Assembly (NCBI RefSeq): GCF_016793485.1
Contig: NZ_JAEULZ010000038.1
Location: 124,001-188,000, forward strand
Origin: Mesorhizobium sp.
Lineage (GTDB): Bacteria; Pseudomonadota; Alphaproteobacteria; Rhizobiales; Rhizobiaceae
DNA: 64,000 nucleotides
Direction of reading: 5' to 3'
Both the position numbers and the translations under genes were made by a program. This document shows, in pieces, positions 1 through 64,000 of this stretch (the first letter of the stretch is position 1; every line of letters begins with the position of its first letter). Below the pieces are notes generated by a model. The model saw nothing but the letters and a program-made list of their open reading frames with translations. It was not told where the DNA came from and did no database searches.

Positions 1-932
1 TCGCGGAAACGGACATCGGCCTTGGCCGGGTGCACGTTGACGTCCACCAAGGCGGGATCGAGCGTCAGGAACAGCACCGTGACCGGATGGCGGTCGCGGG
101 CGAGCAGATCGGCATAGGCGCCGCGAATGGCCCCCGCGATCAGCTTGTCGCGTACCGGCCGGCCGTTGACATAGGCATATTGCTGCAGGGCGTTGGCGCG
201 GCTGTAGGACGGGATGGAAACGTGGCCGGCAAGCGTAACGCCCTCGCGCTGAGCGTCGATGGCGAGCGCGTTTTGAGGGAAATCATCGCCCATCACCTGA
301 GCGATGCGCCGCAGATAGCCATCCTCGCTTTCGTCCGTTGCCGGCAGGTCCAGCGTTGAGCGATCGGTCCCCGAAAGCGTGAAGCGCACGGCGGGGAAGG
401 CGATGGCGATGCGCTTCACCACATCGGTGATCGCTGAACTCTCGGCGCGCTCGCCCTTCATGAACTTGAGACGGGCTGGCGTCGCGAAGAAGAGATCGCG
501 CACTTCGACCGATGTGCCCCGGTTAGCGGCAGTCGGACGCACGGCGGAAACGCGGCCGCCGTCGACGGAAATCTCCGCTGCAGCATCCGCTTCCACAGTG
601 CGCGAACGGATCGCCAGCCGCGATACCGAGCCGATGGAAGGCAGGGCCTCGCCGCGGAAACCGAGCGAGCGGATGTCGTGGATGTCGGTGGATAGCTTGG
701 AGGTGCAGTGGCGCGCGACCGCGAGCATCAGTTCACTGGCGGCGATCCCCCCGCCGTCGTCCACCACGCGCAACAAAGACAGCCCGCCGCCGCCGGTGGC
801 GACCTCTATGCGGGACGCTCCGGCATCGAGCGCGTTCTCGACCAGTTCCTTCACCACGCTCGCCGGACGCTCGATGACTTCGCCGGCGGCGATCTGGTTG
901 ATCATCGTTTCGGAAAGATGGCGGATGGGCAT
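1..932 (-). CDS. mutL: DNA mismatch repair protein MutL, N-terminal part (truncated by window edge)
   Basis: Reading leftward from an ATG at 932 gives about 310 residues with no stop before the window edge, so the C-terminal part lies outside. The N-terminus [19 protein letters not shown] is the classic MutL start. GHKL ATPase motifs are visible: [11 protein letters not shown] (ATP/Mg site), DDGGGI and [12 protein letters not shown], followed by [12 protein letters not shown] and the S5-like domain ([25 protein letters not shown]). MutL couples MutS mismatch recognition to downstream repair in the cytoplasm. The visible part shows nothing damaged. The left neighbour is unknown. Confidence 0.97.
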
Positions 933-1070
933 GGGCCGATTATACAGGGATTCGGCGGACGGACAGCCCTGCGAGAACGACCAATCACAGGCAAAGACTT
1001 GGCGGGCCGGCGTCGTGAACCGGGCATGCGGGGGCGTTAAACAGAAAACCCGCCGTTCTACGGCTGGCTA

Positions 1071-1086
1071 GGGTATGATCGTACCC
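1071..1086. promoter_or_regulatory. Near-perfect 16-nt palindrome just upstream of the mttB-like gene
   Basis: GGGTATGATCGTACCC reads almost identically on both strands; one symmetric pair differs. It ends 4 nt before an AGGAGG ribosome site at 1091-1096. The position suits an operator, or a short hairpin that would occlude the ribosome site. No regulator gene is adjacent, so the role is inferred only from symmetry and position. Confidence 0.35.
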
Positions 1087-1102
1087 GGTCAGGAGGATGG
1101 CG

Positions 1103-2668
1103 ATGGAAGTCGTTTCAGCCGAGAAGACAACCGAGGCAGGCCGGCGCCGTGAGCGCGGAGGCCGCAGCGCGCGACGCGAGATGCGCTCGCATGGCCCGGA
1201 AGGGCTGGGACGGCCTTACATCCTCCGCAACATCCCCAATTACGACATTCTCTCGGAAGAGAACCTGATCCGGATCGAGGCTACAGCCGACCGCATCCTT
1301 GCCGAGATCGGCATCGAATTTCGGGACGATCCGGTTGCTCTCGACCACTGGAAGCGCGTCGGCGCGAAAATCGACGGTGTTCTCGTAAAATTCGAGCCGG
1401 GCATGCTGCGCGAGCTCCTCAAGACCGCGCCGGCCGAATTTACCCAGCACGCGCGCAACCCGGCCAATTCGGTGCTCATCGGTGGGAAAAGCGTCGTCTT
1501 TTCGCCCGCCTATGGGTCGCCCTTCGTGATGGACCTCGACAAGGGTCGTCGCTACGGCACCATCGAGGACTTCAGGAATTTCGTGAAACTGGCGCAGTCC
1601 TCGCCATGGCTGCATCATTCGGGCGGTACGATCTGCGAACCCGTCGATGTCCCGGTCAACAAGCGCCACCTCGACATGGTCTACAGCCATGTCAAATATT
1701 CGGACCGCGCCTTTATGGGCTCGGTGACCGCAGAAAGCCGCGCCGAGGATTCCATCGACATGGCGCGCATCCTCTTCGGCGAGGACTTTGTTGACCGCAA
1801 CTGCGTGATCCTCGGCAACGTCAACGTGAACTCGCCGCTCGTCTGGGACGCGACCATGACGACTGCGTTGCGCGCCTATGCCCGCGCAAACCAGGCGGCG
1901 GTCATCGTGCCGTTCATCCTAGGCGGCGCGATGGGGCCGGTGACGAATGCCGGCGCGATCGCCCAGTCGCTCGCCGAGACCATGGCCGGCTGCGCGCTGA
2001 CGCAGCTTGAGAGGCCCGGTGCGCCAGTGATCTTCGGCAATTTCCTGTCCTCGATGTCTCTGCGCTCTGGTTCGCCGACCTTCGGCACGCCGGAGCCGGC
2101 GATCGGCTCCATGGTGATCGGGCAACTGGCGCGGCGGTTGAACCTGCCGCTGCGCTGCTCCGGCAATTTCACCACATCCAAGCTGCCCGATGCGCATGCG
2201 ATGAACGAAGGCACAGTGTCGATGCTGGCGGCGGTCCATTGCGGCGCGAACTTTATCCTGCACTCGGCCGGCTTCCTCGATGGGTTGCTGTCGATGTCCT
2301 ACGAGAAGTTCGTCATGGACGCCGACTTCTGCGGCGCACTGCACACCTATCTCGACGGCGTGAAGATCGACGACAACGAGCTGGCGCTGGAGGCTTTTCG
2401 CGAGGTTGGTCCAGGCAGCCACTTCTTCGGCTGCGCGCACACGATGCAGAACTACGAGACCGCCTTCTGGGACAGCGAGATCGCCGACAACGAGCCGTTC
2501 GAGAAATGGGAAGCCGCCGGCTCGGAGGACGCGGCGATCCGGGCCAACCGTCGCTGGAAGCGCGCACTCGCCGAATACCAGGCGCCGCCGCTGGACAAGG
2601 CGATTGACGAGGCGCTTAAAGATTTCATTGCCAGGAAGAAAGCATCCATGCAGGATTCGTGGTACTAG
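1103..2668 (+). CDS. Trimethylamine methyltransferase family (MttB-like) protein, non-pyrrolysine type
   Basis: The 521-residue cytoplasmic protein matches the MttB superfamily in length and sequence (EATADRILAEIGIEF near the N-terminus, AGCALTQLERPGAPVIFG mid-protein, GGANFILHSAGFLDGL-type core near residue 380). Family members move a methyl group from quaternary or tertiary amines such as glycine betaine, carnitine or proline betaine to a corrinoid protein. The frame has no internal amber codon, so it is the non-pyrrolysine type; the substrate is not decided by sequence. ATG 1097 directly abuts AGGAGG at 1091-1096, whereas ATG 1103 has a 6-nt spacing, so 1103 is preferred. No corrinoid protein or activase is in view. 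A DgcA-like oxidoreductase lies downstream. Confidence 0.85.
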   Translation: MEVVSAEKTTEAGRRRERGGRSARREMRSHGPEGLGRPYILRNIPNYDILSEENLIRIEATADRILAEIGIEFRDDPVALDHWKRVGAKIDGVLVKFEPGMLRELLKTAPAEFTQHARNPANSVLIGGKSVVFSPAYGSPFVMDLDKGRRYGTIEDFRNFVKLAQSSPWLHHSGGTICEPVDVPVNKRHLDMVYSHVKYSDRAFMGSVTAESRAEDSIDMARILFGEDFVDRNCVILGNVNVNSPLVWDATMTTALRAYARANQAAVIVPFILGGAMGPVTNAGAIAQSLAETMAGCALTQLERPGAPVIFGNFLSSMSLRSGSPTFGTPEPAIGSMVIGQLARRLNLPLRCSGNFTTSKLPDAHAMNEGTVSMLAAVHCGANFILHSAGFLDGLLSMSYEKFVMDADFCGALHTYLDGVKIDDNELALEAFREVGPGSHFFGCAHTMQNYETAFWDSEIADNEPFEKWEAAGSEDAAIRANRRWKRALAEYQAPPLDKAIDEALKDFIARKKASMQDSWY

Positions 2669-2697
2669 AAAGCCAGGATTTGCTTGGGGAAGCTGCC

Positions 2698-3138
2698 ATG
2701 ATGATGCCGCTGATAGCAGTGCTGCTTTTGACTGCAACCGCCTCGATTGCCTTGGCCGGGCCGGCAAGTGAGGTCGTCCGGCCATTCTACCTGCAACCCG
2801 GGTTGGAACTCGAAGCGTCGGCGCGGGGAGACTTCATCGATCCCGCGCGCAAGGTGCTCAACCTCAACGACGAAATCCGGCAAGGCGGCGGCGAGGGGTG
2901 CCTCGACCCGGCGCTACCGTTCAACGACACGAAATTCGACCCTGCGGAAGTCGTCGCAACCCTGAAGCTCGAGGAACTGATGACCGAGAGCGATGCGACC
3001 GTCGTAGCGAAATTCATGGCGGAAGGACAGGAGCAGGCCGTGCAGTGGCGGCTGAAGGAGATTGGCGGCCGTTGGCGCATCTCCGACATCGCCTCGATGT
3101 CGAAGGACTGGGCGCTCAGCCGGTTCCAGTGCGAGTAG
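2698..3138 (+). CDS. Small secreted protein of unknown function
   Basis: The 146-residue product begins with a short signal peptide (MMMPLIAVLLLTATASIALAG) and a likely cleavage after Ala-Leu-Ala-Gly. The mature part holds single Cys residues in EGCLDP and at the C-terminus (RFQCE), which could form a disulfide. A middle region of about 60 residues ending in EIGGRWRISDIAS resembles periplasmic DUF3828/NTF2-like proteins only in its IGGRWRI-type strand, which is weak support. GGGGAAG just upstream favours ATG 2698 over a start inside the preceding gene. It lies 29 nt after the methyltransferase and may be cotranscribed. No function can be assigned. Confidence 0.7.
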   Translation: MMMPLIAVLLLTATASIALAGPASEVVRPFYLQPGLELEASARGDFIDPARKVLNLNDEIRQGGGEGCLDPALPFNDTKFDPAEVVATLKLEELMTESDATVVAKFMAEGQEQAVQWRLKEIGGRWRISDIASMSKDWALSRFQCE

Positions 3139-3238
3139 CCGAAGACCGAGATCGCAAATGCGTCAAATGGGGACGCTATTACGCATTGGGCATTCTGCGC
3201 TGCGACGCCTAAGATAAGGTCCAGCCAGAGACGAGCCC

Positions 3239-5284
3239 ATGAACGCCGACCCGCTTCTCCAGCCATTTCAACTGAAGCACCTGACGCTGAAGAACCGCGT
3301 CATGTCCACCAGCCATGAGCCGGCCTATTCCGAGGACGGCATGCCCAAGGAGCGCTACCGGCTCTACCACGCCGAGAAGGCGAAGGGCGGCATGGCGCTG
3401 ACGATGACGGCGGGATCTGCGCTCGTGTCGCGCGACAGCCCGGCAGCCTTCGGCAACCTGCAGGCCTATCGTGACGAGATCGTGCGCTGGATGCGCGAGC
3501 TTGCGGATGATTGCCACGAGCACGATTGCAAGGTGATGATCCAGCTTACCCATCTCGGCCGCCGCACCGGCTGGAACAAGGCGGATTGGCTGCCGGTTCT
3601 GAGCGCCTCACCCGTCCGCGAAGCCGCACACCGGGCATTCCCGAAGACGGCCGAGGAATGGGATATCGAACGCATCGTCGCGGACTACGCGTCGGCCGCG
3701 CAGCGCATGAAGGAAGCCGGGCTCGACGGCATCGAGTTCGAGGCCTACGGCCACCTGATGGACGGCTTCTGGTCGCCCGCGACCAACCATCGCGACGACG
3801 AGTATGGCGGCTCGCTGGACAACCGGCTGCGTTTCACCTGGCGCGTCATCGACGCGGTGCGCGCTGCGGTCGGCGCGGATTTCATCGTTGGCATCCGCAT
3901 GGTGGCGGACGAGGATTTTGCTGCCGGCCTGTCCCAGCAAGAGGGCGTGGAAATCGCGCGTCGCCTGGCTGCATCGGGCAAATTCGACTTCCTGAACATC
4001 ATACGCGGTTCCATCGAGACCGATGCCGCGCTGACCAAAGTCATCCCGATCATGGGTATGCGCGCTTCGCCGCATCTCGACTTTGCGGGCGCGGTGAGGG
4101 AAGCGACGAAGTTTCCGGTGTTCCATGCTGCGCGCATCTCGGACGTCGCGACGGCGCGCCACGCCATCGCGTCCGGCAAGCTCGACATGGTAGGCATGAC
4201 GCGAGCCCATATCGCCGATCCGCACATCGTCCGGAAAGTGATGGAAGGGCGGGAACACGAGATCAGGCCGTGCGTCGGCGCGACCTACTGCCTCGACCGT
4301 ATCTATGAGGGCGGCGAGGCGCTTTGCGTCCACAACGCCGCGACGGGGCGCGAGGCGACTATCCCGCAGATCATCGTCCGCACGCAAGGTCCGACGAAGC
4401 GGGTGGTGGTGGTTGGTGCCGGCGCCGCAGGTCTGGAGGCAGCGCGTGTCGCAGCCGAGCGTGGGCACAAGGTCACCGTGCTGGAGGCATCCGGGCAGGC
4501 TGGCGGGCAAGTCCGTCTCGCGGCGCAGAACCAGCGCCGGCGCGAACTGATCGGCATCGTGGACTGGCGGCTGGCGGAACTCGAACGGCTTGCCGTCGAC
4601 ATCCGCTATGATGTCTGGGCGGAACAGGACGACGTTCTTTTGCTCGCGCCTGATGTCGTCATCATCGCGACCGGTGGCCTCCCGCAGAATCCGCCGCTGG
4701 AGTCGGGTGACGAGCTCGTCACGTCGAGTTGGGATATCGTCTCCGGCGCGGTCAAGCCGGCGGAGAATGTGCTGCTCTATGACGACAATGGTGGCCATCA
4801 GGGCATGACGGCGGCCGAACTGATCGCCAATGCGGGTTCGAAGCTGGAATTGCTATCACCAGAACGCTTCTTCGCGCCGGAGATGGGCGGCACGAACCAC
4901 GTACCCTACATGCGCGTCTTCCATGAGAAGGGCGTCACGATCACGATCAACACGCGCCTGCATTCGGTGCGCCGCGAGGGCAACCAACTCGTGGCGGTGC
5001 TGTCTTCGGATTTCGCGGATGGCTGGCGCGGCGAGCGTCGTGTCGATCAGGTGGTGGTCGAGCACGGTACGCTGCCGTTGGACGACCTTTACCTGTCGCT
5101 CAGGCCCTTGTCGAAGAACAGGGGTGCTGTCGATTACGACCGACTGGTTTCGGGCGACGGCGACATTTTCCCGGCAACGGACAGCACGGCCAACTTCATC
5201 CTGTACCGGATTGGCGATGCTGTTGCGGCGCGCAATATCCACGCCGCGATCTACGACGCTGTGCGGTTCGGAATGAGGGTCTAG
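3239..5284 (+). CDS. OYE-type FMN oxidoreductase with FAD/NAD domain (DgcA / trimethylamine dehydrogenase-like)
   Basis: The 681-residue protein has an old-yellow-enzyme TIM barrel (residues about 1-340; AYGHLMDGFWSPATN, EYGGSLDNRLRF), an Fe-S segment and a C-terminal FAD/NAD(P)-binding domain (VVVVGAGAAGLEAARVA near 390). This is the architecture of trimethylamine and dimethylamine dehydrogenases and of DgcA/StcD N-demethylases of betaine catabolism. Cys345, Cys351 and Cys363 occupy the positions of the TMADH 4Fe-4S ligands, but the residue at the second ligand position (348) is Ala. The upstream MttB-like gene suggests sequential demethylation of an N-methylated compound such as glycine betaine or stachydrine. 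Substrate is inferred from context. Its stop overlaps the stop of the convergent GNAT gene by 4 nt. Confidence 0.88.
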   Translation: MNADPLLQPFQLKHLTLKNRVMSTSHEPAYSEDGMPKERYRLYHAEKAKGGMALTMTAGSALVSRDSPAAFGNLQAYRDEIVRWMRELADDCHEHDCKVMIQLTHLGRRTGWNKADWLPVLSASPVREAAHRAFPKTAEEWDIERIVADYASAAQRMKEAGLDGIEFEAYGHLMDGFWSPATNHRDDEYGGSLDNRLRFTWRVIDAVRAAVGADFIVGIRMVADEDFAAGLSQQEGVEIARRLAASGKFDFLNIIRGSIETDAALTKVIPIMGMRASPHLDFAGAVREATKFPVFHAARISDVATARHAIASGKLDMVGMTRAHIADPHIVRKVMEGREHEIRPCVGATYCLDRIYEGGEALCVHNAATGREATIPQIIVRTQGPTKRVVVVGAGAAGLEAARVAAERGHKVTVLEASGQAGGQVRLAAQNQRRRELIGIVDWRLAELERLAVDIRYDVWAEQDDVLLLAPDVVIIATGGLPQNPPLESGDELVTSSWDIVSGAVKPAENVLLYDDNGGHQGMTAAELIANAGSKLELLSPERFFAPEMGGTNHVPYMRVFHEKGVTITINTRLHSVRREGNQLVAVLSSDFADGWRGERRVDQVVVEHGTLPLDDLYLSLRPLSKNRGAVDYDRLVSGDGDIFPATDSTANFILYRIGDAVAARNIHAAIYDAVRFGMRV

Positions 5285-5754
5285 ATAGATCTGGCGTAGT
5301 ACCGAACCGCCTTCTTGCCGCCGTGGATGACGGCGTCTCCGACGTGAGAGAAGCCGAGCGCCGCATGGAAGGCTTCCGAAACCGGATTGGGTGGATCGGA
5401 GTTGATTTCGCAAACGATGACATCATGGCCTGCGCGTTTGGCGCGGTCGAAAAGGTCGTCGTACAGACTGCGGGCATGACCGCGCCCACGCGCTTCCGGT
5501 GCCACGAGGATACGGTCGACGTAGACGAAGCGCGGGTAACGCGCCTTGAACCACAAGAAGTTGGGGCTGTCGTAATCGGCGTTCTGGTCGAAGGCTATGA
5601 GAAAGGCTTCGAGATCGCCAATCCTCGGCGCATGAAAAGCCTGCGCGACGAGATGCGACAACTCTCCCGGCTCCAGCCAGGACAGTTCTTCGGCATGCCT
5701 GTTGTTTAGCGCCAGGACGGCGGGCTCATCTTCGCTGCGTATCGGGACAATCAT
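5281..5754 (-). CDS. GNAT-family N-acetyltransferase
   Basis: The 157-residue protein carries the GNAT acetyl-CoA site: YVDRILVAPEARGRGHARSLYDDLF matches motif A (V-x-P-x-x-R-G-x-G-x-A), and AFHAALGFSHVG is the usual C-terminal segment. It transfers an acetyl group from acetyl-CoA to an unknown amine in the cytoplasm. It starts at ATG 5754 and is convergent with the flavoprotein gene, overlapping it by 4 nt. No partner gene indicates a substrate. Confidence 0.88.
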   Translation of the reverse strand: MIVPIRSEDEPAVLALNNRHAEELSWLEPGELSHLVAQAFHAPRIGDLEAFLIAFDQNADYDSPNFLWFKARYPRFVYVDRILVAPEARGRGHARSLYDDLFDRAKRAGHDVIVCEINSDPPNPVSEAFHAALGFSHVGDAVIHGGKKAVRYYARSI

Positions 5755-5815
5755 GCCTTCCGCCTAGCACGACAGCGAAGCATTGGAATGATCCAGACCA
5801 CCGACTGAGAGCGTG

Positions 5816-7918
5816 TCAGGCCCGGTTGCCTTGCACCAATGTCAGCTGAGGTTTCTTCGGATTGCGGAGCGCCAGCCATTCCTGTGCCTGTTCGGTGGGC
5901 ATGGGGAAGGCGATCGAGTAACCCTGCACCTGGTCGCAGCCAATTGACTTCAGCGAGGTGAGTTCCTCTTCGGTTTCCGCGCCCTCGGCGATGATGGAGA
6001 TGCCCAGCCCGCGCGCCAGCTCGGTGATGGCGCGCACGATCTTGGTGTTGTCGCTGTTGGCGTTGATGTTCTGGACGAAGCGGCGGTCGATCTTCAGCCT
6101 GTCGATCTCGTTCGGGTTGACGTGGCTGAGCGAGGCGTAGCCGGTGCCGAAATCGTCGAGTTCGAGATGCACGCCCGCCGAGCGGATATGCCGGAGCTTG
6201 GCCGCGATGCCCGTCTTCTCGTCGTCGAGGATGACCGATTCGACGATTTCAAGTGAAAGCTTCTGTGGCGGCAGCCCCGCCGTTTCCAGCGTCTCGAAGA
6301 GGAACTTGTCGAAGTCGACTTCGCGCAGTTCGGTGCCCGAGACGTTGACCGCGAGCCGTCCGAATTGCAGTCCCGCACGGTACCACTCGCCAGCGGCGGC
6401 GATCGCCTTTGCTATGACGATGCGGCCGATGTCGGCCATCAGTCCGGATTTTTCGGCGATCGGAATGAACTCGCCGGGCGAGATCATGCCGCGCGTTTCG
6501 TGCTTCCAGCGAACGAGCGCCTCGATGCCGGCAATCGACCCGGTGGTCAGTGAAACCTGCGGCTGGAAATAGACCTGGAAGGACTTTTCTTCGATCGCGA
6601 CACGCAGGTCGTGCTCGAGCTGCTTGCGGTGCTCCAGTTCGAGCCGCAGTTCCTCGGAGAAGAAGGAGAAACCGCCACCGCCGAGCTTCTTGGCGTTGTA
6701 GAGCGCCAAATCCGCATGCACCACGAGGTCCTTGGCGTTGTCGGCGTCGACCGGATAGACGGCGATGCCGGCACTTGCGCCGGGCAGGATCGTCGCGCCC
6801 TGGAAGACGATCGGCTCGTTGATGCGGGTCATGATGCGCTTCGCCACCATGTTGATGTCTTCGGTGGCGCCAGCGCCCTGAAGGATCATGATGAACTCGT
6901 CGCCGCCAAGCCGCACGCAGATATCGGACGCGCGGCAGGACTCGCGCATGCGCTGCGCGGTCGCTACGAGCACGAAGTCTCCGGCGGCGTGGCCTAGCGT
7001 GTCGTTTATTTGCTTGAAGCGGTCGAGATCGATCTGAACGACCGCCATGCGCTCGTTGCGCCGCTGCGCACCCTTGATGAGCGTATCGAAATGATCCGTG
7101 AGAAAGGCGCGGTTGTGCAGTCCGGTCAGGCCATCGTGGACGGCGAGAAAGGCCATCGAGTTGCGTGCGTCCATCAACTCGTCCGTGCGGCGCAAGATGA
7201 CGTCCGACATCGGGCGGAAGACGAACAGGGCGACAAGGATGATGACGCCGATCGTCGAATAGAAAAGCGTCCGGTGCAGCGAAAGGGTGCTGTCGAGCCG
7301 GGCGTTTGCCTGCGCGGTGATGCTGTTGCCAAGCGCCGTGAAACCTTCGAGCGTCGCGTTAGCGACCGTCTCGTCGAGAATGGCCCGCTCCTTGCCTGCG
7401 CGATAATCCGACCCCTTCACGCCGAGCTCGGTCTCGAGCGCCGAGATGAAACGCCAGCCATTCGCCGCAAGCTCGGTCGAATAGAGATCGAGGTGGTAAG
7501 GGGTCCCGTAAAGAATGCTTTCCAGTGACTGGAGATCGAGCTGGTCCTCGGACCTGGTATTGGCGGCGGTACGGACGAGCAGGATGTCCTGATTGGCCTC
7601 GAATTCGGTAACGGCCTTGCGCAGGGAAGCGATCAGCGTGAGCCGGTCCTTTTGCTGGGCGTCGCCGATCGCGCCTGCGAGAAAGACCACACGCTGCGAA
7701 AGCGCCTTCTGTGCATTGGCCAGGGTGAGTAGTGCGTCGTCGCGCTGCTGCGCCGCCATCATCTGCTGCAGCATGACGAAGGATGTCATGGTGATCGCGG
7801 CGATGAGAAGGAGCGCAAACCAGTATGCGCCCTTGATCAAGACGATCAGCCGCCGCGAACTGGTGTTCGCGGTCTGCTGCTGCATGAACGGTTTGCGGGG
7901 GCGGTCCGGGGATTCCAT
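5816..7918 (-). CDS. Membrane GGDEF-EAL protein (c-di-GMP synthase/phosphodiesterase)
   Basis: The 700-residue protein has a membrane segment at about 23-50, a periplasmic region of about 160 residues, a second membrane segment near 214-232, then GGDEF (signature RLGGDEF near 338) and EAL (EALVRW near 465) domains. The I-site motif RASD sits five residues before GGDEF, so product inhibition is possible. EAL catalytic residues appear intact (NVSG, EIVES, DDFGTGYAS, KIDRRFV, EGAET, QGY). Both activities are therefore possible; the dominant one cannot be told. The helical periplasmic part resembles the N-terminal sensor of PilJ-type proteins. It is monocistronic, with a 253-nt upstream gap. Confidence 0.95.
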   Translation of the reverse strand: MESPDRPRKPFMQQQTANTSSRRLIVLIKGAYWFALLLIAAITMTSFVMLQQMMAAQQRDDALLTLANAQKALSQRVVFLAGAIGDAQQKDRLTLIASLRKAVTEFEANQDILLVRTAANTRSEDQLDLQSLESILYGTPYHLDLYSTELAANGWRFISALETELGVKGSDYRAGKERAILDETVANATLEGFTALGNSITAQANARLDSTLSLHRTLFYSTIGVIILVALFVFRPMSDVILRRTDELMDARNSMAFLAVHDGLTGLHNRAFLTDHFDTLIKGAQRRNERMAVVQIDLDRFKQINDTLGHAAGDFVLVATAQRMRESCRASDICVRLGGDEFIMILQGAGATEDINMVAKRIMTRINEPIVFQGATILPGASAGIAVYPVDADNAKDLVVHADLALYNAKKLGGGGFSFFSEELRLELEHRKQLEHDLRVAIEEKSFQVYFQPQVSLTTGSIAGIEALVRWKHETRGMISPGEFIPIAEKSGLMADIGRIVIAKAIAAAGEWYRAGLQFGRLAVNVSGTELREVDFDKFLFETLETAGLPPQKLSLEIVESVILDDEKTGIAAKLRHIRSAGVHLELDDFGTGYASLSHVNPNEIDRLKIDRRFVQNINANSDNTKIVRAITELARGLGISIIAEGAETEEELTSLKSIGCDQVQGYSIAFPMPTEQAQEWLALRNPKKPQLTLVQGNRA

Positions 7919-8171
7919 AGCCTAACCCATTGCGCGAGAAGGGTTAACGGCATGTCCATAAGTGGCCTGCGAGCGTTCGCGAAACGACCGCAATTCGTTC
8001 GAATGGTTATCGGTGTGTTTTGTTTTTACCCGGCCTTTTCGTAATCCGCGTCCGTTCTGGCAGGGCCGGACTGTTTCCGAAGTCGATACCATTCAGCATG
8101 CGGTCGCATTCGAGCGGTTACAGCGCATGCCTATCTTTCCCTTGTAATGAAACGACGAGGGAAGAAGCCGA

Positions 8172-8651
8172 ATGACCATGCACACGACGATAGCCAAGCC
8201 CGGCGACATGTTCTGGTTCAAGGGAACGCTGGTGAAAATCCGCGTCTCCTGGAGCGCAGGCGAGGACAGGGTAAGCGTCGTCGAACACTACATGCCGTAT
8301 GGCGAGTCGCCGCCGCTGCACATCCATCGCAACGAGGACGAGGTGTTCCACATTCTCGAAGGCGAAATGCGCATCCACATCGACGGCAAGGAAAGCTTGG
8401 CCAAGGCGGGCGAAACGGTGCTCGCGCCGAAGGGCAAGCCGCATTCGTTCAGGGTCGAATCTCCGGAAGGCGCGCGTTGCCTGACCATCACGTCGGGCGG
8501 CGATTTCGAGAACATGATCCGCGAGATGGCCGAACCGGCGACAAGCGCCGGCCTGCCGCCGCAGGTCGAGCCTACTCCCGCGATGATCATCGCGCTTTAC
8601 GAGGCCTGCGCGCGCAACGGGATCGAAATCATAGGCTCACCCTTGTCATAG
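8172..8651 (+). CDS. Single-domain cupin protein
   Basis: The 159-residue protein carries both cupin motifs: [19 protein letters not shown] (G-x5-HxH-x3,4-E-x6-G type) and [12 protein letters not shown]. The metal ligands His, His, Glu and the later His are present, so it can bind a divalent metal. The C-terminus (residues about 115-159) is helical and lies outside the cupin core. Function is unknown: it could be an enzyme or a small-molecule binder. AGGGAAG at about 8158 supports ATG 8172. A strong terminator follows, so this is probably a single-gene unit. Confidence 0.85.
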
Positions 8652-8671
8652 GGCTTGGTGACACGGGCGAA

Positions 8672-8715
8672 GGAATGGGCGGGACGAGGTCCCACGTCTC
8701 GCCCATTCCGTTTTT
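8672..8715 (+). terminator. Rho-independent terminator after the cupin gene
   Basis: GGAATGGGCG at 8672-8681 pairs perfectly with CGCCCATTCC at 8700-8709 and is followed by G then TTTTT. The 18-nt apical part can fold further through GGAC/GTCC. It lies 21 nt after the cupin stop and separates that gene from kbl. Confidence 0.88.
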
Positions 8716-8788
8716 CGTCGCGTTTGTCATAGATTTTTCGATACCTTCGCGCAAAAGTCCGCCTGATGTGATGCAGGGCTGCTCATCG

Positions 8789-9973
8789 ATGACCAACGCG
8801 TTTCTGGAACACCTCTCGTCCGAGTTGGACGGACTGAAGGCTGCCGGGCTCTACAAGTCCGAGCGGGTGATCGCCTCGCCCCAGTCGGCCGAGATCGAGG
8901 TCGGCGGCCGAAAGCTGCTCAACTTCTGCGCCAACAACTATCTCGGGCTTGCCGACAGCATGGAACTGCGCGACGCGGCCAAGGCCACGCTCGACCGCTA
9001 CGGCTACGGCATGGCGTCGGTTCGCTTCATCTGCGGCACGCAGGAAGAACACAAGCAGCTCGAAGCGAAGATTTCGCAGTTCCTGAGGATGGAGGACACG
9101 ATCCTCTATGGCTCGTGCTTTGACGCCAATGGCGGGCTCTTCGAGACGCTGCTCGGCGAGGAAGACGCGATCATTTCGGACGCGCTCAACCACGCGTCGA
9201 TCATCGATGGGGTCAGGCTCTCCAAGGCGAAGCGTTTTCGCTATGCAAACAACGACATGGCGGCGCTTGAGGAAGAACTGAAGAAGGCTGAGGGCAGCCG
9301 CTTCAAGCTGGTCGTAACCGACGGCGTCTTCTCCATGGACGGCATTATTGCCAATCTGGAGGGTGTCTGCGACCTTGCCGAGAAATATGGCGCCATGGTG
9401 ATGGTGGACGACAGCCACGCCGTCGGCTTCGTCGGGCAGCATGGGCGCGGCTCGGCCGAGCATTGCGGCGTCGAGGGGCGCGTCGACATCATCACGGGCA
9501 CGCTGGGAAAGGCCCTCGGCGGTGCGTCCGGAGGCTACACGTCCGGCAAGCGACAGGTGGTGGATTGGCTGCGCCAGCGCTCGCGGCCCTATCTGTTCTC
9601 CAACACCCTGATGCCCGCGATCGCCGGCGCGTCCCTGAAAGTCTTTGACCTGATCCAGAATGGAGACGGCCTGCGCAAACGCCTCTATGAGAACGCCAGG
9701 CTTTTCCGGTACGGCATGACGAAGCTCGGCTTTACGCTCGCCGGCGCCGATCACCCCATCATCCCGGTCATGCTGGGCGAGGCGACGCTGGCGCAGCAAA
9801 TGGCCGAAAAGATGCTGGAGAAGGGCATCTACGTGATCGGGTTCTCGTTTCCGGTCGTGCCAAAGGGCCAGGCCCGCATCAGGACGCAGATGTCGGCGGC
9901 GCATTCCACGGCCGATGTCGAGCGGGCGATCGAGGCGTTCGGCGAGGTCGGCAGGGAATTGGGCGTGGCGTGA
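8789..9973 (+). CDS. kbl: Glycine C-acetyltransferase (2-amino-3-ketobutyrate CoA ligase)
   Basis: The 394-residue PLP enzyme of the alpha-oxoamine synthase family aligns closely with E. coli Kbl: [44 protein letters not shown], and the PLP lysine in [16 protein letters not shown]. It splits 2-amino-3-ketobutyrate with CoA into glycine and acetyl-CoA, the second step of threonine degradation. The open frame extends far upstream, but homology begins at [12 protein letters not shown] 8789 follows CAGGGC at good spacing; ATG 8771 is a less likely alternative. tdh lies 611 nt downstream on the same strand, with an opposing gene between them. Confidence 0.97.
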
Positions 9974-9998
9974 TTTCCGCCGCGCAGATACCGACAGA

Positions 9999-10463
9999 TC
10001 AGGGACTGAACGCCCGGTTGACCTGTCCCAGCAAATCTTCCGCTGCCCTGCGCGTCGAAAGATCATAAGTCTGGAAACGCTCGGTACTGGTCGTCAGTTG
10101 AACGAACCACGTGTTCTCGCCTTCGGAGGATTCGCGCTCGACGACCTGCAGGCCGAGCACGTCCGAAGGCTTCAATCGCACGACTTTCCTCTGGAAAGGG
10201 TTGCGCAGTGAAATGGTGATGAGGCCGGGCGTGACGTCCCACGTCGCAGACCAGCCGAACAAGCCGCCCAGGATCGTCGGTCCTCCGACGGTGCAGGCGC
10301 CGAGGATCAGAAACAGGAAGAACGGCGATGTGACATTCAGCGGCCAGACGCCTCTTCCGAGCTCGTAGATCGTAATGCAGATGATAAAAACGCCAAGCGC
10401 AATGAAAAGAAACCTGACGACCGGATATTCCGGCATTTCGATGCGAAATGGCTGTCCGCTCAC
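9999..10463 (-). CDS. Membrane protein of unknown function with a C-terminal PH-like region
   Basis: The product of about 154 residues has two membrane segments (FLFIALGVFIICITIYELG, and FFLFLILGACTVGGPTILG) followed by a soluble beta-rich part of about 80 residues (ISLRNPFQRKVVRLKPSDV). That layout resembles bacterial PH-domain or DUF2244-like proteins; this is inference. The start is uncertain: GTG 10463 (VSGQPF), GTG 10484 or an ATG a few codons later. It sits between kbl and tdh on the opposite strand, convergent with kbl, so those two genes cannot share a simple transcript. Confidence 0.65.
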   Translation of the reverse strand: MSGQPFRIEMPEYPVVRFLFIALGVFIICITIYELGRGVWPLNVTSPFFLFLILGACTVGGPTILGGLFGWSATWDVTPGLITISLRNPFQRKVVRLKPSDVLGLQVVERESSEGENTWFVQLTTSTERFQTYDLSTRRAAEDLLGQVNRAFSP

Positions 10464-10584
10464 ACCAACCCGCCCCGCAGGCACACGATATTCAGTCGCC
10501 GCAACATAATGATGTCCAGCATACTGGCTTCAAAATCGTGCAAAATGCGTTCAAGACTATCCTCAACTTGTCCCGGAGAAGTCC

Positions 10585-11619
10585 ATGTCCAACATGATGC
10601 GTGCGCTGGTTAAGGCGCGTCCCGAACCGGGCATCTGGATGGAAGAGGTGCCGGTGCCGGAAATCGGCCCGAACGACGTCCTGATCAAGGTCCGCAAGAC
10701 CGCGATCTGCGGAACGGACGTCCACATCTACAACTGGGACCAGTGGGCGCAGAAGACGGTGCCTGTGCCGATGGTCACCGGCCATGAATTCGTCGGCACG
10801 GTTGCCGATTTCGGCGCCGCGGTGACGGAATACAAGGTCGGGCAGCGCGTCTCCGGCGAGGGACATATCGTCTGCGGCCATTGCCGCAACTGCCGGGCGG
10901 GCAGGGGGCATCTGTGCCGCAACACGCTTGGCGTCGGTGTCAACCGTCCGGGCGCCTTCGGGGAATATGTGGCGATCCCGCAGCACAATGTCGTGCCGAT
11001 TCCCGACGATATTCCAGATGAAGTCGCGGCGATCTTCGACCCGCTCGGCAATGCCGTGCACACCGCGCTGTCCTTCGACCTCGTCGGCGAGGACGTGCTC
11101 GTGACCGGAGCCGGGCCGATCGGCATCATGGGCGCGTTGGTGGCGCAGGTCGTCGGCGCACGCAAGGTCGTCATCACCGACATCAATCCGGTCCGACTGG
11201 CGCTGGCGAAGAAGCTCGGCGTCCATCACGTCGTCGATGCGTCGAAAGAGAAGCTCGCCGACGTGATGAAGCAGGAGGGCATGAAGGAGGGATTCGACGT
11301 GGGGCTTGAGATGTCCGGGTCGGCGGCGGCCTTCCGCGACATGATCGACACGATGAACAATGGCGGCAAGATCGCCATCCTCGGCATCGCGCCGACCGGT
11401 TTCGAGATCGAATGGAACAAGGTCATCTTCAAGATGCTGCACCTGAAGGGCATCTACGGACGCGAGATGTTCGAGACCTGGTACAAGATGATCGCGCTGG
11501 TGCAGGGGCCGCTGGATGTGTCCGGCCTGATTACGCACCGCATCGGCGTGGACGACTATATCTCCGGCTTCGAGGCCATGAAGTCAGGCAATTCCGGCAA
11601 GGTGGTCATGGACTGGTAG
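10585..11619 (+). CDS. tdh: L-threonine 3-dehydrogenase
   Basis: The 344-residue zinc-dependent medium-chain dehydrogenase matches Tdh over its length. It has the catalytic zinc ligands ([18 protein letters not shown]), the structural zinc loop [15 protein letters not shown] and the Rossmann motif [17 protein letters not shown]. It oxidises threonine with NAD to 2-amino-3-ketobutyrate, which Kbl then cleaves. ATG 10585 follows a GGAGA site. The 100 nt upstream presumably hold its own promoter, because the neighbouring gene is divergent. Confidence 0.97.
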
Positions 11620-11715
11620 CGGCCAGACCTTCGCTCGCCTTTTGCTTGGCGCAACGAATTTTCCCCAGTAGGCCCGAAAAAACGAATTTCTTCCGTTGCC
11701 GCCACGGCATCGGGA

Positions 11716-12267
11716 TTGCTAACGGAGCCGGTCCTTTTCGCTTTGGTTCCGCCCGAGATGCGTCACCACATCAGACATTTTACGGCCCGGCACGAGCCGG
11801 CAGGCCAGATCGCGGCTCACCTCAAGTCCGGCGCCGGAGCGATGATCGGCATCGGTGCGGTCGGCGGGCTGTCTGTTGCGACGAGCCTGCCGCTGCTGAT
11901 CGCAGCGCTCGGAGCCACGGTCGTCCTGCTCTTCGGCCAGCCGGCCAGCCCGCTGGCGCAGCCGATGAACATTTTCGGCGGCTATCTGCTGGCGACCGTG
12001 CTCGGCGTAGCCGCTGCATTCGCGTTCCCCGGGGTATGGTGGATAGCGGCCGTCGCCGTGGGCGTTGCCATCGCCGGAATGGCGCTGTTGCGGGTCACGC
12101 ATCCACCCGCTGGCGCGGTGCCGCTGGTGGCGCTTGCCTCGCCCGTCCAGAGCGCATGGCTGTTCCCGACCATATTGATCAGTTGCGTCAGCCTTCTGGC
12201 GCTGGCACTTTTGCACCACCGCCTGCCGCCGCGCGTCCAGTATCCGAAGCAATTGCCCCGGGACTGA
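11716..12267 (+). CDS. HPP-family integral membrane protein
   Basis: The 183-residue hydrophobic protein has four or five membrane segments and the hallmark HPP-family motifs FGQPASPLAQPMNIFGG and RVTHPPAGAVPLVAL. Some HPP proteins in other organisms are reported to act in nitrite transport; no such role can be shown here. The longest frame begins with TTG at 11716. ATG 11758 (MRHHIRHF) is an alternative, since neither has a convincing ribosome site. It is probably cotranscribed with the next two genes. Confidence 0.85.
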   Translation: MLTEPVLFALVPPEMRHHIRHFTARHEPAGQIAAHLKSGAGAMIGIGAVGGLSVATSLPLLIAALGATVVLLFGQPASPLAQPMNIFGGYLLATVLGVAAAFAFPGVWWIAAVAVGVAIAGMALLRVTHPPAGAVPLVALASPVQSAWLFPTILISCVSLLALALLHHRLPPRVQYPKQLPRD

Positions 12268-12310
12268 TCGCCGAACCGGCCGGGCGGCCGTTCGGTACGG
12301 GGGGCCGGTC

Positions 12311-12604
12311 TTGGACACGACATTCTACGTTTTGGCCGGCATATGGGCGATCGTCATGATCGTCATCTTCATCATGGCCATCCGGCTGAGTTACCGCATC
12401 GAGGCGCGTTCGCCCGAGCTCATCAACAAGACCGGCCTGCCGCAGCGCGCCAAGATCGTCCACACCGTCACAAACTGGAAGGTTGCGCGGGATGAGGAGA
12501 CGCAGGGGCTGCGGCGTCGGATGAACCTGCTGCTCCTGATAAATCTTGCAGGTTTTGTTCTGTTCTGGGCCGGCATCCGCGCCTTGCGCATCCACGGTGG
12601 CTGA
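12311..12604 (+). CDS. Small two-helix membrane protein of unknown function
   Basis: The 97-residue product has a first membrane segment at residues about 5-25 (YVLAGIWAIVMIVIFIMAI) and a second near 73-90 (LLLLINLAGFVLFWAGI), joined by a charged cytoplasmic-type loop of about 45 residues. It starts at TTG 12311; GGGGGG six bases upstream supports that start. Its TGA shares bases with the ATG of the following DinB gene, so the two are translationally coupled. I do not recognise the family. Confidence 0.7.
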   Translation: MDTTFYVLAGIWAIVMIVIFIMAIRLSYRIEARSPELINKTGLPQRAKIVHTVTNWKVARDEETQGLRRRMNLLLLINLAGFVLFWAGIRALRIHGG

Positions 12605-13143
12605 TGGATCTTCTTGGCCACTTGCAGCGCATGGCGCGCAACAACCTCTGGTCGAACGACCGGCTCTACAGGGCAGTGCTCGAATTGCAGCCCGGTGAGT
12701 TCGAGGCTGAAAGGACGAGTTTCTTCCCGTCGATCCGGGAAACTCTCAACCATGTGCTGCTGGTCGATCTCTTCTATTTAGACATGCTGGAGCAGAAGGG
12801 CGTCGGCCGCGCCATCGGCACTTGCTTCAAACCGTTCGCGGATGCGCAAAGCCTGGCCGAAGCGCAGGCCGAGTTTGATCGCCAACTCGTCGCGTTTTGC
12901 GACGGCCTGGAGGCTGGCGATCTGGATCGCCGCGTCCCGACGGACCGCGGCGACGCCGGCATGATCCTCGAACGCATTGGCGATCTGCTGGCGCACCTCT
13001 TCCTGCATGACATCCATCATCGCGGGCAGGTGCACGCCATGCTGGCCGGCACGTCGGTGGAACCGCCGCAGCTCGACGAATTCCTGCTCGACTACGACCT
13101 GCGTTTCCGTCGTGAGGAGATCGAGCGTCTGGACCTCGGCTGA
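12604..13143 (+). CDS. DinB-family metalloenzyme-like protein
   Basis: The 179-residue protein has the DinB/YfiT four-helix layout with the three metal-ligand histidines in expected positions: HVLLVDLFY in helix 2, then HLFLHDIHHRGQVHAML in helix 3. Related proteins use a metal for thiol-dependent transferase or isomerase chemistry, or have no known reaction. It starts at ATG 12604, overlapping the upstream stop, and ends 3 nt before the convergent cyclase-like gene. Its role is unknown. Confidence 0.88.
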   Translation: MDLLGHLQRMARNNLWSNDRLYRAVLELQPGEFEAERTSFFPSIRETLNHVLLVDLFYLDMLEQKGVGRAIGTCFKPFADAQSLAEAQAEFDRQLVAFCDGLEAGDLDRRVPTDRGDAGMILERIGDLLAHLFLHDIHHRGQVHAMLAGTSVEPPQLDEFLLDYDLRFRREEIERLDLG

Positions 13144-13146
13144 CCG

Positions 13147-14409
13147 TCAGTTCTTGACGATCAGCGGCAGCTCAATCGCCTCCACCGTGATGGCCGGCTG
13201 TACCGGCTCCTCGGCGAAGGTGAAAAGCTCCATTTCCTCCGACACGCCGTTCAGCCGCTGCCGGCCGATGCTGACCCAGCTCTCGGGCTGGAGCGCGACG
13301 ATGTCGCGAGTCACCAGCGCGTCGACGCCGGTCGCCTTCGTCAGCGACTCGATGCGCGATACCTCGTTGACGGTCGGCCCTATGACCGAGAAGGTCAGGC
13401 GCTGCGACACGCCGATATTGCCGAACATGACGGTTCCCGTGTTCAGCCCGATGCCAAACTTTATGGGGAAGAGCCCCTGATCCATGCGCGCCTCGTTCAA
13501 CCTGTCGCGCGCGGCAAGAACGTTGGTCAGCGCAGTGGTGGCGGCCATAACTGCCTGCTTCTGCTGGTCGGCATCGGAATAGGGGAAAATCGCCAGCACG
13601 CCGTCGCCGACGAAATCGAGTACCTCGCCGCCCGCCTCGATGATGGGGGTCGCGGTGACGTCGAAATATTCGTTGAGGAGCTGGATGAAGTCCTTGCCGG
13701 GCATGGTGTCGGCCAGCGCGGTCGAGTTGCGCAGGTCGTTGTACCAGACCACCGCCCGCGTTTCCGCGCCGTCGCCTCTGCGGATCGAGCCCGCGAGGAC
13801 GCGGTTGCCGGCCTCCCGGCCGAGATAGGTCTCTGAGATGTTGCGGGCAATGCGGGCCTGGATCGCTGTCTTGCAGGCGACCGCGAAGCGGCGCTGGATC
13901 TTCTTGATCGCCTCCAGTTCGTCGTTGGTGAAGCCTCCCGGCCTGTCCGCCGACCACGTCGCGATGATGCCGAGCGTCTTGGTGGTATCGATTTCGTTGC
14001 GTATAGTCAGCGCGGTCCGCAGGACGAGATAGTCGGTCAGGCCTTGCTCGGCCAGTTCGTGCAGGACCGGAAAGTCGAGGAGTTGGGCCGGGCCGTCCAG
14101 ATTGCGGCGAAGCACGTTCAGGTCATGGTCGAACATGTATTTCATGGGGCTCTGAAGCCACGCGTCCGAAGCATTCTCCTGATGCAGGAACTGCTCGAAC
14201 TCCGTTGCCTGACCGCGTCTCCAGACTATGGTCTCGGCCTTGAATAGTGGATGCAAAGTCGGCCAGGTGAGCCGCGCGCGCCCAAGTGGAATCCCGATCC
14301 CGTGAATCCGGTTGCACAAGCCCTCGAACATGGTGACGACATCCGGCTCGCCGAGGGCCTGATCGACCAGCCACTCGTTGATCCCGGTTACAAGCGTTGC
14401 GTCCGTCAT
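13147..14409 (-). CDS. Class III nucleotidyl cyclase-like protein with non-canonical purine-site residues
   Basis: The 420-residue protein has an N-terminal region of about 200 residues, possibly a GAF-like sensor (LRTALTIRNEIDTTKTLGI), and a C-terminal class III cyclase domain. Both metal aspartates are present (VVWYNDLRNST, DFVGDGVLAIF), as are the transition-state Asn and Arg (VNEVSRIE). The usual adenine-specifying Lys of K-x-x-G-D is Asp (DFVGD), and the Asp of IGDxVN is Pro (VIGPTVN). Cyclase activity is plausible, but the nucleotide is uncertain. No membrane segment is seen. It is divergent from DUF3095, and a cyclic-nucleotide-binding protein lies at the far end of that transcript. 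Confidence 0.87.
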   Translation of the reverse strand: MTDATLVTGINEWLVDQALGEPDVVTMFEGLCNRIHGIGIPLGRARLTWPTLHPLFKAETIVWRRGQATEFEQFLHQENASDAWLQSPMKYMFDHDLNVLRRNLDGPAQLLDFPVLHELAEQGLTDYLVLRTALTIRNEIDTTKTLGIIATWSADRPGGFTNDELEAIKKIQRRFAVACKTAIQARIARNISETYLGREAGNRVLAGSIRRGDGAETRAVVWYNDLRNSTALADTMPGKDFIQLLNEYFDVTATPIIEAGGEVLDFVGDGVLAIFPYSDADQQKQAVMAATTALTNVLAARDRLNEARMDQGLFPIKFGIGLNTGTVMFGNIGVSQRLTFSVIGPTVNEVSRIESLTKATGVDALVTRDIVALQPESWVSIGRQRLNGVSEEMELFTFAEEPVQPAITVEAIELPLIVKN

Positions 14410-14543
14410 GAAAACCTTCGTGAAAATCCGCCCGACCGTCCCAATCGTAGCATGTGGGAAGACGACAGTGATTTTTTTAGTGTTCCGGCAAATTTAAGCT
14501 GACCATTGCGCGGCGCGCTCAGATCAAAGGCGGAGGACTGGCC
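14410..14543. promoter_or_regulatory. Divergent promoter region between the cyclase-like and DUF3095 genes
   Basis: This 134-nt gap must carry start signals for both directions. An A/T-rich stretch at about 14470-14500 (GATTTTTTTAGTG, CAAATTTAAGC) stands out from the GC-rich surroundings. A GGAGG site precedes the TTG start of DUF3095. I cannot fix individual -35/-10 elements. Confidence 0.4.
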
Positions 14544-15686
14544 TTGTCCGTGGAAAGTGAAAATTTCACCCGCTCCCTTCCTGTGAGCGCCGAGTTCAAT
14601 GCGGTGCTCGACGAGGAGTCGTATCGCAGGGTGCCCGACAACTGGCTTATAGCCGTGACCGACGTCGTCAGTTCGAGGAAGGCGATTGCGCAAGGACGGT
14701 ACAAGGCCGTCAACATGGCAGGCGTCGGGGTGATCAGCGCTTTGATGAATGCGCTGGGGACGCAGACCTTTCCCTATATCTTCGGGGGTGATGGCGCGGC
14801 GGCCATTTGTGCCGCCCAGGACCGCGAGGTCGTGGCCGACACGCTGGCCAGGATGGTTGCCTGGGCGCGGGATGAGCTCGACCTCGAATTGCGTGCAGCG
14901 CTGATTCCCGTTGCCGACATCCGCGCGGAGGGTTTTGATCTGCTCGTCCAGGCGGTGCGTGTTTCGGACGCCATTAACAACTTCGCATTTCAGGGCGGTG
15001 GCCTTTCGCGGGCGGAAGCGCTTATGAAGGCCGGAAAATATGCGGTTCGGGCTGCGGATGCCGGCAGTCGCCCAGACCTCACAGGCCTTTCCTGCCGATG
15101 GTCGCCGATAACCCCGCCGCATGGAAAGATTGTCTCGATCATCGCCGAACCCGGGGCCGGCGCCGAGGAGCGATTTTCCGACGTCGCGCAACGTCTTCTT
15201 GCATTGATCGGCATGCATGTGGTCGGTGGCGGGTCGCCGATGCCCAAGGAAGGGCCCACTGGGGCTTGGCCGCCAAAAGGGTTGGAACTGGAGGCGCGGG
15301 CGGGGCGGGAAAGATATCCGCTGTGGCTGCGAAAGTCCGGGCTTTACTTTTGGACCTTGTGGGCGTGGTTCGTCCTCAGGTTCGAAATCAATATCGGTTC
15401 CTTCAATGCCCGCCACTACAGGCAATTTACTTCTCTCAATACGGACTATAGAAAATTCCAGGACGGATTGAGGGTGACGGCGTCGTTGGGGGACTCCGAG
15501 CTGGCCAGATTGACCGATTTTCTTGAGGGGGAGCGCGTTGCGAAAAATCTTCGCTACGGACTTTGCGTTCAAGATAGTGCAATGCTGACCTGCTACGTGC
15601 CGTCTGTGATGTCGGATGAGCACTTTCACTTTCTCGACGGCGCAGGGGGCGGCTATGCCGGGGCAGCGGAGAACATGAAGTCCTGA
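14544..15686 (+). CDS. DUF3095 protein with cyclase-like palm motifs
   Basis: The 380-residue cytoplasmic protein shows the DUF3095 hallmarks YRRVPDNWLIAVTDVVSS, GRYKAVNMAGVG and PYIFGGDGAAAI. The TDVVSS and GGDGAAA segments sit where class III cyclases and GGDEF enzymes hold their two metal aspartates (D-x-x-x-S-T and G-D-G). I therefore infer a palm-type nucleotidyl-transferase fold; this is not established. It starts at TTG 14544, supported by GGAGG about 7 nt upstream. It is divergent from a class III cyclase-like gene and precedes the ABC cassette by 127 nt, which suggests a signalling role. Confidence 0.82.
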   Translation: MSVESENFTRSLPVSAEFNAVLDEESYRRVPDNWLIAVTDVVSSRKAIAQGRYKAVNMAGVGVISALMNALGTQTFPYIFGGDGAAAICAAQDREVVADTLARMVAWARDELDLELRAALIPVADIRAEGFDLLVQAVRVSDAINNFAFQGGGLSRAEALMKAGKYAVRAADAGSRPDLTGLSCRWSPITPPHGKIVSIIAEPGAGAEERFSDVAQRLLALIGMHVVGGGSPMPKEGPTGAWPPKGLELEARAGRERYPLWLRKSGLYFWTLWAWFVLRFEINIGSFNARHYRQFTSLNTDYRKFQDGLRVTASLGDSELARLTDFLEGERVAKNLRYGLCVQDSAMLTCYVPSVMSDEHFHFLDGAGGGYAGAAENMKS

Positions 15687-15813
15687 TCGACGAAGACCGG
15701 CGTATCAAATCGAGACATGGGTTGTGGGTTACAGACGGCGCTGATGGCCGTATGGTCGTCGGCCTAAGCAGCATGATGCGGCAGCGTATCGAAAGCGGGT
15801 TGGGGAATGCGAG

Positions 15814-17700
15814 TTGGATGAGGGTGAGGTTCTCCGCGTCAACGACCTGAGGGTGGCGTTCGACGTAAACGGCTCGCCGGTCGAGGTCGTAAAGGGCATT
15901 GGGTTTCGGGTCTGTCAGGGTGCGGTCACCGCCGTCGTTGGCGAATCCGGGTCTGGCAAGTCCGTCACGGCCCAGGCCATTATGCAGATTCTGCCCAAGA
16001 ACGGCTCCATCGTCGGCGGCTCCATAGAGTTCCGGCCGAAGGATGGCGCTGTCGTCGACATGGCGAAACTACCGCCCAATGGGCCGCATGTGCGGTCGCT
16101 GCGTGGCTCGGCCGTCTCGATGATCTTCCAGGAGCCGATGTCGTCGCTGTCTCCAGTGCACACGGTCGGCGACCAGGTTGAGGAAAGCCTGCGCATTCAC
16201 GCTCTGGGTAAAGGCCTGAGCCGGAAGGAACTACGGGCAGCGACCGAAGAGACGCTCGGGCTGGCCGGTTTCCCTGATCCCCATCGCGCTTACGACATGT
16301 ATCCGTTCGAGATGTCCGGCGGATTGCGCCAGCGCGCCATGATCGCCATGGCGCTGATCTGCCGGCCTGCCTTGTTGATTGCGGACGAACCGACCACCGC
16401 GCTCGACGTGACCGTCCAGGCGCAGATTCTGAAGCTGCTCAAGGATCTTCAGGCGAAATTCAACATGGCGGTCCTGTTGATCACCCACGATCTTGGCGTA
16501 GTGGCCAATCTCGCCGACGAGGTCGTGGTCGTCTATGATGGCCGGGTCGTGGAGGCCGGCCCTGTGGATGAGATATTCCGTGATCCGCAGCATGAATACC
16601 TGAAAGCGCTGCTGAACGCGGCGCCGCACTTCGACATGGCGCCGGACCAGAGGCTGGTCGCGCTGCGCGGCGGCAAGCGTGACATGATCGAGGCCAGGAA
16701 GACCGAAGCGCGCCGCGAACAGCCTGACAGCAGGCCGCTTCTGACGGTCTCCAACCTGAGCAAGATCTACCACCTGCGCAAGGCGTCGCTCTTCGGCGGC
16801 GAGGCGCGGGTGCTCAAGGCCGTCGACGACGTCAGCTTCACCATCAAGCGTGGCGAATGCCTCGGCCTTGTCGGCGAAAGCGGCAGCGGCAAGACCACGG
16901 TCAGCAAGATCCTCACCCGCGCCATCACGGCGGATTCCGGGTCGGTCGTCTTCGACGATGGCGAAAAGCAGGTCGATGTGCTCGCCTTGGACAACAAGGA
17001 GCTAAAGGCGTTCCGCCCGCACCTGCAGATGGTCTTCCAGGACCCGGTGAGCAGCCTGTCGCCCAGGATGACGATAGCCGACATCCTGCGCGAGCCCATG
17101 CAGATTCACGACCAGGGCAATCGGGCGCAGCAGACGGCGCGTGCCAAGGAATTGCTGACCGCTGTGGAACTCGGGCACAACGCGCTCAACCGCTATCCGC
17201 ACAGCTTTTCCGGCGGCCAGCGCCAGCGCATCGGCATCGCGCGCGCTCTCGCGATGAACCCGGACCTTCTCATCCTCGACGAGCCGGTTTCCGCTCTGGA
17301 CGTGTCCGTCCAGGCGCAGGTGTTGAACCTGCTGAAGGATCTTCAGAAAGAACTCGGCCTGACGTATCTTTTCATCGCACACAACCTTGCCGTGGTGAAC
17401 TACATGGCCGAACGCGTTGCCGTGATGGCTGCCGGACGCATCGTCGAGATCGGACCGAGCCGCGCTATCTTCGAGGCCCCCACGCACCCCTACACACGCG
17501 CGCTGCTGAAGGCTGTGCCCTTTGCTGATCTCGATCGGCCGCTCGTCCTCGACGAGTTGGTGCTGAAGGGGTCATCCGACCCGGGCAACTGGCCGGAAGC
17601 GTTCCGCGGCGATATGAACGATCTCGCTGCCGTCGATCTTGGCGGCGGACATCAGGTTCTGGCACGCAAGACTGCCGATTTCAGGGAGTTCAGAGCATGA
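15814..17700 (+). CDS. Peptide-type ABC importer, fused double ATP-binding protein
   Basis: The 628-residue protein contains two complete ABC ATPase domains, like YejF/GsiA. The first has Walker A GESGSGKS at about 42-50 and signature SGGLRQR; the second has GESGSGKTT at about 352 and SGGQRQR. Both have Walker B ([24 protein letters not shown]) and H-loops. It powers uptake through the two downstream permeases. It starts with TTG 15814 after GGGGA, and its stop overlaps the ATG of the binding-protein gene by 4 nt. Here the energy source is intact, unlike the degenerate ABC protein downstream. Confidence 0.92.
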
Positions 17701-19583
17701 GAATCTTTGCCGTCTTGATGGCCCTGCTGGCCATCGTGGTCGCCCCCGCCGCGAATGCGGAAGAGGCGCCCCTGCTCGCGACTGCGGTGAGCGAAGGGAA
17801 ATTGCCTGCGGAAGCGGAAAGGCTTCCGAAGGAACCGAAGGTGGTGACGATCGACGAGTCGACGGGCCGTACCGCCGGAAAGAGGGGAGGCACCATCCGC
17901 ACCCTTATGTCCGAACAGGGCGACTTGCGTCTGATGACCGTCTATGGCTACGCCCGGCTGGTCGCCTATAACAGCGCGCTCGAAATGCAACCCGATATCC
18001 TGCTGAGCTACGAAAACGACAGGAACAGGGTTTTCACCCTTCGTCTGCGTCCCGGACACAAGTGGTCCGACGGAAGCCCCTTCACCGCCGAGGATTTCCG
18101 CTTCCAGTGGGAAGATATCCTGACGGACAAGGACATGGATCGCGGCGGCCTCGACTCCGCGCTGCTTGCCAACGGCAAGGGGCCGAAGTTCGAAGTGATC
18201 GACGACCTGACCGTCCGCTATACCTGGGAGGATCCCAATCCGCTGTTCCTGCCAGCGCTCGCCGGGGCGAGGCCGCTCGATATCTACAGCGCGTCCGCCT
18301 ATCTGAAGCAGTTCCACGCCAAATATGCCGATGCCGCAAAGCTCGAAGCCGAGGTCCAGAAGGAGAAGGTCAAGGACTGGACGAGACTGCAGATCCGCAA
18401 GGGCCGCAGCTATCGATTCGAAAACCCGGACCTGCCCACTCTGCAGCCTTGGACGAACACGACAAATCCGCCGTCCAGCCGCTACGTCTTCAAGCGCAAT
18501 CCGTACTATCACAAGGTCGATCAGAACGGCCTGCAACTACCTTATGTCGACCAGGTCGTCGTCAACATCGCGGAAAGCTCGATCATTCCGGCCAAGACCG
18601 GTTCGGGTGAGAGCGACCTGCAGGAGCGGTATCTCAGTTTCGCTGACTACACCTTCCTGAAGGAAGGCGAGAAGCGCAACAACTACACGGTCCGGCTTTG
18701 GACGGTCGGCAAGGGTTCTGCGGTCGCGATCTATCCCAACCTCAACGCCAACGACGAGGGCTGGCGCAAGCTCTTCCGCGACGTGCGCTTCCGCCGCGCG
18801 CTCTCTCTCGGCATCGACCGTTCCGAGATCAACCAGGTCCTGTTTGCGGGGCTGGCCAAGGAAGGCGCGAGCACCGTGCTCCCCGGCAGCCCGCTCTACC
18901 GCGACGAACTCGGCAATGCCTATGCCGAGTTCGATCTCGAAAAGGCCAACGCTCTGCTCGACGAGATGGGGTTGACCCGTGACGCGAACGGTATGCGAAA
19001 GATGCCCGACGGCCGGTCGCTCGACATCATTGTCGAGAGTACCGGTGAAAGCACCATGGAAGCGGACGTTCTCGAACTGGTGACAGAGGACTGGAAGAAA
19101 CTCGGCATCAAATTGCTGACCCGCACCAGCCAGCGCGATATCTTCCGCAGCCGCGTAGCCGCCGGCGAAACCAACATGTCGGTCTGGGCCGGCGTTGACA
19201 ATGGAGCGCCGACCGCGGAATTCAATCCTCAGGAATTCGTCCCCAGCGATCCCTATCAGTTGCAGTGGCCGATGTGGGGGACCTACATCAGCAGCCAGGG
19301 CACGGCTGGGCAGAAGATCGACCTTCCAGAGGCGCAAAAACTGGTCGACCTCTACAAGCAGTGGCTATCGTCGGAGGACAGCGCGGCACATGAGAAGATC
19401 TGGAGCGAGATACTCGATATAAATGCAGACCAGGTTTTCTCCATCGGCATCGTGACGGCCACGCTTGTGCCGGTCGTGATTTCGAACAAGCTGAAGAACG
19501 TGCCCGCCGAAGGCATTTCGAGCTTCGATCCCTACGGCTATTTCGGCGTCTATGAGATGGACGCCTTCTGGATGGACGAGTGA
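17697..19583 (+). CDS. ABC importer periplasmic binding protein, peptide/opine family 5
   Basis: The 628-residue protein begins with a signal peptide ([21 protein letters not shown]) and has the SBP family 5 layout: the LRPGHKWSDGSPFTAEDFRF signature near residue 120 and FRDVRFRRALSLGIDRSEI near 360. It captures a peptide or other oligomeric ligand in the periplasm. It is longer than DppA/OppA (about 535 residues), closer to the large SBPs of YejA-type systems. The ligand cannot be inferred. It is translationally coupled to the ATPase gene upstream, with permease genes 102 nt downstream. Confidence 0.9.
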   Translation: MRIFAVLMALLAIVVAPAANAEEAPLLATAVSEGKLPAEAERLPKEPKVVTIDESTGRTAGKRGGTIRTLMSEQGDLRLMTVYGYARLVAYNSALEMQPDILLSYENDRNRVFTLRLRPGHKWSDGSPFTAEDFRFQWEDILTDKDMDRGGLDSALLANGKGPKFEVIDDLTVRYTWEDPNPLFLPALAGARPLDIYSASAYLKQFHAKYADAAKLEAEVQKEKVKDWTRLQIRKGRSYRFENPDLPTLQPWTNTTNPPSSRYVFKRNPYYHKVDQNGLQLPYVDQVVVNIAESSIIPAKTGSGESDLQERYLSFADYTFLKEGEKRNNYTVRLWTVGKGSAVAIYPNLNANDEGWRKLFRDVRFRRALSLGIDRSEINQVLFAGLAKEGASTVLPGSPLYRDELGNAYAEFDLEKANALLDEMGLTRDANGMRKMPDGRSLDIIVESTGESTMEADVLELVTEDWKKLGIKLLTRTSQRDIFRSRVAAGETNMSVWAGVDNGAPTAEFNPQEFVPSDPYQLQWPMWGTYISSQGTAGQKIDLPEAQKLVDLYKQWLSSEDSAAHEKIWSEILDINADQVFSIGIVTATLVPVVISNKLKNVPAEGISSFDPYGYFGVYEMDAFWMDE

Positions 19584-19685
19584 TGAGGCGGCGCGCCTCA
19601 CATATGGGCATGGCCACCGGCGGTGTAACGATGTCGGCTGCATGTAAGGCCGAGGCGGCTTGGCTGGGCGGGGATACGCTTTAGA

Positions 19686-20684
19686 ATGCTGTACTACATC
19701 TTCCGCAGGTGCCTGATGATGATCCCGACGCTGGTGATCACCAGCGCGCTCATCTTTGCCATCATCGAGGCGCCTCCGGGGGACTATCTGGAAAGCTACA
19801 TCGCCGAGCTGAAGGCGCAGGGAGAGTCGGTTGACACCGCGCGCATCGAATACCTGCGCAAGGAGTACGGCTTTGATAAATCGCCCGTCGAGCGCTATTT
19901 CAACTGGGTCGGCGGCATGTTTGTCGGCGACTTCGGCTATTCCTTCGCCTATGAATTGCCGGTGACGGCGGTCGTGGGAGACAGGCTTTTCCTGACCGTC
20001 GTCGTTTCCATAGCCACCATCATATTCACCTGGCTCGTAGCCTTTCCGATTGGCATCTATTCGGCAACCCGGCAGTACAGTTGGGGCGACTACGGCTTCA
20101 CATTTCTAGGGTTGCTGGGGCTGGCGATCCCCAATTTCCTGCTCGCGCTCGTGCTGATGTATCTGGCGAATGTCTGGTTCGGCACGTCGATCGGGGGGCT
20201 CGTGAGTCCCGAACTGATCGACCAACCCATGAGCTGGGAAAAGTTCCTGTCGGTGCTGGACCACATATGGGTGCCGGTGATCGTGATCGGAACCGCCGGC
20301 ACTGCCGGCATGGTTCGCCGCATCCGCGCCAACCTGCTGGACGAACTCCAGAAGCAATACGTGACGACAGCCCGCGCGAAAGGTCTGCACCCGTTTCGGG
20401 CACTGGTGAAGTATCCGCTTCGCATGTCGCTCAACTTCTTCATCTCCGACATCGGCTCGCTGCTGCCGGCGATCATCTCCGGCGCCGAAGTGGTGGCGAT
20501 CGTGCTTTCGCTTGAAACGACAGGCCCGCTGCTCATCGCCGCACTGCAGAAGCAGGACATGTACCTCGCCGGGTCCTTCCTGATGTTCCTGTCGTTGCTG
20601 ACGGTCATCGGCGTGCTGATTTCCGATATCGCGCTTGCCTGGCTCGATCCGCGTATCCGCCTCAGCGGAGGAGTTCGCAAATGA
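19686..20684 (+). CDS. ABC importer permease, DppB/OppB type
   Basis: The 332-residue protein has about six membrane segments and the DppB-type layout: an N-terminal segment (RCLMMIPTLVITSALIFAII), a periplasmic stretch with YLRKEYGFDKSPVERYFNW, and the EAA loop (TTARAKGLHPFRALVKYPLR) that docks on the ATPase. It forms the channel with the next permease. It starts at ATG 19686 and overlaps the next gene by 4 nt (ATGA). Confidence 0.92.
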   Translation: MLYYIFRRCLMMIPTLVITSALIFAIIEAPPGDYLESYIAELKAQGESVDTARIEYLRKEYGFDKSPVERYFNWVGGMFVGDFGYSFAYELPVTAVVGDRLFLTVVVSIATIIFTWLVAFPIGIYSATRQYSWGDYGFTFLGLLGLAIPNFLLALVLMYLANVWFGTSIGGLVSPELIDQPMSWEKFLSVLDHIWVPVIVIGTAGTAGMVRRIRANLLDELQKQYVTTARAKGLHPFRALVKYPLRMSLNFFISDIGSLLPAIISGAEVVAIVLSLETTGPLLIAALQKQDMYLAGSFLMFLSLLTVIGVLISDIALAWLDPRIRLSGGVRK

Positions 20685-21850
20685 CCTTGCCCGCGAACGC
20701 CACGAGGCTGCCGCATACCGTTTCGGATCGTCCTTTCGATCCCGAGGCGATCTATCAATTCACGGATGCCCAGAAGGCGCTTTTCGAAGCGTCCCAACGC
20801 AGGCTCATGTGGTGGAAATTTCGCCGCCACAAACCCGCGCTTATTTCCGGTATTTTCCTCGCGATCCTTTATATCTCGATCCTGTTTTCGGAGATGTTGG
20901 CGCCCTATAACCTCGAGACGCGCAATTCGAAATTCATCTACGCGCCGCCGCAAAGCGTCCATCTGTTCAACGACGGCCAGTTCATCGGTCCGTTCGTCTA
21001 CGGCTTCGACTACAAGCTGAACATGGATAACCTGAAGCGGGAGTACGTTCCCGACCCTACCAAGGTTCAGCGTCTGCGCTTCTTCTGCAGTGGCGAGACC
21101 TATAAGTTCTGGGGTCTGATCGAAGGAAGCTTCCGCCTCGTCTGCCCGCCCAAGGATGGCACGTTCTTCTTCATGGGCACCGATCGGCTTGGACGCGACG
21201 TTTTCAGCCGCATCATATATGGGGCGCGCATCTCGCTTACGATCGGCCTTCTCGGTGTTGGCGTCAGTCTGGTGCTTGGCATCGTGATCGGCGGTCTCGC
21301 CGGCTATTACGGCGGGCTCTTCGACACGCTGAGCCAGCGCTTGATCGAGGTCATCCAGTCGCTGCCGTCCATTCCGTTATGGTTGGCGCTGGCAGCGATT
21401 CTGCCCATTACCTGGTCGCCAATCGTCGTCTATTTCGGCATAACCGTCATTCTGGGCCTGCTGGATTGGACAGGTCTGGCGCGAACGGTGCGATCCAAGC
21501 TGCTGGCGTTGCGCGAGGAGGACTATGTATCCGCCGCGCAGGTCATGGGGGCCAGCGACAGGCGCGTTGTGTTCCGCCATCTGGTTCCGGGCTTCGCATC
21601 GCATCTTATCGCCACGGCCACCATCGCGATCCCCACCATGATCCTGGGCGAAACGACGCTGAGTTTCCTCGGTCTCGGGCTCAGGGCGCCGATCACCAGT
21701 TGGGGCGTGCTTCTGACCGAGGCACAGAACATCAATGCCGTCGCGCTGTATCCCTGGCTGCTCTGGCCGGTGGTCCCTGTCATTCTGGTGGTGCTGGCGT
21801 ACAACTTCTTCGGAGATGGCCTGCGAGACGCCGCAGACCCCTACAAGTGA
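20681..21850 (+). CDS. ABC importer permease, DppC/OppC type, with long periplasmic insert
   Basis: The 389-residue protein has the DppC core (GTDRLGRDVFSRIIYGARIS, then SAAQVMGASDRRVVFRHLVPG as the EAA loop, and TLSFLGLGLRAP). Ordinary DppC proteins have about 300 residues. Here roughly 90 extra residues lie between the first membrane segment (residues about 55-75) and the core. This stretch is aromatic and contains two Cys (FFCSGETYKFW, RLVCPPKDG), so a periplasmic disulfide-linked loop is possible. It overlaps the upstream permease and ends 94 nt before the degenerate ABC protein gene. Confidence 0.9.
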   Translation: MTLPANATRLPHTVSDRPFDPEAIYQFTDAQKALFEASQRRLMWWKFRRHKPALISGIFLAILYISILFSEMLAPYNLETRNSKFIYAPPQSVHLFNDGQFIGPFVYGFDYKLNMDNLKREYVPDPTKVQRLRFFCSGETYKFWGLIEGSFRLVCPPKDGTFFFMGTDRLGRDVFSRIIYGARISLTIGLLGVGVSLVLGIVIGGLAGYYGGLFDTLSQRLIEVIQSLPSIPLWLALAAILPITWSPIVVYFGITVILGLLDWTGLARTVRSKLLALREEDYVSAAQVMGASDRRVVFRHLVPGFASHLIATATIAIPTMILGETTLSFLGLGLRAPITSWGVLLTEAQNINAVALYPWLLWPVVPVILVVLAYNFFGDGLRDAADPYK

Positions 21851-21879
21851 GACGAGTGCATAGTCTTGTTGAGGTGAAA

Positions 21880-21904
21880 GCCCCGCGGATGGTCGATCCG
21901 GGGC
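21880..21904 (+). other. Intercistronic hairpin in the ABC/cNMP transcript
   Basis: GCCCC..GGAT pairs with ATCCGGGGC around a 5-nt loop, with a 2-nt bulge on the left arm. No T-run follows, so it is not a typical terminator. It may protect the upstream mRNA or reduce read-through into the 892-residue protein gene. Confidence 0.4.
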
Positions 21905-21944
21905 AATCTGGTGGCTGCTTGCTTCGGACGTGGAAGAATTCCGC

Positions 21945-24623
21945 ATGAACGACAGGATGGAGCAGAACCTTTTCAGGTATATCTGGAGCCACTCCAAGCG
22001 CCATCAGATATGGATTCTGATCGTCGTCGCCCTGTCGATGCCGACCTACTTCCTTGCTTTCGACATCCCCAAGCAGATCGTGAACGGCCCGATCCAGGGA
22101 GGTGGTTTCGAAACGCCCGACGCGACGCAGAAGGTGATGCCGGTCGTCGTCAGCAATCCCTTCGGCGATCAGTCCTTCACGATCTTCGAAGGATTCGAGG
22201 TTGGCCGCATGGGCGCGCTGATCGCGCTCTCCCTGGCGTTTCTCGGTTATGTGATTATCAACGGTTGGTTCAAGCTCTACATCAACACCTACAAAGGCCG
22301 CCTCGGCGAACGCATGTTGCGGCGACTTCGCTACCAGCTCGTCGACCGTGTACTGCGCTTTCCGTATCCGCAGTACAAGCGCGTCAGAAGCTCCGAGATC
22401 GCCACGATGATCAAGGACGAGGTCGACCCGCTGGGCGGCTTCATCGGCGAGGCTTTCGCGACGCCGGCCTTTCTTGTCGGCCAGGCGGGTGCGGCGCTGC
22501 TCTTCATCATGCTGCAAAGCTGGGCGCTCGGCCTCGTCACGCTAGCTATCCTGATGGTGCAGACCATCCTGATCCCCAAGCTCAGGGCGCGGCTTCGCCG
22601 TCTCGCGCTGCAGCGTCAGTTGACGGCCCGCGACCTCTCTGGCCGGGTGAGCGAGATCGTCGATGGCGCGATCGACATCCGCCTTAACGACAGCACCAAT
22701 TTCGAGCGCGCCGACATTTCGGATCGCCTGGCGAAGATATTCTTCATCCGCTTCGACTTCTACCAGTGGAAGTTCATGGTGAAGTTCATCAATAACTTCC
22801 TCGCCCAGTTCACACCCTTCGTTTTCTACCTTGGCGGCGGCATCCTGGCGATCCGCGGCAGTCTGGACATCGGCCAGCTCGTCGCGGTCATCGCCGCTTA
22901 CAAGGACCTGCCGGGCCCCATCAAGGAACTGATCGACTGGGATTACCAGCGCCTCGACGTCCAGGTGAAATACACCCAGGTCGTCAATGCCTTCGATATC
23001 ACGCCGTTGTCGCCGCCGCTGATGCAGCAACTCCAGACCGGCAACGTGCCCCATCTCGAGGGTCCGTTCGTGTTCCGCCAGGTCGCGGCCGCGGATGAGT
23101 CCGGCAAGTCGCTGCTGCAGGGGCTCGACCTCACGATCGAACTGCGCGACCACGTCGCCGCAGTCGGCGCAACGGGCGATGGGGCTGAGGTCGTTGGCGA
23201 GCTTATCGCGAGGCTGATGTCGCCTTCGGCGGGTACGCTGAATGTCGGCGCAGTAGCGCTGGCTTCCCTGCCGGAATGGGAGACGGGCCGGCGTATCGGC
23301 TATGTCAGCCCGGAGCCCTTTTTCGCGCACGGCACGGCGCGCGATGCATTGCTCAGCGGCTTGCGCCACGCCCCGTTCAGGCCGCCGCCCGAGGGCAAGG
23401 CAATGAGCCAGATCTTCGTCAGAGAGGCAACCGCATCCGCCAATCCGCAGTTCGACCGCAACGCGGACTGGGTCGATTACGAGGCGGTCGGAGCGAGCAC
23501 CGGGGAGGAACTGGCCGCCCGGATTACCCAGGTGCTGGCGATGGTGAACTTGCAGGAGGATTTCTACGCCTTTGGCCTGCGCACGAAGCTTTCCGATGCG
23601 ACCGATGGCGACGGCGAGGAGATGTTTCTCAATGCGCGCCGCATCTTCCTGGAACGCCTCACCAAAGGCGACAATGCCGCCGACGTCGAGCCCTTCGTCC
23701 TGACGCAGTTCAACACGCAGCTTACGCTATTCCAGAACGTCATCTTCGGCGCGGCGTCCTCGCCCGAGATGCTGCCCAGCGAATTCCCGGCGGACTCGCC
23801 GCTCTGGGATTTCCTGGCGAGCAACGAGCTCGACCGAAAACTCTATCAACTCGGCCGTGAAGCATCCGCCGTGATCGTCGACCTCTTCGGCGAAGTGTCG
23901 GACAACATGAAAATCCTCGAGCGATTGGACCTTATCGACCCTGTAAAGCTGCCGGACTACAGCGCGGCGCTGGGCCGAACCGAGGGCGTGGATTTCGCCA
24001 CTGTGGTCCGGATGGATCAACAGCGATTCATTCGTGTAGCGCTGAACTACAACGAGCCCCGCCATCGACTGGATCTGCTGACCGAAGACCTGCGCGACGC
24101 CATTGTCGCCGCGCGAATGAACTTCCGCGAGAATCTGCCTCCCCATGTGGCTGCGGAGTTTTCGTTCCACGATCCCGACGAGATCAATCCCTACGCGTCC
24201 CTGCAGGATAACATCCTGTTCGGGCGCATCGTGGACAGCCGCGCGGGCGCGGTGGACCGCGTCAGTGCGCTGTTGCGCGAAATCCTTGAGGAACTTGGCC
24301 TGTCCTACGCCGTTCTTGAGCGTGGGTTGAAGTACGAAATCGGATCCGGCGGCCGGCGCTTGTCCCTCTCGCAGCGTCAGCAACTCGGGTTGGCACGCGT
24401 GCTTTTGCGCCGGCCGGAGTTCCTGATCGTCAACCGCGGCCTTAACGCTCTCGACAACCGAACCGTGGAGAGGGTTGTCCGCGGCATTCTCGACATGTCA
24501 AAGTCGGACAAAGGAGGGTTCGGGGTATTGTGGATCACATCAACGGAATCCCAGGCGGCGCTTTTTGACAGGGTATTGAAGTTTTCGCGTGGGGCGCTGA
24601 TTTCGGACGAGACAGCAGGATGA
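21945..24623 (+). CDS. ABC-exporter-like membrane protein with degenerate nucleotide-binding domain (pseudo-ABC)
   Basis: The 892-residue protein has a six-helix exporter-type membrane domain (residues about 15-310), then a nucleotide-binding-like domain whose catalytic motifs are all altered. The Walker A position near 404 reads VGATGDGAEVVG with no Lys; the signature reads LSLSQRQ instead of LSGGQ; Walker B reads FLIVNRGLNALD without Asp-Glu; and the switch His is Ser (LWITSTES). Between the Q-loop-like segment (IGYVSPEPFFAHGTARDALL) and a second NPYASLQDNILFG segment lies an insertion of about 280 residues. ATP hydrolysis is improbable; a regulatory or scaffold role is inferred. ATG 21945 follows GGAAGAA; an upstream in-frame GTG at 21930 is less likely. 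It probably shares a transcript with the cNMP-binding gene. Confidence 0.85.
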   Translation: MNDRMEQNLFRYIWSHSKRHQIWILIVVALSMPTYFLAFDIPKQIVNGPIQGGGFETPDATQKVMPVVVSNPFGDQSFTIFEGFEVGRMGALIALSLAFLGYVIINGWFKLYINTYKGRLGERMLRRLRYQLVDRVLRFPYPQYKRVRSSEIATMIKDEVDPLGGFIGEAFATPAFLVGQAGAALLFIMLQSWALGLVTLAILMVQTILIPKLRARLRRLALQRQLTARDLSGRVSEIVDGAIDIRLNDSTNFERADISDRLAKIFFIRFDFYQWKFMVKFINNFLAQFTPFVFYLGGGILAIRGSLDIGQLVAVIAAYKDLPGPIKELIDWDYQRLDVQVKYTQVVNAFDITPLSPPLMQQLQTGNVPHLEGPFVFRQVAAADESGKSLLQGLDLTIELRDHVAAVGATGDGAEVVGELIARLMSPSAGTLNVGAVALASLPEWETGRRIGYVSPEPFFAHGTARDALLSGLRHAPFRPPPEGKAMSQIFVREATASANPQFDRNADWVDYEAVGASTGEELAARITQVLAMVNLQEDFYAFGLRTKLSDATDGDGEEMFLNARRIFLERLTKGDNAADVEPFVLTQFNTQLTLFQNVIFGAASSPEMLPSEFPADSPLWDFLASNELDRKLYQLGREASAVIVDLFGEVSDNMKILERLDLIDPVKLPDYSAALGRTEGVDFATVVRMDQQRFIRVALNYNEPRHRLDLLTEDLRDAIVAARMNFRENLPPHVAAEFSFHDPDEINPYASLQDNILFGRIVDSRAGAVDRVSALLREILEELGLSYAVLERGLKYEIGSGGRRLSLSQRQQLGLARVLLRRPEFLIVNRGLNALDNRTVERVVRGILDMSKSDKGGFGVLWITSTESQAALFDRVLKFSRGALISDETAG

Positions 24624-24663
24624 AAAGACCGATGAGTTTTCCCGCCGCCAGCAGGAGGGTCAT

Positions 24664-25119
24664 ATGAGTCTCGAAGAAGACGCATTGCTGCTCGCGAAAG
24701 TCGAGCTCTTCACCAACGTCGCCCCGCGTCGGCTGAAATTGCTGGCGCTTGCGTCAAGCCGCATGCTTTTTGCTCCCGGCCAGGATCTCTGCGTGGAGGG
24801 CGAGGAAGGGTATGAAGCATTCATCCTGGTTTCCGGCGAAGCCGACGTGAAGATCAAGACGCCCACCGGGATCGCGACCGTTGCGCGTCTGAAGCGCAAT
24901 GACATCGTCGGAGAAATGGCGATTCTTCGCGACATGCCCCGCACCGCCACCGTAACCGCCATTTCCGATGTCTCGACCCTGCGGATCGGCAAGCAGGATT
25001 TCCTGAATCTCCTGAAGGAGTTTCCCGAAGTGACCGTCGAAGTCATGCGCTCGCTGGCCGAGCGTCTGGCGCGCACCACCAGTGAACTGGCGAACCTGCG
25101 GTCGGCCACGAAGGCCTGA
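24664..25119 (+). CDS. Stand-alone cyclic-nucleotide-binding domain protein
   Basis: The 151-residue protein is essentially one CAP-type domain: LFTNVAPRRLKLLALASS at the start, beta-roll glycines, and a phosphate-binding cassette GEMAILRDMPRTATVTA with the Glu that holds ribose and the Arg that holds the cyclic phosphate. No DNA-binding HTH follows, only a C-terminal helix, so it should act as a soluble sensor or a subunit that signals by contact. GGAGG six bases upstream supports ATG 24664. It lies 40 nt after the pseudo-ABC gene and 3 nt before the metallo-hydrolase, so cotranscription is likely. Confidence 0.93.
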   Translation: MSLEEDALLLAKVELFTNVAPRRLKLLALASSRMLFAPGQDLCVEGEEGYEAFILVSGEADVKIKTPTGIATVARLKRNDIVGEMAILRDMPRTATVTAISDVSTLRIGKQDFLNLLKEFPEVTVEVMRSLAERLARTTSELANLRSATKA

Positions 25120-25122
25120 TTG

Positions 25123-25971
25123 ATGTCGTTGACGCCTGCTATCGATATTCGGGTATGGGGCGCGCGCGGCACGTTTCCCATGGTCGGCGCCGAGGCGCTC
25201 GAGTTCGGCGGCCATACGTCCTGTGTCGAGGTCCGTACAGGCGCCGGCGTGATGATCTTCGATGCCGGCAGCGGCATCATTCCCCTCGGGAAGTCATTGC
25301 TGGAGGAGGGTGTCACTCACATCGACCTCTTCTTCAGCCACGTCCACTACGACCACATCATCGGCCTGCCGTACTTCCTGCCTGCCTTCTGGAACAAGGC
25401 GAAGCTGCGCATCTGGGCCGGGCACATGCTGGACGGCTCGACGCCCGAGCAACTGGTCGACGGCATCTTCCGGCCGCCATACTTCCCGATCACCAAAGAC
25501 TACATGCGTGCGGACGTCGAATACCACAAGTTCTCGCCCGGCGACGTGTTGCAGCCGTCGCCAGACGTGGCGCTGGTCACTGGCGCGCTAAACCATCCCA
25601 ACGGCGCGGTCGGCTATCGCGTCGAACGGCAGGGCGCCGTCTTCAGCTACCTGACCGACTTCGAGCATGACGGCGGCCAAGGCGATGCCGAAGTTCTGCG
25701 GCTTGCGCACGACGCCGATCTTGCCCTGCTGGATACCACCTACACGCCGGAGGAATATCCGCGCTACGTCAAGTTCGGCCACTCCACCTGGGACCATGTC
25801 GGCAAGATGTGCGCTGAAGCCGGCGTTCATCGCTGGGGCATGTACCACCACATGCACATGCGTGACGACATCGACCAGCGCGCCATCGAGGAAGCCGCGC
25901 GGAAGGTGTATCCCAACTCCTTCGCGGTCAGGCAGGGCCAGCATTTTCATCTCTACCCGCGAGCCCGCTAG
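25123..25971 (+). CDS. Metallo-beta-lactamase-fold hydrolase
   Basis: The 282-residue protein has the MBL metal motif HVHYDH near residue 75, the N-terminal strands WGARGTFP and CVEVRTGAGVMIFDAGSGI, the Asp of YLTDFEHD, and later histidines (FGHSTWDHVG, HHMHMRDD). The fold includes RNase Z, PhnP-type phosphodiesterases and class II cyclic-nucleotide phosphodiesterases. Given its neighbours, a phosphodiester or cyclic nucleotide substrate is a reasonable but unproven guess. ATG 25123 sits just after the previous stop; the codon before it, TTG 25120, could also serve. Confidence 0.9.
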   Translation: MSLTPAIDIRVWGARGTFPMVGAEALEFGGHTSCVEVRTGAGVMIFDAGSGIIPLGKSLLEEGVTHIDLFFSHVHYDHIIGLPYFLPAFWNKAKLRIWAGHMLDGSTPEQLVDGIFRPPYFPITKDYMRADVEYHKFSPGDVLQPSPDVALVTGALNHPNGAVGYRVERQGAVFSYLTDFEHDGGQGDAEVLRLAHDADLALLDTTYTPEEYPRYVKFGHSTWDHVGKMCAEAGVHRWGMYHHMHMRDDIDQRAIEEAARKVYPNSFAVRQGQHFHLYPRAR

Positions 25972-26012
25972 GGAATGGTGCGGGGACAGGATTTCCGAAA
26001 AAGCGCTTCAGC

Positions 26013-26768
26013 TTAGCCATCTAGCGGCGACGTGAAGCGCGCAACACCGCTAGCCGCCAACGTCTCCAACAATCGCTCAGTAAAAAACCACGTCGCATCG
26101 TCCTGGACGAGGTGATGCGTTAGGACGCCATACGGTTCGCCGTTGTCGGCGCTTCCTGTCCTCCGCGCTTCCAGTTCGCGCGACATCTGGGCGTCGAGTT
26201 GGTCCGGGCCGAGCAGTCCACCTCCGGACTTCCAAGCGACGGGATCGAGATGCGTGTTGACCTGCAACAAGCCGTCGGCAGCAAATCTTGTCGCGCGTGG
26301 TGTGTAGGTCGAGATCGCCTTGTAGCCGACCGGGGCGAGTTGGCTGACAACGGCGTCCGCGATCCTGTTCCACGGCGGCGTGAAGATCGGCAGCGCCTTG
26401 TCGCCAAACAGATCGCGCAATCTCTTCCGGCCTTCGGCGATTTCGCCAAGCATGACGGGGAGGGGGCGGTACGCACCAAACTCTGCCTTTTTCCTATCGG
26501 GCGGCGCGTGGTTGGCGTGCTTCCAGCCATGCGTCAGCGCGAAGACGTCGACTGCATTGCGCAGGCGCTCGGCAAGTTCCGGCTGTGCTGGCTGAGGCAC
26601 GATCGCAAGATGAAGCGGCGCGCGAAACCGTTCTGCAAGAGCAAGCAGCCTGTCCAGTGCCGGCGTGGGTTCGATTGCATCGTCGTCACGCCACCAGACA
26701 GGCAGTGTGAGGCCCTCGGCACGCCAGCGCGCAAGTTCGGCCATCGCCAATGGAAGCGGGGTGCTCAT
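26013..26768 (-). CDS. Polysaccharide deacetylase-like protein
   Basis: The 251-residue protein resembles NodB-fold deacetylases: VWWRDDDAIEPTPALDRLL holds the metal Asp pair near residue 20, LTHGWKHANH an internal His motif, and PIFTPPWNRI the FxPP-type strand. It would remove acetyl groups from a glycan or a lipid-linked sugar. No signal peptide is seen, suggesting a cytoplasmic location. The open frame runs 93 codons further upstream, but that part is the shadow of the glycosyltransferase. ATG 26768 gives a 4-nt overlap with the upstream gene and the expected N-terminus. It is the last gene of the glycan operon. Confidence 0.8.
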   Translation of the reverse strand: MSTPLPLAMAELARWRAEGLTLPVWWRDDDAIEPTPALDRLLALAERFRAPLHLAIVPQPAQPELAERLRNAVDVFALTHGWKHANHAPPDRKKAEFGAYRPLPVMLGEIAEGRKRLRDLFGDKALPIFTPPWNRIADAVVSQLAPVGYKAISTYTPRATRFAADGLLQVNTHLDPVAWKSGGGLLGPDQLDAQMSRELEARRTGSADNGEPYGVLTHHLVQDDATWFFTERLLETLAASGVARFTSPLDG

Positions 26769-27910
26769 TCGCGTTTGTCCAGCATCTCGATCAGGATGCG
26801 GCCGGTCTCCGCCGCACCATCGAAATTCAGGCTGTTGGCTTTGAAACGCCCTTGCAGCACCGCCTTGTCTGCCGCGGCGGCGAGATTTTCGGCGGTCAGC
26901 TCTTCCTCGGCGATCATGCCGTAGCCGTAGCGATCCCGAAGCAGGGATGCCCTCAGCGTCTGCTCGACCTCGCCGGCTTCGGCAAAGGGCACGAACACGC
27001 CCGGCACGCCGGCCTGCAACCAGTCGATCGCGGTGTTGTAGCCGCATTGCCCGACTGCAGCCGCACAGCGGGTCAACATGGCGCGATAATCCGCGCGGAC
27101 GGGCTCCGCAATGGCCGATCCACCTTCTGCAAGGGAGTTCAGCCGCGTACAGACAGCATCAGCGTCGGCCCCTCCGACCAGTAGCCGCCAACGATGGCGG
27201 CTCATGCGTGCGGCTGCGATGGCTGTCTCGAACAGCTTGCGACCGACAGCGCCCCCGCCTGCCGAAACGACGATTTCTCCTGCGCCATGGGTGTCTACCG
27301 GCGAGGGAACCGGAGGAGCAGGAGTGATGAACCCGGTGTAGCGCAGCAGTTCCGCAATCTGCGGCGTCACAGGCCAACTGGCGTCGAGTTCAGCCACTCC
27401 GGGATCGGAGTGAACCAGCACGCCATCGTAGAATTCGGAGAGCCAGCTCTCGGTCTGGATAGCCTTTTTCTCACTGGACGGAGGCGCAAGGATGTCGCGC
27501 ACCGACGACAGGATGAGGGGCGGGCGCTTCGTCGACCTTGTGGCTGCAAGCGCGGTCAGGAATTCCTCGCGCAGCACGCGCCGGCCAAAAGGAAAGAGTT
27601 CGGTGATAAGCGCGTCGGGTTCGTCCTCGCGAAGCGTAGCCACAAGGGCATCAATGCGCGCCTGCATGAGATCGGAGGAGGCCGGATTGCCATCGCTGTC
27701 CAGCAGGCTTGTAAAGCTTGTTCCATTGGAGCGCACCGGCGGCAACTGGACGAAACCGATGCGCGAGAGATCGAGGTGCCGGACCGGCATGCCGCCCGAG
27801 ATGAGTTGCGGCTCGAGGCCCGCATCGGCAAGCGCCCGCGCAAGCGTGATCGACCGGCTCAGATGGCCGGTGCCAAGCAGATGCGTGACGATAATGGCGA
27901 CGCGCTTCAT
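26765..27910 (-). CDS. Glycosyltransferase of the MurG-like (GT28/GT-B) type
   Basis: The 381-residue protein has a GT-B layout. The N-terminal VAIIVTHLLGTGHLSRSITLARALADAG matches the MurG-type nucleotide-fold start, and the C-terminal domain has IVVSAGGGAVGRKLF and CGYNTAIDWLQAGVPGVFVPF for the nucleotide sugar. It resembles the first gene of the operon (30826-32031). It probably adds a sugar to a surface glycan precursor on the cytoplasmic side. Donor and acceptor are unknown. It overlaps both neighbours. Confidence 0.85.
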   Translation of the reverse strand: MKRVAIIVTHLLGTGHLSRSITLARALADAGLEPQLISGGMPVRHLDLSRIGFVQLPPVRSNGTSFTSLLDSDGNPASSDLMQARIDALVATLREDEPDALITELFPFGRRVLREEFLTALAATRSTKRPPLILSSVRDILAPPSSEKKAIQTESWLSEFYDGVLVHSDPGVAELDASWPVTPQIAELLRYTGFITPAPPVPSPVDTHGAGEIVVSAGGGAVGRKLFETAIAAARMSRHRWRLLVGGADADAVCTRLNSLAEGGSAIAEPVRADYRAMLTRCAAAVGQCGYNTAIDWLQAGVPGVFVPFAEAGEVEQTLRASLLRDRYGYGMIAEEELTAENLAAAADKAVLQGRFKANSLNFDGAAETGRILIEMLDKRE

Positions 27911-28494
27911 CAGCCAGCGATCAGGCGAACGGGATCGTTGTCATGGCTGAGCGTTCCGTCGTCCTGCACGTCGATCCGATACAGGCGGTCTCGCTTTACC
28001 TTGAACGGCGGGGTACCTTCGAAATTCCAGCCCGTCGCCTTTGCCAGAAGCACACGCATGACGCCGATATGCGAGACAACGATGACCGTACCCTCGACCG
28101 AAGAAAGCCAAGGCTGCAAGCGTTCCCAGACAAGTTCGGGCGTCTCGCCGCCCGGTGGCTGAAAGTCCCATCCCCACCCCTCGATATGGCGATAGCCCGA
28201 ATTGCCGTCTGCGAGCAAGTCCACGCCCCGTTGCCCTTCCCAGCCGCCCCAGTCCATCTCGACAAGCTCCGGCGCGACCAGCGGGTCGCGTCGGCCCAGG
28301 ATACGAGCGGTCTCGACAGCCCGAACCAGCGGGCTGCAGACGAGCGTAGCGGCCGAAAATTCGCCCGGCAGGCGAAGGCCGGCGAGGTGTTCGCGCGCCG
28401 CATCGTCCAAGGGTTCGTCGGTGCGCCCCTGGATGCGCCCGGCGCGGTTCCACGCCGTATGGCCGTGGCGCAGGAGTGCAAGCTTCGCAGTCAG
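27910..28494 (-). CDS. Histidine phosphatase family protein, probable CTG start
   Basis: The phosphohistidine signature LALLRHGHTAWNRAGRIQG lies upstream of the first conventional start codon (TTG 28410), so the true N-terminus must be further up. The only in-frame near-cognate codon before an upstream stop is CTG at 28494-28492, which overlaps the TGA of the preceding glycosyltransferase. This gives 194 residues (TAKLALLRHGH...), the normal family size. Later catalytic residues are present (CSPLVRAVETA, EMDWGGWEG, VVSHIGVMR). It may dephosphorylate a sugar phosphate in glycan synthesis, or act as a cobalamin-type phosphatase; context favours the former. Confidence 0.8.
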   Translation of the reverse strand: MTAKLALLRHGHTAWNRAGRIQGRTDEPLDDAAREHLAGLRLPGEFSAATLVCSPLVRAVETARILGRRDPLVAPELVEMDWGGWEGQRGVDLLADGNSGYRHIEGWGWDFQPPGGETPELVWERLQPWLSSVEGTVIVVSHIGVMRVLLAKATGWNFEGTPPFKVKRDRLYRIDVQDDGTLSHDNDPVRLIAG

Positions 28495-29585
28495 CGGCGT
28501 TGTTCCCTAAGAAGCGGCGCCAGTTCGGCCGCCAGCGCAGCACGGGCGGCGGGCAGCAGATGGTCGACTGCGATTTGCTTGCGTCCCCGTTCGCCCCTCG
28601 CGGCGCATTCGCGCGGGTTGCCGACCAGCCTGTCGATTGCCTTCGCATACGCGGCCGGATCGTTGGCAGGCACCAGCCAACCGCCATCGCGCACGACGTC
28701 CCGCACGCCCTGCCTGTCCTCGGCAAGCACAGGACAGCCTTGTGCCTGCGCCTCCAGATAGACCATGCCGAAGGCCTCGCCGATGCCTGGCCAGACAAGC
28801 AGGTCGCTTTTGCCCATTTGCGCCGCGACGCCATTGGCATCGAGCGCACCCAGGAAGCTCACCTTCTCCGCGAACCGCGAAAACAAACCCTCAACCTCCG
28901 CCCGAACCGGCCCGTCGCCAACAATGTCCAGCGTCCAGTCCGTCGATTGTACAAGCGCCAGAGCCGACGCCAAGGCCGAATAGCTTGCCAGCTTGTCGCC
29001 GGAACGGAACATCGCACAGGCAAGTAACCGTGTCGTGTCAGAAGGGTCGTGTCTGGGCGGCTGTGGCGGCAGCGCCTCCGATGCGAGAAACGGCCGAAGC
29101 CCAACGATCTGCTGACCGCCGACACGGTCGCGCTCCAGTGCCTCCCGGTCGTAGTCCGTCAGGGTGAATATGACGTCGGCCGCATCGCAAGCGGCTTCTG
29201 CGGCCTTCGCGAAACGCGCATAGGGTCCGGTCAGGCGGCTTGAGGCGCGCGTTCCCTCGACGATCGCATAGGGGATGCTCCAAAGCCGGGCGATGCGCGG
29301 GCCGATCAGGTCGGGAGCCTTGTAATAGCTGTGATAGGTCAACCAAAGGTCCGGCTTCGGGCCTGCGGAAAGCCGTGCGATCTCGGCTTCCGCTTCCCGG
29401 AATATTCGGTCCTGCGAGGCCGCGTCGCCGACTCCATCACGGCTGCGCAGCCGGCTGGCGACCGAAACGAACCCTAGGCCTGCCCCTTCGAGTGCCGCAA
29501 GCAAGGCGCGTCCCATTGTGCGGTCGCCGGAAGGTACCGGGTCGTCCGGGGCCTTCATAGGCGCGTAGAACGCGATGTCGGTCAT
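28491..29585 (-). CDS. Family 4 glycosyltransferase
   Basis: The 364-residue GT-B enzyme has the C-terminal donor-site pattern of GT4: LDIVGDGPVRAEVEGL, VSFLGAL, and LLVWPGIGEAFGMVYLEAQAQGCPV with the E-x7-E motif (EAFGMVYLE). It transfers a sugar with retention of configuration, presumably to a lipid-linked or nascent polysaccharide in the cytoplasm. It overlaps the upstream glycosyltransferase by 4 nt and the phosphatase start by 4 nt, so the genes are tightly coupled. Confidence 0.9.
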   Translation of the reverse strand: MTDIAFYAPMKAPDDPVPSGDRTMGRALLAALEGAGLGFVSVASRLRSRDGVGDAASQDRIFREAEAEIARLSAGPKPDLWLTYHSYYKAPDLIGPRIARLWSIPYAIVEGTRASSRLTGPYARFAKAAEAACDAADVIFTLTDYDREALERDRVGGQQIVGLRPFLASEALPPQPPRHDPSDTTRLLACAMFRSGDKLASYSALASALALVQSTDWTLDIVGDGPVRAEVEGLFSRFAEKVSFLGALDANGVAAQMGKSDLLVWPGIGEAFGMVYLEAQAQGCPVLAEDRQGVRDVVRDGGWLVPANDPAAYAKAIDRLVGNPRECAARGERGRKQIAVDHLLPAARAALAAELAPLLREQRR

Positions 29586-30829
29586 GAGGCCAAGGCCGTA
29601 TGCAAACGTGCCGAGAGCAGATCGATGCCCGCATCCATGCCAAAGGCTTCGACCAGGCGCTTGCGAGCGGCGACGGCCATTGCGACGCGGCCAGCCGGAT
29701 CGGCGATCATCTTCGCCAGAGCCGCCGCAAGCTCTTCAGGGTCGTCCGGTTCCACAAGGGTTCCCTCATGGCCGTCGTGGATGAACTCGGGAATGGAGGA
29801 GACACGCGTCGACAGGATGGGAAGTTCCTGGCTTGCGGCTTCCATCAGGACATTAGGCAAGCCGTCGCGGTCGCCGTCGCTCGCAATACGCGATGGCAGC
29901 ACGAAAATATCCGCCTCCCGCAGCGCGGCAATGACTTCGTCCTGCGCCCGCGAGCCGCCCCATTCGATGCGCTCGCTAAGTCCAAGCTTTTGCGCCCGCG
30001 CCTTGAGCGATTGCGACAGGTCGCCGCCGCCGATGTGCACGAACCGCCAGTTGAGCGTCGCCGGCAGCCGCGCCAGCGCGTTGAGGAGCAGGTCGTAACC
30101 CTTCTTCTCGACCAGCCGACCGACCGAAACAATGGTGACGGGGTCGCCGGAACCATCGCGGGCAGGCCGGGGAGGCGGGGGCGACGGAAACCGCGAAAGG
30201 TCGAGGCCGTGATAGACGAGATCAAGCCGGCCCGGATCAATCGACAGGCTGCGCAAATGTTCTGCGCCGAGTGCCGTGCAGGTGACTCCGAACTGGGCGC
30301 GGGCGAGCTTGTCGCGCTTCTCCCATTCCGGCGACTTCCAGATATCCTTTGCGTGCGCCGAAAAACCCCAGGGGACGCCACGCATCATGCTGGCGTAGAG
30401 CGCTACCGACGACGGCGTGTGCATGAAATGGGCATAGATGAAGGCGAGGTCGGGCGACGCCTCGCGGGCAAGCACGGCCGCCTGGCCAAACCGCCTGACG
30501 CGATTGGGTGTCGGCTCGCGCAGCAGGTGGCCAAACCATAGCGTCAGCGCGCGGCCGAATCCCGGCTGTCGGGCAGAGTGGAAGAGACCCTTCAGGACAC
30601 GAAGCGGCTCCTGGTACAGGTACTCCGGAAGATAGTGGATCTTGGCCTTCAGTGCGTCGTGAAGCGCGTGCCGCTTCTTGTCGGTCGGGTGTCGCATGGA
30701 CCAGATTTCGAAGGCGAATCCGCGCGCCTCTAGGGCTACCAACTCCTGTGCGATAAACGTCTCCGACAGCCGCGGCCAACCCTTGACCACGATGGCAAGT
30801 CGTCCGGCCGGCAATGGATTTCCGGTCAT
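29582..30829 (-). CDS. Family 4 glycosyltransferase
   Basis: The 415-residue GT-B enzyme has IVVKGWPRLSETFIAQELVAL at the N-terminus, FSAHAKDIWKSP in the acceptor domain, and a GT4 donor region IVSVGRLVEKKGYDLLLNAL and DGLPNVLMEAASQELPIL with the E-x7-E pattern. It resembles colanic-acid or exopolysaccharide transferases in motif spacing. It is the second gene of a six-gene operon and overlaps both neighbours by 4 nt. Donor sugar is unknown. Confidence 0.92.
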   Translation of the reverse strand: MTGNPLPAGRLAIVVKGWPRLSETFIAQELVALEARGFAFEIWSMRHPTDKKRHALHDALKAKIHYLPEYLYQEPLRVLKGLFHSARQPGFGRALTLWFGHLLREPTPNRVRRFGQAAVLAREASPDLAFIYAHFMHTPSSVALYASMMRGVPWGFSAHAKDIWKSPEWEKRDKLARAQFGVTCTALGAEHLRSLSIDPGRLDLVYHGLDLSRFPSPPPPRPARDGSGDPVTIVSVGRLVEKKGYDLLLNALARLPATLNWRFVHIGGGDLSQSLKARAQKLGLSERIEWGGSRAQDEVIAALREADIFVLPSRIASDGDRDGLPNVLMEAASQELPILSTRVSSIPEFIHDGHEGTLVEPDDPEELAAALAKMIADPAGRVAMAVAARKRLVEAFGMDAGIDLLSARLHTALAS

Positions 30830-32031
30830 GCCTTGGCGGGTACGTTGAGCAGCGATTTCGTCAGCGAGATGATCTTCTCGAGTCCGTCCATGAATCCCAC
30901 CGGAGCCTTGCCGGATGGCGGGCTTTGCAAGGGCAGTTCGCGGATCGCCCTGGCCATGACCTCCGGCCCTTCGCCGTCACGCTCGCGGTCGAGCATGCGG
31001 ATGAGGCCCAGCTCTTCGGCGACGGACGCGCGGATATGCTGCTCCATGCGTGGCACGGTGCGCGGCGCGATGACTGCGCGGCAGTCGAAGGAGAGGATTT
31101 CGCAGAAAGTATTGTAGCCGCCCATCGCAACGACACCCACGGCGTTGCGCATCAGGCCTTCCATCCGGGAATCGAAGCCCACCGCGGAGACGCGCGGCTC
31201 CAAAGCCGCCACCCGCTGGTCGAATGCGGCGCGCCTTTCCCCATTGAGGAAGGGGCCATAGACGATCAGCGCATCGGGCTGCAGCGTCGGGTCGTTTTCA
31301 TAGGCGCGCAGCGTCCACTCGACGAGTGCCTCGCCGTCGCCGCCGCCGCCGGGGGTCACCAGCACATAGGGTTTGTCCGGAAGCGCGGCAGGCGTCTCAT
31401 TTGGCACAGCGCGCCGCAGATAACCGGTGTAGTGCATGCGCTTCTTGAAATCGTCCGACAGGCCCAGGCTCTGCAGCGGGTTATAGATGCTCTGGTCTCC
31501 ATAGACCCAGAACTGGTCGTAGAACTTGTCGGCAATGTCGAGCGCACCCTTGCGTTCCCATTCCTGGCTCAGCGCCTCCGGCGAGTCGAGAATGTCACGA
31601 ATGCCAAGCACAACCTTGGCGCGTCCCATCTCCTTGAGTATCTCCAGGGTAGTCGTGAGCTCGCCGCGAAATCCGGCTGGCTCCTTGTCGACGATCACGA
31701 TGTCGGGATTGAATGTGACCGCCGCGGCCAGGATTACGCTGGCTCTCAGCGCCGTTGTCTGCTCGATATCGAGGTTGAGGGATTCCGATACATAGTCGGC
31801 ATCGACCGTCTTCACCACGCCGGGCATGCGGATATGATCGACGCCCGGAGGAAATGTAAATCGGCCCGCGACAGGCGATCCCGTCAAAATCAGCGCCGAT
31901 GAGCCTTCCAGCGAGGAAACCAGCGCCTCCGCGATGGCGCGCGAACGCCGCAGATGCCCCAGTCCGAACGTGTCGTGACTGTAGAGCAGGATGTGCGGGG
32001 CACGGTTGGCCTGCTGGACTCCGTCACGCAT
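30826..32031 (-). CDS. MurG-like glycosyltransferase, first gene of the minus-strand glycan operon
   Basis: The 401-residue protein begins with LLYSHDTFGLGHLRRSRAIAEAL, a MurG-like nucleotide-fold start with the GLGH motif. It has YVLVTPGGGGDGEALVEWTL and GVVAMGGYNTFCEILSFDCR in the C-terminal donor domain. It is a relative of the protein at 26765-27910. It probably adds a sugar to the same glycan. It begins the operon after a 206-nt divergent intergenic region shared with the lyase operon, and overlaps the next gene by 4 nt. Confidence 0.85.
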   Translation of the reverse strand: MRDGVQQANRAPHILLYSHDTFGLGHLRRSRAIAEALVSSLEGSSALILTGSPVAGRFTFPPGVDHIRMPGVVKTVDADYVSESLNLDIEQTTALRASVILAAAVTFNPDIVIVDKEPAGFRGELTTTLEILKEMGRAKVVLGIRDILDSPEALSQEWERKGALDIADKFYDQFWVYGDQSIYNPLQSLGLSDDFKKRMHYTGYLRRAVPNETPAALPDKPYVLVTPGGGGDGEALVEWTLRAYENDPTLQPDALIVYGPFLNGERRAAFDQRVAALEPRVSAVGFDSRMEGLMRNAVGVVAMGGYNTFCEILSFDCRAVIAPRTVPRMEQHIRASVAEELGLIRMLDRERDGEGPEVMARAIRELPLQSPPSGKAPVGFMDGLEKIISLTKSLLNVPAKA

Positions 32032-32237
32032 TGATCGCTTCCGCTTCGTATCGATTGGCCGCGCAACTTATAGCGTCCGACGGGCCCGGTTACCATTAGA
32101 CGTAGGGGACGGTTTTGTGAATAGCTGCGCCATGGCAACTTTAGGCTCTGCTCAAGTACGGAAGGACTTTCGCTGGAGCTTTCGACGTCTTAAATGACCA
32201 TCCGGTTTACTCTGGCCGTCAAGGAATTCACTAAAGC
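32032..32237. promoter_or_regulatory. Divergent promoter region of the glycan locus
   Basis: These 206 nt separate the two divergent glycan operons and must carry both promoters. The region is slightly richer in A/T than the genes around it (GAATTCACTAAAGC just before the lyase start). I find no convincing palindrome or paired -35/-10 boxes by eye. Confidence 0.4.
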
Positions 32238-33059
32238 ATGAGGCAGGCAGGCATGGCCACAGCCGATGCACGGCGCATCGCGACATCCGGACGAACGATT
32301 GAGGAGCACGAGGACATCGTGCGGTCCCTGGAGAGCGATCCTGCCGGTAGCCGCAGGGTGAGGCTGAACTTCGAAAGCGGCGATTTCTCGGGCTGGAGCA
32401 CGCGTCGTCTCGCGCACGACTACTCGGCCGTTATCCAGGACGAAGTCGTGCGCACCGGAACGAAGGCGTGCCGGTTTGAGATCAGGCCTGGCGACGTCGT
32501 TTCGCAGGGGCTGCGCGCAGAGTTGCGCGATTGGTACAATGCACCGTTCGAGGCCGACACCTGGTACGGCTTTTCGACTTACGTGCCGGAGGATTTTTCT
32601 CCGCCCAAAGGCGTGGGAATCGTTCTTGCGCAATGGCATGACCAGGCAGAGCTCGGCGATCCAGCCGGCAAGCCTCCGCTGGCGATGCGCTATCTAGACG
32701 GGGCCCTGCGCTTCACGGGCGCTTTCTCGGAAATCGCGTCGCAGGACCCGGACAGGCGATATGTTTTCCATGAGATTGCGAACCTGCCGCATGCCCAATG
32801 GCTGGATTTCGTCTTCCGACTTCACTGGTCGAAACAGGGCGACTCCACAATCGAAGCGTTTCTGGACGGGGAAAGGCTGTTTCGCTTTGAGGGACCGCTT
32901 GGCTACCGCAACCAGATAAAGGGGCCGTATTTCAAGTTCGGCGTGTACGCGAGCGGGAACATCGAAGGGCCGCTGGTGGCTTACCACGACAATTATAGCA
33001 GGTCGGACAGCTACGAGGCCGTGGATCCCGGCGTGGACCATTCGCTGGGCGCTGCATGA
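32238..33059 (+). CDS. Polysaccharide lyase-like protein (heparin lyase I fold)
   Basis: The 273-residue protein matches the bacterial polysaccharide lyase family PF14099 in layout: VRLNFESGDFSGW near residue 47, the cleft segment ELRDWYNAPFEADTWYGFSTYVP, then LAQWHDQ and ISLRFHW-like strands (LDFVFRLHWSKQG), and KFGVYASGN near the C-terminus. Such enzymes cleave uronic-acid-containing polysaccharides by elimination. No signal peptide is visible, so secretion is unclear. ATG 32238 or 32253 could be the start. Its stop overlaps the FkbM gene by 4 nt, tying it to glycan production. Confidence 0.8.
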   Translation: MRQAGMATADARRIATSGRTIEEHEDIVRSLESDPAGSRRVRLNFESGDFSGWSTRRLAHDYSAVIQDEVVRTGTKACRFEIRPGDVVSQGLRAELRDWYNAPFEADTWYGFSTYVPEDFSPPKGVGIVLAQWHDQAELGDPAGKPPLAMRYLDGALRFTGAFSEIASQDPDRRYVFHEIANLPHAQWLDFVFRLHWSKQGDSTIEAFLDGERLFRFEGPLGYRNQIKGPYFKFGVYASGNIEGPLVAYHDNYSRSDSYEAVDPGVDHSLGAA

Positions 33060-34300
33060 AGCTCGCGATCGTCTCGCTGGCCGGCGAAAAGCCCTCCGTA
33101 CCTGCTGCGAAAGGCGGGTTTGCCGACGTGCAGTCGGTTGCGCTGGATTTGCCCGATGGTAATGCGCAGCTTGGGGAGGCCGCCGCTCTGCCGCGCGCGT
33201 GTGAGGCCGGCGCCGATTGGATGATCGTGCTGCGTCCCGGAGAGGCGCTGGCAGCCGATGCGCTTGAACTCGTTTCGCCCGGCCTCGGCCTCTATGATGC
33301 GATCTTCGGGGCAGCGCATGTCGCCGGCGCGGATGACGCGGTGGCGCGACTGAGCCGCCTTGCCTTCGATGAGCCGGAAAGATTGCCCCACGCCTTGCTC
33401 AACTGGTGGATGCCCGAGACGCATTTCGTCAGGACGGAAGTCGCGGCGGCCGTGCTGGAGCGTATTGGCAAAGGGGGAGGTGACCGTCGGCTCGATTATC
33501 TTTTCGACATCTGGGACAACGCCCGCTGCCTGAAATCCGCCCAGCCTTTGCTTGAAACGTCCGGCCAGCCGCAACCCCTCAACGAAAAGGCCAAGGAGGA
33601 TGTGGTTCGCCGACTTGATGAAAGCCCTGTCTTCCTGCCAATCGTCCACGGCGAAAGCGTCTACCATCTGCCCTATACCGGCCGTAACGCTGGCATCGAG
33701 CGCGAGCAATCGCGCGGTCTGTTTTTCGAGGCAATGGAACTGGAAGAACTGCGCAAGGTGGTCAAGCCGGGCGCTCATGTCGTCGATGTCGGCGCGAATA
33801 CCGGCAATCACACGGTGTTCTTCGCCGGCCCGATGAAAGCGGCCTCCGTCCTGCCTTTTGAGCCGCTGCCCGCTGCAGCGAAGGCGTTAAGGAGTGCGGT
33901 AGAGCGCAACGGTCTCGCAAATGTCGATCTCTCCCGCCTCGGGGTGGGGGTGGCGGACTGCGAGGGCCGGATGAGCCTGCATTTTTCGGGGCGAGGCGGC
34001 CTGGGCGCCACCAGCCTGATGCCTGACCCCGATGGCGAAATCAGTGTCGCCGCGCTCGATTCGCTGGTATCGGGTCCTGTCGACCTGCTCAAGATCGACG
34101 TCGAGGGGATGGAAATGGGCGTGTTGGCAGGCTCGCGGGAACTGATCCGGCGCTTTCGACCATTGATTTTCGTGGAGATCGCCAACCGCAACACGACAGC
34201 GTTCATGGGCTGGGTGAAAAGCGCCGATTATCGGGTGGTGCGGATATTCACCGACAAGGGCCATGCCAACTATTTGCTGGCGCCGGGAGTCGCTGCTTGA
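33056..34300 (+). CDS. FkbM-family methyltransferase with an N-terminal GT2-like remnant
   Basis: Residues about 230-400 form an FkbM SAM-dependent methyltransferase ([66 protein letters not shown]). It probably O-methylates a sugar of the glycan. The first 150 residues, with [19 protein letters not shown], recall a GT2 fold that has lost its Asp-x-Asp metal motif; that reading is inference. The 414-residue length exceeds that of a lone FkbM domain (about 230). It overlaps both neighbours. Confidence 0.85.
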
Positions 34301-35312
34301 TGCGTTTCCTTGTCACTGGCACGGCCGGTTTCATCGGCTTCCATCTCGCCCGCAGGCTGCTCTCCGAGGGGCATTCCGTCGTTGGCTTTGATGGTATGAC
34401 GCCGTATTACGACGTCAATCTCAAGCATCGCAGGCACGAGATTCTTGCCGCAATGCCCGGCTTCGCAGCGGTCGAGGCGATGCTGGAAGACGCATCGGCG
34501 CTTCGCATGGCGGCCGACAAGGCCAATCCCGACGTCATCGTTCACCTCGCCGCACAGGCAGGCGTGCGCTACAGTCTCGAACAGCCGCATTCATATGCCA
34601 GTTCGAACCTGACCGGCATGCTGAACATGCTGGAAGTCTGCCGTGCGGTGCAGCCGAAACATTTCCTGTTTGCCTCCACCAGCTCGGTCTATGGCATGTC
34701 GGACAAGCCGGAATTCGCCGAGACCGACCCCACCGACAGGCCGGTCTCTCTCTACGCCGCCAGCAAGAAGGGCGGCGAGGTGATGGCGCATTCCTATGCG
34801 CATCTCTTCGGCATACCCACCACGGTCTGCCGCTTCTTCACGGTCTACGGCCCCTACGGGCGGCCCGACATGTCTCTTTACAAGTTCGTTCGCGCCATCG
34901 TGAACGACAGGCCGATTGACGTGTTCGGCAGGGGCGAGCACGAGCGCGACTTCACCTATGTCGGCGATCTTGCCGAGGCGGTCAGGCGGCTGGTCGATTG
35001 TATACCGCAGGTCGGCAAACCGGCATTGGGCGTCACCGATACGCTCTCGGCGGTCGCGCCTTACCGCGAGGTGAACATCGCCGGGGGCCGCACAGTCGGG
35101 TTGATGCGCTACATCGAGACGATCGAGGAAATCCTCGGCAAGAAGGCCATCCTCAACCTGTTGCCCATCCAGCAGGGTGATGTGCTGCGCACTGCCGGTT
35201 CGCCCGCGCTGCTGCATGCCCTGACGGGATACAGCCCCGCCACCGACATCGAGGTCGGGCTGAGGCAATTCATAGACTGGTATCTGGCCGACGTGCAGGC
35301 AGCCGCTAAGCA

Positions 35313-35316
<4 letters not shown>
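34300..35316 (+). CDS. UDP-sugar 4-epimerase (UDP-glucuronate epimerase-like SDR)
   Basis: The 338-residue extended SDR has the NAD motif [16 protein letters not shown] at residue 5, the catalytic SYGMSD-type Ser/Thr region (FASTSSVYG), and the YAASKKGGE Tyr-x3-Lys pair. The closest familiar architecture is UDP-glucuronate 4-epimerase, which makes UDP-galacturonate. Its pairing with a UDP-sugar 6-dehydrogenase fits provision of a galacto-configured uronic acid donor. ATG 34300 shares a base with the upstream stop; the codon before it, TTG 34297, is less likely. It overlaps the next gene by 4 nt. Confidence 0.93.
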
Positions 35317-36590
<1,274 letters not shown>

Positions 36591-36593
36591 CGC

Positions 36594-37346
36594 ATGAAGA
36601 CCAGCGTCATCATGCCTGCCTACAACCGCGAACGGTACATCGGCTCCGCTCTCCGGTCCTTGCTGCGCCAGCGTATGGAAGCCGATCTTGACATCATCGT
36701 CATAGACGACGGCTCTCGCGACGGCACGGCGGATGTGGTGCGGTCGTTTATGCGGGAAGCGCCGGAAATCCGTCTTTTCCAGAAACCAAACGGGGGCGTG
36801 GCATCGGCGCGCAACGCGGGTTTGACCAGACTTTTGCCTGAAACCGCCTTCGTTTCCTTTCTGGATTCGGACGACGTGTCCCCGGCGAGGCGGTTCCGCC
36901 AGGATCTGGCAATTCTGCGAACCGACAGCCAGCTTGACTTGACCTATGCGCAGATTTGCGAACTCGACCTCATCGACGAGGAAAGCCTGGAGCCCGCCGA
37001 GGGTTCGACCCGGCATGTCCTGCGAGCGGTGCAACTCGGTTCGGGCCTATATCGGCGGAAGCTCGTCGAATCGCTGGGCGGATTCGACGAGGGTTTCGTC
37101 ATGGCGGATGACATGGATTTTCTGTTTCGCCTGTTCGAAGTCGAACCGCGCTGCGCCTTTTCCGATGCGATCGCCGTGTACTACCGGCGGCATCCAGACA
37201 ACATCACGACCAACCGCGCCCTGATGCGACGCGAATTCATGCAGGCCTGCTCGAAATCAGCGGCGAGACGCAGGCTCAATCCTGCACTGGCAGACCCCTA
37301 TCGGCCCTTGAATCTCGACTACCGAAACGCGCCAGGCCCGGCGTAG
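36594..37346 (+). CDS. Family 2 glycosyltransferase
   Basis: The 250-residue GT-A enzyme has the GT2 start SVIMPAYNRERYIGSALRSLL, DIIVIDDGSRDGTADVV, and the metal motif in FLDSDDVSPARRF. Later, GGFDEGFVMADDMDFLFRLFE holds the catalytic-base region (ADDMDF). It inverts configuration when transferring a sugar in the cytoplasm. It is the last gene of the plus-strand glycan operon and begins 3 nt after the dehydrogenase stop. A short perfect hairpin (37336-37354) overlaps its stop codon. Confidence 0.93.
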   Translation: MKTSVIMPAYNRERYIGSALRSLLRQRMEADLDIIVIDDGSRDGTADVVRSFMREAPEIRLFQKPNGGVASARNAGLTRLLPETAFVSFLDSDDVSPARRFRQDLAILRTDSQLDLTYAQICELDLIDEESLEPAEGSTRHVLRAVQLGSGLYRRKLVESLGGFDEGFVMADDMDFLFRLFEVEPRCAFSDAIAVYYRRHPDNITTNRALMRREFMQACSKSAARRRLNPALADPYRPLNLDYRNAPGPA

Positions 37347-37354
37347 TGCCGGGC
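37336..37354. other. Hairpin across the GT2 stop codon between convergent genes
   Basis: GCCCGGC (37336-37342) pairs perfectly with GCCGGGC (37348-37354) around a 5-nt loop that contains the TAG stop. No T-run follows in either direction, so it may slow both transcripts rather than terminate them by itself. Confidence 0.4.
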
Positions 37355-37358
37355 ACGG

Positions 37359-38897
37359 CTACATCGTCGCGCCGATCTGCCAGGGAACGAATTCGTTGTC
37401 GCCGTAGCCGAGCTCTTCCGACTTGCTCTTCTTGCCGGATGCGACGGCCAGGATTTCCTTGAAGATCTCCTCGCCCTTTTCCTGCAAGGTCACCCCGTCC
37501 AGCACGTCGCCGCAATTGATGTCCATGTCGTCGACCATGCGCTCGTACATCGGCGTGTTGGTCGCGAGCTTGATCGACGGCGTCGGCTTACACCCGTAAG
37601 CCGAGCCGCGTCCCGTGGTGAAGGCGAGGATGTTCGCGCCGCCCGCCACCTGTCCCGTCGCCGCGACGGGATCGTAGCCGGGCGTGTCCATGAACACGAA
37701 ACCCTTCTCGGTCACTGGGTCGGCATAGTGGTAGACCGCGTTCATCGTGGTCGATCCACCCTTCGCGGCCGCTCCCAGAGACTTTTCGAGGATGGTCGTC
37801 AGTCCGCCGAGCTTGTTGCCGGGCGAGGGGTTGTTGTTCATTTCCATCTTGTTGCGGGCGGCATAGTCCTCCCACCAGTGGATGATCTCGATCAGCTTTT
37901 CGCCGACCTCCTTGTTCTTGGCGCGGCGGGTGAGCAGGTGCTCGGCGCCGTAGATTTCCGGTGTCTCGGAAAGGATCGCGGTGCCACCGTTACGAACGAG
38001 AATGTCGGCTGCGATGCCCAAAGCGGGGTTCGCTGTGATGCCGGAATATCCGTCCGAGCCGCCGCATTGCAGGGCAAGGATCAGTTCGGAAGCGGGCAAC
38101 GTCTCGCGCTTGGCCGCGTTCACCGTCGGCAGCATCGCCCTGACGGCTTCCACGCCGGCGTCGACGGTCTTTCGCGTCCCACCGACCTCCTGGATCGTCA
38201 TGGTGCGGAACGTCTCGCTTTCCTGAACGCCATAGGCATCCTTGAAGCGCGGAATCTGGAAGCCCTCGCAGCCAAGTCCGACCATCACGACGCCGCCCAT
38301 GTTGGGGTTCGTCGCATAGCCCCAGGTCGTCTTCTTCAGCGTGTCGAAGATGACGCCGCGATAGTCGATGACGCAGCCATTGGCCTGCTTGAGCGCAACG
38401 ATGCCGTCGATGTTGGGATAGTCGTCGAGGATGCCTGACCGCTCGATCTCCTTTGCGATGAAGCCGGCGACCGTCGTCGAGCAGTTCACGCTCGTCAGGA
38501 TGCCGACATAGTTGCGCGTGCCGGCCTTGCCGTTGGCGCGGCGGAAGCCCTGGAAGGTCGCCTGTTCCTCGACGGGCAGGATGTTTTCTGGCCGCGCGCC
38601 CTGCGCGATCTGGTAGTCGCGCTCGAAGGCTCCGTGCTCCGGCCCCATGTCGCAATTGTGCTCATGGACCCAGTCGCCGGGCGCGATGGGCTTGCTGGCA
38701 AAGCCGATGATCTGGCCGAATTTGCGCACCGGCTGTCCCGGTTCGATCGGCACGATGGCAACCTTGTGGCCGAAGGGGATGCGCTGGCGGGCGATCACAC
38801 CCGGCGCGACCGTCGCGCCTGGCTCGGCCTTTTCGGTGGCGACGACGACGTTGTCCTCGGCGCTCAGACGAAGAGTCCTGGCTGGTTTGTCTAACAT
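37359..38897 (-). CDS. UxaA-family altronate/galactarate-type dehydratase
   Basis: The 512-residue protein has an N-terminal SAF domain (residues about 10-100; DNVVVATEKAEPG, GDWVHEHNCDMG) and a large UxaA catalytic region (FRRANGKAGTRNYVGILTSVNCS, LQCGGSDGYSGITANPALG, FTTGRGSAYGCKPTPSIKL). The family dehydrates sugar acids such as altronate or galactarate using iron, with Cys and His ligands. The exact substrate is not fixed by sequence. It starts at ATG 38897 and lies downstream of an aldo/keto reductase on the same strand, with an operator-like palindrome between them. Confidence 0.9.
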   Translation of the reverse strand: MLDKPARTLRLSAEDNVVVATEKAEPGATVAPGVIARQRIPFGHKVAIVPIEPGQPVRKFGQIIGFASKPIAPGDWVHEHNCDMGPEHGAFERDYQIAQGARPENILPVEEQATFQGFRRANGKAGTRNYVGILTSVNCSTTVAGFIAKEIERSGILDDYPNIDGIVALKQANGCVIDYRGVIFDTLKKTTWGYATNPNMGGVVMVGLGCEGFQIPRFKDAYGVQESETFRTMTIQEVGGTRKTVDAGVEAVRAMLPTVNAAKRETLPASELILALQCGGSDGYSGITANPALGIAADILVRNGGTAILSETPEIYGAEHLLTRRAKNKEVGEKLIEIIHWWEDYAARNKMEMNNNPSPGNKLGGLTTILEKSLGAAAKGGSTTMNAVYHYADPVTEKGFVFMDTPGYDPVAATGQVAGGANILAFTTGRGSAYGCKPTPSIKLATNTPMYERMVDDMDINCGDVLDGVTLQEKGEEIFKEILAVASGKKSKSEELGYGDNEFVPWQIGATM

Positions 38898-38933
38898 GTT
38901 AGGAGCGTTCCAAATTCGATCAGACCATTTACA

Positions 38934-38957
38934 GTAGCGCTGCTGGCAGCGCTACCA
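38934..38957. promoter_or_regulatory. LacI-type operator candidate upstream of the UxaA gene
   Basis: GTAGCGCTG (38934-38942) and CAGCGCTAC (38947-38955) form a perfect inverted repeat. The overlapping 14-mer TGGCAGCGCTACCA (38944-38957) has the centre and flanks typical of alphaproteobacterial LacI-family operators. It lies 37-60 nt upstream of the UxaA start. No LacI-family gene is in the window. Confidence 0.45.
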
Positions 38958-38992
38958 TTAGCTTTTCGGCGCAGGAAGCCGATTTCTGCCGA

Positions 38993-40015
38993 TTAGGTGG
39001 TGGGGGCATCCCCTCGCATCAAGCCCTCCGCCTTCAGGTCGGCCCAGAGTTCCACCGGTATTTTGGCATCCAGTATTTTGCGGTTGGCCTGGACTTCCGA
39101 GGGTCGCTGCCCGCCGGGGATCAGCGAGACGACGGCGGGATGGAGCGAGGGGAACTGCAACGCGGCCTCGATCAGCGCCACGCCATGCCTTTTGCAGACC
39201 GCCTCGATCTTCGCGACCCTGTCCAGAATGTCCTGCGGCGCCTCCGAATAGTTGTAGTAGCTGCCGGGCTTTGGACCGGTAGCGAGGATACCCGAATTGT
39301 AGGGGCCGCCGAGAATGATGCCGATGCCGCGCTTGTCGCAAAGCGGCAGGAAGGACGTCAGCGCCTCCTGTTCCAGCAGCGTGTAGCGTCCGGCAAGCAG
39401 GAACAGGTCGAAGTCGCCACGCTCGGCCAGCGTTTGTGCGACCTGCCATTCGTTGATGCCACTGCCAAAAGCCTTGATGACCTTCTGGTCGCGCAGCGAC
39501 AGCATGGCGTAGTAGCCGGACTTCATGAACTCGTTGACGCGAGCGTCGGACGCTTCCTTGGAGCCATGCGTGAAGATGTCGACATCGTGTGCGAGCAGGA
39601 TGTCGATGCTGTCGACGCCGAGTCGCTCGAAGGAAGCTTCGAAAGAGCGCATCACGCCGTCATAGCTGTAGTCGAAAACTTCCTGGCGCGATGGCGTGTT
39701 GAAGAATTTGCCGATGCCGGTGCGCTGGTCAGGCGGGCATACCTTGAGGACGCGACCGGCCTTGGTCGAAAGCACGTATTCGTCGCGCTTCTTGCCGCGC
39801 AGGAACTGGTTCAGGCGGGTTTCAGACAGGCCGAGACCATAGAGCGGCGCGGTATCGTAGTAGCGGACGCCTGCGTCCCAGGCTGCATCGAGCGTCGCCT
39901 GGGCGTCTTCATCGGTAAGTGCACGGTAGAGATTGCCGAGCGGGGCTGTTCCGAACCCGAGTTCGGTGAATGTCAGACCGCCATTTCCGATGCGATCCCA
40001 ATGCTTGGTCTTCAT
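38993..40015 (-). CDS. Aldo/keto reductase (L-fucose dehydrogenase-like)
   Basis: The 340-residue TIM-barrel protein shows the AKR tetrad: Asp and Tyr in VRYYDTAPLYGLGLSE, Lys in LSTKAGRVL, His in ILLAHDVDIF. Its N-terminus (LGFGTAPLGNLY) and length match the fucose/pyridoxal dehydrogenase branch that oxidises free sugars with NAD(P). A UxaA dehydratase on the same strand 95 nt away fits a sugar-to-sugar-acid pathway. GAGGAACG supports ATG 40015. Substrate is inferred only. Confidence 0.88.
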   Translation of the reverse strand: MKTKHWDRIGNGGLTFTELGFGTAPLGNLYRALTDEDAQATLDAAWDAGVRYYDTAPLYGLGLSETRLNQFLRGKKRDEYVLSTKAGRVLKVCPPDQRTGIGKFFNTPSRQEVFDYSYDGVMRSFEASFERLGVDSIDILLAHDVDIFTHGSKEASDARVNEFMKSGYYAMLSLRDQKVIKAFGSGINEWQVAQTLAERGDFDLFLLAGRYTLLEQEALTSFLPLCDKRGIGIILGGPYNSGILATGPKPGSYYNYSEAPQDILDRVAKIEAVCKRHGVALIEAALQFPSLHPAVVSLIPGGQRPSEVQANRKILDAKIPVELWADLKAEGLMRGDAPTT

Positions 40016-40178
40016 AGGCGTTCCTCAATTTGTCCGACTTATTCGCCGTTTGCGCGGATCATGCAAATTCGGCCGGAGCCGTCCAGTGAAATCGGACAAG
40101 CGGGCGCGCAGACGCACAGGCAAGGGCAGCCGGTTGTTGCAGCCGGCTGTCACATACCGACCATTCAGGCTGCGGTCG

Positions 40179-40400
40179 CTACTTGGGCATGTTTGCCTCG
40201 ACGACGCTCTTGCACTGCGGCGTAAGCTGGTCGAGGTGTTCGCTCAGGCATTTGATGATGCGTCCGCCGCCTTGCTGCACCGTCGGACAATATTTTTCGT
40301 AGTCCGCCTGACAGGCCTGCCTTTCTGCGGCCGTCTGGGCGAAGAGGACGTTCGGCGACAGGACAAGGGCCGCGACAGCAATCGAAACAAGCGATTTCAC
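40179..40400 (-). CDS. Small secreted four-cysteine protein
   Basis: The 73-residue product has a signal peptide (VKSLVSIAVAALVLSPNVLFAQ) and a mature part with four Cys in a pattern like the cysteine-rich (GLG1-type) repeat: RQACQADYEKYCP, then IIKCLSEHLDQLTPQCK. It is likely periplasmic and disulfide-bonded. Function is unknown. It begins with GTG at 40400, fixed by a GGGAGG site six bases upstream; no ATG is available. Confidence 0.8.
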   Translation of the reverse strand: MKSLVSIAVAALVLSPNVLFAQTAAERQACQADYEKYCPTVQQGGGRIIKCLSEHLDQLTPQCKSVVEANMPK

Positions 40401-40573
40401 GATGAACCTCCCTTAACGGCGTGCAAGCTTCAAGCCTGGCGACGCCGGATGCATTTTAGCGCCCGCGGGTATATCTGGACAATATGGGCGAATATGCAGC
40501 CATGTGGCCCGCCGGCCACTGCTCATCCGCTGTGAACATTGCTAATGTAGCGCCACGAAAGGGAGGTATTCAC

Positions 40574-40858
40574 ATGCGTGTTTCCAGTCTGTTTCGTAGT
40601 GCCGTCGCTGCTGCGGCTTTTTCGCTTGCTGTCGCCGGCGGATACGCCAGCTTCTCCGTTCCGCAGTCTTTCGTGGCCCGCGCCGAGGCGGCCATGGTCA
40701 TCCAGCGCACCACGATCTACATCAACACCTTGCCAAAGGGCTGCATCAAGAACGAATACAAATACCAAGGCGGCACGGTCGTGATCTGGAAGTGCGGAAC
40801 CCTGTATTACCAGCCCTATAATGGCCGCTACGTGCGCGTGACCATTCGCTACACGTAA
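40574..40858 (+). CDS. Small secreted protein of unknown function
   Basis: The 94-residue product has an N-terminal signal segment (residues about 1-40, ending near ARAEAA) and a mature beta-rich part with two Cys (LPKGCIKNEYKYQG, WKCGTLYYQPY), likely a disulfide. The tyrosine-rich C-terminus (YYQPYNGRYVRVTIRY) resembles small rhizobial envelope proteins. An upstream open frame reaches 40484, but GGGAGG at 40561-40566 selects ATG 40574. The 173-nt gap to its left is shared with the divergent four-Cys gene. Confidence 0.75.
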   Translation: MRVSSLFRSAVAAAAFSLAVAGGYASFSVPQSFVARAEAAMVIQRTTIYINTLPKGCIKNEYKYQGGTVVIWKCGTLYYQPYNGRYVRVTIRYT

Positions 40859-40930
40859 CATCGCCTAAGGGGGTACGGCTGCGGCGCTTCGTCCGCCTCC
40901 GAGACGGTTGCGGTGCGACCTCGGGTCACT

Positions 40931-41575
40931 ATGATGCGCCCCGTTTCGATCTTGGGCGGAGCCTTGTTGATGAGTCCGTTTCGTGCGGCATTGCTGGTAT
41001 TTTTTTTGGCGGGGGTGGTTCCGGCGGGGGCGGACGGTCCGGCTGATCCGATAGGTGATGCTGCGGCAAATCCTGATGTCGCCGTTCCTGCCGAACAGGC
41101 GCCGATTCCTTCAGACGACGCTGTTCCGTCGGATAGCCCGGCTCCCTCCGACACGACCGCCGCGCCAGTGCAAAAAGCGGCCGTAATCGCGGCAGGTGAG
41201 ATCGACGAGGCCTTGGCCCGCGACGGCCGGATCGCGATTTACGGCATCTATTTCGATTTCGACAAGGCCGAGATCCTCCCGGAGTCACAGCCGCAGATCG
41301 AGCAGCTTGCCGCGTTGCTGAAAGCCAAGCCTGACCTGTCGATCCTTGTGGTCGGCCACACGGACGCGCAGGGTGAGTTCGAATACAACATGACGTTGTC
41401 GCAGCAACGGGCGCAGGCAATCGCCGACGCGCTGGTGTCAGGCTTCGAGATCGGTGCATCGCGCATCACGCCGGCAGGGGCCGGCATGGTTGCGCCGGTG
41501 GCCACCAACAGGACCGAGGAAGGCCGCGCGCAGAACCGCAGGGTGGAGATCGTCGAAGTCTCCGGCGGCGGCTGA
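40931..41575 (+). CDS. OmpA-family peptidoglycan-binding protein
   Basis: The protein of about 214 residues has a hydrophobic signal (ALLVFFLAGVVPAGADG), a Pro/Ala/Asp/Ser-rich spacer (residues about 35-75) and a C-terminal OmpA domain: IYFDFDKAEILPESQPQ, VVGHTDAQGEFEYNMTLSQQRAQAI and NRRVEIVE. The Asp and Arg that bind diaminopimelate are present (HTDAQG, NRRVE). It anchors the envelope to peptidoglycan. ATG 40931 or 40970 could be the start. It is convergent with the YqjD-like gene. Confidence 0.88.
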   Translation: MMRPVSILGGALLMSPFRAALLVFFLAGVVPAGADGPADPIGDAAANPDVAVPAEQAPIPSDDAVPSDSPAPSDTTAAPVQKAAVIAAGEIDEALARDGRIAIYGIYFDFDKAEILPESQPQIEQLAALLKAKPDLSILVVGHTDAQGEFEYNMTLSQQRAQAIADALVSGFEIGASRITPAGAGMVAPVATNRTEEGRAQNRRVEIVEVSGGG

Positions 41576-41605
41576 CGTTAGTTCAAACGTTCATCGCCGC
41601 GGAAG

Positions 41606-41881
41606 CTAACGATAACGGTCGTACCAGTGTCGCGGTTCGTCCCGGGTCGCCTGGGCGATAGCAATTCCAGCAGCCAGCCCGACAAGAGCGCCGAAAAGCA
41701 TTCCCGCAGTGCCTGGATTGTTCCGGATAGGCTGCGTCACGACCTCAGCCGCGCGCGAGGCTCCCTGCACAATGTCGTCGGCGCGCTCGGCCAGGGCGGC
41801 CTTCAGATTGCCGATCTCGGCTTTCAACTGAGCGATTTCCCGCGCCAGTTCGTCGTCGCCAGCCACTTCACCGTTTGCCAT
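41606..41881 (-). CDS. YqjD/ElaB-like membrane-anchored protein
   Basis: The 91-residue product has an N-terminal coiled coil (DDELAREIAQLKAEIGNLKAALAER), a linker (QPIRNNPGTAGMLFG) and a glycine-rich C-terminal membrane segment (GALVGLAAGIAIAQ). This matches the layout of the DUF883/YqjD group of inner-membrane proteins, some of which bind ribosomes in E. coli. GGAG upstream supports ATG 41881. Family assignment is by layout. Confidence 0.75.
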   Translation of the reverse strand: MANGEVAGDDELAREIAQLKAEIGNLKAALAERADDIVQGASRAAEVVTQPIRNNPGTAGMLFGALVGLAAGIAIAQATRDEPRHWYDRYR

Positions 41882-41961
41882 GCTTTTTCTCCGACATGAG
41901 GGACGGAAGAAACGGACGAGCCGGAGGATAGTTCCGCCGAAGCAAGGCTACTTTGGCGCGG

Positions 41962-43026
41962 TCAGCGCAGGAAAGCGCGTGCGACGTCTGCGAACAGCGT
42001 CAGGTCAGCAAGCGAATCCTGCAAGGTCGTCTTTGGCGGCTTGCCGGTAACGATGCAGTCGTGGAATGCGTCGAGTTCGATCCGGAACGGATCCTCATAG
42101 CTCGGCCCGACCACCTCGGTTCCGGTCGTCTCGTCTGTCGATCGCGTGACGACCAGCCTCGACGGAAGGTTGCGGATGTAGGGCGTGTCATAGTTCATGC
42201 TGAACTGCGCGCGATCGGTATAGATGTCGATGCCTGCGTCGAAGCGCGCGACATTGTCGATCAGCGCTTCGTAGACCGCTGTGAAGTGGCCGTAGTCGAA
42301 CAATACCGAGACATTTTCGCCGCGATGCTGGCTTGCGGCAAGGACGCGCGTTGGCACCCCGAGCAGTTCGCGCATGGCTGAGAAACTGTGCGAGGAAAGC
42401 CCAGTGAGCACCTGATAGGCACGGACTTCTTCCTTGGTCGCGTTGGCGCCGACCACCGAGCGCAACAGCGCCTCGGTCTCCACGCGGCCCTGTTCGATGA
42501 TCTCGCGGGGCACGTCCTTCGGTCGAAAGACGTTGCGGGTCTGGCGGATGAAGAAGGGCCCTTCGCAGATGATGTCGCGAACCCGAGCGTGCAGCACATC
42601 CTGCTGCGCGGGCATCCGCTCCTTGAGGGCGAGGAACGGCCTGGAGAACCGGCGCATATAGCCGACGAAAATCGTCTTGGGATAGTTTGCGGTGCGGGGC
42701 AGGAGGGGCTTCAGTTCGTCGGCGGTCAGGCAGACCGGCTTCTCGATGAAGATGTGCTTGCCTGCATCGATCGCCTGCGCGAGCAGCCTGCCGTGGATCT
42801 GATCCGGCGTGAGGATGAAAACGGCGTCGAGGTCTGCATCTGCAAGCAGGTCAGACGCCACGGAATACGTGCGCTTTACGCTGTACCGGCTGGCAATATG
42901 CGCAACCAGCGATGGCGCGACGTCCATTACCGCGTCAATGCTGAACCGCGGGTCATCAGCCAGCAGCGGAAGATGCATGAGTTGGGCGACTTCGCCGAGA
43001 CCGATCAGGCCGACGCGGATTGTCAT
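41962..43026 (-). CDS. Gfo/Idh/MocA-family oxidoreductase
   Basis: The 354-residue protein has the NAD(P) motif RVGLIGLGEVAQLMHLPLL and the EKPVCL motif (Glu-Lys-Pro) near residue 95, followed by the C-terminal alpha/beta substrate domain. Such enzymes oxidise or reduce sugars or inositols. The open frame extends to 43083, but homology and a GGAGAA site support ATG 43026. It is divergent from the ROK regulator, and a regulator-type palindrome lies in between, so it is probably controlled by that protein. Confidence 0.9.
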   Translation of the reverse strand: MTIRVGLIGLGEVAQLMHLPLLADDPRFSIDAVMDVAPSLVAHIASRYSVKRTYSVASDLLADADLDAVFILTPDQIHGRLLAQAIDAGKHIFIEKPVCLTADELKPLLPRTANYPKTIFVGYMRRFSRPFLALKERMPAQQDVLHARVRDIICEGPFFIRQTRNVFRPKDVPREIIEQGRVETEALLRSVVGANATKEEVRAYQVLTGLSSHSFSAMRELLGVPTRVLAASQHRGENVSVLFDYGHFTAVYEALIDNVARFDAGIDIYTDRAQFSMNYDTPYIRNLPSRLVVTRSTDETTGTEVVGPSYEDPFRIELDAFHDCIVTGKPPKTTLQDSLADLTLFADVARAFLR

Positions 43027-43094
43027 GCTTCTGTTCTCCGAAGATGCTGGCGGGAAATGGACACGATGTGCTAGATGGCACATCCAATCGATTT

Positions 43095-43111
43095 ATTCAA
43101 CTAACTGGAAT
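43095..43111. promoter_or_regulatory. Candidate operator for the ROK regulator (site 1)
   Basis: ATTCAACTAACTGGAAT is an imperfect palindrome in the gap between the divergent Gfo/Idh and ROK regulator genes. Its right half AACTGGAAT matches the half-site AACTGGATT of the perfect palindrome at 51161-51179 upstream of the sugar binding-protein gene. Assignment to the ROK protein is inferred from this sharing. Confidence 0.5.
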
Positions 43112-43119
43112 TATGTGAT

Positions 43120-44346
43120 TTGAAGCTTCGGGACAATGGCCTTGGCAAGAACTCCATGTTCACCAAGCGCCTCAATCGGCAGACTGTCCTCGACCTCTTG
43201 CGACGCGAGCCGACGCAGAGCAGGGCTGATCTTGCGCGAGTCACCCAGCTCAGCCCGCAATCGCTGTCGAACATCATTGGCGACCTTGAGCGCGCAGGGC
43301 TCATCGAGGCGGCGGGCAAGGTGTATGGCGGCAAGGGCCAGCCGCCGACGAACTATCGCATCGTGCCCGAAAGCGGCTTCGGGATCGGGCTGCATCTCGA
43401 TCGCGATGTGGTGCGGGCGTCGGTCCTCGATTTTGCCTTCCGCGCCAAGGCCAACCGGAGCCTGGAAGTCGACACGTCGTCCCTGCCCAAGGTGCATCGC
43501 GCAATCGATGCGCTCGTCGAAACCCTGATCGACGATCTGGGCGTCTCGCGTGAACACGTATGGGGCATAGGCATCGCCTCGCCGCGTCTACGCGATGCCC
43601 ACGACCTCGACACCGACAGGCTCGAGGGGTCCTTCTGGAGCGAGTTGCGTGCCTATGAACTCGATCGCCGCCTCGCCGAAGACAAGCAGATGGCGGTTGT
43701 CGTCGAGAACGACGCGAACGCGGGCGCGCTGGCGGAACTGACATTCGGCAAGGGACGCTCGGTCCGGGACTTCTGCTATCTTTTCCTCGGGCACGGACTC
43801 GGCGCGGGTTTCGTCCACGACGGTGCGCTGTTTCGCGGCGGCTGGACCAACGCCGGCGAGGTGGGACGCATCCTTGTCGACCGCGATGGCAAGGATGTTT
43901 TCATCGAATCGATCCTGTCTGTCGACGGCCTCATGGACTGGCTGAGCGCCGGAAGCCTGCGCCAGCGCCACGAAGCAAAGGCTCTCTCGCTCCTGGTTGA
44001 AACGGACATTCAGGCCACGCATGCCTGGATCGCGGACGCGGCGACGAGGCTGCGCTGGCTGATCGCCATGCTGGAGAATACGCTCGACCCGCACACGATC
44101 ATCCTCGGCGGTGATCTTCCCGAATGGGTCATCGACGGGCTGATCGAACGGGCCGAACCACTGCCCCACACCATCGCCGTGCGCGCCGACCGCACTGAGA
44201 AGCGGCTCCAGAAGGGGCTGATGGACCGCGACATGATCGCGCTTGGCGCTGCCGCCATGCCGCTGTTAGCGACGGTCGAAGCCGCGCCCGCCGAGAGGTG
44301 GAGCGTTACCGGCGTCGTTCCTGATCTTTTTCGTGGATTCGAATAG
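43120..44346 (+). CDS. ROK-family transcriptional regulator
   Basis: The 408-residue protein has an N-terminal winged HTH (NRQTVLDLLRREPTQSRADL, then QSLSNIIGDLERAGLIEA) and a ROK sugar-sensing domain (VVVENDANAGALAELTFG, LGHGLGAGFVHDG). The usual ROK zinc motif CxCGxxGC is missing (KDVFIESILSVDG instead), so ligand binding may differ from NagC/Mlc. The longest form begins at TTG 43120 and keeps the GKNSMFTKRLNRQ segment typical of family N-termini; ATG 43156 is an alternative. It is convergent with the importer operon and divergent from the oxidoreductase, and probably represses both. Confidence 0.88.
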   Translation: MKLRDNGLGKNSMFTKRLNRQTVLDLLRREPTQSRADLARVTQLSPQSLSNIIGDLERAGLIEAAGKVYGGKGQPPTNYRIVPESGFGIGLHLDRDVVRASVLDFAFRAKANRSLEVDTSSLPKVHRAIDALVETLIDDLGVSREHVWGIGIASPRLRDAHDLDTDRLEGSFWSELRAYELDRRLAEDKQMAVVVENDANAGALAELTFGKGRSVRDFCYLFLGHGLGAGFVHDGALFRGGWTNAGEVGRILVDRDGKDVFIESILSVDGLMDWLSAGSLRQRHEAKALSLLVETDIQATHAWIADAATRLRWLIAMLENTLDPHTIILGGDLPEWVIDGLIERAEPLPHTIAVRADRTEKRLQKGLMDRDMIALGAAAMPLLATVEAAPAERWSVTGVVPDLFRGFE

Positions 44347-44349
44347 CAC

Positions 44350-45228
44350 TCAGCCCTTGATCGCTCCCGCCGTCAGGCCGCTGACGATCCGACGCTGGAA
44401 GATCAGCACCAGCACAAGCAGCGGCAGCGTCACGATCACCGACGCCGCCATGATCGGGCCGAACGGATATTCATAACGGCTGCTGCCTGAGATCAGGCCA
44501 ATAGCCACAGGCACGGTCCTGTTCTCGTCCGACAGGATGAACGTCAGCGCGAACAGGAACTCGTTCCAGGCGAGGATGAAGGCCAGCAGGCCGGTGCTTG
44601 CCAGCGCCGGCCCCATCAACGGCAGCAGGATGCGGGTCAGGATGCGCCAGTGGGAACAGCCGTCCATGATCGCGGCCTCTTCCAGTTCGCGCGGGAACTC
44701 GCGCACGAACGACGTCAGCACCCACACCGTGAACGGCACGGTGAAGATCAGGTAGGCCAGGATCAGCGAACCGATGCGGTTGTAGAGCCCCAGCCAGCGG
44801 ACGAGCTCGAACATGCCGGGCATGACGGCGATCTGCGGAAAGATCGAGACGACGAGGATCGTCAGCAGCACCGCGCGCTTGCCGAGGAAGTTCAGGCGTC
44901 CGAGCGCATAGGCGGCGGCAGTTGCGAGCACCAGCGAGATCAGCGTCGTGCTTCCCGCGACGATCAGAGAATTCAGGATGGCGCGCGTGAAAACAGGATC
45001 CGCGAGCAACGCTCGGTAGTGCGTGAAGTCGATGGTTGGCAGCAGATTGGAGCTGAACAGCTGCGAGCCCGAGCGGAAGGACGAGACGATCGCCCAGTAA
45101 TACGGAAACAGTGTGTAAAAGAGCACCAGCAGGCCGGCGGCCACCATGCCGGTTTTCCGCGCCCGCCTGCGCCAGCGGTAACGCGAGGGCTTGCGGGTTG
45201 TCCGCGTGTTGGCGATAGCCTCCGTCAT
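44350..45228 (-). CDS. Sugar ABC importer permease, MalG type
   Basis: The 292-residue protein has six membrane segments and the EAA loop ELEEAAIMDGCSHWRILTRILLP with the conserved Gly. It starts with a basic cytoplasmic tail (SRYRWRRRARKTG) before the first helix (GLLVLFYTLFPYYWAIVSSF). It forms the channel with the MalF-type partner. It is the last gene of the seven-gene importer operon, overlaps the previous gene by 4 nt and ends 3 nt from the convergent ROK regulator. Confidence 0.94.
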   Translation of the reverse strand: MTEAIANTRTTRKPSRYRWRRRARKTGMVAAGLLVLFYTLFPYYWAIVSSFRSGSQLFSSNLLPTIDFTHYRALLADPVFTRAILNSLIVAGSTTLISLVLATAAAYALGRLNFLGKRAVLLTILVVSIFPQIAVMPGMFELVRWLGLYNRIGSLILAYLIFTVPFTVWVLTSFVREFPRELEEAAIMDGCSHWRILTRILLPLMGPALASTGLLAFILAWNEFLFALTFILSDENRTVPVAIGLISGSSRYEYPFGPIMAASVIVTLPLLVLVLIFQRRIVSGLTAGAIKG

Positions 45229-46139
45229 CGGCTCGTCGCCCTGTCCAGCCGCAGCGTGCCGATGATCAGGATCGCTGCCATCGCCACGGCGAAGAAGACC
45301 CAGGTCGATGCCGCGGAGCCCAGCCCGATCTCCTGGAAGGCGACGAGCTGGTTGCGCGCATAGATCGAGATGGTCATCGTCCGCTGGCTGTTGCCGGCGA
45401 GCACGTAGCTCAGGTCAAACATCCGCATCGCGTCGAGCACGCGGAACAGCACGGCCACGCCGATCGCGGGCCTTAGCAGCGGCAGGGTGATCGACCAGAA
45501 GCGCTTCCACCACGGCACGCCGTCGACGATCGCGGCTTCCTGCACTTCCTCGGGGATGAGCTGCAGACCGGCAAGGATCAGCAGCACCATGAAGGGTGTG
45601 GTGATCCACACGTCGATGAAGATCACCACGCCCATCACCAGCGAGGGGTTGGCCGTCCAGGCGATGCCCTGCTCGATCAATCCGAGGTTGATCAGCGCAT
45701 TGTTGATGATGCCGAACTGGTCGTGCAGCATCCATTCCCAGACCTTCGCGGACACGACGACTGGGATCGCCCACGGGATCAGGATGGCCGCCCGGATCGC
45801 GCCACGACCAGGGATCGTCTGGTTGAGCAGCAGCGCGATGCCGAGTCCAAGACAGGTCTCCAGCGCGACCGAGATCACTGTGAAAGTGAGCGTGTTGCGC
45901 AGCGCAAGCCACCACAGTTTGTCGCCTGCGATATCGGTGAAGTTGCGCCAGCCGATAAAACCATAGTTCGACGGGTCGTCGAAGGTAGCGTCCGTGAAGG
46001 AAAAATACAGCGTCCGCGCCAGCGGCCAGAAGGCGACCGCGGCGAGGGCGATTAGTGCCGGCGCAAGGAAGAGCCAGGCGGCGGTTGCCTCCCGGCGTTC
46101 CAGGCGGCTCCGGCCCCGCGCGATCACCCGGGCGATCAC
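45225..46139 (-). CDS. Sugar ABC importer permease, MalF/UgpA type
   Basis: The 304-residue protein has six membrane segments and the EAA loop VQEAAIVDGVPWWKRFWSITLP. The start is GTG at 46139, whose bases overlap the TGA of the ATPase gene (GTGA); GTG 46127 within a short repeated stretch (GCGATCACCCG twice) is possible too. It pairs with the downstream MalG-type permease and carries an unidentified sugar. Confidence 0.94.
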   Translation of the reverse strand: MIARVIARGRSRLERREATAAWLFLAPALIALAAVAFWPLARTLYFSFTDATFDDPSNYGFIGWRNFTDIAGDKLWWLALRNTLTFTVISVALETCLGLGIALLLNQTIPGRGAIRAAILIPWAIPVVVSAKVWEWMLHDQFGIINNALINLGLIEQGIAWTANPSLVMGVVIFIDVWITTPFMVLLILAGLQLIPEEVQEAAIVDGVPWWKRFWSITLPLLRPAIGVAVLFRVLDAMRMFDLSYVLAGNSQRTMTISIYARNQLVAFQEIGLGSAASTWVFFAVAMAAILIIGTLRLDRATSR

Positions 46140-47224
46140 CCGCGCATCCCCGCTTGTGCGCCGAGGCGGCGTCCTTCGCCGTCGAAGACAAACAGCGCGT
46201 CATCGGGCCAGCCGAGGCCCACGCGGGCGCCGCGCTGCGTCTCGTGGTTGGGCTCGACCCTGGCGGTCCAGACGAGATCGTCGGCGATACTGACATAGGC
46301 GAGATGCTCGTGGCCGAGGTCCTCGACACGCAGAAGTTCGCCGGACGCCTTGGCCGTTTCTCCGGTGGCGAGGGAAAGCGCTTCCGGCCGCACACCGATC
46401 GATGCTGCCGTCGCGGACCAGTTGCCGGCCACGCCAAGGTCGAGGCCGCCCGGTCCGGTCAGTCGAACGGTTTCCGATCTGGCCGTCGCCGTGACCGGCG
46501 CGAAGTTCATGCGCGGCGCACCAATGAATCCGGCGACGAAACGGTTGGCCGGCTGGCGATAAAGCTCACGAGGCGAGCCGATCTGCTCGATGCGGCCTTC
46601 GTTCAACACGACGATGCGGTCGGCGAGCGTCATCGCCTCCACCTGGTCGTGCGTGACGTAGATCATCGTGGTGCCGAGCTCTTCGTGGAGGCGAGCGATC
46701 TCGACCCGCATTTCCGAACGCAGGTCGGTGTCGAGGTTCGACAGCGGCTCGTCGAACAGGAAGACCTTCGGATGGCGCACGAGCGCGCGGCCGATCGCGA
46801 CGCGCTGCCGCTGTCCACCGGACAGTTGCCGGGGCAGCCGGTCGAGCAGATGGTCGATCTTCAGCATGGAAGCGACCTGCTCGACCTTCGTCCGAATGGC
46901 GGCGCGGCCGATGCCGGTCGTCTCCAGCGCGAAGCCGATGTTGCGCGCGATGTTCATGTGGGGATAAAGCGCATAGGATTGGAACACGAACGCGATGCCG
47001 CGCTCGGAAGCCGGCACCTCGGTCATGTCCTCGCCGTCGATCGCGATCTCGCCGGCCGTTGCCGGTACCAGCCCCGCGATAAGCCTGAGCAGGGTGGACT
47101 TTCCGCAGCCCGAGGGGCCGACGAAAACCACGAACTCGCCATCCGCGATGTCGAGATCGACGTTGCGGATGATGTCCAGCTTGCCAAAGCTCTTGGAAAC
47201 GCCGTGCAGGCTTACCGACCCCAT
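46136..47224 (-). CDS. Sugar ABC importer ATPase (UgpC/MsmK type)
   Basis: The 362-residue protein has Walker A (FVGPSGCGKSTLL), the LSGGQRQRVAIGRALVRHPKVFLFDEPLSNLD signature region and Walker B, the switch His (VTHDQVEAM), and a C-terminal TOBE/OB regulatory domain of about 120 residues. The open frame goes further upstream, but homology starts at MGSVSLHGVSKSFG (ATG 47224), 4 nt after the ROK gene stop. It supplies energy to the MalFG-type permeases. Confidence 0.95.
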   Translation of the reverse strand: MGSVSLHGVSKSFGKLDIIRNVDLDIADGEFVVFVGPSGCGKSTLLRLIAGLVPATAGEIAIDGEDMTEVPASERGIAFVFQSYALYPHMNIARNIGFALETTGIGRAAIRTKVEQVASMLKIDHLLDRLPRQLSGGQRQRVAIGRALVRHPKVFLFDEPLSNLDTDLRSEMRVEIARLHEELGTTMIYVTHDQVEAMTLADRIVVLNEGRIEQIGSPRELYRQPANRFVAGFIGAPRMNFAPVTATARSETVRLTGPGGLDLGVAGNWSATAASIGVRPEALSLATGETAKASGELLRVEDLGHEHLAYVSIADDLVWTARVEPNHETQRGARVGLGWPDDALFVFDGEGRRLGAQAGMRG

Positions 47225-47228
47225 CGCG

Positions 47229-48137
47229 TCAATCCACTTCCGACAGGTCTGCATGAAGTGCTGCGGCGCCGACAATGCCGGCACTCGCATCCAGCGCACT
47301 CGGGAGGATAGTCAGCGACCGGCAATCTTCGGCCCAGATGTAGGCCGGCACCTTGGCCTTCAATCGCCGGAGATAGGCTGGCGACGTCCCGAGGCCGCCA
47401 CCGATCACCACACCATGCGGATCGAACATGTTGATCATCTGCCCGATGTAGCTTGCCAGAGCTTCGGTCGCCTGGTCCAGCAGTTCAGCGGCTTCAGGCC
47501 GATCCTCTGCCTCGACGATCTCACGCGCGGTCTTCTGCTCTCCCGTCCGGCTTTGGAAGACCTCGGCCATGCCATGTCCGGACGAGAAGGCCTCCAGATT
47601 GAAGGCTGAGTTCTCGCCTGTCGCGCCGTCGATCGAAACCAGATCGCTGGATGCGAAGTGGATGGCATAGCCGTTTGCGCCGCGCCGGACCGCGCCACCC
47701 TCGCAAAACGCGAAGCTCAACCCGCTGCCTATCACCAGGAAGGCGAAGCTCGGCAGGATCCGGCCATGTCCGTAGCGCAGTTCGGCCAGCGCGGCTGCCC
47801 GCACGTCGCTTTCCACGATGACCGGGCTGAAGGCGGCAAGCTCCCTGGGCAGGTCGCAATCGCTCCAGTCCGCGATCCAGCGGCTGCGCGGCACGCCGTC
47901 CAGCCGGATCAGCTCCGGCAGGCCGACGCCCAGCCCACGGCAGTCCAGGCCTGCCCCGGCGGCCTTCAACCTGATCGCGTCGGCGCAGCCCGTTATGGCG
48001 TCGATGACTGCCCCGCTATCCTGGTTGCGCGGGGTGGAGACCTCGATGCTGTCAACGAGCCGCCCGGTATCGAGATCGACCAGCCCGGCGGCGATCTTGG
48101 TGCCGCCGACATCGACGCCGATGGCCGTGCGGCTCAT
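47229..48137 (-). CDS. ROK-family sugar kinase-like protein
   Basis: The 302-residue protein has the ROK ATP motif GVDVGGTKIAAGLVD and the catalytic Asp region VIVESDVRAAALAELRYGHG. No HTH precedes it, so it is the kinase type rather than the regulator. The canonical ROK zinc motif is absent. It would phosphorylate the imported sugar before the NagB-like step. It lies inside the importer operon and overlaps the NagB-like gene by 4 nt. Confidence 0.88.
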   Translation of the reverse strand: MSRTAIGVDVGGTKIAAGLVDLDTGRLVDSIEVSTPRNQDSGAVIDAITGCADAIRLKAAGAGLDCRGLGVGLPELIRLDGVPRSRWIADWSDCDLPRELAAFSPVIVESDVRAAALAELRYGHGRILPSFAFLVIGSGLSFAFCEGGAVRRGANGYAIHFASSDLVSIDGATGENSAFNLEAFSSGHGMAEVFQSRTGEQKTAREIVEAEDRPEAAELLDQATEALASYIGQMINMFDPHGVVIGGGLGTSPAYLRRLKAKVPAYIWAEDCRSLTILPSALDASAGIVGAAALHADLSEVD

Positions 48138-48925
48138 GTGCCGGCCGCCTCTTCGTCAGCGAGGATTTCACCGTGGCGGCATTCCGCGACGATGGTTGCC
48201 GGCCAATCGGATTCATATCCCTGGGCGGCGGCCAGCCGCGAAAAGGCCTGCCGTTTACCCTGACCCCAAACGATCATCACGGCCGCCCTCGAGTGTTTGA
48301 AGATCGTGTCGATGCCGACAGTCACGCCGAACGACGGCACCTCGTCCAGGCTGCGGAAGTCTGGGAAGGTCTTCATGTTGTCGACGCGCGTCTCTTCCGC
48401 CAGTGGAACGATGCGACTTCCACTGTCGCGGGCGCTGCCGGCGGGATTGAACGCGATGTGGCCGTCGCTTGCGCCGGAGGCGAGGATGAAGACATCGATG
48501 CCTCCAGCGCTCTCGATGCGGGCGTCGTAAGCTTCAGGCTTGCCCGGATCAGGAAACCAGACCTGGTCCCACGGAATTCGATCCGCTTGCGCGAGACCGG
48601 CGTTTAGGACCGCGATGATCTCGTCGCGCGCGAAACGGCGGCACGAGAAATGGCTTTCGATCGATACATGCGCGAAACCCTGCTCGGTCTTGTCGAGATA
48701 ATCGTCCATCATGACGATGGTGACGTGGGCAAGAGACCTCGGCTTTTCGGCGAGCAGCCGCCCCATCGCCAGGTAAACCGGTCGCGGCGAGCGGCCTCCC
48801 GGGCAGCCGAGCAGGAAACGCTGCCCTGCCATCCGCGCCGCGTCGATCTGCGCGAGCAGGCGGGTCGCGAACGAGACGCCCAGCGTTTCCGCGTCGGGAA
48901 ATATTTTTGGAACGATCCTGCTCAT
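48134..48925 (-). CDS. NagB/6-phosphogluconolactonase-family protein
   Basis: The 263-residue protein has the family's phosphate loop (LLGCPGGRSPRPVYLAMG), VMMDDYLD (catalytic Asp region), HVSIESHF and ASDGHIAFNPAGS with the conserved Asp-Gly-His. It most resembles glucosamine-6-phosphate deaminases but differs from NagB in several loops, so isomerase, deaminase or lactonase activity are all possible. The start is ATG 48925, where family homology begins, giving a 4-nt overlap with the preceding isomerase-like gene. Its context with a ROK kinase suggests an amino-sugar phosphate substrate. Confidence 0.87.
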   Translation of the reverse strand: MSRIVPKIFPDAETLGVSFATRLLAQIDAARMAGQRFLLGCPGGRSPRPVYLAMGRLLAEKPRSLAHVTIVMMDDYLDKTEQGFAHVSIESHFSCRRFARDEIIAVLNAGLAQADRIPWDQVWFPDPGKPEAYDARIESAGGIDVFILASGASDGHIAFNPAGSARDSGSRIVPLAEETRVDNMKTFPDFRSLDEVPSFGVTVGIDTIFKHSRAAVMIVWGQGKRQAFSRLAAAQGYESDWPATIVAECRHGEILADEEAAGT

Positions 48926-49776
48926 TCTGTAACCAGCCTCTTGAGGTAGACGAGGTTTTTTGCGGCGAGCTGTTCCGGGTCGTCGCCGTCCTCGCTCGGA
49001 TCCTGCTCGATCACGCACGGCCCGTCATAGCGCTTTTCTTTGAGGAACGAGATGACTGCCGGGATATCGACCGCTCCTTCCGTCAGAGGGCTCATGACAC
49101 CGGCCGCGAAGGATTCGTTTGGTCCGAGTTCGCCTGCGAGGACACGCGCCCGCACCTTTGGGTCGACGTTCTTCAGATGCATGTAGCCGATGCGCTCCCA
49201 GTTCTTGCGCATGTAGGCGACCGGGTCCTGGTTCCAGAACGCATGGTGGCCGGTGTCGAAGCAGAGGTTGACGTCGGTCTCTTCCAGCAGCCTGTCGATC
49301 TGCGATTCGAATTCCACGCAGGTTCCGACATGCGGGTGGAAGGTAAGCTCGACACCATACGTGTCACGGACATGCGTCTGCGCGTCGCGAACGTAGCCGA
49401 TCATGGTCTTCCATCCGGCCTCGTCGACCACGCCGGGCTGATCCCTAGGATACCACTCGCTTTCGTCCATCAAAACCAGATGTGGTGCATCGAGCGTCGA
49501 GAGAATGATGCCGAGGCTGTCGAGCGATGCCCTGAGTTCCGGCCAGGTACCTGGCGCGGCAAGCGTGTGGACATGTGCGCCGCCTGTCAGCGTTAGCTTG
49601 CGTCGCGCAAGCGCATCCTCGAGCTTTGCCGGTTCGGTCGGCAGGAAACCCAGCGGGCCAAGCTCGGTGGCTTCGTATCCGGCGCGGGCAATGGCGTCGA
49701 GATAGCCGTCCGCCGTGATTGTGTTGCCCATGGGATAGAAGACGCCCCACGAACAGGGCGCGTTGCCGATCAGCAT
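48922..49776 (-). CDS. Sugar phosphate isomerase/epimerase, IolE-like TIM barrel
   Basis: The 284-residue protein matches the AP-endonuclease-2-like TIM-barrel family: IGNAPCSWGVFYPMG at the start is typical of inosose dehydratase IolE, and metal ligands appear in ELTFHPHVGTCVE, LCFDTGHHAFW, YMHLKNVDP and VIEQDPSED. It likely dehydrates or isomerises a keto-sugar or inosose. It follows the binding-protein gene after a 75-nt gap that holds a hairpin. Confidence 0.9.
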   Translation of the reverse strand: MLIGNAPCSWGVFYPMGNTITADGYLDAIARAGYEATELGPLGFLPTEPAKLEDALARRKLTLTGGAHVHTLAAPGTWPELRASLDSLGIILSTLDAPHLVLMDESEWYPRDQPGVVDEAGWKTMIGYVRDAQTHVRDTYGVELTFHPHVGTCVEFESQIDRLLEETDVNLCFDTGHHAFWNQDPVAYMRKNWERIGYMHLKNVDPKVRARVLAGELGPNESFAAGVMSPLTEGAVDIPAVISFLKEKRYDGPCVIEQDPSEDGDDPEQLAAKNLVYLKRLVTE

Positions 49777-49806
49777 CGCGATACTCTTTCAGGAGAAATG
49801 AAGTGC

Positions 49807-49834
49807 GCGGTCGGGCATGTTGGCGCCCGACCGC
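49807..49834 (-). other. Stable hairpin between the binding-protein gene and the rest of its operon
   Basis: GCGGTCGGGC (49807-49816) pairs perfectly with GCCCGACCGC (49825-49834), with an 8-nt loop. On the coding (minus) strand no T-run follows. Such hairpins after binding-protein genes usually protect the upstream mRNA from 3' exonucleases and raise binding-protein levels over permeases; that role is inferred here. Confidence 0.7.
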
Positions 49835-49851
49835 AATTTATTGACGGCGTC

Positions 49852-51117
49852 TTACCACTTGCCGCGTTGCTTGATGGTTTCGAGCTCGCCGGCCAGTCCC
49901 TTCAGCGCAGCGTCGGCTTCCGCTTCACCCGCCAGCACGCCATGAACCGCCGTGTAGAAGGCCTGGGACACGCGGTTGTAGCTTGATCCGGTGATCGCCG
50001 AAGGCCGGCTCGCGCTGTCGGCGAAGGCGGTCTGCGCATCCTTAAGGAATGGGATAGCCTTCAGCACGTCGGCATCTTCGTAAAGCGCCGAGATGGTCGG
50101 GTTGTAGGCGCCCTCGATCGCACGGCGCTTCTGCTCGGCAACGCCGCCCATGTACTTCACGAGGCTGACAGCCGCTTCCTTGTTGGCACTGTATTTGGAC
50201 ACGCCGAGATGCGCCGTGCCCATGCAGCCGCTCGACTTGCCCTCGGGCGTTCCGACAGGAAGATTCGTCACGCCCACCTTGCCGACGAGGGGCTGCCCTT
50301 CGCCCTGCGATGTGCCCCAGACATAGGACCAGTTGCGCAGGAATGCGGCATTGCCGGTTTCGAAGGTGCTGCGCGAAGCCTCCTCGTCATAGTTCAGCAC
50401 GCCAGGAGGGCTGATCGTGTCCACCCAGCCAGCCGCCATCTTGAGCGCTTCCGCCGCCTGCGGATTGTCAATCGTGATGTTTCCGCTGGTGTCGACGATG
50501 GTGCCGCCATTGTAGCTGCCGATCCATTCGATTGCGTCGCAGGTCAGGCCTTCATAGGAGCGGCCTTGCCACGCGTATCCCCACATATCCTTCGCGCCGG
50601 CCGCGCGCTCGCCGTCCTGGATCACCTTTGCGGTTTCGGTGAGCTCGGCCCAGGTCTTCGGCACTGGCTTGCCGTATTTTTCGAGCAGGTCCTTGCGGTA
50701 GAACATCAGGCCCGCATCGACATACCAGGGCAGGGCGACGAATTTGCCGTTCACCGTGCCGGCTTCCACGGTCGAGGGGAAGTGCGCGGCTATGTCTTCC
50801 TTCGAGAGCTCTTCGTTGAGGTCGAGCAGATGGTTCTGCAACAGCCCGATCCAGACCACGTCGAGCAGCAGAACATCAGCGTCCGGCGATTGGGCCGACA
50901 GGAGCTGCTGATAAAGTGGCAGCGCCTCGTCCCATGCCGCTGGCATCTTGTTGATCTTGACCTCGTTGCCGGTCTCCTTGGCCCAGGCGTCGGCCGCGGT
51001 CTTGCACATCTCATATTCAGCGCCGGCCGAAGAGCAGAACAGCGAAACGGTTGCAGCCTGTGCTGGCGCGATCGCCAATCCCGCTGCCAGCGCGGCCAGA
51101 CCGAAAACATGCTTCAT
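49852..51117 (-). CDS. Sugar ABC importer binding protein (family 1, MalE/UgpB type)
   Basis: The 421-residue protein has a signal peptide (MKHVFGLAALAAGLAIAPAQA) and the SBP family 1 layout: VSLFCSSAGAEYEMCKTAADAWAKETG, then DVLLLDVVWIGLL and the FVALPWYVDAGLMFYRKDLL hinge segment. It captures a sugar in the periplasm. Although the frame is open upstream, AGGAGGAC precedes ATG 51117. It heads the importer operon, with a perfect palindrome 44-62 nt upstream. Confidence 0.94.
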   Translation of the reverse strand: MKHVFGLAALAAGLAIAPAQAATVSLFCSSAGAEYEMCKTAADAWAKETGNEVKINKMPAAWDEALPLYQQLLSAQSPDADVLLLDVVWIGLLQNHLLDLNEELSKEDIAAHFPSTVEAGTVNGKFVALPWYVDAGLMFYRKDLLEKYGKPVPKTWAELTETAKVIQDGERAAGAKDMWGYAWQGRSYEGLTCDAIEWIGSYNGGTIVDTSGNITIDNPQAAEALKMAAGWVDTISPPGVLNYDEEASRSTFETGNAAFLRNWSYVWGTSQGEGQPLVGKVGVTNLPVGTPEGKSSGCMGTAHLGVSKYSANKEAAVSLVKYMGGVAEQKRRAIEGAYNPTISALYEDADVLKAIPFLKDAQTAFADSASRPSAITGSSYNRVSQAFYTAVHGVLAGEAEADAALKGLAGELETIKQRGKW

Positions 51118-51160
51118 CAAAAGTCCTCCTTGTTTTTTTGAACCCCGATGGAGAGACCAT

Positions 51161-51179
51161 AAATCCAGCAACTGGATTT
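51161..51179. promoter_or_regulatory. Perfect palindromic operator upstream of the sugar importer operon (site 2)
   Basis: AAATCCAG and CTGGATTT form a perfect 8+8 inverted repeat around CAA. It lies 44 nt before the binding-protein start, where a repressor would block transcription. The half-site AACTGGA also occurs at 43095-43111 next to the ROK regulator gene. Binding by that ROK protein is inferred. Confidence 0.6.
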
Positions 51180-51328
51180 AACAAGCGCAAATTCAAAATG
51201 GTTCATTTGGTTGTTGTGGGGATGTAGTCCACGACAACAGAAATTTCGATCACATGTCATGAGAGGCGTCGGCCTTGAATTGCTTGTCCGAGCAGGTTTG
51301 TGCGCCGTTTTCGATCCAAATCTATGAA

Positions 51329-52243
51329 CTATTTTGGGTTCTTACTATTTTCGGCCTGATGTTGCAGTGCGGAATCCGTCTGGCTGCTGCAGGACTGCAA
51401 GGCAGCCCGATTGCGTTGCCGGTATTCGCCCGGCGACAAACCGGCGCGATTGCTGAAAGCCGTGGTGAACGAACTGACGCTCGAATATCCGACGTTTTGG
51501 GCGACGGCCTCGATGGGCAGATTGTCCTGGCTCAGCAATTCTAGGGCGCGCATCATCCGCACTTCCATGATCAGCGTCTTCAGTCCGAACGAGAACTCTT
51601 CGTGCGACAGGCGCTGCATGGTGCGCGGCGCGAGATGGCAGGCATCGCAGGCGTCCGAAACGGTGGCGTCTTCCAGATGCGCGCTGACATAGTTGATGAA
51701 CGCCCGCATCTCGTCGGATTTTGCCGCCGGAAGCCACAACATCTTGGGATTGGAGAACCATTCCTGGCAGAGGTGCGAAAGCGTTCTGAAAAGCTGCCGC
51801 AAAGTCTCGTCCTGATCGGGCCCTCGCTGAGCCATTGTCAGCATGAGCGCAAGCAGTTCGTGGACGAGGGGATTGGCCTGCGTCACCCAGCAACCGTGGT
51901 GATGCCAGGGGTGATCTTCTGGATCAAGGAAGACCACATGCGCGCGCATCCCGCGCGACGTGCGCAGGTTGAACGGACGGTCGGCCGGAACGAAGATCAT
52001 GTGGTTGGGGATGACGAGCCATCCGCCGGCTCCGCCTTCGACGTCGATCTGGCCGCGCACGACCAGGATCATCTTGTGCATATGGTCGCCTGCGGAGGAT
52101 TCGCTCCAGCGGTTGCAGTCGATGACGGCGATCGAGGGTTCGCGGCGCCCGCGTTCCGAGAAGCGGCGCTCCTCGCCGGGCAGGAGTTTGAACGGCCGCG
52201 TCGTTCGCTCCAGCCTCGCAGCGGTTGTTACACCTCTCGGCAC
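51329..52243 (-). CDS. AraC-family transcriptional regulator
   Basis: The 304-residue protein has an N-terminal cupin-like sensor (DHMHKMILVVRGQIDVEGG, NHMIFVPADRPFNLRT) and a C-terminal double-HTH AraC domain (SDACDACHLAPRTMQRL, then PIEAVAQNVGYSSVSSFTTAFSNRAGLSPGEYR). It starts with GTG 52243 after GGGAGGAACG. It is divergent from the RbsA-type importer genes and likely activates them in response to the imported sugar. A clear inverted repeat lies in the shared promoter region. Confidence 0.92.
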   Translation of the reverse strand: MPRGVTTAARLERTTRPFKLLPGEERRFSERGRREPSIAVIDCNRWSESSAGDHMHKMILVVRGQIDVEGGAGGWLVIPNHMIFVPADRPFNLRTSRGMRAHVVFLDPEDHPWHHHGCWVTQANPLVHELLALMLTMAQRGPDQDETLRQLFRTLSHLCQEWFSNPKMLWLPAAKSDEMRAFINYVSAHLEDATVSDACDACHLAPRTMQRLSHEEFSFGLKTLIMEVRMMRALELLSQDNLPIEAVAQNVGYSSVSSFTTAFSNRAGLSPGEYRQRNRAALQSCSSQTDSALQHQAENSKNPK

Positions 52244-52306
52244 CCGTTCCTCCCTTTATGACCGACGCCCGTTTGCCTGCCGAACCGCCGAAATCTTGGC
52301 GCGGAC

Positions 52307-52330
52307 TGCAAGAATAAGATTGTTCTTGCA
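52307..52330. promoter_or_regulatory. Inverted repeat in the AraC/importer divergent promoter
   Basis: TGCAAGAA (52307-52314) and TTCTTGCA (52323-52330) are perfect inverted copies with an 8-nt spacer. An A/T-rich run (TATTTTTAGAAAAAT) follows immediately. Its place between two divergent genes suggests an operator. AraC proteins usually prefer direct repeats, so another regulator may be involved. Confidence 0.5.
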
Positions 52331-52401
52331 TATTTTTAGAAAAATGGCCAGCATTGTATCACTGTTGAATTCGCGAGCCGTTCTGGGGAGGAGGGCACGT
52401 C

Positions 52402-53952
52402 ATGACGACCGAGGCGGCCCTTGCGCCCGAAGCTGGCGTATCCGATGCCCTGACCATACGGGGGCTCTACAAGACATTTGGCGCGACGAAGGCGGTTCAG
52501 AACGTCGACCTGACGCTGCCGCGCGGCGACATCCTGGCGCTTCTTGGGCAGAACGGCGCCGGCAAGTCCACGCTGGTCAAGATTCTGGCTGGCGTCATCG
52601 CCGCCGACAGTGGCGAAGTCCTGCTCGACGGCAAACCCTACGACCTTCGCCGTGACCGGCATGCGATCGCTTTCGTCCATCAGGATCTCGGCCTGATCGA
52701 ATGGATGACCGTCGCCGAGAACATTGCCATGGCGCAGGGCTTCAACCGACGGTTCGGCCTGATCGACTGGACGCGGGTGGAGGAGCAGGCCCGGCAGTCC
52801 CTGAGAGACATCGCGCCCGCCATCGATCCGCGCAAACGGGTGAGCGACCTGACGCGCACCGAGAAGTCGCTCGTGGCGATCGCCCGCGCGGTGGGTGTGG
52901 GAGCCAGCGTGCTGGTGCTCGACGAACCCACGGCCAGCCTTCCGAAGGACGATGTCGAGGTGCTGTTCTCGGTGCTGCGCGGCCTCAAGAAGCGCGGCGT
53001 CAGCATGATCTACGTCTCGCATCGCCTCGACGAGATTTTCGCCATATCCGATTGTCTGCTCGTGCTGCGCGACGGTCGCGTTGCGGATGCGCGACGCACT
53101 GCGCAATCCAATCCCGAGAGTCTCGTCAGTTCCATCATCGGGCGGGCGCTCGAAAACGCGTTCGTCCGGCCGCCCCGCAAGGAGGCCGAGACCGTACTCG
53201 TCTGCACGGATGTCGCGGGCGAAACCGTCGGTCCCGTATCCTTCTCCGTCAAGCGCGGCGAGATCGTCGGCCTTGTGGGCCTGCGTGGCGCCGGCCATGA
53301 GGTGGTCAGCCGCATTTTGATCGGCGACGAGCCGCAAATCTCCGGAACCGTGACAATTCACGGGAAACCGCTGAACCATTCTTCGCCCGACAAGGCAATC
53401 GCCGGAGGTCTCGGCGTGATCGGCGCCGATCGCCTTGCGGAATCGATCGCGCCTGGCTTGTCCATCCGCGAAAACATGTATCTGAACCCGCTGGCCACTG
53501 GCAGCAGGCTCCTGTCGTGGAGGTCGCCCGCCGCCGAGATCGACGAATGCCGCAATGCCGGTCGCAGCGTCGGGCTGGTTCCGAACGCGCCGGAAGCGCC
53601 GATCGAGAGCCTGTCCGGCGGCAACCAGCAGAAGGTCGTGCTGTCGCGCTGGATCCGCGTCTCGCCGGAAGTTCTCATCCTCGAGGATCCCACCGCGGGC
53701 GTCGACGTCGGCGCCAAGAACGAAATCTACCGCCTGCTCGCCCAACAGTTGGAGGCGGGTCAGGCCATCCTGCTCATCTCCACCGATTTCGAGGAGGTGG
53801 CGGCCATCTGCCATCGCGCCCTCGTGTTCCGCAACGGGAAGATCGAGAGCGAAATCGACGAAGGTGCGATGAGCGTCGAGGCCGTGACGCTTGCCTCGTC
53901 CATGGCGGAAAGTACCTCGCACGGCGTCCCAAATCAGGCTGGAGATCGATAG
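52402..53952 (+). CDS. Sugar ABC importer double ATPase (RbsA/MglA type)
   Basis: The 516-residue protein contains two ABC domains. The first has an intact Walker A (GQNGAGKSTLVKIL), Walker B (LVLDEPTASLP) and switch His (VSHRLDE), though its signature region reads DLTRTEKSLVAIARAV. The second has the usual degenerate Walker A (GLRGAGHEV) with signature SGGNQQKVVLSRW, as is normal for RbsA proteins. It powers import of a monosaccharide-like ligand. GGGGAGGAGGG precedes ATG 52402, and the permease gene starts 5 nt after the stop. Confidence 0.94.
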   Translation: MTTEAALAPEAGVSDALTIRGLYKTFGATKAVQNVDLTLPRGDILALLGQNGAGKSTLVKILAGVIAADSGEVLLDGKPYDLRRDRHAIAFVHQDLGLIEWMTVAENIAMAQGFNRRFGLIDWTRVEEQARQSLRDIAPAIDPRKRVSDLTRTEKSLVAIARAVGVGASVLVLDEPTASLPKDDVEVLFSVLRGLKKRGVSMIYVSHRLDEIFAISDCLLVLRDGRVADARRTAQSNPESLVSSIIGRALENAFVRPPRKEAETVLVCTDVAGETVGPVSFSVKRGEIVGLVGLRGAGHEVVSRILIGDEPQISGTVTIHGKPLNHSSPDKAIAGGLGVIGADRLAESIAPGLSIRENMYLNPLATGSRLLSWRSPAAEIDECRNAGRSVGLVPNAPEAPIESLSGGNQQKVVLSRWIRVSPEVLILEDPTAGVDVGAKNEIYRLLAQQLEAGQAILLISTDFEEVAAICHRALVFRNGKIESEIDEGAMSVEAVTLASSMAESTSHGVPNQAGDR

Positions 53953-53956
53953 ACAC

Positions 53957-55024
53957 ATGCAATCCGTCAAATCGACAGCACTGGAGCCGACCGCCGTCGA
54001 ACTGGAGACGATGTCGACCGGCCAGAAGATCGCCAGGCTCATTCCGGTCTATGGCCTGCTCATCTTCACGGTGCTGCTGATCGTCATCTTCTCGATCCTG
54101 CTGCCCAACACCTTCCCGACGATGCTGAACCTGCGTTCCATTCTCGGCGACAAGGCGATCATTGCAATCCTGTCGCTCGCGGCGATGATCCCGATGGCGG
54201 CAGGGCGCATCGACCTGACGGTCGGATACGGAATCGTGCTCTGGCACATCCTCGCGATCGCGCTCCAGACCAACGTCGGCCTTCCGTGGCCGGCCGTCGT
54301 GGTCATCGTGCTTCTGGCGGGATGTTTCCTTGGACTGCTCAACGGTCTGCTGGTGGAGATTGCGCGCATCGATTCCTTCATCGCGACGCTCGGCACGGGT
54401 ACGGTGCTGTATGCCATCGCCCTCTGGTATACGGAGGGCCGCCAGATCGTCGGCATGCTGCCTCCGGGCTTCACCGGCCTCTATACGTGGCAACCCTTCG
54501 GCATTCCCGTCGTCGCATTCTACGTGCTGGTCATCAGCCTCGTCATGTGGATCGTCATGGAATACACGCCGATCGGCCGCTGCCTCTATGCGATCGGCGC
54601 CAATCCTCGCGCGGCCGAACTGAACGGCATTCCCAACCGGCGCTTCATCATCGGAGCCTTCGTCGCCGCCGGATTGCTGGGGGCGCTTGCCGGCCTCCTG
54701 CTGGCTGCTCGTCTCCGCATCGGTCAGGCAAGCGTCGGCCTCGAATATCTTCTGCCCGCACTGGTAGGCGCGTTCCTGGGATCGACCACCATCCGCCCGG
54801 GTCGGGTCAATGTCTGGGGCACGATCGTCGGCGTGGCGATCCTCGCGGTCGGCATATCCGGCATCCAGCAATTCGGTGGCGCCTTCTACATCGAGCCGCT
54901 TTTCAACGGGGTCACGCTTCTGATCGCCATCGGCCTCGCTGGCTACGCACAGAAGCGTCGCGGTCTCGCCAAGCCTGCGGCGGCACCATCGCCGAGCAAC
55001 GCACATCCGCCAGCCGGCGGATGA
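53957..55024 (+). CDS. Sugar ABC importer permease (RbsC type)
   Basis: The 355-residue protein has about nine or ten membrane segments and the BPD_transp_2 hallmarks: GRIDLTVGYGIVL (usually GGIDLSVG), LLAGCFLGLLNGLLVEIARIDSFIATLGTGTVLYA, and LYAIGANPRAAELNGI, the segment that contacts the ATPase. The upstream open frame overlaps the ATPase gene; ATG 53957 is the sensible start. The C-terminal tail is Pro/Ala rich. Confidence 0.93.
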   Translation: MQSVKSTALEPTAVELETMSTGQKIARLIPVYGLLIFTVLLIVIFSILLPNTFPTMLNLRSILGDKAIIAILSLAAMIPMAAGRIDLTVGYGIVLWHILAIALQTNVGLPWPAVVVIVLLAGCFLGLLNGLLVEIARIDSFIATLGTGTVLYAIALWYTEGRQIVGMLPPGFTGLYTWQPFGIPVVAFYVLVISLVMWIVMEYTPIGRCLYAIGANPRAAELNGIPNRRFIIGAFVAAGLLGALAGLLLAARLRIGQASVGLEYLLPALVGAFLGSTTIRPGRVNVWGTIVGVAILAVGISGIQQFGGAFYIEPLFNGVTLLIAIGLAGYAQKRRGLAKPAAAPSPSNAHPPAGG

Positions 55025-55073
55025 CACAAGTCTTCGCATGTCGCGGAGAAGCATACTTCGGGAGGAGTGAAAC

Positions 55074-56183
55074 ATGAGGATTACAAGGAAGTTGCAGTTT
55101 GCCGCCGCCCTGTGCGCGGTGTCGGCGCTCGGTATCGCATCGGCCTCCGCGGATGCGGTGTCCGACGCCAAGGAGTTCGTAACGAAGCTCAGCACACCAA
55201 ACGCACCATGGAGCGGCCCGACCACCGGACCCAAGGCGCAGACGGGGAAGACCATCATCTATGTGTCGACCGACCAGCGCAACGGCGGTGCCCGCGGCGC
55301 CGGCGAGGGCGTCAAGGCGGCGGCCGAAAGGATCGGCTGGACCTTCAAGGAAAGCGACGGCCAGGGCTCGGTCGCCGGTCGCGCCACGGCGCTCAACCAG
55401 GCGATCGCCTCCAAGCCCGATGTCATCGTGCTTGGTGGCATCGACGCGACCGAGCAGGCGGCGGTGATCGAGGATGCGGCCAAGCAGGGCATCGTCGTCG
55501 TTGGCTGGCACGCCTATGGCAAGTCCGGCCCGCACGACACTCTGCCGATCTTCACCAACATCACGACAGATCCGCTGGAAGTCGCACGCGCAGCCGCGTC
55601 CGTGCCCTGCGCGGAGCTCAACGGCAAGGTCGGCGCGGTGATCTTCACCGACAGCACCTATGAGATCGCGGTCAAGAAATCGAATGCAATGGCCGAAGTC
55701 ATCAAGGCCTGCGGCGAGAGCAAGGTGCTCGAGATCGTCGATACCCCGCTGGCCGACGCCTCGAACCGCATGCCGCAGCTCACGACCTCACTGTTGCAGC
55801 GCTACGGCGCCGACTGGACGACCTCGCTTAGCATCAACGACCTGACCTTCGACTTCATGGCGCCGTCGCTGGCAGCCGCCGGCATCAACGGCACCAGCAA
55901 TCCGCTCGCCATCTCGGCGGGTGACGGCAGCGAGGTTGCGTTCCAGCGTATCCGCTCTGGCGAATACCAGGCCGCAACCGTGGCCGAACCGCTCATCCTG
56001 CAGGGCTGGCAGATCGTCGATGAGGCGAACCGCGCCCTCGCAGGCGAAAAGGAGAGTGGCTTCGTTGCGCCGTCCCATCTCTTCCTGCAGTCCAACATCG
56101 AATACGATGGTGGCCCGAAGAACATCTACGACCCGGGCAACGGCTATGCCGACGCCTATGCCAAGATCTGGGGCGTGAACTGA
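55074..56183 (+). CDS. Sugar ABC importer binding protein (RbsB-like)
   Basis: The 369-residue protein has a signal peptide (MRITRKLQFAAALCAVSALGIASASA) and the periplasmic-binding-protein-1 fold: TIIYVSTDQRNGGARGAGEGVKAAAERIGW, then NQAIASKPDVIVLGGIDATEQAAVIEDAAKQGI and ISAGDGSEVAFQRIRSG. It captures the ligand imported by the upstream ATPase and permease. GGGAGGAG precedes ATG 55074. An intrinsic terminator follows. Confidence 0.93.
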   Translation: MRITRKLQFAAALCAVSALGIASASADAVSDAKEFVTKLSTPNAPWSGPTTGPKAQTGKTIIYVSTDQRNGGARGAGEGVKAAAERIGWTFKESDGQGSVAGRATALNQAIASKPDVIVLGGIDATEQAAVIEDAAKQGIVVVGWHAYGKSGPHDTLPIFTNITTDPLEVARAAASVPCAELNGKVGAVIFTDSTYEIAVKKSNAMAEVIKACGESKVLEIVDTPLADASNRMPQLTTSLLQRYGADWTTSLSINDLTFDFMAPSLAAAGINGTSNPLAISAGDGSEVAFQRIRSGEYQAATVAEPLILQGWQIVDEANRALAGEKESGFVAPSHLFLQSNIEYDGGPKNIYDPGNGYADAYAKIWGVN

Positions 56184-56193
56184 CAAACGACAT

Positions 56194-56222
56194 GGGGGCG
56201 GCCACGAGCCGCCCCCAATTTT
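56194..56222 (+). terminator. Rho-independent terminator after the RbsB-like gene
   Basis: GGGGGCGG (56194-56201) pairs with CCGCCCCC (56209-56216) around a 7-nt loop, followed by AATTTT. It begins 10 nt after the binding-protein stop and would reduce read-through into the LVIVD gene. Confidence 0.85.
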
Positions 56223-56270
56223 GCCCGGTCACGGCGTCCTTCCGACGCCACAGCAACAGGACTTTCCGAG

Positions 56271-57521
56271 ATGTCTGCGTCCAGCCTGCCAAAGCCCGAC
56301 TTCGCCCGCAACATGACGCTCATTGGCCATAGCGACCAGGGCGGTCGGCCGGACGGCGTGCAACTCATGGTCAACAAGGGCTTCGCCTATATCGGCCACA
56401 TGTTCTCCAAGGGCTTCAGCGTGGTCGACGTGCGCGACCCCCGCAATCCGGTTGGTGTGGACTATGTCGCCGCGCCGCCCAACACGTGGAACATCCATCT
56501 CCAGACCTATGGCGACCTGCTTCTGGTCATCAACGCCAAGGACATGTTCGCCTCCGCCGAATTCCAGGACGAGAAGGCTTACTATACCGGCCAGATCGGC
56601 AAGAAGGTCGGCACGGCCTCGGGTGTTGCTGAAAAGAACTGGACCGCCGGCATGGCGGTCTACGACATCTCCACGCCCGGCAAGCCGCGCAAGATCGGCT
56701 TCATGTCCGTCAAGGGGGGCGGCATCCATCGTATCTGGTACACTGGCGGGCGCTACGCCTACGCTTCGGCGCTGCTTGACGGCTTCACCGACTACATCTT
56801 CATCACCATCGACATGTCCGACCCGGCCAACCCCGTCGAAGCTGGCCGCTACTGGTTGCCCGGCATGAACGAGGCGGCGGGCGAGGTGCCGACATCGGAC
56901 AGGCGCGCCGGCCTGCACCATCCCACGGTTTCGGGCGATACGGCTTATTGCGCATGGCGCGACGCCGGCCTCGTCATCCTCGACGTCAAGGATGCTTCAA
57001 ATCCCAAGCTGAAGGTTCACCGCAATTGGTCGCCGCCGTTCAAGGGCGGCACGCACAACTGCCTGATGCTGCCGGATCGGGATATTTTGGTCGTCGCGGA
57101 CGAGTCTGTGCTCGACTATTACGAGGACGGCTTCAAGCCGATCTGGCTCTTCGACATGCGCGAGCCGTCCAACCCGGTCAGCATCTCGACGTTCCCGGAA
57201 CCGGCCGAGGCCGACTACAAGTCCAAGGGCGGTCATTTCGGTCCGCACAACATCTATGAAAACCGGCCGGACGGTCTGGTCAGCTCGAAATATATCTTCG
57301 CGACTTATCAGAACGCCGGCATTCGCGTCTTCGACATCAGCAACCAGTATCGGCCCGAAGAGGTCGGCGCGTTCGTCCCGCCGGAACCTGCGACGCTGAT
57401 GGACCGGCGCCCCAACCGCAAGAAGGTGATCCAGAACTGCGACGTCTATGTCGACAAGGAGGGGCTGGTCTACGCCAACGACTACAATGGGGGCCTCTAT
57501 ATCCTCGAATTCAAGGGCTGA
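56271..57521 (+). CDS. LVIVD-repeat beta-propeller protein
   Basis: The 416-residue protein consists of repeated blades with patterns like GFAYIGHMFSKGFSVVDVRDPRNPV, MAVYDISTPGKPRKIGFM and AGLVILDVKDASNPKL, the LVIVD type (x-hydrophobic-D-hydrophobic-SDP-xxP). No signal peptide is seen, so it is probably cytoplasmic. Such propellers bind ligands or partners, and some are lactonases; no catalytic pattern can be assigned. It lies between the importer and an FAD-linked dehydrogenase (10 nt downstream), suggesting a role in catabolism of the imported compound. Confidence 0.85.
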   Translation: MSASSLPKPDFARNMTLIGHSDQGGRPDGVQLMVNKGFAYIGHMFSKGFSVVDVRDPRNPVGVDYVAAPPNTWNIHLQTYGDLLLVINAKDMFASAEFQDEKAYYTGQIGKKVGTASGVAEKNWTAGMAVYDISTPGKPRKIGFMSVKGGGIHRIWYTGGRYAYASALLDGFTDYIFITIDMSDPANPVEAGRYWLPGMNEAAGEVPTSDRRAGLHHPTVSGDTAYCAWRDAGLVILDVKDASNPKLKVHRNWSPPFKGGTHNCLMLPDRDILVVADESVLDYYEDGFKPIWLFDMREPSNPVSISTFPEPAEADYKSKGGHFGPHNIYENRPDGLVSSKYIFATYQNAGIRVFDISNQYRPEEVGAFVPPEPATLMDRRPNRKKVIQNCDVYVDKEGLVYANDYNGGLYILEFKG

Positions 57522-57531
57522 GGCGCATTCC

Positions 57532-58950
57532 TTGCACGACACCTTTCTTGCCGGATGCCGGTCGGCGATCGGCGCGGAGCATGTGTGGACGGAAACGGCC
57601 GACACGCTGCGCTTCGCGCATGATTTCTGGGACCAGTACCGAGGTCGCGCGGCCGCCGTGCTGCGGCCGGGCAGCACCGCGGAAGTTGCGGCGGTTCTTG
57701 CGCTCGCCTCGCAGCATGGCGTGGCAATCGTTCCCCAGGCCGGCAACACGGGTCTGGTCAATGGCGGCGTCCCGGATGCCAGCGGCAATCAGGTCGTGCT
57801 TTCGGTCGAGCGCCTCGACCGCATCCGCGCGATAGACCCTGCCGGCGACTATCTGATCGCCGAGGCAGGCTGTATCCTCGACAACGTGCAGGCCGCCGCT
57901 GCCGGGGCTGGCAGGCTGTTTCCGCTGGCAATGGGATCGAGCGGCTCCTGCCGTATCGGCGGCAACCTCGCCACCAACGCCGGTGGCCTCAACGTGCTGC
58001 GCTACGGCATGACCCGCGAACTCGTGCTCGGGTTGGAAGTGGTGCTGCACGACGGGACGATCCTCGATCTGCTGCGACCGATACGCAAGGACAATACAGG
58101 CTACGACCTCAAGCAGCTTTTTATCGGCTCGGAAGGAACGCTCGGCGTCGTGACAGCCGCCGTCCTCAGGCTGATGGCGCAGCCGCGCGAGCGTGTCACG
58201 ATCTGGCTGGCGGTCGAGACGCCGCAGCACGCCGTCAGTCTGTTCAGGACATGTCGCAGCCGGTTCGGGGAGTTGATTTCCGCCTTCGAGATCATCTCCT
58301 CTGAGGGTGTAGAGATCGCCGTCAACGGACTTCCCGGCGTGCGCCGGCCGGTAGGCGATCCGGCCCCGTGGCATGTGCTCATAGAGGTCGCCTGGACATT
58401 CACGGAGGGCCTGCGCGGGCAGGTGGATGCCATGCTGGAGGACATCCTGGCGCAAGCCCTCTGCCTTGACGGAACCGTCGCCGAGAACGAGGCGCAGCGC
58501 GCCAACATGTGGCGTTTGCGTGAAGGACAGAGCGAGAGCGCCCGTGCTTTCGGCTACATCCTGCGCAGCGACGTGGCGGTCGCCATCGCGGATATTCCAG
58601 AACTCCTCGCCTGGGTAGAGGAGCGGCAGGCAACACTCGCTGGCCTCGGCATCCGGATACTTCCGTTCGGCCACATCGGCGACGGCAACCTGCACGTCAA
58701 CTTCGTGCTTCCGCCTGGAACGGACACCGGGCTCCATGCGGAGTTGCTGCAAGGCCTTTACGATCAGGTCGACAGGCTCGGCGGTTCGATCAGCGCCGAA
58801 CATGGCGTTGGCCGCGCCAAGCGAGACGCAGTTTCGCAGCGCAAATCCGCCGCTTCGCGCCATCTGTCCGGGCGGATCAAGCGAGCGCTAGATCCCGACA
58901 ATCTGTTGAACCCGGGTGTGGTGCTTGCGCCGGAAGAGAGTGTGCCATGA
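57532..58950 (+). CDS. FAD-linked 2-hydroxyacid dehydrogenase (GlcD/D2HGDH-like)
   Basis: The 472-residue protein has a PCMH-type FAD domain (VPQAGNTGLVNGGVPD, GRLFPLAMGSSGSCRIGGNLATNAGG, LKQLFIGSEGTLGVVT) and a C-terminal FAD-oxidase domain with metal-site motifs FGHIGDGNLHVN and EHGVGRAKRD. It oxidises a D-2-hydroxyacid such as D-2-hydroxyglutarate or D-lactate and passes electrons to a carrier. The frame is open upstream into the previous gene; TTG 57532 (LHDTFLAGC) is the likely start. It overlaps the MFS gene by 4 nt. Confidence 0.9.
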   Translation: MHDTFLAGCRSAIGAEHVWTETADTLRFAHDFWDQYRGRAAAVLRPGSTAEVAAVLALASQHGVAIVPQAGNTGLVNGGVPDASGNQVVLSVERLDRIRAIDPAGDYLIAEAGCILDNVQAAAAGAGRLFPLAMGSSGSCRIGGNLATNAGGLNVLRYGMTRELVLGLEVVLHDGTILDLLRPIRKDNTGYDLKQLFIGSEGTLGVVTAAVLRLMAQPRERVTIWLAVETPQHAVSLFRTCRSRFGELISAFEIISSEGVEIAVNGLPGVRRPVGDPAPWHVLIEVAWTFTEGLRGQVDAMLEDILAQALCLDGTVAENEAQRANMWRLREGQSESARAFGYILRSDVAVAIADIPELLAWVEERQATLAGLGIRILPFGHIGDGNLHVNFVLPPGTDTGLHAELLQGLYDQVDRLGGSISAEHGVGRAKRDAVSQRKSAASRHLSGRIKRALDPDNLLNPGVVLAPEESVP

Positions 58951-60143
58951 CAATCAACGGCGCCCCCACCGCCCGCACCGCGTTGCCGATCCAGATCTAC
59001 GCCCTGACCGCCGCCGCCTTTGCCATCGGCACGACGGAATTCGTCATCATGGGCCTGCTGCCGGAGATCGCGGCGGACCTGCAAGTCTCCATTCCCTCGG
59101 CCGGGCTTCTGGTGGCGGGTTATGCGCTTGGCGTGGTTGTCGGCGCTCCAATTCTGACGCTCGGCACGCTTCGTTTCGAACGCAAGTCACTGCTGCTATC
59201 GCTCATGGGCCTGTTCATCGCAGGCAATGTGATTGCCGCCATCGCGCCCAGCTACGAGATCCTGATGATCGCCCGCGTGGTGGCGGCGCTCTGCCACGGA
59301 ACCTTTTTCGGCGTCGGCGCAGTCGTCGCGGCAAGCCTCGTGCCATCAGACAGGCAAGCCAGCGCCATCGCCCTGATGTTCACCGGCCTTGCGCTCGCTA
59401 ACATCCTCGGCGTTCCCGGCGGAACGGCGATCGGTCAGATGTTCGGCTGGCGCGCCACCTTCTGGTGTGTGAGCGCAATCGGCGCGGCCGCGGCAATTGC
59501 CATCGCTTTTCTGATCCGACCGATGCAGGCGCCGCCCACGGCGGGCATCGCGTCCGAGTTCGTCGCGCTGCGAAGCGCCAGCCTCTGGCTCGCGCTCGGC
59601 ACGACCGTCTTCGGGTTTGGCGGCGTCTTTGTGATCCTTACCTTCATAGCGCCCATTCTGCGTGACGCGACCGGTATGTCGCCGGATACGGTTGCCATTG
59701 CGCTTCTGGTCTTCGGCGCGGGGCTAACGCTTGGAAACCCGGTTGGCGGCCGGCTAGCCGATCGCGCCCTGATGCCCTCGTTGATTGCCATCCTCGCCGT
59801 CTTGTCCGCCCTTCAACTCGTCTTCGGCTGGGCGATGTTCCATCTTGCGGCCACCTACGTCTTTCTGTTCTGCTGGGGTGTCGCGGCATTCGCGACGATC
59901 GCGCCCCTGCAGACGCGCGTGGTGCATGCTTCGCCAGCAGCCCCGGCTCTCGCTTCCTCACTCAACATTGCAGCCTTCAATCTGGGCAATGCGTGTGGCG
60001 CGTTCATCGGCGGCGGTCTGATAGACCGGGGTTTTGCATTGCCAGCGCTGACCGTGGCAGGGGCGGCAATGACGGCCTGCGGCCTCGCCTTGGCGCTTGC
60101 CGGAAGCCGCCTTGACCTTTCGGCAAAGCGAAGGGCGGGGTAG
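58947..60143 (+). CDS. MFS transporter (AraJ/YdhP-like)
   Basis: The 398-residue protein has twelve predicted membrane segments. Its N-terminus (YALTAAAFAIGTTEFVIMGLLPEIAADL) is the hallmark of the sugar-efflux/AraJ branch of DHA1 exporters. It may export a sugar or toxic intermediate, or a drug. Its ATG overlaps the dehydrogenase stop (ATGA), so the two are cotranscribed. Confidence 0.92.
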   Translation: MTINGAPTARTALPIQIYALTAAAFAIGTTEFVIMGLLPEIAADLQVSIPSAGLLVAGYALGVVVGAPILTLGTLRFERKSLLLSLMGLFIAGNVIAAIAPSYEILMIARVVAALCHGTFFGVGAVVAASLVPSDRQASAIALMFTGLALANILGVPGGTAIGQMFGWRATFWCVSAIGAAAAIAIAFLIRPMQAPPTAGIASEFVALRSASLWLALGTTVFGFGGVFVILTFIAPILRDATGMSPDTVAIALLVFGAGLTLGNPVGGRLADRALMPSLIAILAVLSALQLVFGWAMFHLAATYVFLFCWGVAAFATIAPLQTRVVHASPAAPALASSLNIAAFNLGNACGAFIGGGLIDRGFALPALTVAGAAMTACGLALALAGSRLDLSAKRRAG

Positions 60144-60237
60144 CCGTCTCCGCGTTATACTGTCTCGACATGGGCTGAAACGTCAGCATATGACGTTACA
60201 GGTTTTGGCAGCCACACGAGGCGCTAGGTCTGATTTG

Positions 60238-61083
60238 ATGACGCCACGCATCATTCGCACCTTGGATCCGGCGGAGGTCGGAACGCTCGTCGACTGGGCA
60301 GCGGGCGAGGGATGGAATCCCGGCCTCGACGACGCGGCGGCCTTCAGCGCGGCCGATCCCGAGGGCTTCCTAGGCGCCTTCGTGGATGGCGACATGCTCG
60401 CCGGCATCTGCGCGGTCCGCTATGGCGTCTCCTACGGCTTCATCGGCCTCTACATCTCCCATCCGGACCATCGCGGCGAGGGCCATGGCAAGGCTGTCTG
60501 GGACGCCGGCATGGCGCGGCTCTCGGGTCGGATCGTCGGTCTCGACGGCGTCGACGCTCAGTTCGACAACTACCTGTCCAAGGGCTTTGTACCGGCCTAC
60601 CGCACCATTCGTTTCGGCGGCAGGTTTTCACCCGTGGGCGAGGGGGTGGACGTCGGCGTCCCGCGACCTGTCGATTTCACGCCCGCGTTGCTGGAGGAGG
60701 CGATAACCTTCGACGGCAAAATCTTCCCACAACCGCGTCGGGCATTTCTGGAACGGTGGCTCGCTCCGCCGCACATCGTTAGCGTCGCCGTTTCCGGCGG
60801 GCGCATGGCGGGCTACGGCGTGATGCGCGCGTGCGGCGTCGGCTCGAAGATCGGATGCCTTGCCGCGATCGACCTGCCGACGGCGAAAGCCTTGTTCGTC
60901 TCACTGGCAGACCAGGCGGAGGGCGAAGTCTTCATTGATGTCCCGCAGCCTCAGGGTGAGTTTGCGAGGTTCCTTGCGGCCTCGAACCTTGTACCCGGTT
61001 TTGAGACAACGCGTATGTACCATGGCGGCGCGATCCCGCTCTACTCCGGATTATTTGGCGTCACGACCCTTGAATTGGGGTAG
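60238..61083 (+). CDS. GNAT-family N-acetyltransferase with a second C-terminal domain
   Basis: The protein of about 281 residues has an N-terminal GNAT domain (LYISHPDHRGEGHGKAVWDAGM carries the R-G-x-G-x-A acetyl-CoA loop) and a C-terminal domain of about 130 residues (YGVMRACGVGSKIGCLAA, VFIDVPQPQGEFARFLAASNLVPGF) typical of the two-domain YitH-like group. The acetyl acceptor is unknown. ATG 60238 is chosen from homology (MTPRIIRTL); ATG 60190 is an alternative. It is probably transcribed on its own. Confidence 0.87.
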   Translation: MTPRIIRTLDPAEVGTLVDWAAGEGWNPGLDDAAAFSAADPEGFLGAFVDGDMLAGICAVRYGVSYGFIGLYISHPDHRGEGHGKAVWDAGMARLSGRIVGLDGVDAQFDNYLSKGFVPAYRTIRFGGRFSPVGEGVDVGVPRPVDFTPALLEEAITFDGKIFPQPRRAFLERWLAPPHIVSVAVSGGRMAGYGVMRACGVGSKIGCLAAIDLPTAKALFVSLADQAEGEVFIDVPQPQGEFARFLAASNLVPGFETTRMYHGGAIPLYSGLFGVTTLELG

Positions 61084-61124
61084 GATGCCCTGCGATTTGC
61101 GCCGTCGCTCATCAGGAGGCCAAC

Positions 61125-61457
61125 ATGCATGTGTCCAGAATGACGGGACGAACCTTGATCGGCTTGTGCGCCGTTGTCGTCCCGCTCACTGTGCTCCCGG
61201 TTGAGGCGCTGGCGATCAACCGCTACACGTCGACGTCGATGACCTGCTCGGGCGTTACCGCAGCCTTGAATCGCGATGGCGCGGCGATCTTGCGCTACAC
61301 GTCGAAATCCGGCGCCCTGCTGTACGACCGATACGTCAAAAACCGGAATTTCTGTCAGCCGGACGAAACCACGCAGCGGGCCTACATTCCGAGTTCCGAC
61401 CTTCCTGCCTGTCCGGTCTATCGATGCAAGCAGATCGAGTTCCTTGATTATCGCTAG
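61125..61457 (+). CDS. Secreted four-cysteine protein, first of a tandem pair
   Basis: The 110-residue product has a signal peptide (residues about 1-30, ending VEALA) and a mature part with four Cys: SMTCSGVTAALNRDGAAIL, NRNFCQPDE, and ACPVYRCKQ. Spacing and flanking residues match the gene at 61546-61854 (S-M-T/S-C, R-F/Y-V, F-C, C-x-V-x-R-C). AGGAGG six bases upstream supports ATG 61125. It is probably periplasmic and disulfide-bonded. Function is unknown. Confidence 0.8.
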   Translation: MHVSRMTGRTLIGLCAVVVPLTVLPVEALAINRYTSTSMTCSGVTAALNRDGAAILRYTSKSGALLYDRYVKNRNFCQPDETTQRAYIPSSDLPACPVYRCKQIEFLDYR

Positions 61458-61545
61458 CCGCCGCCATCACGACATTGTCATCCGAAAGACCGTGTTGCCC
61501 TTGCTAACGTCCTTGCGCTGCGGGGTTCCTGAAAAGGGGAATTGC

Positions 61546-61854
61546 ATGCGACCGCTCGTAATCGTGCTACCGGTCCTCCTGATGACGGCGGCCGAGGCGT
61601 CCGCTATTTCGCGCTACCAGACCACGTCTATGAGTTGCACTCGCGTTCAGGCCATCCTGAAGTCGGAGGGCGCAGCGCTGCTCAGCTATCCGGCTCCCGA
61701 CGATCCGTCCTCCCAGCTTTTCAACCGCTTTGTGCGCGACAGTTCCTTCTGCAGTTCCGGCATGCAGAAGGCCCAGTTGCGCAGCGTGCCTGCGGCGGAT
61801 ACGAGCAAATGCAAGGTTCGCCGATGCGTACGGGTATCGGGCACCAGCCGCTGA
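61546..61854 (+). CDS. Secreted four-cysteine protein, second of a tandem pair
   Basis: The 102-residue product has a short signal peptide (MRPLVIVLPVLLMTAAEASA) followed by ISRYQTTSMSCTRVQAILKS, FNRFVRDSSFCSSG and SKCKVRRCVR. It is clearly a paralog of the protein at 61125-61457 with the same four Cys. AAGGGGA precedes ATG 61546; a longer open frame upstream lacks this support. The pair arose by tandem duplication and has diverged. Function is unknown. Confidence 0.8.
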   Translation: MRPLVIVLPVLLMTAAEASAISRYQTTSMSCTRVQAILKSEGAALLSYPAPDDPSSQLFNRFVRDSSFCSSGMQKAQLRSVPAADTSKCKVRRCVRVSGTSR

Positions 61855-61993
61855 AATCGCGGAACAAAGATGCAATTTAGACGTGCGTCACATTGTGGAT
61901 AACTTTTAACGACCTGCGCGACCCCCCTTCAATCGCCAGGGGAAGCGGCCTAATCCCCGACTTGTTGGTCAGGCCTTAGCTGGGGAGCGGGCA

Positions 61994-62098
61994 ATGTTCA
62001 TGGTTGGATTGGGGGTCGGCGTTTTCGTCGGCCTCGTCGTTGCGTCCTGGTTCGCGCTGGCGGTCATCGCCTTTCTTCCGCGCGTGCGCCACACGTAG
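61994..62098 (+). CDS. Predicted 34-residue single-helix membrane peptide
   Basis: ATG 61994 opens a 34-codon frame ending in TAG. The peptide is almost all hydrophobic (MFMVGLGVGVFVGLVVASW, then FALAVIAFLP) with a basic tail (RVRHT), a classic small membrane protein. GGGGAG six to eleven bases upstream is a good ribosome site. It is convergent with the M23 peptidase gene. It could still be a chance frame. Confidence 0.5.
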   Translation: MFMVGLGVGVFVGLVVASWFALAVIAFLPRVRHT

Positions 62099-62123
62099 GC
62101 AGTCGCGGCCTGCCGAGGGCAGG

Positions 62124-63389
62124 TCAGAGATATTGGCTTACCGTCTTGCCGACCTTGAGAAAGGGCACGGGATTTATCGCTTTGCCGTCGCGGTGGATTT
62201 CGTAGTGCAAATGCGGTCCGGTCGAGCGTCCACTGCTGCCGGCCTTGCCGACGAGGTCGCCGGGCGCGACCTGCTGGCCTTCCTTGACGAGAACCTGGCT
62301 CATGTGCGCGTAGCGCGTGGTGAAGCCACCCGCATGGCGCACCTCGACCATGCGGCCATAGCCGCCGTTCCATCCGGCGATGACCACTGTGCCGGCTCCC
62401 GTGACCCGGATGTCGGCGCCGCTTGGCGCCCGGAAGTCCATTCCGGAATGCATCGCCGGTGTCCCAAGTAGCGGATCTCTGCGCGCCCCGAACGTGCTTG
62501 ATACCCCATAGCCGGGTGCCGGATTCGCGATCGGCAGTTGCCGCACCTCGGTCTTCATACGGTCGAGCAGGTCGAGCGCCTCGTCCAGTTCCTTGACCTT
62601 CGTGTCGAATAGCGCTGGCGTATCGATGGCGACCAGCGGACCGCCTAAGCCGGTCTCTCCGGCAATATCGACCTCCAGCCCAGAGTCCTTCAACGCACCC
62701 GCGATGGCATCCGCCGTTTGATATGCGTCTTCGGCGATCGCGTTGATCCTGCTGAGCTGGTCGGATTCGATTGAGCGCAGGGATTGGTTTATCGCGACGA
62801 AAAGCCGATCGGCGCGGTCGGCGCTGGACTCAGCCTCTGCTGACGAGTTGCGTGTCGACCATGAGGAAAAGGGCTTGGCCGCCAGACCTGCGTATTGCGC
62901 GTCCGATGCGCCTGCCGGCGTCAGGGACGCGCGTACGTCCGGTTTGTCGGAGGGTAGGGGAACTTCGCTTGGCAAGGTAGTGGCCGTCTCGCCGACACGG
63001 TCGAGGATGGGCTCGATGCGGCCTTGGCGCTGGGTGAGCTGTGATTGCCGGTCCAGCAGTTCGCCAACCTTGGCCTCCATGAGTTGCTGGTCGAGCATCT
63101 GCCTGCTGGTGATGCGGTCCACCTGGCTGCGCAAAGCAGATATGCGGTCTTCGTAGGCCTGCTGGAGCCGCGCCTGGCGGGCCGTGGTCGCATCGATCAG
63201 GTCGTCGCGCAGCACCAGATAGGAGGTTGCGAGCAGATAACCGATCGCCAGCGCGGCGAACGCTGATCCGGCCAGGGCAGCCACCCAGGGACGCACCTGG
63301 AAGTGACGGATCTCATCGCCCCGCGCGATGATGACGGTATGGGGCTCCCTGCGTTTGCCGAAAACTGTTGACTGACTTGCCTCTTTCAC
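62124..63389 (-). CDS. Membrane-anchored M23-family metallopeptidase
   Basis: The 421-residue protein has a short cytoplasmic start, one membrane segment (AALAGSAFAALAIGYLLATSYLVL), a long coiled coil (residues about 65-135, rich in Gln/Arg/Leu) and a C-terminal LytM domain. The zinc ligands are present: HSGMDF (H-x3-D) and HLHYE (H-x-H), plus YAHMSQV. It should cleave peptidoglycan cross-links or act as an amidase activator in the periplasm. It is similar in layout to rhizobial cell-division-linked M23 proteins. Confidence 0.93.
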   Translation of the reverse strand: MKEASQSTVFGKRREPHTVIIARGDEIRHFQVRPWVAALAGSAFAALAIGYLLATSYLVLRDDLIDATTARQARLQQAYEDRISALRSQVDRITSRQMLDQQLMEAKVGELLDRQSQLTQRQGRIEPILDRVGETATTLPSEVPLPSDKPDVRASLTPAGASDAQYAGLAAKPFSSWSTRNSSAEAESSADRADRLFVAINQSLRSIESDQLSRINAIAEDAYQTADAIAGALKDSGLEVDIAGETGLGGPLVAIDTPALFDTKVKELDEALDLLDRMKTEVRQLPIANPAPGYGVSSTFGARRDPLLGTPAMHSGMDFRAPSGADIRVTGAGTVVIAGWNGGYGRMVEVRHAGGFTTRYAHMSQVLVKEGQQVAPGDLVGKAGSSGRSTGPHLHYEIHRDGKAINPVPFLKVGKTVSQYL

Positions 63390-63499
63390 TGGAACCAGCG
63401 CCCACGCCGCTACAATTGCGATGGTGCTGATTACACATTGTTAGGGTTAACAAAGCCCTTAGCCCTGCATTTTCCGGAAGCGGAGGCTTCGCGTAGGGT

Positions 63500-63970
63500 C
63501 TAAAGCGCTTTTGCAGCCCCAAGTACCTCTTCGGCATGACCCGAAACTTTGACCTTGCTCCAGATCCTGGCGATCTTGCCGTCGCGGTCGATGAGGAAAG
63601 TCGTGCGCACAACGCCCATATAGGCGCGTCCGTACATCGTCTTCTCCGCCCACACCCCATAGTCCTCGATCGCCTTCCTTGATTCATCGGCGACAAGAAT
63701 CGTCTCAAGCCCATGTTTTTTCTTGAAATTTTCGTGTTTTCGTAGACTGTCCGGCGAGATGCCGATCACCACTGCTCCTGCCTTCGCGAATGCGCCCTTC
63801 AGTCGCGTGAAATCAATGGCCTCGGCGGTACACGCTTCCGTGTTGTCCTTCGGATAGAAGAACAGCACCACGATTTTGCCGCGAAGCTCTGCCAGCCCGA
63901 CCATGCCGCCATCGGCCGGCAAAGAAAAAATCGGCGCTTGGTCTCCAATTGCCAATTCGGCCATGGCCAT
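63500..63970 (-). CDS. bcp: Bcp-type peroxiredoxin (thiol peroxidase), one-Cys variant
   Basis: The 156-residue protein has the peroxiredoxin core LRGKIVVLFFYPKDNTEACT with the peroxidatic Cys in the T-x-x-C motif, and a downstream Arg in GVVRTTFLID. E. coli Bcp has a resolving Cys five residues after the peroxidatic one (CTVQAC); here that position is Ile or similar (CTAEAI) and no other Cys is present. It is therefore a one-Cys type that needs an external thiol. ATG 63970 and 63964 are both possible. Confidence 0.92.
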   Translation of the reverse strand: MAMAELAIGDQAPIFSLPADGGMVGLAELRGKIVVLFFYPKDNTEACTAEAIDFTRLKGAFAKAGAVVIGISPDSLRKHENFKKKHGLETILVADESRKAIEDYGVWAEKTMYGRAYMGVVRTTFLIDRDGKIARIWSKVKVSGHAEEVLGAAKAL

Positions 63971-64000
63971 GCCCTTGATCAGGTTACAGGAAACACTTCA

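Follow-up and report, generated by a model that had tools for sequence, protein, structure and literature searches.

ABC exporters are defined by ATP, and the locus described here raises the question of what a protein with the predicted fold of such an exporter may do once its ATP-site motifs have been lost and a cyclic-nucleotide-binding protein is encoded alongside it. The locus lies in a 64,000-nucleotide stretch of DNA from Mesorhizobium sp. (contig NZ_JAEULZ010000038.1), referred to below as the window. A first-pass annotation had tentatively read nine genes at 13147..25971 as one complete nucleotide-signalling system built around a peptide-type importer and a pseudo-ABC protein, here termed psABC. 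All nine genes were found as described by open reading frame and Pfam analysis, and this interval is only part of the locus, with conserved partners running on along the minus strand to 32031 (Table 1). The cyclase and DUF3095 genes diverge across a gap of 134 nt, and the plus-strand gaps from DUF3095 to the MBL gene are 127, -4, 102, -4, 79 (94 to the psABC ATG), 40 and 0 nt.

Table 1. Genes of the window locus, with positions in the window
Feature	Position	Strand	Basis and remarks
Class III nucleotidyl cyclase	13147-14409	-	PF00211; N-terminal part of ~200 aa followed by the cyclase domain
DUF3095 protein	14544-15686	+	PF11294, E 1.5e-109; predicted tandem class III cyclase-like fold
Fused double ATPase of Opp/Dpp-type importer	15814-17700	+	Walker motifs look intact by eye
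SBP5 substrate-binding protein (SBP_bac_5)	17697-19583	+	Pfam
Importer permease B (BPD_transp_1)	19686-20684	+	Pfam
Importer permease C (BPD_transp_1)	20681-21850	+	Pfam
psABC, ABC-exporter-like	21945-24623	+	ATG start; in-frame GTG at 21930
Lone cNMP_binding domain, 151 aa	24664-25119	+	Pfam; key phosphate-binding-cassette residues kept
MBL-fold hydrolase	25120-25971	+	HxHxDH and further metal residues
Polysaccharide-deacetylase-like protein	26013-26768	-	Named from S. meliloti homologue; no match in Pfam/NCBIfam
GT28/MurG-like glycosyltransferase	26765-27910	-	GTa profile
Histidine phosphatase	27910-28482	-	Profile
GT4 glycosyltransferase GTc	28491-29585	-	Profile
GT4 glycosyltransferase GTb	29582-30829	-	Profile
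GT-like protein	30826-32031	-	GTa profile, no Pfam match; family co-occurring with psABC genome-wide
Polysaccharide lyase PF14099	32238-33059	+	Same lyase family in some relatives' loci; module membership less sure
UDP-glucose/GDP-mannose-type dehydrogenase	35313-36590	+	S. meliloti and R. johnstonii have a homologue within the locus; membership less sure

An exporter fold with a degenerate ATP site and its predicted cyclic-nucleotide-binding partner

Pfam recognises ABC_membrane in psABC (E 4.2e-19) together with part of an ABC_tran domain (33.2 bits, cut-off 25). The structural model (pLDDT 78.1, with the transmembrane part less sure) matches PCAT1 (Foldseek E 1.3e-13, TM 0.36 by query length), and from this match and the Pfam result psABC is assigned a predicted type IV ABC exporter fold. 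In a MAFFT alignment, the full ATP-site motif set (Walker A Lys, Walker B Asp, catalytic Glu, LSGGQ, and H-loop His) was present in 0 of 146 psABC homologues, a number that includes loci counted twice (e.g. L036 and L076), so that the homologues are not independent. Lys, Asp, and Glu occur together only in homologues L203 and L231, both of which lack other motifs. Between the Q-loop and the signature region, the nucleotide-binding domain carries ~300 extra repeat-like residues, for which hhalign comparison of non-overlapping units gave 97.2% for the second and third, 74.7% for the first and second, and 25.4% for the first and third.

The phosphate-binding cassette (Gly-Glu ... Arg) is kept in the adjoining cNMP protein, from which cyclic-nucleotide binding is predicted; among 145 partners, the pocket Gly and Arg are each found in 145 and the acidic residue is Glu in 139 and Asp in 6. 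Solved-structure matches include PKG, PKA-R, and SthK. Fusions of psABC to the cNMP domain were found in 9 loci, all of one clade, and some of the fused forms have a cassette with Asp for Glu or with other changes. No description of a pairing of psABC with an intact-looking cNMP sensor, and no experiment on either protein, was found in the literature searched.

Candidate enzymes for making and removing the signal

Class III cyclases work with two metal-binding Asp residues and a transition-state Asn and Arg, and the adenylyl cyclases have in addition a purine-selecting Lys. Both metal Asp residues and the Asn/Arg pair are present in the window cyclase, in which the purine-selecting Lys is replaced by Asp. 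Of the 16 aligned rows of its family, 12 have Ser at this position, 3 have Asp, and 1 has Ala, and Lys occupies it in 9 of 9 aligned rows of the 2Fe-2S and transmembrane cyclases; a distant member (L047) has the Lys in another cyclase alignment. DUF3095, for which no paper was found in the literature searched, is supplied here with a predicted fold, a tandem class III cyclase-homology fold identified by fold comparison. Profile-profile comparison with the cyclases was less clear (probability only 5.6), and a sequence search of solved structures returned nothing useful (best E 0.14).

In the MBL protein, HxHxDH and the further metal residues are invariant in 16 of 16 aligned homologues. This motif is common to other MBL enzymes, so the site is not specific for a cyclic-nucleotide phosphodiesterase, and the match to the cyclic-nucleotide-degrading phosphodiesterase model NF041851 (36.2 bits) falls below the NCBIfam curated cut-off of 400. 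The expectation that the cNMP and MBL genes would not be found apart from the pseudo-ABC gene held for the former, which accompanies psABC in 145 of the 146 loci, and failed for the latter, whose family also occurs in 59 genomes without psABC. Where psABC and the MBL gene share a contig (38 genomes, chosen by eye), they lie no more than 26 kb apart in at least 35. Pycsar antiphage systems pair a PycC cyclase with a PycTM or PycTIR effector. Their models, listed without a cut-off, matched over the shared domains only, at 84.4 bits (cyclase against PycC) and 60.5 bits (cNMP protein against PycTIR), and Pfam finds no TIR domain in the cNMP protein; we set a Pycsar reading aside in view of the glycan context and because no effector was seen.

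Linkage across the alphaproteobacteria and the S. meliloti PPP locus

Linkage to psABC was examined in 19 same-order or closer relatives, in 80 named loci, and in a class-wide set of 40 loci, chosen by hand to represent 36 families of the Alphaproteobacteria and scored against controls at a threshold of 60 bits (300 bits for the double ATPase and psABC). The controls were 20 hand-picked regions at round coordinates, 19 from genomes of the class-wide set and 1 from another relative, and spanned 20 kb against ~32 kb for the flank-extended loci. Either fused to psABC or at most 236 nt away from it on the same strand, the cNMP gene was found in 19 of 19 relatives, 80 of 80 named loci, and 40 of 40 class-wide loci, versus 0 of 20 controls. 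This is more than expected by chance, and the grouping proposed at first pass is real.

Glycosyltransferases are linked to psABC at least as tightly as the importer. GTa and GTb were each found near psABC in 28 of 40 class-wide loci, GTc and the histidine phosphatase each in 26, and all four in 0 of 20 controls (with one partial 51-bit control match to GTa); the deacetylase was found in 20 and the double ATPase in 22, each with 1 of 20 controls. No glycosyltransferase was detected near psABC in 12 of the 40. Within the stretch compared in the 19 closer relatives, GTa was present in 12, GTb in 8, and the importer in 6. Of the 385 alphaproteobacterial genomes sampled, 132 carry the psABC lineage, and GTa and psABC were both present in 125 of the 134 that contain either, including genomes in which the two are unlinked (the Fisher value for this co-occurrence ignores phylogeny).

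Flanks were extended for 20 loci picked among the 28 class-wide loci with glycosyltransferases, and the resulting figures are accordingly not valid for all 40: both permeases were present in 20, SBP5 in 18, MBL in 13, a cyclase in 10, and either a cyclase or MBL in 16. In 43 of the 80 named loci, neither a cyclase nor MBL was detected near psABC (flanks of at most 10 kb). The idea that MBL and cyclase are add-ons of the Hyphomicrobiales was dropped, since in many other families the extended flanks show MBL and a transmembrane cyclase on the far side of the importer. Well outside the order to which the window belongs, psABC and the cNMP domain are again accompanied by the importer, often with MBL and a class III cyclase. 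Co-occurrence of all nine genes fared unevenly: the psABC-cNMP pair is nearly constant, DUF3095 is near psABC in only 23 of 80 named loci, 4 of 19 relatives, and none of the 40 class-wide loci (one control region also has it), and the importer is often split from psABC by glycosyltransferases.

By gene order, the counterpart of the window locus in Sinorhizobium meliloti is SMb21252-SMb21271, a match of our own for which the tags come from sources including the available part of PMC12542648. Nine genes between smb21252 and smb21271 are reported, in the available part of the source, to be necessary for a surface polysaccharide, PPP (phazolicin-protecting polysaccharide) (Travin et al. 2023, PMC10128002), and mutants in two glycosyltransferase genes of the cluster are described there as having an eight-fold lower phazolicin MIC. 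The first-pass view that the nine window genes make up the whole system is not supported, given this locus and the glycosyltransferase linkage above, and the claim that no such system had been described holds only in part: the locus already has a name, and the available text of PMC10128002 treats the cluster as biosynthetic and does not discuss the cyclase, the cNMP domain, or psABC. Making a surface polysaccharide that lowers phazolicin sensitivity is a role reported for S. meliloti only, and it may extend to the window locus by homology.

The window and pSymB of S. meliloti R14 each have one locus with profile matches to the same families. The R14 cluster comprises GT4, deacetylase, MBL, DUF3095, nucleotide sugar dehydrogenase, cyclase, lyase, importer, GTa, GTb, GTa, methyltransferase, psABC, and cNMP, whereas the window has an unbroken run of importer, psABC, cNMP, and MBL genes, followed downstream by the glycosyltransferases on the opposite strand. 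Both GTa genes of the R14 record are split over two reading frames and so look broken or misread there.

Proposed cyclic-nucleotide control in place of ATP

The locus is very probably a surface-glycan system, and the cNMP protein probably acts through psABC. That psABC itself passes the glycan is put forward tentatively. Taken whole, the reading that we favour, a surface-glycan locus with an exporter-like protein controlled by cyclic nucleotide instead of ATP, stands at about an even chance. For its steps, we infer a signal molecule, docking, gating, translocation, and a ligand of the importer. The glycosyltransferases, phosphatase, and deacetylase would build a glycan in the cytoplasm, and psABC, no longer run by ATP, would sit at the inner-membrane exit of the pathway. 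The cNMP protein would bind a cyclic nucleotide and would either dock on the dead nucleotide-binding domain or form one protein with it; passage or assembly of the glycan by the transmembrane part would then depend on cyclic-nucleotide occupancy and not on ATP. The signal would be made by the class III cyclases of the locus (perhaps DUF3095 too) and removed by the MBL protein, and the SBP5 importer may retake glycan fragments or sense an outside ligand. With sensor and pseudo-exporter fused in one clade and the module recurrent, the natural inference, as the first-pass annotation had supposed, is that the membrane protein is acted on by a cyclic nucleotide. An ATP-dead exporter with no evident energy source for moving glycan counts against this reading, and so do the spread of the MBL family beyond the locus, the named loci in which neither a cyclase nor MBL was detected, the loci and relatives lacking a glycosyltransferase or the importer in the stretch compared, and the altered cassettes of some fused forms. 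More speculative still is the proposal that psABC-cNMP is a new membrane machine, in which evolution exchanged the ATP switch for a cyclic-nucleotide switch and a second messenger, produced and cleared by the locus's own enzymes, triggers release or assembly of a surface glycan.

Rather than transporting, psABC may, as is the case for other ABC proteins that do not transport, be a membrane scaffold or regulator that holds or switches glycosyltransferases by cyclic nucleotide while the glycan exits via an unlinked flippase, which we consider unlikely but of some weight. The universal loss of the full ATP motif set would fit such a role, the repeat-like expansion suits protein contacts, and in some families the psABC-cNMP pair is unlinked from the glycosyltransferase block. 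Against this, conservation within psABC is highest in the transmembrane part (0.71 versus 0.56-0.58 elsewhere), and psABC is the sole exporter-type membrane protein among the families tracked at these loci.

It is improbable that psABC pairs with an active half encoded elsewhere to form a heterodimeric ATP-driven exporter. The heterodimeric exporters TM287/288 and TmrAB are among the psABC fold matches, and R. etli p42e has two genes with ABC transporter ATP-binding annotations ~15 kb from the locus, in which psABC was matched at 44 bits. Degenerate halves of heterodimeric ABC exporters keep ATP binding, however, whereas among the 146 psABC homologues the Walker A Lys remains in 22, the Walker B Asp in 10, and the H-loop His in 11, and no second full-length psABC-like gene was found at the class-wide loci in a search confined to psABC-like genes. 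Contiguity of the importer and psABC on one strand in the window genus might suggest a self-contained cassette for sensing nutrients or peptides, with import setting the nucleotide signal and the glycan genes as mere neighbours; the glycosyltransferase linkage and genome-wide co-occurrence given above weaken this reading, as do the glycosyltransferases found between importer and psABC in many loci (e.g. R. johnstonii and R. etli), and we regard it as very improbable. Equally improbable, finally, is an ordinary regulator that sits beside psABC without acting on it, as the Crp/Fnr annotation of the cNMP protein in one S. meliloti record might imply, given its length of 151 aa, in which Pfam finds no DNA-binding domain, and its adjacency or fusion to psABC in 40 of 40 class-wide loci.

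The locus matters in two further respects. With the exporter fold kept, the ATP-site motifs lost, and a cyclic-nucleotide pocket alongside, the psABC lineage offers a direct test of a re-powered or re-gated ABC fold. A polysaccharide locus tied by published work to antimicrobial-peptide tolerance is also seen to contain genes for a cyclase, a hydrolase, and a sensor; a link to root colonisation would run through one gene, presumptively matched.

Among known systems, the type IV ABC exporters (MsbA, PCAT1, and TmrAB) share the transmembrane domain and overall fold with psABC, which differs in its degenerate ATP-site motifs and its repeat-like insertion. Another ABC exporter, MsbA2 of S. meliloti, has a tag that we take to be SMb21191, which would place it outside the PPP cluster. 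In the available part of PMC12239276, MsbA2 is described in the stcD region as a pSymB-encoded exporter of a polysaccharide of unknown function, whose removal is deleterious only with the upstream glycosyltransferase genes intact. NHLP bacteriocin exporters and their associated cNMP protein TIGR03896 are, by their NCBIfam descriptions, an ABC-exporter and a cNMP family acting in bacteriocin-type transport, to which there are weak matches that score far under the curated cut-offs (91.6 versus 853.3 and 38.8 versus 161.05, respectively). Cyclic-nucleotide-gated membrane proteins and the PKA/PKG regulatory domains have the phosphate-binding cassette in common with the cNMP protein, which in one clade is likewise fused to a membrane protein, whereas its partner here has a predicted ABC-exporter fold and is neither a channel nor a kinase.

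Gene layout in the window

The first-pass annotation had grouped nine genes as one possible nucleotide-signalling cassette, and all nine were found at their places by open reading frames and Pfam. From DUF3095 through the MBL-fold hydrolase (MBL), plus-strand gaps are at most 127 nt, two gene pairs overlap by 4 nt, and the divergent cyclase gene lies 134 nt from this row. In some close relatives (loci L031, 14042–15403, L033, L051, L052 and L053) a membrane class III cyclase sits between MBL and the deacetylase. The corresponding interval of the window (25972–26012) and loci L032 and L050 have no cyclase of the L031 type; the sole cyclase at the window locus is therefore the one with the unusual purine pocket.

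Features of the locus in the window (GTa, a glycosyltransferase profile family, as are GTb and GTc)
Feature	Position	Strand
Class III cyclase (Cya)	13147–14409	−
DUF3095	14544–15686	+
Importer (double ATPase, SBP5, two permeases)	15814–21850	+
Pseudo-ABC protein (psABC)	21945–24623	+
Lone cyclic-nucleotide-binding protein (cNMP)	24664–25119	+
MBL-fold hydrolase (MBL)	25120–25971	+
Glycan genes: deacetylase-like, GT28-like, histidine phosphatase, two GT4 proteins, GTa protein	26013–32031	−
Polysaccharide lyase, FkbM methyltransferase, epimerase, nucleotide sugar dehydrogenase, GT2 protein	farther out than 26013–32031	

The pseudo-ABC protein and its cyclic-nucleotide-binding partner

Pfam and structure matches (model pLDDT 78.1) gave psABC the fold of an ABC exporter. 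Its nucleotide-binding domain carries approximately 300 extra residues, which resemble degenerate repeats of the stretch from its Q-loop to its signature region. In hhalign the match probability is 97.2% between units two and three (E 2.9e-11), 74.7% between units one and two, and 25.4% between units one and three. None of 146 aligned homologues holds the full set of ATP-site motifs: the Walker A Lys is found in 22, the catalytic Glu in 23 and the H-loop His in 11, and the Walker B position has Asp in 10 but Asn in 125. Conservation is 0.71 in the transmembrane part versus 0.56–0.58 in the rest. A few genomes (G147:C4, G419:C1 and G530:C67) encode short, transmembrane-only homologues, which span approximately 340 of the 907 model positions in open frames 382–425 amino acids long, as if this half could stand alone. 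Approximately 15 kb past psABC on R. etli p42e (L189:35442–38712) there is a pair of genes with the annotation ABC transporter ATP-binding protein.

The phosphate-binding cassette of the cNMP proteins retains its key Gly and Arg in 145 of 145 sequences, with Glu in 139 and Asp in 6. Mainly because the ATP site has decayed and the neighbouring cyclic-nucleotide site has been kept, it is proposed that the latter replaced the former, a mode of action that we infer for psABC. The first-pass annotation was justified in suspecting an action of the cyclic-nucleotide components on the membrane protein. In the open-access text passages covered, no mechanistic role was found discussed for psABC, for the cNMP protein or for the cyclase of the locus.

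Nine loci carry a fusion of psABC to cNMP, and a quick tree of 76 rows places all nine in a single clade (SH-aLRT 97). Annotated examples are carried on plasmids of Azospirillum oryzae (L190:12001–15225) and Ruegeria sp. B32 (L191:12001–15081), and in some fusions the cassette is weaker, e.g. with Asp for Glu. A cNMP match is absent at one locus only, on a 48-kb Methylobacterium plasmid (L192, psABC at 2826–5621), where the psABC homologue is possibly an orphan.

Conservation and linkage across the Alphaproteobacteria

In a set of 41 genomes (that of the window plus 40 relatives, none more distant than the same order), 20 carry an orthologue of psABC (E below 1e-100), and the cNMP gene adjoins or is fused to it in all 19 psABC-bearing relatives (window's genome excluded). 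Within the stretches retrieved from these 19, MBL was found in 15, GTa in 12, any cyclase in 11, GTb in 8 and the importer in 6. Profiles made from the families of 80 named loci, the best 80 of at least 475 relatives, were then searched against the loci and detected cNMP in 80, GTa and GTb in 68, both permeases in 60, MBL in 34 and any cyclase in 33. Judged by the order of neighbours, these loci consist of recurring blocks, whose members are the importer, glycosyltransferases, psABC, cNMP, MBL, the deacetylase, a further glycosyltransferase, DUF3095 and cyclases. One type of cyclase, which combines a membrane N-terminus with a 2Fe-2S ferredoxin domain, recurs in 16 of the 80 (e.g. L036:7891–9579 and L057:13280–14923), which suggests a redox input to the cyclic-nucleotide signal.

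Across the class, psABC was found in 132 of 385 genomes sampled (E 1e-60 or better), and in 32 of 398 in a phylum sample, 31 of these belonging to the same class; the window's genome is counted in both samples. Forty loci picked from 36 families were compared with 20 control regions. Counts in loci versus controls were 40 v 0 for both psABC and cNMP, 28 v 0 for both GTa and GTb, 26 v 0 for GTc and histidine phosphatase, 20 v 1 for the deacetylase, 22 v 1 for the double ATPase, 4 v 1 for SBP5, 1 v 1 for the permeases, MBL and the transmembrane cyclase, 1 v 0 for Cya and the 2Fe-2S cyclase, and 0 v 1 for DUF3095. Because the importer passes the edge of these 20-kb stretches, the flank was lengthened by approximately 12 kb at 20 of the 28 class-wide loci having glycosyltransferases; both permeases then appeared in 20, SBP5 in 18, MBL in 13, a cyclase in 10, and MBL or a cyclase in 16. 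At these loci psABC-cNMP is usually transcribed divergently from the row GTa-GTb-GTc-phosphatase-GTa-deacetylase-importer, after which MBL or a membrane cyclase often comes on the opposite strand.

The GTa family adjoining GTb was found in 127 of the same 385 genomes (E 1e-40): 125 encode both GTa and psABC, 7 psABC alone, 2 GTa alone and 251 neither, phylogeny being ignored. The two are unlinked in some genomes: four members of family f123 (G145, G251, G341 and G419) have GTa 15–19 kb from an MBL gene and psABC elsewhere. MBL is more loosely associated, occurring in 121 of the 132 psABC genomes and in 59 others. The association proposed for the whole set is real and conserved, but the set is part of a larger locus and the system reaches past 13147–25971. 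Beside the 40 class-wide loci (L194–L233), neighbours named by eye from sequence include exodeoxyribonuclease III-like (16), small methyltransferase-like (13), LolA-like (12) and FtsK-like (11) proteins, hinting at a core-genome position.

Counterparts in studied rhizobia

On pSymB of S. meliloti R14 the genes run as follows: PIG-L deacetylase, aminotransferase, sulfotransferase, GT4, a gap without annotation, GT4 (GTc), polysaccharide deacetylase, MBL, DUF3095, nucleotide sugar dehydrogenase, cyclase, lyase, importer, GTa, GTb, GTa, methyltransferase, psABC, cNMP, FkbM and LacI, each GTa gene being split over two reading frames in this record. This order is consistent with published tags for SMb21247–SMb21249 (PMC5498481), SMb21250 and SMb21257, the latter named a truncated adenylate cyclase (PMC12542648), and SMb21252 (PMC10128002). 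Travin et al. 2023 report that an uncharacterised surface polysaccharide, the phazolicin-protecting polysaccharide (PPP), needs nine genes between smb21252 and smb21271, and that the phazolicin MIC of smb21252 and smb21265 mutants is 0.078 versus 0.625 µM (PMC10128002). Seven of the nine PPP genes are reported to be up-regulated under Myxococcus attack (PMC10315480). The R. johnstonii 3841 locus is carried on pRL11. There pRL110043 is called an arabinose efflux permease (PMC11406972) and pRL110056 is reported to be important for root colonisation (PMC11103875); if pRL110043 is equated with the MFS gene that lies close to cNMP and the tags are counted on from it, pRL110056 would be the nucleotide sugar dehydrogenase of the locus.

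The locus most likely functions in surface-glycan production. Within the literature searched, it is new that a glycan locus pairs an ATP-dead exporter with a sensor of cyclic nucleotides that is itself conserved.
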